Positions 1 to 34,811 of a stretch of DNA of 34,811 nucleotides are shown piece after piece. The notes beneath the pieces are model-generated. The model had not been told where the DNA came from. It made no database searches and saw nothing but the letters and a program-made list of their open reading frames with translations. This stretch comes from an uncultured Thermoguttaceae bacterium (GTDB lineage Bacteria; Planctomycetota; Planctomycetia; Pirellulales; Thermoguttaceae). The stretch lies in assembly GCA_938042245.1 (NCBI GenBank), contig CALIRO010000021.1:1-34811 (forward strand), in the 5' to 3' direction. A program made the translations under genes and the position numbers. Positions within the stretch are counted from its first letter, which is position 1. The number at the start of each line of letters is the position of its first letter.

Positions 1-181
1 AATACGGAAAGTAAGGCAATGTCAGATAGTAAAAAAATTAAGGAAGGAATGAGGGGGGTTAATGCCTGTTGGGCTTCCGTGGCTGATACAGAGGCCTCAA
101 AACCCCACTAAGCTAAAAACCGGGAATTATGCAGAGATTCCAAAAATCTCTTTTCTGCTCGGTTGGTGGGAGGACTCTGCA

Positions 182-1428
182 ATGCGAGGAACTATGGGTC
201 TGTATGGGCTGTGGCCAGTAGTGTGTTTTTGGGCTTTCTGTCTAGAGCAGGCGACGGCCGGGGTGTTGAAACCGGTTTCCGGGCCGGAGGACCTGAATCT
301 TACCGGCACAATCTATTACGGGATCAATCTCGGGGGCACATCCGATGTGCTTGTAGGTGGCAAATGGCTGGAAAGCGACAACGACGGCGATCCCGCCCCT
401 GTAGGTTATACGATCACTCTTCCGACAAATATCTACACTTCCGGGTGGGGATATGGGAGCCTGACGGATCCGGGGTTGCAAAAGACGTATGACTCGATGC
501 GGTGGACAGGTTGGCCGAATGCGTTGGAGTTAAGTTTTCGGTATTTACCGCCGGGCCAACCCGTGCGGGTCCAGCTCCTATTGTCTGAAGGTTATCATAA
601 TTCCAGCCAACGCCGCTTCGACATTCAAATCGAAGGGAATACCGAATTTAGCAATGTGGATCCGTGGAGCCTGTGGGGATATAAAAATCCTGGGTTGGCC
701 GAGACGGTGGTAACTGTCAGCCAGGATGGGATTCTTAATGTTCGGCTGATCGGCAACGTCGGCGCTCCGGACAAAAATCCGGTCTTGGACGGGATTTTTG
801 TCTCTTCGGCCGAGCCTATTGTGCCGAGTTGGCCGAGGGTTCAGCCTGTATCGGTAACTGCCAGCGCTCAATATAGCTCTCAGTATCCTGCTACGGCGGT
901 TTTAGATGGTTCCTGGGCGGAGCGTCGGCCTCCGGAGTACCCGGTAGCCGACTATTGGCTTTTGCCGAATGGGCAGACCGGTTATTTAACCTTCGATATG
1001 GGCCAGCCGGTTCATCTCGCCATGATTGGACTACACAACACCAACAATGCCCAGTACGGCGACCGGGGAACCATCGCCTATCACATCGACGTTTCCTCCG
1101 ATCCGAACTTTACCACCTATGAAACCCTGGCTGCTGGGACCCTCAAGCCTATGCGGCAGGCTGGGCATACATCCCCATCTCGACGAATCAGTTGTGGCAA
1201 TATGTGCGCTTTTATGTGGATGATTTTGGCGGCACCCGGAGCTTTTTGGGGGAAATGCCGTGGTCTGGTGGCGGCTTGGCCGAAATTCTCTTCTACGCAG
1301 TGCCAGAGCCAACCAGTTGGCTGCTCATGGCCCTGGGCGGCGTGGCATTGGGTTGGCTGGGCTGGCGACAGCAAAAAACAAGCAGCCAGAAAAGAGCAAC
1401 GATGAGTTCTGCCCCCTGGAGGAGATAA
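182..1428 (+). pseudogene. PEP-CTERM secreted carbohydrate-binding-like protein, frameshifted
   Basis: This encodes a secreted protein probably retained at the envelope by the PEP-CTERM/exosortase route. The chosen ATG follows GGGAGG by about 9 nt and starts a signal peptide (MRGTMGLYGLWPVVCFWAF, then a site near QATAG). An upstream in-frame ATG at 62 would put 40 extra residues before the signal. Residues about 30-225 look malectin-like, and about 235-320 look like an F5/8 discoidin-type domain (ATAVLDG, LTFDMGQPVHLAMIGLHN). Reading then fails. The first frame continues to a stop at 1405 with unlike composition, while the next frame carries WQYVRFYVDDFGG and a clear PEP-CTERM tail (VPEPTSWLLMALGGVALGW, then basic residues), stopping at 1426-1428. 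The second frame is closed by TGA at 1120, so the shift lies between about 1123 and 1160. It may be a true mutation or a read error. Domain names are pattern-based; the sorting tail is certain. Confidence 0.8.
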
Positions 1429-1623
1429 ACCTAGTTTGCCCGAATGAAGCCGTGGCTGGTTATTCCCGCGAAACCGGCCTAACGATTGGATTTCCTCCCC
1501 CGAAGACCACCTGCCCTATAGATGTCAGGATGTCCTTCCGGCGCAAGTGGGAGTGCAGGTCCGCTGGTCCTGGGGGGATATTACCCCACCCGATTCGGGA
1601 GCACTTCAGGATGAAAGAGGGGG
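1429..1623. other. Convergent spacer with a REP-like remnant
   Basis: This spacer separates the ends of two converging genes. Near 1464-1478 it contains ATTCCCGCGAAACC, which resembles one arm of the REP-like elements seen elsewhere in the window. TGGGG and CCCCA around 1573-1588 could form a short hairpin, but no T-run follows on either strand, so I do not call a terminator. Confidence 0.3.
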
Positions 1624-2562
1624 CTATTTCTTTTTAGCCGGTTTAGATATCTGGTCTAGGGTTTCTCGAATGCGGGTGAGGGTCTGTTGTTGCAGATCGG
1701 GTTGGGGGATTTTGGGGGTGAGTTTTTCTGCTTCGTTGAGCAGTTGTTTGGCTTTATCCGCAAAGCCGGCCTCAGCCAATTTGAGGGCAATTTCGACCAT
1801 GGCATTGCTGCGGCGGAAGAAGTCGTCGATTTTGGTGCTGGCTTCCAGGGCTTGGGCGAAGGTTTTATCGGCCTGTGCCTTTTTGTCGATCTGCGCCTGG
1901 CAGAGGGCCACTTGTGCCAGAGCCTCGCTGCGCAGACGAGCATCCGGCGCTTCGGCAATGAGCTCCAAAGCCGACTGCAATACCCGGTCCGCCTCGGCCG
2001 CTTGATCATTTCGGTAATAGGCGGCGGCAATGGCGGATAAGACTCCCACTCGGCCCGTGAGATCTTCGATTTTCCCGGCGGCCTGTTCGGCAGCCTGGAG
2101 GGTTTGGCTGGCTCCTGGCTGATCCTTCATGACCGCCTGGGCTCGGCCTAAAGAAGCCAGGTTTTTCGCCTGGGCTTCCGGGTGCTGAATCGTCTCAATT
2201 GTTCTGCGGGCTTCTTCCAGAACCCGATGGGCGTCCCGGGGACGTTGGATTTGGAAGTATTTTTCGGCCAATTTGGCCAACAGATTCGCCTTGGCGTCTG
2301 GTTCGGGCACTTCTCGGCAGGCCTGGGCTGCTTTGTCCAAACTGGCTTCCGCGCCGCTAAGGTCCTGAATTTTGGCTTGCCGAAGAGCAATATCCATGTA
2401 TTTCCTGGCCCGAACGATAGGATCCTTTTCCTGCTCCGCCTCTCGAATGAACTGGCTAATGCCACGGCCTTGGCCGCTGCCGCCGCAACCTGCCGCCCCC
2501 CAAAGGGCCAAAACAGCCAACCCCAGCCACACACTCATCCATCGGTAGTTTCTACTTTTCAT
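1624..2562 (-). CDS. TPR-repeat lipoprotein
   Basis: This is a 312-aa exported lipoprotein of unknown function. Residues 1-25 form a lipoprotein signal (hydrophobic WLGLAVLALW) ending in the lipobox GAAGC, with Cys26 as the acylation site. The rest is Ala/Leu/Gln-rich helix in units of about 35-45 residues with TPR-like spacing (for example A..LA..Y...N....A...L..A), so it is probably a helical scaffold for protein-protein contacts. The tail is Lys-rich (KPAKKK). A GAGG lies about 8 nt before the ATG. It is transcribed away from the FmdB-type gene, with 323 bp between them holding a duplicated TATAAT-containing repeat. Lipoprotein status is clear. Which membrane it faces and its partner cannot be told from sequence. 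Confidence 0.8.
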   Translation of the reverse strand: MKSRNYRWMSVWLGLAVLALWGAAGCGGSGQGRGISQFIREAEQEKDPIVRARKYMDIALRQAKIQDLSGAEASLDKAAQACREVPEPDAKANLLAKLAEKYFQIQRPRDAHRVLEEARRTIETIQHPEAQAKNLASLGRAQAVMKDQPGASQTLQAAEQAAGKIEDLTGRVGVLSAIAAAYYRNDQAAEADRVLQSALELIAEAPDARLRSEALAQVALCQAQIDKKAQADKTFAQALEASTKIDDFFRRSNAMVEIALKLAEAGFADKAKQLLNEAEKLTPKIPQPDLQQQTLTRIRETLDQISKPAKKK

Positions 2563-2885
2563 CGCATTTGCCTCGCCAATATTGGTTCCGAAAAAAAACC
2601 ACTTTTCCCCAGCAGGCTTTCCCCCGGCGGCCAGGTGTCATGGGGGACCCAGTAGCTCGAAACCGCCGCCATGGTTCCGAAAAACCGCTTCTGCTGCTGG
2701 CATCCCCCATCTGGAGCAACAGCCGGTTCCTCCTTCTGCAGGGAAAACCCCGGTTGCCGATCCTTCTAGGCACCGAAATAGTTTCTGCAATTATACGCCT
2801 ATGTTAGTTCTGTGCGGATTTTGGTGGGCCGGTATGCAGCGCCCCGCTAGGGCGCCGAAATAGTTTCTGCAATTATAGATTTTGT
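2563..2885. other. Spacer upstream of the TPR lipoprotein gene
   Basis: No gene is supported here. The spacer contains two direct-repeat pairs. One is the TATAAT-containing pair given separately (2766-2795 and 2847-2877). The other is a shorter pair, GGTTCCGAAAAA, at about 2583 and 2672. On the minus strand this is the presumed promoter and leader region of the lipoprotein gene. Confidence 0.4.
2766..2877 (-). promoter_or_regulatory. Duplicated ~30-bp element containing TATAAT
   Basis: Two nearly identical copies lie at 2766-2795 and 2847-2877. Read on the minus strand each begins TATAATTGCAGAAACTATTT and continues CGG, then a GCGCC or GTGCC, then CTAG. Both lie upstream of the lipoprotein gene in its orientation. 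The upstream copy has TTTACG 16 nt before TATAAT, which would make a reasonable sigma-70-type pair; the other copy has no good -35. They could be tandem promoters, a duplicated operator, or simply a repeat. The duplication is certain; the function is a guess. Confidence 0.4.
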
Positions 2886-3461
2886 TTAGAGGTCGTAAAG
2901 GGTTTCATCTACTTCTGGTGGGAGCATTTTTCGGACCCAGCCCCGCAGCAGGCCGCCGGTTTGTTTTTTGCCCTTGCCCTTTCGGGCTGCTTGGCCTGCC
3001 TCCCAAGGCGGCTCTAATTGATCCAGCGCTTCGCCAAGGTCTTCTTCGATTTTGTCGGGGTCTTCGCCCGATTCGAGTCGTCGAATGGCCTCGGCCATGG
3101 GACCTTCGATGGGCATTCCGACCGCCTCGCACACTTTTCGCATCATCCGCCCCATCTGCCGGGGATCCTCCTCGTCGAGCGCGTCGGCTTCGGCAGCCAG
3201 TTCCTCCATGACCCGCTCGAATTTTTCTTCGTCCAAACCGGCAGGCCATTCTTCCCCCCAATCCGACTCCGTCTGCTCGGCGGAAGAACGCTCCTCCGAA
3301 ACAGCCGATCGCGCAGCCCCAATGGCAAACCGAGACATGCATCGTTTCAATTTCGGCTTACCACAGCGAGGACAAGCAGGCTGCTTATCCGTCTGGATCG
3401 TTCGCGAAAAGAAATTGTAAATGCGATGACACCGAGAACAGTAGAACTCGTAGATCGGCAT
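2886..3461 (-). CDS. FmdB-family zinc-ribbon protein with long acidic C-terminus
   Basis: The N-terminus matches the FmdB-type zinc ribbon: MPIYEFYC, with Cys8/Cys11 and Cys30/Cys33 as the likely Zn ligands, followed by LKRCMSRF. FmdB-type proteins were named as putative regulators, and their biochemical role is poorly known. At 191 aa this is longer than the usual 70-110 aa. The extra C-terminal part is acidic and helical (EEKFERVMEELAAEADALDEE) and ends in a basic stretch and PPEVDETLYDL. The start is well placed, with AAGGAGG ahead of the ATG. It has its own upstream spacer and no close partner gene, so it is probably monocistronic or read with the lipoprotein gene downstream. The family call is secure; the function is not. 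Confidence 0.85.
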   Translation of the reverse strand: MPIYEFYCSRCHRIYNFFSRTIQTDKQPACPRCGKPKLKRCMSRFAIGAARSAVSEERSSAEQTESDWGEEWPAGLDEEKFERVMEELAAEADALDEEDPRQMGRMMRKVCEAVGMPIEGPMAEAIRRLESGEDPDKIEEDLGEALDQLEPPWEAGQAARKGKGKKQTGGLLRGWVRKMLPPEVDETLYDL

Positions 3462-3956
3462 TCGACCCTCCTTGCTCCCATAGCCAACCGGATTTCCGGC
3501 TATTCCGGGGGACGGAAGATTGGCTTGGTGTCTTTGACTTGAGTTTTACCTATTGGGAAGCCGCCCCGTCAGAGACAATTTCCTAACCCATTGGAAACAT
3601 TGAAGTTCGAGAATCGGAAGAATTAATATAGCATTCCATGTAACTATCGGCAACAAAGGGAGTTAGGAAAAATGGCCAACGTCGCTCTGAGGTCTCCGGC
3701 AATGTCTCCACGAAAACCCCTCTGGCCCCATGCGGGAACGCCCGGGGAAGCCAGGCTCTCCACCTGCGTCAGAGCAATCCGGTGCCGCATTCGCCTCCCA
3801 TACCCGGATCCGGAGCCGGACCGTTGCCCATCCTGCACGTTCCAGGCGGCCAATACGTAGCCAGCCAAGACCGCCTTCGACTCAGATACCCAGCCCTGTG
3901 CGCATCCCCTTTCGGATATGCTAGCTTACCGACAAGATCTCGTCAATCGTGGTTTC
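3462..3956. other. Spacer between the FmdB-type and GH20-like genes
   Basis: I see no convincing gene. A 74-codon minus-strand frame (3644-3868) starts at TTG with no good ribosome site and no family likeness. On the minus strand TTGCCG-N17-TATATT (about 3627-3655) could be a promoter for the FmdB-type gene. It overlaps one copy of a 43-bp repeat (3641-3683) that recurs at 15826-15868. Confidence 0.35.
3641..3683 (-). repeat. 43-bp dispersed repeat, copy A
   Basis: On the plus strand it begins TAACTATCGGCAACAAAG and ends CCAACGTC. It matches 15826-15868 at 34 of 43 positions without gaps by my hand alignment. Both copies lie 180-235 bp upstream of a minus-strand gene start, FmdB-type here and the 480-aa secreted protein there. 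It may be a regulatory module or part of a small repeat family. Confidence 0.45.
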
Positions 3957-5762
3957 CTATTGGCTTCCAGCCCTTTCAGGCCCTCCGGGTTGCAAGGTGG
4001 TTTCTAACTGCGGCAAGCCGCAGATGGGAAGTTTTCGGATTTCGGCCAGCCAATGGTCGAACGGAATCCGCAATAGATCGCTGTTCGGCTCTTCCCAGGC
4101 CAACACCGCCGCCTGGGCCACCGACGGCAAACTCACATCCAGCGAATCCCACGTCGTAGCCAGCACACCCAATAGGTCCAACTGTTTAGCCTGGTTGACC
4201 AGGAAGATGGTATTTCGTCGGCTTTTCCATGGGCAAACCACCACCCGGAACCCCTTATCCTGGAAATACTTTGGGATGGGCCAGGGGCCGGCCACATCGT
4301 AATTCCAGGCGGCGATGATAATGTCCCGGGGGAGTTTTTCTAGGGCCAGGTGAGTGTTGTACGGGGGGGTGCTACCGGCCGGACCCGCCCCGCCCAGTTC
4401 CGGATCGCCCCGTCGAACCAGCATATCATGCCACATCAGGATTTGGATCTTTCGGTCGGCAAAATACTGGTGGAGTTTCAGCAGGTGGTGGGCGGCCAAT
4501 GCGTGCGGCTGGGTATCGGGCGGCAGGTTCAGCTTCACTGGGCCCAGGTGCCCCCAGGCTTCATCCATGCCCACATGGAAATAGCGGACCGGCCCGAACA
4601 GGTCCAGGAGTTCTTCATATCTATCGAACAAATGTTCATAAATAGCTGGGTTCGCCAACCGATACGACCACCCGTCCGCCTCAAAAAGGTCCCGAAACTC
4701 CGGGAACCGGTCCAGCACCACATGTTCGCCGGATCGGCTTCGCATCCCGCTGGCATGACCCCAACTGTTGAGCATTGGGATCATATCCATCTGCAAGGCC
4801 CGGCCCAAAAGCACCAGCGGGCGTACCTCTTCTGGGCTATAGGCATGCGCATAGGCCGTTTCCGGCCGACGCCGCGATCGCAGCGAGGCCCATGGCTCAA
4901 TCACTACCGCATTACACTTGAACCGCGCCGCCCAGAGAATCGCCTGCCGAATCGCCGGCAGTTCGGTATTCGGAAATATGCACAAATGAACCCCACGGAA
5001 TGGCAATTGCGGCCAATCGGCAATCCACACCCCCGGAAGCCATACCGACCCAGACGCTGCCGAAAGTTCTGCCGTTTGGGGGCCGGTTTGAGCAGACGGG
5101 CTACTCCGTCCCACTGGGGCAGCAGCGCCAGATTGGCCGACTGCTCCCGCCGAGGTCCCAGCCCCTTCCCCATCGGCTTGGATCAGTTGCAACAGCGTCT
5201 GGCATCCGTACAGGCAGCCCCTGGCCGTTTCGGCGGCCACCCAAGCCTTTTGCCCATCCACCCCAAGCACATAGGCTTCCTGGGGATTTCGGGGCGGGGG
5301 CCATCGCAACCAATCCGCTAATGCCTCCAGCCGCACTTTCCCCTCCGGCGAATCGGCCAAAAGCAATTCGATCCGGCCCTGGGGCATTTGACCGGGCCCG
5401 GAAGCCTGTTGAGCTGCTGTAGTGGACCGATCTGCCGGCTCGCCCAACCGGTTGGTTGGAGTCTGCTGGTCTGCCTTGGCTTGGGGAAAACCTGCTTGCC
5501 GACCAATCACCACCACCTGCGCCCGAAGCCGATAGAGCCGCTCCATCTCCGCTGCCAACACTCGAGCTACTTGCTCCAGTTGGACCGATCCCACTTCAAT
5601 CACCGGGTTTTTTCCCAGCAGCAGTTTTTCCGAAGTCCATCGAACCTGCTTGGGAGCCGGCGTCAGCAGGATTGGCTCCGGCTTCCTGGCGCTCTGGTCG
5701 GCCCAGGCCAATCCCGCCATGCTTACCCAACCAGCCAAGAGGACGGCACCGACAGCCTTCAT
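3957..5762 (-). CDS. Secreted GH20-like beta-N-acetylhexosaminidase
   Basis: This is probably an exported glycoside hydrolase that removes terminal N-acetylhexosamines from glycans. I start it at the second of two adjacent ATGs (5762), 5 nt after AAGGAGG, giving 601 aa with a signal peptide (MKAVGAVLLAGWVSMAGLAWA). Residues about 35-220 resemble the N-terminal GH20b-type domain and carry two low-complexity inserts (near 105-130 and 200-235). The catalytic barrel follows, opening at FRGVHLC, with the hallmark Asp400-Glu401 in YFHVGMDEAWG (the GH20 H-x-G-x-D-E pattern). Other barrel segments include WHDML, IIIAAWNYD and LATTWDSLDV. The acetamido-stacking residues were not checked. It lies 29 bp after a small membrane-protein gene, so the two are probably co-transcribed. 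The family call is good; substrate is unknown. Confidence 0.82.
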   Translation of the reverse strand: MKAVGAVLLAGWVSMAGLAWADQSARKPEPILLTPAPKQVRWTSEKLLLGKNPVIEVGSVQLEQVARVLAAEMERLYRLRAQVVVIGRQAGFPQAKADQQTPTNRLGEPADRSTTAAQQASGPGQMPQGRIELLLADSPEGKVRLEALADWLRWPPPRNPQEAYVLGVDGQKAWVAAETARGCLYGCQTLLQLIQADGEGAGTSAGAVGQSGAAAPVGRSSPSAQTGPQTAELSAASGSVWLPGVWIADWPQLPFRGVHLCIFPNTELPAIRQAILWAARFKCNAVVIEPWASLRSRRRPETAYAHAYSPEEVRPLVLLGRALQMDMIPMLNSWGHASGMRSRSGEHVVLDRFPEFRDLFEADGWSYRLANPAIYEHLFDRYEELLDLFGPVRYFHVGMDEAWGHLGPVKLNLPPDTQPHALAAHHLLKLHQYFADRKIQILMWHDMLVRRGDPELGGAGPAGSTPPYNTHLALEKLPRDIIIAAWNYDVAGPWPIPKYFQDKGFRVVVCPWKSRRNTIFLVNQAKQLDLLGVLATTWDSLDVSLPSVAQAAVLAWEEPNSDLLRIPFDHWLAEIRKLPICGLPQLETTLQPGGPERAGSQ

Positions 5763-5791
5763 CATTGCCTCCTTTGTATAGGAAAATATGT

Positions 5792-6091
5792 TCATCGTTT
5801 GCCCTGGATTCTGGGCCAAAAAAGGGCAACCAAAAGGGCCAGCGGGACAATGAGAATCAGCCATTTGGCTGTCCGACTAAACACCACCAACACCACCAGA
5901 ATCGGCAGACCAATCAGGCGGATCAGTGGGATCCGCTGCAGGGCATCATAGGCGAGCCAGACGGCGGCCAAAATCGCCCCCGCCCTGGCCAACGCCCCTA
6001 AAAGCGCATCGTGCTCCGAACCGCTCCATTGAAGCCAAGCGGCCCCAGCCAACGTCCCCAACGCAACTATCCCGATTGCTGTCCGATGCAT
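5792..6091 (-). CDS. Small membrane protein, about 99 aa
   Basis: The start at 6091 (MHRTAIGIVALGTLAGAAWL) gives 99 residues with three hydrophobic segments: about 4-20, 36-50 and 57-92, the last long enough for two passes (LIGLPILVVLVVF and WLILIVPLALLVALFW). It ends with a basic PRIQGKR. I do not recognise the family. A longer in-frame reading from 6187 adds a Cys-rich leader without membrane character and is less likely. The ribosome site is weak (TAGGA). Its stop lies 29 bp before the GH20-like start and the hydrolase's ribosome site falls in that gap, so translation or transcription is probably linked. It is likely a real gene with unknown role. Confidence 0.6.
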   Translation of the reverse strand: MHRTAIGIVALGTLAGAAWLQWSGSEHDALLGALARAGAILAAVWLAYDALQRIPLIRLIGLPILVVLVVFSRTAKWLILIVPLALLVALFWPRIQGKR

Positions 6092-6390
6092 ACAAAGTCC
6101 TACAGGGCTGTTTCGTGAGCAAAGCCTTTCTGCTGGGCAGACTGTTCTGCCACAGGCATGGTCAACACGCTCCCAGCAACCATCCAACCTACCGCCTTAG
6201 CCCTCAAGCAAATCCCGATGTAGCCTGCTTGGCAAAACCGCACTCTATTTTGCCGCTAATCCGTGCTGCCGTCTAGATTGCCATCAAGCGGTTTTTTAGG
6301 TGTATCGCCGCGAAAGAATTCCACAAGAACCCAGCTCACCCTCCCTCGCAACTGGGCGATCCCTGAGTCCAACAAAATGCCTCCCTACAG

Positions 6391-6424
6391 GTCAACAAAA
6401 ATGGCCGGCCATTCCGCCGGCCAT
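6391..6424 (-). terminator. Rho-independent terminator, probably for degP
   Basis: On the minus strand an 8-bp stem ATGGCCGG/CCGGCCAT closes an 8-nt loop (6424 to 6401) and is followed directly by TTTTGTTG. It lies about 270 nt beyond the degP stop codon in degP's direction and before the next minus-strand gene, so it probably ends the degP transcript. Confidence 0.6.
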
Positions 6425-6449
6425 GGCAGACCAAGCAGACGCTGGGTGT

Positions 6450-6590
6450 CGCTTAGTCTGTCCGTAGCTTAGTCTGTCCAGACGGAGCCGGAGGCCGTCT
6501 TGGCCAACACCGTTACGACGGCGCCGTCTAGACAGACGGCATTACCCCAGCCACCGTCTAACAGACGATGGTACAGACACCGGAACAACC
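6450..6590. repeat. Cluster of GTCTGT / GTCTAACAG short motifs
   Basis: GCTTAGTCTGTCC occurs twice, 16 bp apart (from about 6453). GCCGTCT-AGAC-AGACGGC is a perfect 7-bp palindrome at 6523-6540. CCGTCTAACAGACG follows at about 6556. Related motifs recur at 8805-8985 and 33806-33858. The arrangement suggests a DNA- or RNA-structure element rather than chance. No known family is recognised. Confidence 0.45.
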
Positions 6591-6614
6591 ACCGGTACCT
6601 ACCAGAATACTCTT

Positions 6615-6644
6615 CCCCTGGCGTATGCCGTTGGGGTTTGTTTT
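6615..6644 (+). terminator. Possible plus-strand hairpin with T-run
   Basis: CCCCTGGC and GCC-GTT-GGGG can pair around GTAT, and TTTGTTTT follows. No plus-strand gene ends here, so if it is a terminator it would end an unrecognised transcript crossing 6440-6640. It may equally be a chance hairpin just past the degP stop on the other strand. Confidence 0.25.
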
Positions 6645-6690
6645 ATGGGTTTGGACTGATCGAGCGAATGGATATCGGACTGCCCCCGGT

Positions 6691-8280
6691 TTATCTGCTC
6701 CCGGAGGAGGACTTGAGCACCACAAACCGGGAGCCCTGAGCGGTGCGCACCAAAAGCAATACCCCTTTGTCCAGTGGGGATTTTTCCAGTGCCTTTCGGA
6801 AGTCCTCCATGGTTTTCACCGGGAGCCGGTTGACTTGGACAATCACCTCGCCGCTTTCCAGCCCCGCCAGGGCAGCCACACTATTGGGCCGAACATGAGT
6901 AATCACTAAGCCCTCTGTAAAATCTAGGCCCAATTGGCGGGCCACTTCGGGGGTAAGCGGTTCCAGCTCCAGGCCCAAGTCTTCCACCGGACCGCCCCGT
7001 TCTGGTCCTCGGCCAGGCAATCGGCTTCGGCGTGTCAGACCATAATCCTTCGGCTGCTCTCGAACGGTAACCTGCAGGGGAATTCGTTTTCCATCCCGGA
7101 AGATGGTAATGGTCTGTTGGCTATTAATGGGGCAGCGTTCGACAATCTCTTGCAATTCGGCCGGTTTAGAGACCTTAGCGCCGGCGAACTCCAGGATTAC
7201 ATCGCCGGATTTCAAGCCGGCGGCTTCAGCCGGAGTATCAGGAAACACATCGGTAACTACGACCCCTTCTTGGACCTTCAGGCCGAACTGTTCAGCCAAC
7301 GGGGGAGTTAACATTTGAATAGCTACCCCCAAATACGCCCGTTCCACTTTCCCTTTGCGGATTAATTGATCCGCTACCCATTTGGCCAAGTTGACCGGCA
7401 CCGCAAACCCCACCCCCTGATAACCACCCGAACGGGTGGTAATGGCGGTGTTGATCCCAATGACCTCCCCGTTCAGGTTCACCAAAGGCCCGCCACTATT
7501 GCCGGGATTAATGGCCGCATCCGTTTGCAGAAAGTTCTCTCGAGGAGCAATCCCCAAACCCCGGCCTTTGGCGCTGATGATGCCGGCGGTAACTGTACCT
7601 TCCAACCCGAACGGCTGTCCCAAAGCCAACACCCAATCGCCCACCTGCACCTTATCGCTATCCCCCAGCCGGGCCGCTTTCAGATCCTTGGCCTCAATCC
7701 GCACAATGGCCAAATCGGTCTTCGGATCCCGTTTGACCTCTTTAGCCTCAAACTCCCGGCCATCATGAAGCCGCACCACAATCTTGCCGGCCTGTTGGAC
7801 CACGTGGTTATTGGTCAAGATAATGCCCGAAGGATCGATGATCACCCCGCTGCCCACTCCCTCGGGCAGGGGCTGGGGAATCGAAGGCATCGGAGGCCTT
7901 TCGCGGAAGAAGCGGCGCAGTTCCGGATGCATGCGGAACAGATCGCCAAAGGGGCCTTCCTCGTCAAAGGGGAAATCTTCCCAAAGATCCGGCGGCGCCT
8001 CCCGCCCGGAGCGTGGCTGTCGGTCCTCCGACGGTAACGTCCGGATCATGACCACTGCGGGCAGGGTCTTTTCGGCAGCCTCCCGAAATGCCTGGGAAAG
8101 ACTCTCCGCATAATTGGAACCTTCTCGGGCTGCCGGGCTTTGCAGAGCCGTCTCTCCTACTTGGGCGCCCGCCTGGGGCCAACCGCTCCACAGTCCCCAG
8201 AGCACAACCCCAACAAGCCCAATTCCTCCCAATACCAACCCCCATATTTTGGGGATTCTATAAAATACCTTCTGGCTCAT
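6691..8280 (-). CDS. degP: DegP/HtrA-family serine protease with two PDZ domains
   Basis: This is an envelope quality-control protease and chaperone of the S1C family. The 529-aa protein has one N-terminal hydrophobic segment (about 12-33), which is a signal or anchor. An acidic/Pro linker precedes the protease domain. The catalytic triad is visible: His159 (TNNHVV), Asp189 (KTDLAIV) and Ser262 (NPGNSGGPL). Two PDZ domains follow, about 308-400 (AYLGVAIQ, VFPDTPAEAAGLKSGDVI) and 430-525 (LVITHVRPNSVAALAGLESGEVIVQVN), separated by a Pro/Arg/Gly linker. Ribosome site AAGGAGG lies 7 nt before the ATG. It is monocistronic by context, with over 800 bp of AT-richer DNA upstream and a terminator downstream. 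It could be named degQ, degP or mucD; symbols in this family are not precise. Confidence 0.95.
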   Translation of the reverse strand: MSQKVFYRIPKIWGLVLGGIGLVGVVLWGLWSGWPQAGAQVGETALQSPAAREGSNYAESLSQAFREAAEKTLPAVVMIRTLPSEDRQPRSGREAPPDLWEDFPFDEEGPFGDLFRMHPELRRFFRERPPMPSIPQPLPEGVGSGVIIDPSGIILTNNHVVQQAGKIVVRLHDGREFEAKEVKRDPKTDLAIVRIEAKDLKAARLGDSDKVQVGDWVLALGQPFGLEGTVTAGIISAKGRGLGIAPRENFLQTDAAINPGNSGGPLVNLNGEVIGINTAITTRSGGYQGVGFAVPVNLAKWVADQLIRKGKVERAYLGVAIQMLTPPLAEQFGLKVQEGVVVTDVFPDTPAEAAGLKSGDVILEFAGAKVSKPAELQEIVERCPINSQQTITIFRDGKRIPLQVTVREQPKDYGLTRRSRLPGRGPERGGPVEDLGLELEPLTPEVARQLGLDFTEGLVITHVRPNSVAALAGLESGEVIVQVNRLPVKTMEDFRKALEKSPLDKGVLLLVRTAQGSRFVVLKSSSGSR

Positions 8281-9109
8281 ACTACCACCTCCTTTTTGTT
8301 AACGTTGCCCCAACCCACCAGTTCCGTTTGGTTTCTGGATCCGTTACGCTTTTTTCTTGGCAAGGGTTCGTTTCTAAGAGAAGGGTTATCCCTGCCCCGA
8401 CTTGTTTTTCCTTTATTTCCTAAATTATTTAAATTACCTAAGTTACCAAATCTCAGGAGTTTGCTCAGTTTCCCGGCCCCGCTGAGTGTTCAGCAGACAC
8501 AGTTCAGAAGATATTAGTTGCCGAGAGTAAGAAAATGTTACACCGTGGACTATTCTGGTAACAGTCTAGATAATTTAGGTAAAATATAGAAAATATAGAG
8601 TTTAGTAAAACTGGTGGTGTCCAGCTTTTGTCCCACAATTCGGGGAAAAGTAAAAAAGCGAAATGAGCAGTTCGGGGAAATAATAAGCAATAGCCTTCCC
8701 GCAGATTCCTCCTTAAGGTGGAATCAAATACTTCTAAAGTACGGATCTAGCCGAAAGAACCGCATCTTGTGGTTTGGCACTTAGGACTTGTAGCTTACTC
8801 TGTTAAAACGGAGTTGTACAGACGGAGTGGCCAGCCAAAGGAGCAAAATGATCAGCGTCTATCACAGGATGGAGGGTACATTTCTGACTCATAGAGGAGG
8901 CTACGGGGGTGAGCGGCTAACAGAGGAATAGTACGTAACGTAGGTCTGTGCAGATGGGGAGGTACCGTCTAACAGAGGCTGTTACTTCCTGAGTGTCTCT
9001 GATAGCGGCTGATTCCGAGGAGGCCCTATTCGGGGTTTTACGGGAAAAAGGTACCATCGGAAGGATAGTAGGGAGAACGGGTGGAGATTTTTCAGAAGGG
9101 GACTCGTCG
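8281..9109. other. Divergent 829-bp spacer between degP and the M24 peptidase gene
   Basis: No gene is supported. The middle part is AT-rich (8400-8620), includes the direct repeat AAAATATAG-AAAATATAG near 8582-8600, and must hold promoters for both flanking genes. On the minus strand TTGGTA-N16-TAATTT (about 8420-8450) is one weak candidate for degP. From 8800 to 8985 there are more copies of the CTGTTA/TAACAG/GTCTGT motifs, including the perfect palindrome TAACAG-AGG-CTGTTA at 8970-8984. An in-frame upstream ATG at 8993 for the peptidase was not used, because the extra 39 residues are unlike the family. Confidence 0.4.
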
Positions 9110-10210
9110 ATGGATTATGCAGGCCGTCGGGAGCGGCTGCGGCGGTTATTGCGCCGGCAGAACTTGGAAGGGCTTTTGGTTACGGATCGGCTCAATGTGA
9201 CCTATCTAAGTGGGTTTACGGGGGATGATAGCTTTTTGTTTATATGGACAAACGGGCAATTGCTCCTCACCGATACCCGATTCACTCAGCAAGCCGAGGA
9301 GGAATGCCCGGAACTTGACATATGGGTTCGGCCGGTGGGGGGAACAATGGTTGATGGAGTGCGTCGAGCGGCCCGTTCGGCTAAAGTGGGCCGTCTGGGC
9401 ATCGAGGCGGAAAACATTTCGGTGGGATTTTTTGATCGGCTTTCAGCGCGACTGGCTCGGGTGGAACTGGCCAAAACCACTGGGTTGGTCGAACAATTGC
9501 GCCAGATCAAGGAGCCGGAAGAACTGGACCGGATTCGACAGGCTGTTTGGCAGGCGGAGCGGGCCTTGAAGGCCGTGTGGGCTGCTTTGCGATGGGAAAA
9601 GACGGAGCGGGAGCTGGCCAATGAATTAGAGATGCATCTTCGGCAGTTTGGAGCTTCTGGGAGCAGTTTTCCGCCGATCGTGGCTTCTGGAACAAGGGCT
9701 GCTTTGCCGCATGCCAGGCCGAGCTGTAGGCCGATCGGCTCGGGCCGACTCCTTTTGGTCGATTGGGGGGCCAATGAAGGACTTTATCAGAGTGACTTGA
9801 CCCGCACGTTCCTACTGGGTAGAATCACCGCCAAATTATGCCGGTTGTACGAGGTGGTCTATCAGGCCCAGCAGAAGGCGATTCAAGCGATTCGACCTGG
9901 GGTGTCGGCGGAGCAGGTGGATGGGGCGGCCCGGCAAGTAATTGCCCAGGCCGGCTGGGGCAAACGCTTTGGCCATGGCCTGGGCCATGGGATTGGGTTA
10001 GCGGTACACGAAGGCCCGCGGTTAGGCCCGGCTCGACGGAATCAGCCCAATTGTCTGCTTCAGCCCGGAATGGTGGTTACGGTGGAACCGGGGGTGTATC
10101 TGCCCGGCTTCGGCGGAGTACGCATTGAAGATGTCGTGCTGGTAACCCGTACCGGGCACGAAGTGCTCAGCAGTTTGCCGAAAACGTTCGAGCAGATGAT
10201 CTTGGAATAA
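9110..10210 (+). CDS. M24 metallopeptidase (Xaa-Pro aminopeptidase/dipeptidase type)
   Basis: This is a cytoplasmic di-metal peptidase that cleaves X-Pro bonds. The start at 9110 follows AAGGGGA by 7 nt and gives 366 aa, the usual length. Residues 1-125 form the creatinase-N domain ([21 protein letters not shown]). Residues 130-360 form the pita-bread catalytic domain. All five metal ligands are present: Asp218 (LLVDWGA), Asp229 (YQSDLTRTF), His293 ([15 protein letters not shown]), Glu326 (VTVEPGVY) and Glu340 (VRIEDV). The M24 peptidase gene commonly sits just before accB-accC, often with efp between. Here efp is absent and the 260-bp gap holds a dispersed repeat. pepP and pepQ cannot be told apart by eye. 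Confidence 0.93.
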
Positions 10211-10217
10211 ATCAGTC

Positions 10218-10325
10218 CTCCAGGGGTACAAGCTGTCCATGCGCTACAACCAGAAAGCCGGCGTTTTCGATGGGTTTAGCAGTTGGGGCTATCCTTCTTT
10301 TCGGGAGGACGGCTATCGAAAGGCG
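10218..10325 (+). repeat. ~105-bp dispersed repeat, copy A (inverted partner beyond accC)
   Basis: The sequence starting CTCCAGGGGTACAAGCTGTC and running to about 10325 recurs in inverted orientation at 12558-12666. I count about 13 differences over 106 bases. One frame is open through both copies (reading [15 protein letters not shown] here and GYKLSMRCNQKAGVF there), with about half the differences at third positions. In this copy the frame continues to a TAA at about 10401. It lies in the gap between the peptidase gene and accB, where efp is often found in other bacteria. Confidence 0.7.
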
Positions 10326-10470
10326 AACGGGAAGCAACCGGGGGTGTTGTTCATTTGGAGGAAGGATTTCGAGGAAGGAAGTGTGTTCCGAAGTAGCAAG
10401 TAAGAGCTTGCCCAACGGCTGGGCCGCCCTTACCGAGGGCGCTGGAAGCGAGGGGTTAGGGAGAGTGTGT

Positions 10471-10971
10471 ATGTCCGGTTCAGAAGTTCCGGAAGATGTA
10501 TTTGATTTGCGGCGGATTCACCGCTTGGTGCGGTTGATGGAAAAGCACGAGGTGCAGGAGATCGAACTGCGTCAGGGGCAGGTGCGGATACGGATTCGGC
10601 GTGGGGGTGGGGCAGCGGGGCCGTTGCCGAGCAGTCTAGCTCCGTCGATCGTCTCGGCAGTTCCGGCGCCTGGGTCGGCGCCTGCGCCAGTGTCGGGCGT
10701 GCCAAGTGAGGCGAAGCCTTCCGAACCCTATGTCTATATCAAAAGCCCGATGGTGGGTACCTTCTATGCCGCTCCCAGCCCGGATACGGACCCCTATGTC
10801 CAGCCGGGGGATTTGGTCGGGCCGGACACCATCGTCTGTATTGTGGAAGCGATGAAAGTCTTTAATGAGATTCCGGCGGAGGTGTCCGGCCGGATCGTGG
10901 CGGTGCTGGTGGAAAATGGGGCGCCGGTGGAGTATGGGCAACCGTTATTTAAGGTGGAGCCAATCTCGTAG
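10471..10971 (+). CDS. accB: Biotin carboxyl carrier protein of acetyl-CoA carboxylase
   Basis: AccB carries the biotin that shuttles CO2 from biotin carboxylase to carboxyltransferase in the first step of fatty-acid synthesis. I use the ATG at 10471, giving 166 aa that begin [20 protein letters not shown], the usual AccB amphipathic start. Residues 45-85 are the typical Ala/Pro flexible linker. Residues 87-166 form the biotinyl domain, with biotinylated Lys129 in [10 protein letters not shown]. The motif [14 protein letters not shown] and the thumb-like segment are present. A longer in-frame reading from 10270 would run through the dispersed repeat and is rejected. The ribosome site is weak (AGGGAGAG). 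accC starts 9 bp after the stop, so the two form an operon. No accA or accD is in the window. Confidence 0.95.
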
Positions 10972-10980
10972 AATAAACAT

Positions 10981-12330
10981 ATGTTCCAGCGCATTTTAGT
11001 AGCCAATCGAGGCGAAATCGCCCTACGGATTCTGCGAGCCTGTCGGGAACTGGGTATCGAAACGGTGGCCGTCTTTAGCGAAGCAGACCGAGGGGCCGCC
11101 TATTTGGAATTGGCCGATGAAACCTATTGCATCGGCCCCGCCAAACCCTCGGAAAGTTATCTGCGGATCGACCGGATCATTAGCGCTGCCGAAATTGGCA
11201 ATGTGCAGGCGATTCATCCTGGGTATGGCTTTTTGGCCGAGAACGCTCATTTTGCGGATGTCTGCCGGAGTTGTAACATCGAGTTTATAGGGCCTTCGAC
11301 CGAGTCGATGCAGCTTTTGGGGGATAAAAACTCAGCCCGGCAGGTGGCCCAAAAGGTAGGGGTGCCGGTGGTGCCCGGCAGTGAGGGCCTAGTGCGGGAT
11401 GAGGCGGAGGCGGTGCGGATTGCCCATCAGATAGGTTTTCCCGTATTGATCAAGGCGGCGGCAGGCGGAGGGGGCCGCGGCATGCGCCTGGCCCTGAATG
11501 ACCTGGCGCTGAAATCTGCCTTCCAACAGGCGCGGGCAGAAGCGGAGGCGGCATTCGGCTCCGGAGATCTATATATTGAAAAGTACATTGAACACCCCCG
11601 CCATGTGGAAGTGCAGATCTTGGGGGATCACTATGGAAACTTTGTGCATCTATGGGAGCGGGATTGCACCATTCAGCGTCGGCATCAGAAACTGATCGAA
11701 GAGAGTCCTTCGCCGGTGCTTCGGCCCCCGGTGCGGCAGGCGATTTGCGAGGCGGCCGTACGTCTGGCCAAAGCCGCCGGCTACACCAACGCCGGCACCG
11801 TCGAATTCCTGGTCGATCAGGAGCAAAACTTCTATTTCATGGAGGTGAATACACGAATCCAAGTGGAACATCCGGTTACGGAAATGGTAACAGGCATCGA
11901 TCTGATTAAGGCGCAGATCCGCATTGCCGCCGGCCAGCCGCTCCCCTTCCGCCAAGAAGACATTCAGCCCCGAGGCGTGGCCATCGAATGCCGAATTAAC
12001 GCCGAAGATCCAAAACGGAACTTCCGTCCAACGGCGGGCAAGATCGAACAATTGATCGTGCCAGGCGGCTTCGGCGTGCGATTCGACAGCCACGTCCATG
12101 CTGGCTACACGGTGCCGCCGCACTATGATTCGATGATCGGCAAGCTGATCGTCCATCAGCCTACGCGCCAAGAGGCCATCGCCTGTATGCGCCGGGCCTT
12201 GCAAGAGCTGCGCATCCAAGGGATCCCCACCACCGTGCCGCTCCACCTGCAAATCCTAAGCCACCCAGCCTTCGTCTCCGCGGAAGTAGATACCACCTTT
12301 GTGGAACGTACCTGGCCTACAGAAGCATAA
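10981..12330 (+). CDS. accC: Acetyl-CoA carboxylase biotin carboxylase subunit
   Basis: AccC uses ATP and bicarbonate to carboxylate the biotin on AccB. The 449-aa product has the full family layout: N-terminal pre-ATP-grasp domain ([29 protein letters not shown]), ATP-grasp domain with the Gly-rich loop [12 protein letters not shown] at about 158-169, [11 protein letters not shown], the catalytic segment [15 protein letters not shown], and the C-terminal domain ([24 protein letters not shown]). No key motif is missing. It follows accB by 9 bp. Downstream lies 660 bp of repeat-rich DNA without an obvious terminator. Pyruvate or propionyl carboxylase subunits share this fold, but position after accB favours AccC. 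Confidence 0.97.
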
Positions 12331-12388
12331 CCGCCGCCTCCGCCCAGCTGCGTTGCTCCCCCAAACAAGGCCTCAACGGACACTGCCG

Positions 12389-12495
12389 ATTTCCCCCGAA
12401 GAACACCCCGTAGGGCAGGAATTTCCCCCGAAGAACACAAAGAACCCCCAGAAGCACTTTGTATCTTCTCTTGGTGTTCTTCGTGTTCTTGGTGT
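12389..12495. repeat. Hairpin repeat built from GAACAC-AAAGAAC units
   Basis: ATTTCCCCCGAAGAACAC occurs at 12389-12406 and 12421-12438. The second copy opens a left arm (GAAGAACACAAAGAACC) that pairs with the right arm at 12464-12495 (CTTGGTGTTCTTCGTGTTC). This resembles the short-period AAGAACACC-type repeats scattered in many environmental bacterial genomes, often misread as NTKNTK-type proteins. It would form a long hairpin in RNA or single-stranded DNA. Confidence 0.6.
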
Positions 12496-12534
12496 GAAAG
12501 TTCCTCTCTAGGCCCCTTTGAAGGTAAGAAATCT

Positions 12535-12706
12535 CACACCAAGAGCACAAAGAAAAATCGTCTTTCTATGGTCATCCTCCCGAAATGAACAATAGCCCCA
12601 ACTGCTAAACCCCTCGAAAACCCCGGCTTTCTGGTTGCAGCGCATGGACAGTTTGTACCCCTGCAGGTACGAAAATTCTCTTTGCGTCCTTTGTGTTCTC
12701 TGGGGG
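12535..12706. repeat. Composite repeat: hairpin arms around an inverted copy of the ~105-bp repeat
   Basis: The left arm (12535-12556, ACACCAAGAGCACAAAGAAAA) and the right arm (12678-12706, CTTTGTGTTCTCTGG) are complementary. They enclose copy B of the ~105-bp repeat (12558-12666, reverse orientation to 10218-10325). Only 1 nt separates the left arm from copy B and 11 nt separate the right arm from it, so the three parts look like one composite unit. Copy A lacks such arms. No transposase is present. Confidence 0.6.
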
Positions 12707-12835
12707 GCGATTTTTTGGCTGCGATGGCCTCTTAGGCGGAGGCTGCAGAAGGGGCCGATTAGGAGAGACTCGTTGGATGGGATTGGAGGGTTTGCTAGGT
12801 TGTTACCTTTTGGGGGAAATTTTCTAAACCACGTC

Positions 12836-12930
12836 CGTCGAGTAAAGTAAGGTCCTGTTTTTTTAGGGACAATGCCCCCCACGTGTTATCCCCGCGAAAG
12901 GGGGAATCCAGCAAGCCAACATCCTTCGAA
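12836..12930. repeat. REP-like element, copy 1
   Basis: It begins CCGTCGAGTAAAGTAAGGTC, continues with a T-run and ends with CCCCGCGAAAGGGGGAATCC. The second half is the common REP-type core ATTCCCGCGAAAGCGGGAATCCAG with a few changes. Related elements lie at 13973-14050, 24460-24635 and 26200-26385. REP elements are usually spread by a RAYT transposase, which is not in the window. Confidence 0.6.
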
Positions 12931-12996
12931 AGACCTGGAGTCCTTCTTGGGCAGAAATGCCTTTGATGCGCCATGGGGCGGAACGGTTACCATTTT

Positions 12997-13905
12997 CTAA
13001 GGACCGGGCGGCGCGGAGGGAGGTTGGGAATCAGTGGGCTGGAGTTTTTGTGAAAAACGCTTTTGGAATTTTTGGAGTTTCGGGGCGATGACAGCCTGGC
13101 AATAGGGCTGGTTAGGATTTTGGCGGAAGTAGTTCTGGTGATAGTCTTCGGCTGGATAGAAAGCCTCGAAAGGAACGATTTCTGTTACAATGGGAGCGGA
13201 AAACTGGCCGGAGTGTTCCAATCGTTGTTTGATTCGGAGGGCGGCTGACCGTTGTTCTGGGCTGTGATAGAGGATAATGGAGCGGTATTGGGGGCCGACG
13301 TCGGGGCCTTGCCGATTGGGCGTAGTAGGGTCATGGACGGCAAAGAAGATCTCTACGAGTTCCTCGTAGGAGATTTCCTGGGGATCGAAAAGGATTTGGA
13401 TGACCTCGGCATGACCTGTGGTTCCAGTGCAAACTTGTTTATAAGTGGGATTTTTAACCCATCCACCGCTATAGCCGCTGGTTACCTTTCGGACGCCGCG
13501 AAGCTGTTGGAAGATGGCTTCCAAGCACCAGAAGCAACCGCCGCCGAAAGTGGCTATTTGTAACCGAGAGGAGGGCAGGGCCTTGGCCGACTCAGGGGAA
13601 GAGGCAGCGCCCAACCCCAATGGCCCGCCTCCGGAATCGCATGCGGTAGAGTGGTTCAGAAAACTAGCCGCCTCTTTTTCGAAGGGTGAAGGTCCCGAGG
13701 CCGTCTGGGCCCAATCTGCTTCTTGGCCGCCGTCGGAACAGCCGGAAGGAGATTGCTTATCTAGAGAGTGTTCCTCCCCTGAACAGTTTGGCGGAACCGC
13801 CGGTTCTCGAGGAATGCCAGCTTGCATTCCATCTCCTTTCAACATCGTCAGCAGCAAAACGCCAAATACACCTCCCCTAAGGAGTTTTTGGAGCCAAGGC
13901 ATCAT
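12997..13905 (-). CDS. msrA: Exported peptide-methionine (S)-S-oxide reductase
   Basis: MsrA reduces methionine-S-sulfoxide in oxidised proteins. The 302-aa product is longer than the usual 160-220 aa. Residues 1-30 form a signal peptide (LLRGGVFGVLLLTMLKGDGMQAG), so this form acts outside the cytoplasm. Residues 31-112 are a Ser/Pro/Gly-rich disordered linker. The MsrA domain covers about 114-285, with catalytic Cys124 in FGGGCFWCLEAIF, plus SGYSGG, TGHAEV, DPTTPNRQGPDVG.QYRS, YPAEDYHQNYF and PYCQAVIAPKL. The tail is Pro-rich. GAGAGG lies 8 nt before the ATG. It is the last gene of a minus-strand run of envelope proteins. An exported form needs an electron donor across the membrane; none is encoded here. 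Confidence 0.95.
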   Translation of the reverse strand: MMPWLQKLLRGGVFGVLLLTMLKGDGMQAGIPREPAVPPNCSGEEHSLDKQSPSGCSDGGQEADWAQTASGPSPFEKEAASFLNHSTACDSGGGPLGLGAASSPESAKALPSSRLQIATFGGGCFWCLEAIFQQLRGVRKVTSGYSGGWVKNPTYKQVCTGTTGHAEVIQILFDPQEISYEELVEIFFAVHDPTTPNRQGPDVGPQYRSIILYHSPEQRSAALRIKQRLEHSGQFSAPIVTEIVPFEAFYPAEDYHQNYFRQNPNQPYCQAVIAPKLQKFQKRFSQKLQPTDSQPPSAPPGP

Positions 13906-13972
13906 CGGCTGATCCTCTCCGAAGGGGCAGAAGAGTTCTTTTTAGTAACAATGCAGCGCCGTGGAGCCTCTT

Positions 13973-14050
13973 GTTGACATCCCCGGGAAAGCCCACGATC
14001 CAGGAAAACCGGCCCCCCATTCTGGCATCCCGCTTCCACGGGAATGACAG
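13973..14050. repeat. REPIN: two REP-like arms head to head
   Basis: The left arm (13974-14008: TGACATCCCCGGGAAAGCCC and on to ATCCAGG) and the right arm (14019-14050: CATCCCGCTTCCACGGGAAT and GACA) are imperfect reverse complements about 10 bp apart. This is the paired arrangement called REPIN. A preceding TTTTTAGTAACAATGC (13940-13955) matches the lead-in of the element at 12836. It sits between msrA and the 480-aa secreted-protein gene. Confidence 0.65.
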
Positions 14051-14149
14051 GCTGCCGTCTTTGCCGAACAAAGCACCAAACCCACTCCAAGCGGGGGTCA
14101 CGGTACTTTTTTATATTTTATCGGATGGGGCAAGCCGAGGCGTAGGAAA

Positions 14150-15592
14150 TTACGGTTTGGCCTGGGGGGTGGGGCTGGTACCATCCGGTGCCTGTTTAGC
14201 CTGGAGCAGTTTGTGGGCCAATTCGCGCAGGAGGCGGTCGTCGGCATGTTGGGCCAAAAGTTGGCGAGCCTGCGTCCAAAGGGCTTCCAATTTCGGACGA
14301 AGTTCCGGATCGGCAGAAGAGAGTGTCTTTTCCTGTTCTGTAAGTTGAAGGGCCAGGCTATCGCGTTGTGCTCGGAGGGCCTCCAGTTCCTCCAGCAACT
14401 GGGCTGCCTCTTCTATCTGTCCTTTTTCCAGCCGTCGCTGAATCCGAGCCAATAGGATCTCCCGCTGAGCGACCAAATCCAATAGCGTCTCTTGAAACCC
14501 TCGGACAAATCCTTCGGCAGCCACTCGGGGAGTCTGGTTGGGTAAAAGCAGCCGAAGCCGCTCATGCAGTCCTGGCAGGACCGGCACCCGCGCCACCGGG
14601 ATCCCCCCGCAAGTAATCAAAAGCATCCGGAGCCCCTCCTTCCTGGCAGGAAGGAGCACCTGGCCGCGAAGGTCGGTTCGGCCCAGCCAGTGCAGCTCGG
14701 GCTGATCGGGCCGGTACGCGAAGAGTTCATATCCGACCAGGGGTTTGGACGGGTCTTTTTGGTCGGCCAGCATCAGGAGGGTGTGCCGGTCGGACGGCTC
14801 TACTGCCAGAGCGAGCAATTCAATTCGGCCTCGGCGTCGTTCGGCCAGGGGTGCTGGTAGCCCGGAATATACCCGACATTCCACTCCTTGGGGGCTCAGA
14901 CGCTGGGCGACCAGATAGGTCCAATCGAGCGGTTTAATGGAGAGGGGGTTGCCCTGGCGGTCGCTTTTGCGCAGCACAGGGCGGAAGACGGTGCCAGGCC
15001 CGATCCACTGGGGGGCTCCGGGCGGCCGGGGTAAGGCCATGCCTCGGGGCCGGAGCACCACTTGGCCTTGTTTGGGCCGATCAATACGCGCCACCGGACA
15101 AAAAGCCCCTATCAGCGTCTGCAACGCGGTGAGTCCCAGTTTAGCCGGTTGCACCACCACTGCCGATCGGACAGAGCCAAACAATTGGGTTCGGACATCC
15201 CACTGCCGAGCCTGGACCTGATAGGTCCCGCCGGCGGCTCGGACCACCAGAAAAAGGAACTTGTCTTCTCCTTGCCAGCCCGCCGGCAAATCCTCCTGGT
15301 GAAGGCTCTCCAAGTCCGCCAACATATTTCTTGCTAATACCGGCGGCGCTTTTACCGCCTCCATTTCCCATAATGCACCGATGTAGGTCTGGCATTGCCG
15401 GACCAAATGCTCAGCCAACTGATCGGCCAGATCGTCCGGCCAATCGGCGCTGGGTTCTACCGCCACCCACAGACGCACTCGATAAGGACTGACCTCCCAG
15501 ATCGTCTCCGCACTTAGCGACGGCCCAACCCTTAGGCACCAAAACCCGGCCATCAGCAGCCAAACCAGTGGCCCAAACCCCAACGGTCGCAT
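14150..15592 (-). CDS. Secreted protein of unknown function with C-terminal coiled coil
   Basis: I do not recognise this 480-aa protein. It has a signal peptide (MRPLGFGPLVWLLMAGFWCL, cleavage near LSAET). Residues 30-180 look like a compact alpha/beta domain (YRVRLWVAVEPSADWPDDLA). Residues 190-330 are beta-rich (GTVFRPVLRKSDRQG, GYELFAYRPDQPELHWLG). From about 355 to 465 it is strongly helical and charged (EILLARIQRRLEKGQIEEAA, then EELEALRAQRDSL), predicting a coiled coil, and it ends in a Pro/Thr tail. The second of two adjacent ATGs lies 6 nt after AGGGAGG. It follows the solute-binding-protein gene in the same direction after a 285-bp gap, and precedes msrA. The mix suggests a periplasmic partner of the upstream envelope proteins, which is inference. 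Confidence 0.75.
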   Translation of the reverse strand: MRPLGFGPLVWLLMAGFWCLRVGPSLSAETIWEVSPYRVRLWVAVEPSADWPDDLADQLAEHLVRQCQTYIGALWEMEAVKAPPVLARNMLADLESLHQEDLPAGWQGEDKFLFLVVRAAGGTYQVQARQWDVRTQLFGSVRSAVVVQPAKLGLTALQTLIGAFCPVARIDRPKQGQVVLRPRGMALPRPPGAPQWIGPGTVFRPVLRKSDRQGNPLSIKPLDWTYLVAQRLSPQGVECRVYSGLPAPLAERRRGRIELLALAVEPSDRHTLLMLADQKDPSKPLVGYELFAYRPDQPELHWLGRTDLRGQVLLPARKEGLRMLLITCGGIPVARVPVLPGLHERLRLLLPNQTPRVAAEGFVRGFQETLLDLVAQREILLARIQRRLEKGQIEEAAQLLEELEALRAQRDSLALQLTEQEKTLSSADPELRPKLEALWTQARQLLAQHADDRLLRELAHKLLQAKQAPDGTSPTPQAKP

Positions 15593-15825
15593 CATCTGCC
15601 TCCCTTTTGGCCAAGGGGGATATTACCATGTCGAATTAAAATTAGCTTTCCAGTGCGACGAATATCCCTCGCAGAGGGCCTGGTGGAAGTTTTTGAAGGT
15701 TCTGTTTGGGTAAAGCCTCTGAGGTGGACTTTTGCTATTTTAGGGCCGTCCCTCCAGAGGCAAGCTTCGAACCGATTGTACCTGTTGGACGGAGAACATT
15801 ATCTGAACCAAGGGAGGTTTCTGCA

Positions 15826-15868
15826 TAACTATCGGAAACAAAAGAAGTTATGGACATTAGCAAACGTC
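15826..15868 (-). repeat. 43-bp dispersed repeat, copy B
   Basis: It begins TAACTATCGGAAACAAAAG on the plus strand and ends CAAACGTC. It is the partner of 3641-3683. It begins 9 bp beyond the stop of the solute-binding-protein gene and about 235 bp before the start of the 480-aa protein gene. It could be part of that gene's upstream region or a 3' element. Confidence 0.45.
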
Positions 15869-15877
15869 CCGCTTAGC

Positions 15878-18800
15878 TTATGGTGGTATGCCTGGAGTCT
15901 TTGGGGCCTGGGAAGGGGCCGAAGGCTCTTGCTCCACAAGGCGCCACTGTTCGACGTTCTCATAAAGGCGGATCGGTCTTGGCCCGATCCCCTCCAACGC
16001 GCGACGATAGGCGAAATACTCTACTGTCTGCCACAACGGCACGATCGGCACTTGCTGGGCGGTAATCCGATGGAGCCGATATAGCGCTTGCCGGACTTCC
16101 GTCCAACCAGGGGCCTGATACAGTTCTGCCAAAGCAAGGGCCAAAAACGACCCCTCTAGGCCAGAAGGAGTAATGTCGGCTAGGAGGCGAGGTAGGTCGG
16201 CTACCGGCTCCGGCATCACCAGTTCCACATAGGCAAGGTCAAACTCCGGCGGCGAGGGGCCGAACAACTCTGCCGGATGCACCTCCTGCAACTGGATGGG
16301 GATGCCCACCCGACGGAGCATTCGCCGAATCTGCCGACAGGCCGTCCGAGCCGGTTCCGTCGGCGGATGCACCAACACAAGCGGCGGCATGTCCAATAAA
16401 TACTCCCCAGTCGACCTCTCCCATCGGGCCGGGCCTGCTCCAGCTGGTTTCTCTTCCGGCACACCCTTTTCGGAGGGTTTTTCGGCCAGCCCCGCACCTG
16501 GCGCCAAAGAAGGTTTTTCTATTAGGGCCGTCCCCTGGGCAGCAGACGAGCCCGGCATCTTGGCAGTAGGCATCGGTGCCTTGGAGGCTGGCGCCGTTTC
16601 AGAGGGCTTTGCCACGGGCTGCTCGCTAACCGGTTTCTCCGAAATGGATGCCGGTTTCTCGGAGACCGCTTCTGGCGGCTTGGGTTTTGCCTGTTCTTCG
16701 GCAAACGGATCCGCCTCGACTGGCGAAGCAGTGGTGCCCGTTGGTTCCCAGGAGAGCGTCTGGGCCAAGGATGAGGTTTCCACAGGCGGTCCCTGAGCGG
16801 AGGAACCGATCTGCTGCCCTGCTGAGGGTTCGGCAAACGGATTGGCCGGCGCAGAGGTGCTCAGCACTCCCCATCCTCCCATCTGGCCAAGCAATCTAGC
16901 AGTTCCTTCTGGGCCAGCAGCCAGGCACCCCCCATCACCGCCTCCCCCTTGTCGGGTCCCGCCCTCTCTCCGAACCTCCGAGGTACCCTCCGAGAATGGA
17001 TCGGCCGGGGTTTTAGCTGGTGGTTTTGGCTCAGCGGGTGGCTTGGGAGATTCCTCAGCAGCCGGCTTTTCCGACGGGGGCATGGATGGTTTGTCCTTGG
17101 CTGGTTCCGGAGGAGCTTCTTCCGCAAATGGATCGGCCACCGGCTTTTTGGAAGGCGGAGAAGGCTCCGCTTTGGGTGGTTGCTCCGGAGGTGGTTCTGC
17201 CTTTGGAGGCTGCGGAGAAGGAGCAATAGGCGGTTGGGGAGACTTCGGAGAAGGGGACTGTTTGGGGTCGGCCGGTTGCGTCGAAGGAACCGACGGTTTC
17301 GCTGCCGGTCCTTCTGGAGGAGCTGCCGCTCCAGGAGCAGGCCCGGCCCCAGCTGCCTGGGTAGCTTGGGCCGATTCCAGAAAGGTCCGGCCTACCCCTG
17401 AAACTTCTGCCCAAGAGAGCCTGGCCAATGCTAATGCAAGCCGGGGATTGTACGTCCGAGGCTTTTGACCCCGGTCATAGGCATAGCCAACCGGATCCTG
17501 ATAGGAAACCCCCACCGGGATCGGCGCACTGAGCACCTGAAAACCTGGCAACAAGCGGATTTCGCGTTTGATTTGGGGTGGGACTGATTGGGCTAGAGGC
17601 TCTTTGGATTTTTCGGCCGAGTGAGTCTCCGGGTGAGCTTGTCCAGAGGGTTGTTCAGCAACTTTCGTTTCCGGTGCGGGTTGGTGGTGGGGGGATTTTT
17701 CGGGTTGGGTTTCAGGCTGGGTTTGTTCCTTCGGAGAACTTTTTAGGGAGGCCGGAACAGCCGGGGATTGGCCCAACCGAAGGCCGCCGCATATTTGGGC
17801 CAGGATTTCCTCTCGGCATATTCCATATTCCAGCGCCCGGCGAAACCGCCCCTGTTTCATCAGAGGCCGATTCGGATTCAGCACCAGCACATGCAACAGC
17901 GGCAGCGCATATTGACCTACCACAATCTGTTTGGATTCCCGGAGCTTTGGGACTTCGGTCGGAGGAATCCGATCGACCAGATCGACGGTGCCGGCCTGCA
18001 GCGCTGCCAACGCTTCCCGGGGATTGGAGAAGGTGAGTTCTACGATTTCTTTCGGTTGGGAGGCAGAGGAAGCGAAATATTCGGGATGGAGGAGGAAAAT
18101 GGTTTGTCGATCTTGGGCGGCCAAGAGCTGATACGGTCCTGGCAGATCTCCAATCGGGAAACTCAGAAGGGCTTCGGGTCGAACATGCGCTCGCCGAAGG
18201 CTAACCTCTACCGTATAGATATCTTTGACGCGGATCGATTCGACCCGATCGGCCCATTCCGGACGATATTCGGCATAGTTGGGATCCGCCAGCTTCAACA
18301 ATAGTTCAGCTAGGCGATAGCCGGTCCACTCCTGGCCGTGCTGGTCCCGCAGATTCGGTCGAAGTTGAAAGACCAGGCGTCGGCCCAGCTCTTCAATCTG
18401 GAAACGAGTAATCGGCGAGCGGTATTGGCCGCCCTCGGAGCCTGGGGCTACCAGTTCCATCCATTGTCGGCTCAGAAGGCGCCCGGTGCGCCAGGCCGAC
18501 CAATCGGCCCGATCCGCCCACCAGAGGAGATCGGAAAATATCGGTTCCCTTGGTCCTTTACCGGCTTCTAATTGGGCAGCTTCCAATGAGTTAGGTGTAC
18601 TTCCAAGGGCAGTAGGTGGCAGGGAAGGGCTAGGCTGGAGTGTTTGGGTCGGAGCAGTCTGGACAGGCCGACGGGGGCCTTCCAGAGGTCTGGTTTGCAG
18701 CCCGAGGAGCTTCGACGGAGGCAGCGCCGCATTCTGCTCAGAAGAGGTCCCGGTTGCTGAAGTTGGGGGCCCTCGCCGGAATGGTAAACATACGCCTACT

Positions 18801-19813
18801 ACAACCCGAGGATACTTCTGCCGGACCTCTTCCCATAGCTGCTTGGCGCCGGGCAAGGTAGGCCAAAGTTGCATCATCTTTCGGGCCGCTTCCGAGGCCT
18901 CCCGAAGGGCGTTTTTTTCCAGGGCGGCTTTGGCCTGCTGCTGAAGCGCAGCAGCCTGGCTGCGAAATTGCCCCTCCCAACGACTTACCACCTCTTGCTC
19001 CGGATACCAACCGGCCAACTGCCGAAGCAGTGCTCGGGCCGACTCGTAATCCTCCGCGGATACATACTGCTCGACCAATCGTTCCACGGCCATGCCCATG
19101 GCGCGGTCAAGGTTCGGCCGGTCTTTATTCTTCTCCCACAAGGTCCGAAGCACCGCCAAGGCCCGGTCATACTCCCGGTGCCGATACCAGTGGGCTGCCT
19201 CCTGCCATAAGGCCTCCTGATAGGCAGCCTCCAAACCGGCCATCTTCGGATAGTGCTCATAGAGATATTGGAAATACTCGTAGGCTTCCTCGAAGCGAGC
19301 TTGCTGAACGTATTGTTGGGCCTCTTGCAAGACCCGCTGCTCGAAAAGCTCGATCTTCACCACCGCCCGCCAATCGACTTCATACTTCGTTTCTGGCCGA
19401 TTCAACAGCCGGACAACGAGCGGCTGGGTAGGTTTTTGGGGAACTTGTCGGCCCGGCAAATCTAGAGGAAAGACCTCCAGCACCACATGGTTATTCGCCT
19501 CATCGAGAAAGATGCGATCATAGGGTTCCTGATCGATCAGACGTCCCGCCAAAGCAGCTCCCGAGGGCGTAGCAGCGGAGGCAGGAGGGGGCAGAGGGGA
19601 TTTTTTTTCGCCAGCCGGTTGGCTCGCATCGGCGGGAACGACTTTTTCACCGGTTTCTGCCCCCAGCAAACCCATCCCAAATATAAATAAACATATATAT
19701 CCTATAACCAGGTTAACCCATCGCCCCCCTCCGATCCAACCAAATACAAAGCGCTGGACGCCGACAGCCACCTCCTCCCTCAAACCCCGACCCCACCATC
19801 TAGATAAATCCAT
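15878..19813 (-). CDS. Membrane-anchored TPR plus family-5 solute-binding protein with long disordered inserts
   Basis: The product resembles the substrate-binding component of peptide/nickel ABC transporters (SBP_bac_5) but is 1311 aa instead of about 550. I prefer the ATG at 19813, 7 nt after AGGAGAGG; an in-frame ATG at 19834 overlaps the previous stop by 4 bp. Approximate layout: basic leader, hydrophobic anchor 33-53 (LVIGYICLFIFGMGLL), TPR-like helices 145-320, Pro linker, SBP domain from 420 (LLWWADRADWSAWRTGRLLS, then ALQAGTVDLVDRIPPTEVP and RRALEYGICREEILAQICGG), insert 690-745, more SBP sequence to 810, a 320-residue Pro/Ala/Glu-rich region with four DPF/NPF motifs, and the final SBP lobe 1135-1305 (PLVLVHPPTEPARTAC, VPIVPLWQTVEYFAYR). 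No permease or ATPase gene is adjacent. The preceding PQQ gene is 17 bp away. Confidence 0.85.
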   Translation of the reverse strand: MDLSRWWGRGLREEVAVGVQRFVFGWIGGGRWVNLVIGYICLFIFGMGLLGAETGEKVVPADASQPAGEKKSPLPPPASAATPSGAALAGRLIDQEPYDRIFLDEANNHVVLEVFPLDLPGRQVPQKPTQPLVVRLLNRPETKYEVDWRAVVKIELFEQRVLQEAQQYVQQARFEEAYEYFQYLYEHYPKMAGLEAAYQEALWQEAAHWYRHREYDRALAVLRTLWEKNKDRPNLDRAMGMAVERLVEQYVSAEDYESARALLRQLAGWYPEQEVVSRWEGQFRSQAAALQQQAKAALEKNALREASEAARKMMQLWPTLPGAKQLWEEVRQKYPRVVVGVCLPFRRGPPTSATGTSSEQNAALPPSKLLGLQTRPLEGPRRPVQTAPTQTLQPSPSLPPTALGSTPNSLEAAQLEAGKGPREPIFSDLLWWADRADWSAWRTGRLLSRQWMELVAPGSEGGQYRSPITRFQIEELGRRLVFQLRPNLRDQHGQEWTGYRLAELLLKLADPNYAEYRPEWADRVESIRVKDIYTVEVSLRRAHVRPEALLSFPIGDLPGPYQLLAAQDRQTIFLLHPEYFASSASQPKEIVELTFSNPREALAALQAGTVDLVDRIPPTEVPKLRESKQIVVGQYALPLLHVLVLNPNRPLMKQGRFRRALEYGICREEILAQICGGLRLGQSPAVPASLKSSPKEQTQPETQPEKSPHHQPAPETKVAEQPSGQAHPETHSAEKSKEPLAQSVPPQIKREIRLLPGFQVLSAPIPVGVSYQDPVGYAYDRGQKPRTYNPRLALALARLSWAEVSGVGRTFLESAQATQAAGAGPAPGAAAPPEGPAAKPSVPSTQPADPKQSPSPKSPQPPIAPSPQPPKAEPPPEQPPKAEPSPPSKKPVADPFAEEAPPEPAKDKPSMPPSEKPAAEESPKPPAEPKPPAKTPADPFSEGTSEVRREGGTRQGGGGDGGCLAAGPEGTARLLGQMGGWGVLSTSAPANPFAEPSAGQQIGSSAQGPPVETSSLAQTLSWEPTGTTASPVEADPFAEEQAKPKPPEAVSEKPASISEKPVSEQPVAKPSETAPASKAPMPTAKMPGSSAAQGTALIEKPSLAPGAGLAEKPSEKGVPEEKPAGAGPARWERSTGEYLLDMPPLVLVHPPTEPARTACRQIRRMLRRVGIPIQLQEVHPAELFGPSPPEFDLAYVELVMPEPVADLPRLLADITPSGLEGSFLALALAELYQAPGWTEVRQALYRLHRITAQQVPIVPLWQTVEYFAYRRALEGIGPRPIRLYENVEQWRLVEQEPSAPSQAPKTPGIPP

Positions 19814-19830
19814 CCGAAAACCTCTCCTGC

Positions 19831-22800
19831 TCATCGCCCAGGCTCCTGCAATGAGAGTGGCTCTTTGTTGGCTGGAAGATTCTGGGGATTCGATCGCACA
19901 GGCGAAGCCGACGTTGGTTTCTCGGATTCGGAACCAGAAGGCGCTGCAGGAACTTTTTCAGCATCTGAGGCAGTTGGAGCCGCTGCTGGGGATTTTTTCC
20001 TCATAAGAAGTTCCGGCAGGCTGAGCGCGTACACGGTCCCATCCTCCCCCAAAACCACCAGCCGATCTTGCACGATTACGGGACCGGAAGCTAACGGCCG
20101 CTTAATATGTACTAACGTATCCATATCCCAACTCCCCCCTTCCGGCCGCAAGAAAACAATCTCCCCCATGCGGCAGGCCACTACTATGCCACCTTCCCAC
20201 CCAACTGGTTCACCGACCGGACGTTCGGTGGGGCTGCTTAGGTTGGCTACGATCTGACCTTGGCTGTCCGCCAGAATATACTGGCCAGCGTCCGTAGCAA
20301 GGATCATCCATACACCGATCTGCTTAGGGCCCCAGATGCACCGGCCTTCCAGGACCGCTGCCTCCGACGGTTCCAGGCCGGGCAATGCGAGGCGAATCAA
20401 TCGGCTGCGGGGGGCTATTGGTTTCGCCTCCCGTTTCCCCTCAGCCGCCTCCCCCTCCAAGGATTTCTCTTTCTGCGAAGAACCCGCCGGTTGAGGTCCG
20501 CTTGGCTCCGATGCCCAGGAAACCTCTTCGGAACCGGAGCGCCACTCTGGGCTGGGGGAGCCTCCCAGTTCCAAGGAGGCTGGCCGGGCAGGTTGCTTGG
20601 AAGCGGATCGCTCGAGTGGGTCTGGCGGGCTGGCCGAACGGCCCTGGGCGGACAGCTCTGCATCCCCTGGACCGGGGGAAGTCTTACCGGACGGGTTTTG
20701 CTCGAATGGGCTGGGCCCGCCAGAGGAGGATTCCCACCGGAACGGTTCCTTTACCAACCAGCCATATTGCCCTACAACGGCCACTCTGCTAACCACTCCG
20801 CCTGGGAAATCCACCCATCCGAAGGCCTTTAAATACGGTTTGGGGGTTTCTGCAATGCCGACCCGATAAATCCGGCCCAAACCGTCCGAAACTAGAAATT
20901 CCGTTCTGCTCGCCGCAACTTCTTTTCCCCCAGACGCCGCCTTGGGAGGATCGGGCAAACCCTGGCTGCCGTTGGAAGCAACTTCTCTGGTCTGCGACGC
21001 AGAGGCCTTCCTACTGGCCGCAGACAGGCTGGCCGGTTCTCCCTTTTCTGTTGGTGGCGCGGGCGATTGGCTGGGGATAATCACCGGCTGGCTCCAGAGG
21101 GGCATTCGGCCCGGTTCTAGAGGAGGTTGGAATGGGGCCAGCAGTTCTTGGCCGCTCCGGTGGTCCCGCAGTTCAATTCGGCCTGCTTGGGTAGGGACCA
21201 GCAGACCGTTAGCAAACGGGGTAGGCCAATTGGCCAAGGGATTTGGCACAACGACCGGTTTCCACTCCGGGGAGCCGTCTTTCTTTTCCAGCAGAAACCA
21301 TCGGTCGGTAGGGGGAGAAAACAGGAACAAAAGATCACCATTTGGTAAACCCACCCCCCGGCCCGGGCCGGCACTCAGCTCCGAAGCATTCCCCCTGGCA
21401 GGTAGCTTGGGCAAAGCCAAAACCGGCGAAGGAACCAGCAGTTGGCTTGTGCGAGCGGCCAAATCCACCGCAAAAATCTGCCCTGTCTGGCTGATGACCC
21501 ACAGGTTGTCGGCGCCGTCGGCCGGCAGGATCGGCTCTCCAGCCGGCGGCACAGCCAACTGCGTTTGCCACAGGCGTTGGCCCTTCTGCGCCTCCACAGC
21601 GCCCACCCACACTCCCGGCATCCCAGGCCGACGGCGCACATGCACCACCGCCTTTTCCAACAGGATGGGCGTCTGCAGGAAAATATCGCTACTTTCCGGA
21701 TCTTGCAGAGGGCGGAACTCCAGTCGGCCCTGGGCCGATTGCACTTCAAACCGGTCCAGACCCGCTCCTGCTACCCAAAGTTCCCGGCCCACTAGGAGTC
21801 CGAATCGGATGAGATGGCTGGGGCCTTCGGGTCCCCGTTGGGCCACTCGTGCCAATGGCGTTTTCCCCCCTCCAGATTGAATCTCGTAAACCCGAATAGC
21901 ACCCCGATCGCTCAGCACCACCAGGCGTTGGTCAGCGGCTATCGGCGGTAGATCCACATGGCCGGGGATCTCATCTTGGAAAAGGATCGGGGAGCCGGTT
22001 TGCCCGGCTCGGCTTGGTTGGCCCACTTCCAGCAGCTTCACGATGGCCTGATCCAGCCGATGGTTCTCCACCACCAGAAGCCAATCGGCCAGCACAACCG
22101 GCGGCGCAAGAACGGTACCCGGAGCATGGTCCAACCGGATTATCTGCAGGCATTGGCCTTCGGAAAACGATAAAACCCAAATATACCAATACTCTCCTAC
22201 CAGATAGATTCGATCCTGCCGGAGATCCACACCCGGAGCCACTTCTACTTTTTGGGGCAGTTCCACCGCCAGCACAGCGGTTCCGGTTTGGAGGTCGATC
22301 CATTCCAATCGGCTTCGATCCTCAGGGAGTTGGGCAATGGCCAGTAAGTGGTTTCGGGCCACCACCGGCGGGGCGGCAAGAGGGCCGCCTAGCACGCTCC
22401 GCCACCGGATCCGGCCCGTAGCACGCTCCAGCCGCCAGAGTTCTTTTCGGCTCTCCCCGGCAACGATCAGATCGCATTGAGGGTCGGCACCAACGGGTAA
22501 TGGCTGTGGCTCTGGCGATCGACCGGTGGCTGTCGGCCCGGTCCATCGGCGCCACAACAGGTGCCCACTGGCCGCCTCCAAACCATACACACATCCATTC
22601 AAACTAATCACCACCACCTGCTGCTCCAGGTTGGCAATGGGTTGGCCAGAAGCGGCGGCTAAAGGAATCGTCTGGTGGATGGAGGAGACAGGCGGTTCGG
22701 TTTGGGCAGGGCGGTTCGGCTCCAAGCGACGCAGTTGCTTCTGGAAACACTCTTTCAGGGCCGATAACGTTTCGCGGAACTCAGCCCGTTTGGCTGCCTC

Positions 22801-24321
22801 TGGATACTGCCGCAGATGGGAACTGGCCAGTCGGTACCCTTCGGGGGGTCGGTCGGCTTGGATGGCCTGGTGGATGGCTAAGATTACTTTTTCGGTCTCC
22901 GCCTGTTCGTCGAACCGGCGGGCTAATTGACCGAGTTGGCCCCGAATTTCATCTATTTCCACTTGATCATGCAGAGACCGGGGCACATACCGATCCAGCA
23001 GTTCCAGGGCCTGATGGGCCAGGGAGAGCTGGTCCGGTTTGGACTGCTTTTCCGCCTGGCCAGCCAGCCCTTGGGCAATTTTCGGTAGCAGAGATGACAA
23101 ATGAACATGTGCTTCCCGAAATGCTTCTTCCCCCGCAATTTCCTCCAAGACCTCTTGGGCAGTTTGGAAGGCTTTGGTCCAATCCCGGCCTTCTTCCACT
23201 ACCTGCCGAAGTTGCGCTATCCCCCGGCGGACTCGGGCCAAACTGGCTGCCGGATGCCTCCCGAATCGCCCCAAAAACTGATGATATTTATAGATAGCTT
23301 GGCTATAGGCTCCGTCGGCAAAGTCTTTATTAGCGGCCTCCAAGAGCAGATCGCCCGACTCCCGCCGAAGCACCAAAATCAACACGATCCCCACGAGCAC
23401 TAAAATTACCAAGGCCCCGCTTCCGACCAGAATGAGGGGGGAATCCCAGCGGCGTCTGGACGGTCGAGCTGCCCGCCCAAATAGCCGACTCCAAAAACCC
23501 CCTCTTGGTGCCACCGGCGCCAAGGGGCCTAAGGGGGCAGTCGTTTCGGTAGCCGCCCCAGCCAACAAACTTTCTAAATCCCCCGGCCCTCCAGGCGGGG
23601 TTTCCAAAGCGCCTAATTCTTCCTCCAACAAGGAGGCGAAAGGGGAAGCTTCTTCGGCCGGTTTGTCCACCGGAGGAGCAGCCCTTTGCTTGCTCGTCGG
23701 AGCGGCTGAGGGAGCAGGCTTTCTTTGGCTAGCAGGTTCTGCTGGTCCGGCCTTTTCCGGAGTGGGTTTAGCTGGGGCTTTGCCAGGCGGCTGTGGTGGG
23801 CCGGCAGCGCCTGGGGTTGGGGCTTTGGCGGGAGGTTGGTCGCGTGGTTTGGCGACTTTGGCCGGGGGCTGCTCGGCCGGTTTGCCAGGGAGCTTTTCTC
23901 CAGGAATTTGCCCAGCCGGTTTTGCTCCCCCAGGTGGTTTGGGCGGGATGGGACCGGCAGGCCCCGGGGGCTGACTGGCACTTTTGGGGCTTTCCTCTTC
24001 CAACGGCGCTAAGCCTAACTCTTCTTCTAAAAACGAGGTAAAAGCATCTGAGGATTTCGGCTCTTGAGATGGTTCGATCGACTCTGGGGCTGAGGCTTTG
24101 GGAGTAGCTGGTTCCAGGCCTCCCAAGTCCTGAAGTTCTGCCAATAACCGTTGGGCCTGGCTGGAGGTCAGATGGCCTGCTTGCACCAGTTGTTTAGCCA
24201 GGCTCTGCGGGCTGATCGGCGTCGGGGCTCTGGCTGCCTGCCGACGTAACCGCTGCAACACCTCCTTGGGAACCCACTCCTTCTGCTCTAAAAGGTTGAA
24301 AAACTTTTCTGCCGCACTCAT
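19831..24321 (-). CDS. Single-pass membrane protein with PQQ-type beta-propeller
   Basis: This is a 1496-aa protein. Residues 1-65 resemble the small helical domain that precedes kinase domains in many planctomycete Ser/Thr kinases (LAKQLVQAGHLTSSQAQRLL). Residues 65-285 are Pro/Ala/Lys-rich and carry a duplicated motif (FTSFLEEELG and FASLLEEELG). One transmembrane helix lies at about 292-317 (VGSGALVILVLVGIVLILVL). Then come TPR-like helices to about 550 (AYSQAIYKYHQFLGRFG). From about 560 to 1440 there are PQQ/WD-like blades (VYGLEAASGHLLWRRW, LWRLERATGRIRWRSV, VWVGAVEAQKGQRLWQ, GTVYALSLPELL), interrupted by low-complexity inserts near 1085-1140 and 1195-1300. With no N-terminal signal, the likely topology is N-terminus in, propeller out. 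It is co-transcribed with the solute-binding-protein gene (17-bp gap) and follows two exbD genes. Function is unknown; BamB-like scaffolding is possible. Confidence 0.82.
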   Translation of the reverse strand: MSAAEKFFNLLEQKEWVPKEVLQRLRRQAARAPTPISPQSLAKQLVQAGHLTSSQAQRLLAELQDLGGLEPATPKASAPESIEPSQEPKSSDAFTSFLEEELGLAPLEEESPKSASQPPGPAGPIPPKPPGGAKPAGQIPGEKLPGKPAEQPPAKVAKPRDQPPAKAPTPGAAGPPQPPGKAPAKPTPEKAGPAEPASQRKPAPSAAPTSKQRAAPPVDKPAEEASPFASLLEEELGALETPPGGPGDLESLLAGAATETTAPLGPLAPVAPRGGFWSRLFGRAARPSRRRWDSPLILVGSGALVILVLVGIVLILVLRRESGDLLLEAANKDFADGAYSQAIYKYHQFLGRFGRHPAASLARVRRGIAQLRQVVEEGRDWTKAFQTAQEVLEEIAGEEAFREAHVHLSSLLPKIAQGLAGQAEKQSKPDQLSLAHQALELLDRYVPRSLHDQVEIDEIRGQLGQLARRFDEQAETEKVILAIHQAIQADRPPEGYRLASSHLRQYPEAAKRAEFRETLSALKECFQKQLRRLEPNRPAQTEPPVSSIHQTIPLAAASGQPIANLEQQVVVISLNGCVYGLEAASGHLLWRRWTGPTATGRSPEPQPLPVGADPQCDLIVAGESRKELWRLERATGRIRWRSVLGGPLAAPPVVARNHLLAIAQLPEDRSRLEWIDLQTGTAVLAVELPQKVEVAPGVDLRQDRIYLVGEYWYIWVLSFSEGQCLQIIRLDHAPGTVLAPPVVLADWLLVVENHRLDQAIVKLLEVGQPSRAGQTGSPILFQDEIPGHVDLPPIAADQRLVVLSDRGAIRVYEIQSGGGKTPLARVAQRGPEGPSHLIRFGLLVGRELWVAGAGLDRFEVQSAQGRLEFRPLQDPESSDIFLQTPILLEKAVVHVRRRPGMPGVWVGAVEAQKGQRLWQTQLAVPPAGEPILPADGADNLWVISQTGQIFAVDLAARTSQLLVPSPVLALPKLPARGNASELSAGPGRGVGLPNGDLLFLFSPPTDRWFLLEKKDGSPEWKPVVVPNPLANWPTPFANGLLVPTQAGRIELRDHRSGQELLAPFQPPLEPGRMPLWSQPVIIPSQSPAPPTEKGEPASLSAASRKASASQTREVASNGSQGLPDPPKAASGGKEVAASRTEFLVSDGLGRIYRVGIAETPKPYLKAFGWVDFPGGVVSRVAVVGQYGWLVKEPFRWESSSGGPSPFEQNPSGKTSPGPGDAELSAQGRSASPPDPLERSASKQPARPASLELGGSPSPEWRSGSEEVSWASEPSGPQPAGSSQKEKSLEGEAAEGKREAKPIAPRSRLIRLALPGLEPSEAAVLEGRCIWGPKQIGVWMILATDAGQYILADSQGQIVANLSSPTERPVGEPVGWEGGIVVACRMGEIVFLRPEGGSWDMDTLVHIKRPLASGPVIVQDRLVVLGEDGTVYALSLPELLMRKKSPAAAPTASDAEKVPAAPSGSESEKPTSASPVRSNPQNLPANKEPLSLQEPGR

Positions 24322-24752
24322 CGTCTTTGTCTTTCAGGCGTCAGAAAAAGAAGATATTCTCTTGAGCAGCACTGAGAGCCTATCCCAAAAGAAGCTTGCT
24401 ATCCCAACCCAATCTTGGCCATGCCGTACCCCCGGAAAAGTAGCGGTTTGGAAAGCGGGTAATTTTGTAACATTTCCGCCGAGTAAAGGAGGTTCCGGTT
24501 TTTTAACCACCCTGCTGCCGCCTGTGCCTGCCGCGGAAGCGGAAATCCAGGGAGCAGAAATTCATCCAAAAAACTGAATTCCTGCTTTCGTAGCAGTGCC
24601 AGGTGGCATCGATCGGCTGAAATGGTCCGGTAATTTCCTTTTTGGCACAGGCTGCAACCCCTTCTTCGCCGGCCGCTTTAGGTTTGGACAGATACCAACT
24701 TACTTCCTTCGCTTGGCAATGGAGTCCGATTCGGAATAGGGGTAAAAGGGAG
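24322..24752. other. 431-bp spacer between exbD and the PQQ gene
   Basis: No gene is supported. Most of it is a REP-like repeat (24460-24635), whose best match is at 26200-26385. The remaining 140 bp before the PQQ start shows only weak promoter-like sequence. Confidence 0.4.
24460..24635. repeat. REP-like element, copy 2 (long form, ~175 bp)
   Basis: It shares, in order with 26200-26385: CCGAGTAAAG, then GGTTCC, a T-rich tract, TGCCGCGGAAGCG, ATCCAG, and a tail containing GTGGCATC and GAAATGGT. The tail extends the similarity well beyond the REP core, so these two copies are a longer family member. The central hairpin is the REP-type CCGCGGAAGCGG. Confidence 0.6.
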
Positions 24753-25487
24753 TCAAAACTCCTCTTCTGGCACGGTGGCCAGACGGATGGACTCCATGCC
24801 GAGGGCATTGCCCGCATCGATGGCCATCACCACGGCTTCATGGCGGGCATCGGGATCGGCCAGGACCATCAACTGGCTGGGCCGAGGAGCAGTCTGGTTG
24901 TCGGGCTTTTGCAGGGCGGTGCGCAGTTTGGCCAATAAATCCTGCCGGGTGCGAACCTCACTTTCATTGACCCACAATACACTCTCCTTATCCACCCGAA
25001 TAATGATATAGTCTTCGCTTTCGAGGATTTCTTCCAGGCGTTTGGCTGGGGCCGCCGAATCCCTCTCTGGCGGCGGTATTTCCAGCGCCTTCTGATAGGC
25101 AAATGTCGCTGTGACCACATAAAAGATTAATAACAAAAACACGCAGTCGATCATCGGCGTCATGTCGATCCGGTCGTCTGGCAGCGGCCATTTGGGAAAA
25201 CGGATTGCCAGGTCGGCCTGGGAAGAAGGCTCCTGCGGCTCCTCTGGTTGTCCCGGACCATCGGCTTGTTCCAAGCCCACCGGTATTTTTGGCCCTGGGC
25301 GGTAAGCCGGTGGGCCGGATTGCTCCTTTTGCCCGAGGATATCCGAAGCAGGCGGCACTTCCACCAGCTGCCCGCATCCAGGACATCTCAGTTTCGCTCC
25401 GGCAGATCGACTATCCGCTCCAAGACGACGTCCACAATACCCACATCCAAATTCCACGGACATTCCCGCAGCTTGCTCTCTAGACAT
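24753..25487 (-). CDS. ExbD/TolR-type protein with N-terminal zinc ribbon
   Basis: ExbD/TolR proteins work with ExbB/TolQ to couple the proton gradient to work in the outer envelope. The 244-aa product has a zinc ribbon at its N-terminus (Cys15/Cys18 and Cys35/Cys38, in CGYCGRRL and CPGCGQLVEVP), then a disordered Pro/Gln/Glu linker. The ExbD core starts at about 107 with the signature DMTPMIDCVFLLLIFYV, including the proton-channel Asp114 at the start of the single transmembrane helix. The periplasmic domain follows (IIIRVDKESVLWVNESEVRT, LMVLADPDARHEAVVMAIDA). The usual length is about 140 aa, so the N-terminal 100 residues are extra and cytoplasmic. It follows a second exbD by 106 bp. No exbB is in the window. 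Confidence 0.93.
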   Translation of the reverse strand: MSREQAAGMSVEFGCGYCGRRLGADSRSAGAKLRCPGCGQLVEVPPASDILGQKEQSGPPAYRPGPKIPVGLEQADGPGQPEEPQEPSSQADLAIRFPKWPLPDDRIDMTPMIDCVFLLLIFYVVTATFAYQKALEIPPPERDSAAPAKRLEEILESEDYIIIRVDKESVLWVNESEVRTRQDLLAKLRTALQKPDNQTAPRPSQLMVLADPDARHEAVVMAIDAGNALGMESIRLATVPEEEF

Positions 25488-25593
25488 TCTGACTCCCGAT
25501 TTGCTCGCAATCCAGGCCCAATCGGAATCCGGGCACGGAGGTCATTGCCTGAGGAATGGTTCGGAAAGTAGGTTGTCCGTCCGCACGAGCGAT

Positions 25594-26139
25594 TCAATCG
25601 GATTCTAAGACTGCCAGGTAAAGTTTCATATTAGGGACTTCCGAGGCGGCCTGAGCGATGCGAGCCACGTCGGCATGGCGAACGCTCCGCTCGGCCTTCA
25701 GAATCACGCTAGTTTTCCCCTGGTGTCGGCCTGCTTGGACGGCCTGGCGGATGGCAGCCTGCTGCCGGTTAGGGTCATCCGGCAAAGCGGCACCCAGTTT
25801 GCCATCGGCTAAATACACCTTGGCCGGCCCCGGCCCACCCGGAGCCGCCACCGTAATAAACACTGATTGCCAAGGGTCAGCAGCCACTCCATAGCGGGCT
25901 GGCGGCAGTTCCACGAGCTTCTCTAAGTCCGGAATCATCCCTATCACAAAAAAGATCAACAGTAAAAATACACAGTCGATCATGGGAGTCATATCTAACT
26001 CCAAGGCCGACGCCCGGAAGCTCTCCTGCAGCTCTCGGCCCTCTTGGTCCGAAAGATCAGAAGCTGGATTCTGAAACACTTCGTTCAACTCGCCCAGAGC
26101 CGGGGCGCTCAGCCCATCCCAAAAACTGGATTTACCCAT
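25594..26139 (-). CDS. ExbD/TolR-type protein
   Basis: This is the second ExbD-like protein, 181 aa. After an acidic 45-residue cytoplasmic stretch (SDLSDQEGRELQES) comes the signature LDMTPMIDCVFLLLIFFV with Asp55 at the membrane, a helix to about 70, and a periplasmic alpha/beta domain (SVFITVAAPGGPG, TSVILKAERSVRHADVARIA, MKLYLAVLESD). The signature is almost identical to that of the following gene, though the periplasmic domains differ, so the pair may form a hetero-dimer. Tandem exbD genes beside an exbB are common in planctomycetes. Here the upstream neighbour is groES after a 283-bp gap filled by a repeat, and no exbB is seen. GGAG lies 9 nt before the ATG. Confidence 0.93.
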   Translation of the reverse strand: MGKSSFWDGLSAPALGELNEVFQNPASDLSDQEGRELQESFRASALELDMTPMIDCVFLLLIFFVIGMIPDLEKLVELPPARYGVAADPWQSVFITVAAPGGPGPAKVYLADGKLGAALPDDPNRQQAAIRQAVQAGRHQGKTSVILKAERSVRHADVARIAQAASEVPNMKLYLAVLESD

Positions 26140-26199
26140 GAGTTCTGGCTCCGCTTACTCCTTACCTCAGCCCGTCTGGAGTGCTCCGATGACCATTTT

Positions 26200-26385
26200 A
26201 GCTCTGGAACAATTCAGCCGAGTAAAGTAGGTTCCTGTTCTTTCGGCAGAATACCCCCCAATCTTACTGCCGCGGAAGCGCCAATCCAGAAAGCCACTAT
26301 CCTTCCAACAAACCGGTTTGCTGTTTTCTCAGTACCCAGAAGTGGCATCCTTCGGTGGAAATGGTACGAGCTTTTTAGAAAACCG
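26200..26385. repeat. REP-like element, copy 3 (long form, ~180 bp)
   Basis: It fills most of the gap between groES and the first exbD gene. It has the same order of blocks as 24460-24635: CCGAGTAAAGTAGGTTCC, T-rich tract, CTGCCGCGGAAGCG, ATCCAGAAAGC, and the tail with GTGGCATC and GGAAATGGTACG. It may act as a transcript boundary or an mRNA-stabilising hairpin, which is inference. Confidence 0.6.
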
Positions 26386-26422
26386 GAGGCGAAGCCTATG
26401 GGCATGGCAAACCTGGCCTCAG

Positions 26423-26707
26423 TTATTCCACCACGGCCAGGACCTCTTCTTCGCTCAGGATCAAGAGACTTTCGCCGTTCAGGATGATCTGGGTCCCTGG
26501 GCTTTGAAACAACACCCGATCGCCTTCGCGAATTTGAAGTTTGGCCCGGCTGCCATCCGGCAATAACCAGCCATCGCCTACCGAAAGGACCCGTCCTTGG
26601 TGGATCCAACCGGGTCGGCCTTCCGGCAATAGAATCCCACCCGGGGTCTTTGGATCTTCGGGGATTTGGCGCACGACAACTTTATCGGCCAGAGGTACCA
26701 GCTTCAC
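26423..26707 (-). CDS. groES: GroES-type co-chaperonin
   Basis: GroES is the lid of the GroEL folding chamber. The 94-aa product is full length, starts at GTG (26707) 8 nt after GAGGAG, and begins MKLVPLADKVVVRQIPED. The mobile loop with its GroEL-binding hydrophobic triplet is present (TPGGILLPEG), as are the core strands (GRVLSVGDGW, GDRVLFQSPGTQIILNGE) and the C-terminal LLILSEEEVLAVVE. groES is usually followed by groEL; here the next gene is exbD, so this is an orphan, perhaps one of several copies. I see no CIRCE operator upstream. It starts the minus-strand run, but the repeat after it may end its transcript. Confidence 0.95.
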   Translation of the reverse strand: MKLVPLADKVVVRQIPEDPKTPGGILLPEGRPGWIHQGRVLSVGDGWLLPDGSRAKLQIREGDRVLFQSPGTQIILNGESLLILSEEEVLAVVE

Positions 26708-27439
26708 GGGATGAACTCCTCAGATTAGCGAAATCGGGCCACTTGACACCCCCCAGATTAGGCTGCCTCCTTTCGGCCTCCGCACCCTTCCCTGCCGAAA
26801 GAATATTTTCCCACAGGTTGTGCTTATTTGCAAGCCATTCCCCAACAATAGGGGGGATGTGATAACCAATATGGGGCAAACAGATTTCCCGGATATGGAG
26901 CGGGGGGATTTGTCGCAGAAACTTTCCTGGAGTTGTTCAGGAGGTGAACGGCCGGAGCCATCTGCTCGGTTGCTGTGGGCTAAAGTTGTTAAAGGAAGCC
27001 ATGCGGGAGCGCACGGCCTAAATGGCCTCTCGGCTGCCTCCCGGAAGGCCGAAATAACCTATATGTGGTAGTCAAAAAGTTATCGGGCACACTATATTGT
27101 GGTTATTTGGGCCTAGATGCGGCAACCAATCAATCTTCCGGAAGCATAGAATCCTTCTGTCAGGATGGGTGCCTAAGACTTATTAGCCCACATTGGGGGC
27201 TCCGGAGGAAGATTACATTTCCTTTTGGGAGAAATCCTCCCCAGCCTCTCCAGAACGGGGAGTGGCTGCCAAAAAGATTCCCACAACCACTGGGAGTTTG
27301 GCAAGCTCGTTTGGATTTTGGTAGGGTGGTTTGGAGTGGGGATGGTGCTTCGGACTTGGCAGGCTTGTAAAGAACAAATCAGGAAAGTTTTCGGGCAGAG
27401 GCGGCTGTTTTCCCACCCCTGGTAGGAGCGTCGGTACCT
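26708..27439. other. 732-bp divergent spacer between groES and the HDOD gene
   Basis: No gene, RNA family or clear promoter is recognised. A plus-strand frame of about 100 codons at 27065-27370 has no family likeness. There are short inverted repeats, for example CGGCCT/AGGCCG at 27014-27051. This region must contain the promoters of both flanking genes. Confidence 0.35.
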
Positions 27440-29335
27440 GTGCACAACCCACGGGAAATCCTACTGGAACGATTCCTTCAGCAGGCCGGCACCTTGTACA
27501 GTTTACCCACGGTGGCTGTCAAGGTGCTTCAGTTGGCCGACGACCCTCAACTGGACACCCCTCGGCTAAAGGAGTGCATTGAGAATGATCCGGCCCTGAC
27601 AAGCCGAATCCTTCGAGTCGTTAATAGCTCCCTTTTTGGTCTCAGTTCGCCGGTGGCGGATCTGGGCCAGGCCTTGACCTTGTTGGGGGTCAAACCGCTG
27701 AAACTGCTGGTGTTGGGGTTCAGTTTGCCCGAAGGCCTTTATGCGGGCTTGTCGGCCGAGCTGCTCCAGTGGTATTGGGAGCATACATTGACCAAAGCGG
27801 TGGCTGCCCGGCAATTGTGCCAAAGCCTCTGGCGAAAGCCGGGCGATGACGCCTTTTTGATCGGCCTGTTGCAGGACCTGGGGATGTTGCTTCTGATCCA
27901 GGGAGTCGGCCCGACCTATCAGGAGTTTGTGCAGCGGGTCCGCTCCATGGGTAAAGAGCTAATCGCCCTGGAAAGACAGGTCATGGGGTTTGATCACACC
28001 TGGTTGACCGCCCGACTTTTGGAGTATTGGCGATTGCCCGAAGGGATCGTCCGATGGGTCAGTTGGGAGGAGATTCACCAGCGGCTTCAAGAACCTGCCC
28101 CTCAGCCGCCTGTATTGGCGCAGGTGATTCATTTGGCTGAGGGGTTGGCCCGGGTGTTGGCCGACCGGCAACCGGAGTATTTGCACGAAGTCCTCACTGC
28201 CGGCGCTAAATACCGGGGCTTGACCCAAATCCAGCTTGAACAGCTTGTAGCCGACCTGCAGGCCAAGGTACTCCAATTGGCTGAAGTGTTCCATTTGGAC
28301 CTGTCGGTTCCAGAAGATTATCGGCCGATTTTGCTGGAGGCGCATCGTCGGCTTTCGGAAGCAGCCGCCGAGATGGTCCAAGGCCTTTTGCGGCGAAGAT
28401 CCCCCTGCGGATCTGACGACGAAGTGTCCGACTCACTCAAGCCCCACCTGGTCCAACTATCGGAAGCAGTTGATCGGCTAAGCCACGTCCAGGCCACACA
28501 AAAAGGCACATCTCCACCCTCTCCCTCTCCGCCCCGCCCGCAGAAAGAGCAAGCAACAGCCGACTCCTCCCTACCTGAACAAACCCCCCAGAGACCGGTT
28601 AGAGAGGGATGTTTAAAATCGGCCTCGGCATTGGGGAGACTGGGGAGCCTAACCGAGCGGAAGCCGGACCTTTCCCAACCACCTGCTGGACCGGCAGGTA
28701 CGCAGGGAGCCAGGTTGGGGGCTAAAATGGCTGGTTCGCCTAAAGCAGTTGCCCCTTTAGAGGAACTGTCCCAGCGCGGGTTGCCTACCTCTAGGGCTTA
28801 TGGAAAACCTGCCTCGGAATCCCCAGGGAAGCCAACGATCCCTCCGAGGGCCTCGCTGAATGAGCCGGGCCTACTCAGCCATTTGAAGGCCACCGTGGCA
28901 GCCTGTCGAAACGCTCGGGCACCGGTAAGCCTGTTATTGGCGGAACCGGTCGAGCAGGAAGAGCTTTTATGCCAATATGGCCCCGAAGGGATGGAGCGGT
29001 TTCGCACGCTGCTTCAGAAGGCTGTGGAAACCCTCGGCCAGGACGAAAGCATCCGAGTACCTTATGGCGATTGGGGGGTGGCGGTGATCTTGCCGGATTG
29101 TGATCGGCAAGAGGCGGTGCGATTGGGCAATCAACTGATAGCTACGATGCGCCAGGTACGCTGGGCAGGCGTCTGGAGTAGTCGGGGGGGAGTGGCGCTG
29201 AGCGTGGGGGTCGGCAGCGTCGATGTGCCGCCGAAAAACTTCCCCCCGGAAGACCTCTTGGAAGCAGCCGCCCGCTGTCTATTCGGTTCGCATGCCTCCG
29301 GCGGCGGCGTGGTCAAAAGCATCGAAATCTATTAA
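27440..29335 (+). CDS. HDOD-domain protein with degenerate GGDEF domain
   Basis: This is a 631-aa cytoplasmic signalling protein. It starts at GTG (27440), 11 nt after AGGAG. The HDOD domain covers about 10-220 (LPTVAVKVLQLADD, ENDPALTSRILRVVNSSLFG, LGQALTLLGVKPLKLLVLG, and GLLQDLGMLLL). HDOD is the catalytically dead relative of HD phosphohydrolases, often linked to c-di-GMP signalling, motility or cell-cycle control. A helical region runs to about 330, then a disordered Pro/Ser linker to about 470. The C-terminal 160 residues have the GGDEF-domain fold pattern, but the active-site loop reads PYGDWGVAVILP instead of RxGGDEF, so no diguanylate cyclase activity is expected. It converges on the large TPR gene, with only 53 bp between stops, and probably has its own promoter. 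Confidence 0.88.
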   Translation: MHNPREILLERFLQQAGTLYSLPTVAVKVLQLADDPQLDTPRLKECIENDPALTSRILRVVNSSLFGLSSPVADLGQALTLLGVKPLKLLVLGFSLPEGLYAGLSAELLQWYWEHTLTKAVAARQLCQSLWRKPGDDAFLIGLLQDLGMLLLIQGVGPTYQEFVQRVRSMGKELIALERQVMGFDHTWLTARLLEYWRLPEGIVRWVSWEEIHQRLQEPAPQPPVLAQVIHLAEGLARVLADRQPEYLHEVLTAGAKYRGLTQIQLEQLVADLQAKVLQLAEVFHLDLSVPEDYRPILLEAHRRLSEAAAEMVQGLLRRRSPCGSDDEVSDSLKPHLVQLSEAVDRLSHVQATQKGTSPPSPSPPRPQKEQATADSSLPEQTPQRPVREGCLKSASALGRLGSLTERKPDLSQPPAGPAGTQGARLGAKMAGSPKAVAPLEELSQRGLPTSRAYGKPASESPGKPTIPPRASLNEPGLLSHLKATVAACRNARAPVSLLLAEPVEQEELLCQYGPEGMERFRTLLQKAVETLGQDESIRVPYGDWGVAVILPDCDRQEAVRLGNQLIATMRQVRWAGVWSSRGGVALSVGVGSVDVPPKNFPPEDLLEAAARCLFGSHASGGGVVKSIEIY

Positions 29336-29388
29336 ACGCCGTGTAAGGAAGACCTGTCGAAAACCGGCTTCGCAGGGAATTGGCCGGC

Positions 29389-32300
29389 TCAGAACGAACC
29401 GATTTTTTGGACCAGTTCGCGGTATTGAGCCCGCTCCAGTTCAGGGATTTGCTCGATGGTGAGTTCATGAGCGTCTTTGGCCACCTGAAGGGCTTTGGCG
29501 GCGGCATCGGTGTCGTTGGCGGCCATATGGGCCAGGGCAAGATGGAAATAGCGCAGGCCGGTCGGATCCAGGCTGATGGCCTCCCGGAGGAGGGCGACGG
29601 CTTGGGCTGGTTGGCCCAATGCCAAAAGAGCCATGGCTTGGGTGTCCAACAGATGCGGCATAGGACCGAGAATGGCAATCGCCTGCTGGACCAACTCGAG
29701 CGATTCTTTCGGATTTTTGCCGCTGGCCGCTAGGACATAAGCCAGGTTATTGGCAGCGGCAGCTTGTTCAAATTCGCTCAGATCTGAACGTTGAATGAGT
29801 TGGCGATAGATGTGAATCAATTCCTCATATTTCCCTTGCAGATCCAAAAGGCGGGCCAGTTGGAACGGTGCAACCCGAGAGGAAGGGTTTTCTTCCATGG
29901 CTTGCAGGATCCAACCTTCCACTTTGCGGAAATGCTGCGGGGTGGCCCGTTTTCGTTGGGCGCTCAGGATATTGACGGCAGGAGTGATAATGGCCTCCAT
30001 TTTGAGGGTTCCGATGGCGGCTTCGCATTGGGCCAGGGCTTCGTCCAGGGTCGCATGACGGCCTAAGAATTCGGCCAATACAATGCTTCCGCCGGGGGCG
30101 GTTTCGGCAAACTCTTGATACAATTGGCGGGCTGCTTCATATTGTTTGAGTTCTTCCAGCAAAGCGGCGGCATCCCGGAGCCAGGCCACTTGGTCCGGCG
30201 GCAAGGGACGGGGAATAGATTTTTTGACCAGTTCGACGGCTTCCTGCGCCTGCCGGCTAAGCACCAAATAGCGAGCCTTCATCGCTACGGTGCGGGGCGA
30301 TGTCGGCGCGATCTTTTCCAACCGATTGAGCCAAACCTTGATCTCGCTGGCCGGCGCCGCATGACGAAACAGCATCTGCAAATATGCCTCGACAAACCGG
30401 TCGCCGATCCCCTTTTGGGCCAGCAGGTCCAACATCTGCTCTCGGGCCAAGGTCCATTGGCCAACGCTGTCGTATAGTTGGGCCAGCAAGAATTGTTCGT
30501 CGGGCGAAAGGCGTTGGCCTTTGGTTTGGAGGCGTTTTTGGAGGGTTTCCAAGATTTCGATGGCCTGTTGTTGGGCGGCTCGTTCGGGCCGTTTGGCCAA
30601 AATCAACGCCTTTAGCTGCAGATCGGGAAAACTGTCTTTTTCCTGTTCGAGATTTTCGTCCACCAGTCGGAGGGCATGCAGATGGCGTCGGTAGTCGCCC
30701 ATGGCGGCCAAGGTGCGTGCCAACGCCCGCCGAGCCCCAATAATCTGAGGGTGATATTTTTTCGGCTCTTTTTGGGCCAATTCCAATAGATCGTGGAGAG
30801 CTTTGGCGGCCTTGTCCAGTTGGCCGCTGCGAAAGTAAAATGCGGCGGCCCGATCCAACAGCCCAATGTCGTTGGGTCGGCTTTGAAGAGCTTGCTCATA
30901 CTGTTCCGCAGCACGGGCCGGTTGACCTATCAGTTCATAGGCATGGGCCAAAAACAGGGTGGCCTGATCCTGAGGCAATTGCACCTGGGCTTGCCGGAGG
31001 AGTTTTTCCGCCTCGGCGGGTTTGTTCTGTGCCATCAGCGCCGCCACAGAAGCTAGCCAGGCTTCCGTTAGTGCCGGCGCCAGTTCGATCGCCTTTCGGA
31101 ACGCCTGCTCTGCTTCGGGCAACTTTTTGGCCCGAGAAAGCAAATGGCCATACCAAAGGAAATCGGTGGCTTGGTTCGATTTGGCCACGGTCTGGGCAGC
31201 CAGTTCCAAGGCCCGCTCCAACTGCCCGGTGCGTTCATCCAATTCGATGCGAAGCCGTTCTATCTGAGGGCTTAAACTGCGTTCACCTAATTTATCTAGC
31301 TGCTGTTTCGCCTCCTCAAACCGCCCCCGGGCATAAAGCAACTGCACCAACTGCTGCAAATGCAGCACATCCAAGGGCGCTAGATTGCTGGCCTCCTGAT
31401 ACAGCCGGATCGCATCCTCCGGCCGGTTCTCCATCAGAGCAATTTCTCCTTCCAATAGGAGCAATCGGTGCCAGGTGGGCCGGGATTGTCGGGCTTCTTG
31501 CAAGTGCTGCTTGGCCCGGACCAGGGAACGCTGCTCCAATTGCCCATGGCGAACCGCCCAGACCAATCGGGCTGCTTCGGCATAATTCCATTCGGCACTT
31601 CGGCGTCCGAGTGCATCAGCCAACTGATCCACCGCCTCCAGCATTCCTTTGGGGTCGTCCATTTCCCGGGCGAGTTCGAAAAGGGCCAAAAACAGCCGAG
31701 GTTCCCCGGCACCGGCAGAGACCGCCTTTTTCCAAGCTTGCTGAGCTTCGGTCCGCTCGCCCAACACATAATAGGCTAGCCCCAGGTGCTCCCAAAGCTC
31801 TCGAGATTCGGCCTGAGGAAGTTTTTCAGCCTGTTGGGCCAGCTCGGCCAACATGGGCTTAGCTTTTTCCCTGCCCAGTCGGGCAGCCAATGAAACCCGG
31901 ATCAGACGGACCAAACGCGCATCGGCCAGTTTGTCCTGAAATTGGTCCAGCATCTTCAGGGCGGCTTCCGGCCCCTCCTGCACCGATACCAGGGCAATCA
32001 ACGTACTGACCAAGCCGGGATGGTTCGGATGCTGCTGCTGGAGCTGTTCGACCAAGCTACGAGCCTCTTGCAGCTTGCCTTGTTTGGCCAGAAGATCGGC
32101 CCGCATGAGAGCCACTGGAATTTGCTCCGCTTCTTCTAAGGGACCTATTTTTTCAAAAAACTCTTCCACCCGAGACCAGTCCCGCTCTGTTTCAGGCGCC
32201 TGCATCGCCTCCGCCACCAGCAGCCGATAAATCACCGGCCGTAGCCCCGCATTCTGATAGGCCTTTTGCAGATCAGCAGGACTACGGATTTTGCGGAACT

Positions 32301-33675
32301 CCGCGACGGCCCGTTCTATTTGGCCCATGCGCAAGAAAGCCGAGGCCGCCCCAAGACGAGCCACTATCAGGTTCGGATCGTACTCCAAAACCCGCTGATA
32401 AGCGGCCAACTGCTTATCCGCCAACCCCAATTGTTCATAGCAGGCGCCTAACAGCAGGTCCGCCCGACGCCCCAGGTCCCCAAGTCGCTCCAGCTCCGGC
32501 CGAATCCGCTCCAACAAATAACTGGCCTTCCGCCATTGCCGCTCCAGAATCAACACCTGCGCCTCAAAAAACTGGATCACCTCCGGCCGAAACTGAAGCT
32601 TTTCCATCTTTTTAATCACTTCCCGAGCCCCCTGAGTATCCCCTTTCTGCAACAGTACACTGACCAAGGGGATAAGCGACTGCGGATCTTTCATCTGGCG
32701 GAGGGCCTCGGCGGCGCCAGAAAGGTCCTCGGTTAGCTGTCCAAGGCGCGCTTGGGCCGCCAAAACCCGTTCCTCCCCAGGGGCAATGCCGGCCGCTTCG
32801 GCCACATAATGGCTTGCTTTGGTCCGATCGCCCTCCGCCAAGGCCAATTCCGCGGCGGCCAAAAGCACCTCCACACTCCGCGGAGCCAATTCCAATGCCT
32901 TCTGAATGTCTTGACGCGCTTTGTCGAACTGTTTCCGATTCTGATAAAAACGAGCCCGGATCACATACGCCCGGGCCTGATCCGGATTGGCCAGGATCAT
33001 CTGTTGCAGCAGCCCTTCGGCCCGATCCGGGTCCTGAATCTTTTCCACCAACAAATTGGCCAACTCTTCATAAGCATCTAAGGCACTTTTATCGTCGGCC
33101 ACCAATTGTTCCAGAATACTTAACGCCTCCCGGAAGTGCTCGGTGCGGATAAGCGCCCTGGCCAACTGAAGGGCCACAGAAGGATCGTTCGGCATGATCT
33201 CTCGAAGCCGACGATAATAGGTGGTTGCCTGGCTGTGCATGCCCACCTGGAAGGAAAGTTCGGCCAGTTTGCGCAGGAGTTCTGGATTTTCCGGATCCCG
33301 GCTGGAAGCCGTCTCTAAGGCTTCTCGGGCTTGCAATTTGGCTCGGATCGGCGTGCCCGGTTTTTCCGCCTGACTAGCAAGCAGAAGGGCCAATTTAGAG
33401 ACAGCCTGGATGTCTTTAGGCTGCAATCCCACATACCGTTGATACTTTTGTACAGCTTCTTGAAGTTTTGTATTCGCTTGGTCCTGCTGGCCTTGGGCTT
33501 CAAGCTGCTTTGCCTCGGCTTCGGCCGCCTCGGCCTCCCGAAGAATTGCCTCGGCGGTCCGCTGCACCTGCACCGCATGAAGCACCAACACCCCGCCGAC
33601 CACCACCAACCCACCCACCAACAACCCAACCGCCAGCTTCCAATTCAACACTCGATATCTACGTCGTGAACCCAT
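29389..33675 (-). CDS. Very large membrane-anchored TPR protein
   Basis: This 1428-aa protein starts at ATG 33675, 7 nt after GAGG; a TTG two codons upstream is less likely. After a basic leader there is one hydrophobic helix (about 12-33, LAVGLLVGGLVVVGGVLVLH), then a helical Ala/Glu stretch (TAEAILREAEAAEAEAKQLE). The rest is TPR repeats from about 55 to 1420, in the order of thirty or more units (for example PNDPSVALQLARALIRTEHF, ELAPRSVEVLLAAAELALAE and PALTEAWLASVAALMAQNKP). No enzymatic domain is seen. Similar giant TPR proteins accompany PEP-CTERM/exopolysaccharide systems in some bacteria and are also widespread in planctomycetes. The window's PEP-CTERM protein is 28 kb away, so a link is only a suggestion. 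It probably scaffolds an envelope complex. Confidence 0.88.
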   Translation of the reverse strand: MGSRRRYRVLNWKLAVGLLVGGLVVVGGVLVLHAVQVQRTAEAILREAEAAEAEAKQLEAQGQQDQANTKLQEAVQKYQRYVGLQPKDIQAVSKLALLLASQAEKPGTPIRAKLQAREALETASSRDPENPELLRKLAELSFQVGMHSQATTYYRRLREIMPNDPSVALQLARALIRTEHFREALSILEQLVADDKSALDAYEELANLLVEKIQDPDRAEGLLQQMILANPDQARAYVIRARFYQNRKQFDKARQDIQKALELAPRSVEVLLAAAELALAEGDRTKASHYVAEAAGIAPGEERVLAAQARLGQLTEDLSGAAEALRQMKDPQSLIPLVSVLLQKGDTQGAREVIKKMEKLQFRPEVIQFFEAQVLILERQWRKASYLLERIRPELERLGDLGRRADLLLGACYEQLGLADKQLAAYQRVLEYDPNLIVARLGAASAFLRMGQIERAVAEFRKIRSPADLQKAYQNAGLRPVIYRLLVAEAMQAPETERDWSRVEEFFEKIGPLEEAEQIPVALMRADLLAKQGKLQEARSLVEQLQQQHPNHPGLVSTLIALVSVQEGPEAALKMLDQFQDKLADARLVRLIRVSLAARLGREKAKPMLAELAQQAEKLPQAESRELWEHLGLAYYVLGERTEAQQAWKKAVSAGAGEPRLFLALFELAREMDDPKGMLEAVDQLADALGRRSAEWNYAEAARLVWAVRHGQLEQRSLVRAKQHLQEARQSRPTWHRLLLLEGEIALMENRPEDAIRLYQEASNLAPLDVLHLQQLVQLLYARGRFEEAKQQLDKLGERSLSPQIERLRIELDERTGQLERALELAAQTVAKSNQATDFLWYGHLLSRAKKLPEAEQAFRKAIELAPALTEAWLASVAALMAQNKPAEAEKLLRQAQVQLPQDQATLFLAHAYELIGQPARAAEQYEQALQSRPNDIGLLDRAAAFYFRSGQLDKAAKALHDLLELAQKEPKKYHPQIIGARRALARTLAAMGDYRRHLHALRLVDENLEQEKDSFPDLQLKALILAKRPERAAQQQAIEILETLQKRLQTKGQRLSPDEQFLLAQLYDSVGQWTLAREQMLDLLAQKGIGDRFVEAYLQMLFRHAAPASEIKVWLNRLEKIAPTSPRTVAMKARYLVLSRQAQEAVELVKKSIPRPLPPDQVAWLRDAAALLEELKQYEAARQLYQEFAETAPGGSIVLAEFLGRHATLDEALAQCEAAIGTLKMEAIITPAVNILSAQRKRATPQHFRKVEGWILQAMEENPSSRVAPFQLARLLDLQGKYEELIHIYRQLIQRSDLSEFEQAAAANNLAYVLAASGKNPKESLELVQQAIAILGPMPHLLDTQAMALLALGQPAQAVALLREAISLDPTGLRYFHLALAHMAANDTDAAAKALQVAKDAHELTIEQIPELERAQYRELVQKIGSF

Positions 33676-33681
33676 CGGCAA

Positions 33682-34386
33682 ACCTCACTGTTTCGGCGTT
33701 TCCTATCCCGTTGAGGGTATGGGACGGGAAACTCTTCCATTCGGCCGCAAGAGTACCGAAATATCTTTAGGGATCGGCCAAGTGGTCCCTCGCACAGGCC
33801 GTCCTCTGTTAGACATATTGGTTGGTCTGCCTGCCGCCTCATCAAGCCAGTCTAACAGATAGGGTTCTCAAACCAGTCGCTTACCCCAGAGTCGGCCCTA
33901 TTGCAATTCTGACTCCGAAAAGCGTACACACCCAAAAATTATACAAATCAAACGAAGGAATAGCTTCCAGGGGGATAGTAACCTCCCTAAAATACGTAAA
34001 ATCATGGGCGATTTCTCGGCCTAATTTCCTCTACGCCCCCCAGCGGATGGGGATCCCTAATACCCTCTTTCAATCGTAGTCTCTTCCTAACCCCAGTCAA
34101 CAACCAGCCGATCCACAAACTGCCCCACCTGTACCACCGGCTGTCAGACGGTAACGCCGGGCAGTCAAGCAGTCTTGACAGATTGGGCTATACCAAGCGG
34201 CGCTGCCCTGGGGGCCAGAATCCTGCCTCGGCCCAAGCCGAAAAACGGACTGCGATTCCAAACCGCAAACAAAAAGAGCCCTCACCGCACGGTTGCGGGT
34301 TGGACCGAAGAAGATGCCGGCGTCTGAAGCGGCTTTCCCAGAAGCGTCCCCTATAGCTCCGAAGCATGCAAGGGGACTTTTTAATA
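33682..34386. other. 705-bp spacer upstream of the TPR gene
   Basis: No gene is supported. It contains an inverted pair CTGTTAGAC (33806-33814) and GTCTAACAG (33850-33858), the same motif as in the clusters at 6450-6590 and 8805-8985, and CTGTCAGACGGTAACG at about 34141. The minus-strand promoter of the TPR gene should lie near 33700-33800, but none stands out. Confidence 0.35.
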
Positions 34387-34811
34387 CTAATATTCCGCGT
34401 CGCTAAGGCTGCCGGAAAGGCCGGCGGTTTTGCTGTCCGGCGTCATCAGGTGATGGTACACCAGCGGGTTGATGCTATCCTTTAAGAATTGCTGATGGCC
34501 GTCGCAGAAGGAAACAATCACCCCGCCAGGATGGTAAGAAGAAGGCCGCGGATAAGTGCCTCGGGCGTCCGGATAATTGATGCGCAATGCCCCATCCGGT
34601 TGCCAATTGAACCCTACTTGAGGCTCGCCGGTTCCCGTCCAGGCACTAGGGTTCCTATAGTTTTCCCACAGAGTGGCATCGATATTTTCCGAAAGCATGA
34701 GCGTCGTGGCCGCCCCGTCGCGTTGGCTAAGATAATCTAAGCTCATCGTGGGAGGCCGGGATGTGGGGCTAATCGTTACATCGTGATTGAAAAAGACCCC
34801 ATTGGCCTGAG
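34387..34811 (-). CDS. DUF1559-family protein (C-terminal part, cut by window edge)
   Basis: This is the C-terminal 141 residues of a DUF1559 protein, a pilin-like secreted family expanded to many copies in planctomycetes. The frame stays open to the window edge, reading QANGVFFNHDV upstream of an internal Met at 34746, so the true start is outside. Visible family features are GVFFNH, ISQRDGAATTLMLSEN-like sequence (LSQRDGAATTLMLSENID), and the C-terminal motif SYHPGGVIVSFCDGHQQFL, the H-x9-DG box. In full-length members an N-terminal prepilin-type signal (GFTLVELLVVI-like) is expected; it cannot be seen here. Function is unknown. The family is a strong marker for Planctomycetota. Confidence 0.92.
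   Translation of the reverse strand, partial: QANGVFFNHDVTISPTSRPPTMSLDYLSQRDGAATTLMLSENIDATLWENYRNPSAWTGTGEPQVGFNWQPDGALRINYPDARGTYPRPSSYHPGGVIVSFCDGHQQFLKDSINPLVYHHLMTPDSKTAGLSGSLSDAEY

Follow-up and report, generated by a model that had tools for sequence, protein, structure and literature searches.

The locus considered here raises a question of composition: in a stretch of 34,811 nucleotides from an uncultured Thermoguttaceae bacterium (the window), why do two genes of the ExbD/TolR family stand in line with a propeller protein and a family-5 solute-binding protein when neither an ExbB/TolQ gene nor a permease gene lies beside them? A preliminary description of the DNA had pointed to this absence, and whole-genome searches with PF01618 and PF00528 bear it out, the window contig giving no match to either. 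It had also placed two ExbD genes, a PQQ-propeller gene, the solute-binding protein gene and a secreted protein gene in one orientation, and all five (ExbDb, ExbDa, PQQ, SBP and CC; 26139-14150) do lie on the minus strand. ExbDb (181 aa, 25594..26139) and ExbDa (244 aa, 24753..25487) match PF02472 with 48.5 and 78.6 bits (cut-off 25.4) and are separated by exactly the 106 bp that had been given; they are followed by PQQ (1496 aa, 19831..24321; PF13360, 54.8 bits, cut-off 27.6), SBP (1318 aa, 15878..19834; PF00496, 86.8 bits, cut-off 32.4) and CC, a secreted protein (481 aa, 14150..15595). By phmmer, the ExbDb frame pairs with the ExbDb frames of relatives, and ExbDa, PQQ and CC have orthologs in relatives. 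The 17 bp described between PQQ and SBP are correct if the SBP gene is taken to begin at its second ATG; with the first ATG as its start, there is instead a 4-bp overlap of the SBP frame with the PQQ stop.

Gene order in relatives was compared in two sets of loci. For the first, 40 relatives were searched with ExbDa and 20 loci were compared: the order ExbDb-ExbDa-PQQ-SBP-CC is kept as far as the contigs reach, the exceptions being L050, where PQQ-SBP-CC is missing, and L040, with no ExbDb within the 301 bp remaining to the contig end. An ExbB ortholog, identified by phmmer, is located directly upstream of ExbDb in 18 of the 20 and is absent from L040 (contig end) and L049 (TM, introduced below, adjoins ExbDb directly); the travelling ExbB/TolQ gene that the preliminary description proposed to look for is thus found just upstream of the ExbD pair. 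The two flanks of the window genes do not share this conservation. The GroES-like gene (26707-26424, minus strand) has no match in the 20 loci and was ruled out as a member, as was MsrA (12997..13905, minus strand; PF01625, 225.3 bits, cut-off 23.7), which had been counted to the complex and which occurs in just 2 of the 20, both from the same genus, making it a genus-level neighbour outside the conserved unit.

For the second set, named genomes were scanned with the SBP alignment via one peptide pattern, and the best 80 of 81 loci were analysed, 79 of them from planctomycete records and one from a record titled Candidatus Nealsonbacteria; ExbB is found in 36 of these 80, many of the others being cut by contig ends. 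The two sets overlap and are not independent (L059 and L047, for example, are the same contig). The profiles of ExbB, ExbDb, ExbDa, PQQ, SBP and CC include this genome's own proteins and give them high scores by construction; the independent evidence for the ortholog calls is the phmmer comparison on the 20 loci. Clustering of the flanking frames in the 80 loci revealed two further members upstream of ExbB: TOR, a secreted alpha-toroid/HEAT protein, and TM, a protein with a single transmembrane helix and a TonB/TolA-like layout. As read from sequence, the full unit is TOR-TM-ExbB-ExbDb-ExbDa-PQQ-SBP-CC, eight genes that recur across one planctomycete class, with the window holding five of them.

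Among the best 80 of 81 loci, all eight genes are present in 23, as well as in L104 with overlapping frames, and seven in L077, where CC is lost to the contig end; Blastopirellula marina DSM 3645 (L095), Aeoliella straminimaris (L092) and Botrimarina hoheduenensis (L113) are holders of the intact unit. Stretches from TM to CC occur in 7 loci and from ExbB to CC in 4, TOR-TM-PQQ-SBP-CC in 13 (including L069, L096, L111 and L123, which are not named as Isosphaera relatives), PQQ-SBP-CC in 9, one of them with TOR downstream, and SBP-CC in 17, of which 13 lie where a contig begins. Single cases are L063 without ExbB, L079 beginning at ExbDb, L136 beginning at ExbDa, L127 with PQQ-SBP and L108 with SBP alone. 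When loci with at least 3 kb before SBP were searched by tblastn with four PQQ proteins, which recovered PQQ in both control loci, no PQQ was found in L073, L118, L120, L128 or L108; SBP therefore occurs without PQQ in 5 of the 80 loci, which shows that the members of the unit are separable. The 2026-aa frame of Tautonia (L120) was rejected as a fusion of PQQ with SBP, the frame being matched by the SBP profile only. The gene order is shared by many families of the class. A restriction of the gene pair to close relatives, which the preliminary description had named as contrary to its proposal, is thus not observed. Since the SBP proteins of relatives are only 23-33% identical to the sequence aligned first, the shared order reflects more than chance.

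In the genome studied here the unit is divided. The ExbB most similar to the relatives' in-operon ExbB lies on another contig, C32 (locus L005; PF01618, 86.4 bits, cut-off 22.9), where TOR (12400-10643), TM (10531-9692) and ExbB (9099-8431) are consecutive (L139). The set first proposed, MsrA apart, is a real and widely conserved unit, three further members of which lie outside the window. At a locus of the same genus (L039), all eight genes are contiguous: its sequence up to 14641 aligns to window positions 9179-26028, and its positions 14860-18173 align to 8431-12343 of L139. A single putative breakpoint between ExbB and ExbDb explains the split, or else a misassembly does.

The distribution of the unit follows the class. 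TM is found in 110 of 118 genomes of a class sample and in 5 of 99 genomes of a phylum sample, namely the genome studied here and four of the same class, with none in the 94 sampled genomes of other classes. At 20 further loci, all eight genes are present in 5, TM to CC in 4 and TOR-TM-PQQ-SBP-CC in 3, while L155 has TM-PQQ-SBP-CC, L154 has TM-ExbB-ExbDb-ExbDa, and 6 (five Gemmata-type and L158) have a weak TM alone at a 60-bit threshold. Genomes of the Isosphaera type (a group name assigned by inference, as are Gemmata-type and Planctomycetales) keep TOR-TM-PQQ-SBP-CC and place ExbB-ExbDb-ExbDa elsewhere: each of 8 such genomes has one ExbB of 176-203 bits away from the operon, the next best reaching at most 113 bits and two in-operon controls 326 and 312 bits, and ExbDb and ExbDa follow this ExbB in 6 of the 6 loci examined. 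Two Gemmata-type loci carry a weak ExbB-ExbDb-ExbDa set (43-72 bits). That the ExbBD cassette and PQQ-SBP-CC part company in several lineages, together with the separated ExbB of this genome and the loci with SBP and no PQQ, would suit an inertia of gene order, in which an ordinary ExbBD set merely stands beside unrelated periplasmic scaffolding genes and shares no function with them. We regard this as improbable, given that the order is held across many families at such low SBP identity and that the relocated cassette persists in the same genome wherever it was examined.

The operon probably encodes, in our reading, a PMF-driven, force-transducing machine that spans the envelope. Its motor would consist of an ExbB pentamer and an ExbDa/ExbDb heterodimer that turn proton flow into motion. 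The transmembrane aspartate of ExbD and the pore threonine of ExbB are near-invariant columns in the family alignments, the aspartate among others in that of ExbDb, so that the motor residues are retained; their role in the proton path is established and is also given in section 8 of PMC12204202. ExbDa additionally carries an N-terminal CxxC...CxxC stretch. No operon protein (0 of 8) was matched by PADLOC models at E <= 0.001, and a Zorya-like anti-phage motor was rejected. The arrangement of one ExbB with two ExbD proteins is also that of the gliding motor AglQRS, which is made of one TolQ-like and two TolR-like proteins. A gliding or surface-motility motor of this kind, with PQQ, SBP and CC as periplasmic and surface adaptors, would make use of the Pro-rich linkers and of the TPR or propeller domains for protein contacts; it is nonetheless very unlikely, as the unit is present in nearly the whole class sample, and the class includes, to our knowledge, lineages not known to glide.

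In the proposed force-transducing machine, TM would act as the TonB/TolA-like transducer. Its predicted model has an N-terminal transmembrane helix, a disordered linker and a compact, globular C-terminal domain, and it thereby resembles the ExbB-ExbD-TonB system, with which the operon also shares the ExbB and ExbD families. It differs from that system in that TM gives no TonB_C match in Pfam and in that no conserved histidine of the SHLS type occurs in the TM helix of the main clade, which counts against a strict TonB/TolA docking mode; a histidine is present in this helix in 4 of 6 Gemmata-type homologs. We know of no TonB system with the periplasmic partners found in this operon. Comparison of TM with the sequences of solved structures gave no relative up to E 0.1, and structure searches returned nothing usable, with no TolA or TonB match for the C-terminal domain, although the lack of a match is no proof of a new fold.

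PQQ would serve as a periplasmic TPR and propeller scaffold anchored in the inner membrane. From its N-terminus, predicted to be cytosolic, a Pro-rich linker leads to a single predicted TM helix (~295-318 by inspection of the sequence), after which come a TPR/BamD-like region (TPR-like at 326-391) and a BamB-like beta-propeller (propeller match at 562-663), the BamB model TIGR03300 scoring 51.6 bits, below its cut-off of 285.2. The TPR signal is weak by HMM in the window's PQQ (TIGR03302, E 8.2e-5) and SBP (PF14559, E 0.058), and precomputed TPR domains are present in some of the relatives' proteins. The planctomycete membrane-coat-like proteins, too, combine a beta-propeller with alpha-helical repeats in a single chain, and PMC2799638 defines them by an N-terminal propeller followed by an alpha-solenoid; PQQ was ruled out as such a protein by its reversed domain order and predicted TM helix.

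SBP, CC and TOR would be the periplasmic partners. CC, described beforehand as a secreted coiled-coil protein, is indeed secreted, and its predicted domains are richer than that label: a TolB-N/PelC/FlgT-like domain (~35-189), a beta domain, a CnaB/transthyretin-like domain (268-352) and a helical hairpin (354-470). Searches of solved structures by sequence gave only two weak matches for CC (E 0.07-0.10), both short chains matching its helical end, and neither CC nor TM has a match above a curated Pfam cut-off; the operon thus highlights both as orphan families. SBP combines a signal-like secreted N-terminal region, TPR and a family-5 solute-binding core, in this lineage broken up by long Pro-rich inserts, and has no match in a plasmid collection. 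The SBP lobe is homologous to that of the ABC importer proteins DppA, NikA and AgaA, which the family profile matches and from which SBP differs in having TPR and an additional N-terminal region fused to it, in the lack of an adjoining permease and in its place in a motor operon.

This genuine family-5 core, and BPD_transp_1 permeases encoded somewhere in all of 12 genomes, would be expected of a TonB-like import system, in which the motor and TM energise the uptake of peptides or oligomers and SBP captures them in the periplasm for a permease encoded at a distance. We consider it unlikely: none of the 12 genomes has a PF00528 permease gene next to the operon, the nearest lying 9.8 kb off in one of them (G161), no outer-membrane receptor was recognised among the recurrent flanking families listed, and the presence of TM in nearly all class genomes suits a housekeeping role better than nutrient uptake. 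The other outcome that the preliminary description had named as contrary, an ordinary oligopeptide permease operon always accompanying this SBP, is likewise not borne out, with no permease beside it in these 12 genomes. In the envelope-spanning machine that we favour, the SBP lobe would read a peptide-like ligand rather than supply an ABC importer. The earlier proposal of an SBP recruited to a proton-driven machine gains from the conserved unit, the ExbB gene and the lack of an adjoining permease; that the operon proteins form one physical machine is what we infer from the sequence data. TM as the transducer, the ligand of SBP and the cargo that the machine would move are likewise parts of the proposal.

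Among known systems, the nearest described one is the vWA force-transducer operon of the PVC group, which comprises a TPR gene, tolQ, two tolR genes and a transducer with a vWA C-terminal domain (PMC12204202). That transducer and TM are alike in that a disordered linker joins the TM helix to a globular C-domain; the present operon differs in that no vWA match occurs in TM, PQQ, SBP, CC or TOR, and in that it has PQQ, SBP, CC and TOR, whereas genes for a propeller, an SBP or a toroid do not appear in section 8 of that paper. Tol-Pal (TolQ-TolR-TolA-TolB-Pal-CpoB) likewise unites in one operon a motor of the TolQ/TolR type, a protein whose only TM helix is joined by a linker to a C-domain, TPR and beta-propeller domains, and a TolB-N-like domain, here predicted in CC. 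It differs from the operon described here in the latter's two ExbD paralogs, in the propeller being carried by a membrane-anchored TPR protein, in the additional SBP and alpha-toroid, and in TolB_N (PF04052), which is matched in 0 of 59 class genomes and was detected in 3 of 14 control genomes. Taken together, the lack of an adjoining permease and of TolB_N lead us to read the unit as a PMF-driven trans-envelope machine whose layout is nearest to Tol-Pal. Its most likely job, advanced tentatively with no classical TolB found, may be to link the inner membrane with either the outer membrane or the peptidoglycan. A more specific version is rather doubtful: Planctomycetia would possess their own replacement of Tol-Pal, with a transducer of new fold and SBP as a sensor of peptidoglycan or peptides, and this machine would draw the outer membrane inward as the cells divide without FtsZ.

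Among the matches listed in the open-licence literature, no description of this operon was found. The main text of a paper on essential genes of P. limnophila (PMC10632474) contains no ExbB, ExbD, TolQ, PQQ, TonB or biopolymer, and the R. baltica genes exbB (RB12053) and exbD (RB12055), reported as induced by high salinity (PMC2754498), are not equated here with the operon genes. Planctomycetes are stated to lack FtsZ (PMC8871954), and no TolB_N was found in the 59 class genomes searched. For the way in which they couple inner to outer membrane, a motor-linked set of genes that most sampled genomes of this class possess, and that no other sampled class does, is a concrete candidate; the operon may perhaps take on, at the outer membrane, the work done elsewhere by Tol-Pal.

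Upstream of ExbDb, the first operon gene in the window, lies a GroES-like gene (26424-26707) that is divergent from an HDOD gene, and neither of the two was matched in the relatives' loci (n=20). At the other end, in 21 loci in the range L059-L137, an apparent Ser/Thr kinase gene lies within about 0.5 kb downstream of the secreted-protein gene CC; it is on the strand opposite to CC in 16 of them, and a Maf-like gene often follows beyond it. Two loci without the propeller-protein gene PQQ, L118 and L108, have upstream of SBP (TPR plus family-5 solute-binding protein) a frame that, as read from sequence, resembles a U32-type peptidase (minus strand; 6749-9382 in L118, where it adjoins SBP, and 231-2597 in L108). 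The planctomycete operon is also present on L065, a contig titled Candidatus Nealsonbacteria, an occurrence that probably reflects bin contamination.

The biotin carboxylase genes are flanked on both sides by a 110-bp repeat (window 12558-12667 and 10217-10326; copies 88% identical), and the biotinyl-domain frame begins within the second of these copies. A dispersed intergenic repeat of ~150 bp, with copies about 68-76% identical, is found at window positions 26368-26205, 24629-24466 and 12961-12814 and at 15181-15330 of L139, the locus of the same genome that carries TOR-TM-ExbB; one copy lies directly upstream of ExbDb, close to the ExbB/ExbDb breakpoint. A partial copy is also present in L039, the same-genus locus with the contiguous operon.

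Within the operon proteins, an N-terminal CxxC...CxxC, zinc-ribbon-like stretch (window 25373-25446) lies ahead of the transmembrane helix of ExbDa, and some relatives have similar stretches before ExbDa. In this lineage, long proline-rich inserts interrupt the SBP core encoded by the SBP gene (window 15878-19834); most other aligned family members lack these inserts, which are common to the close homologs P0007 and P0008.
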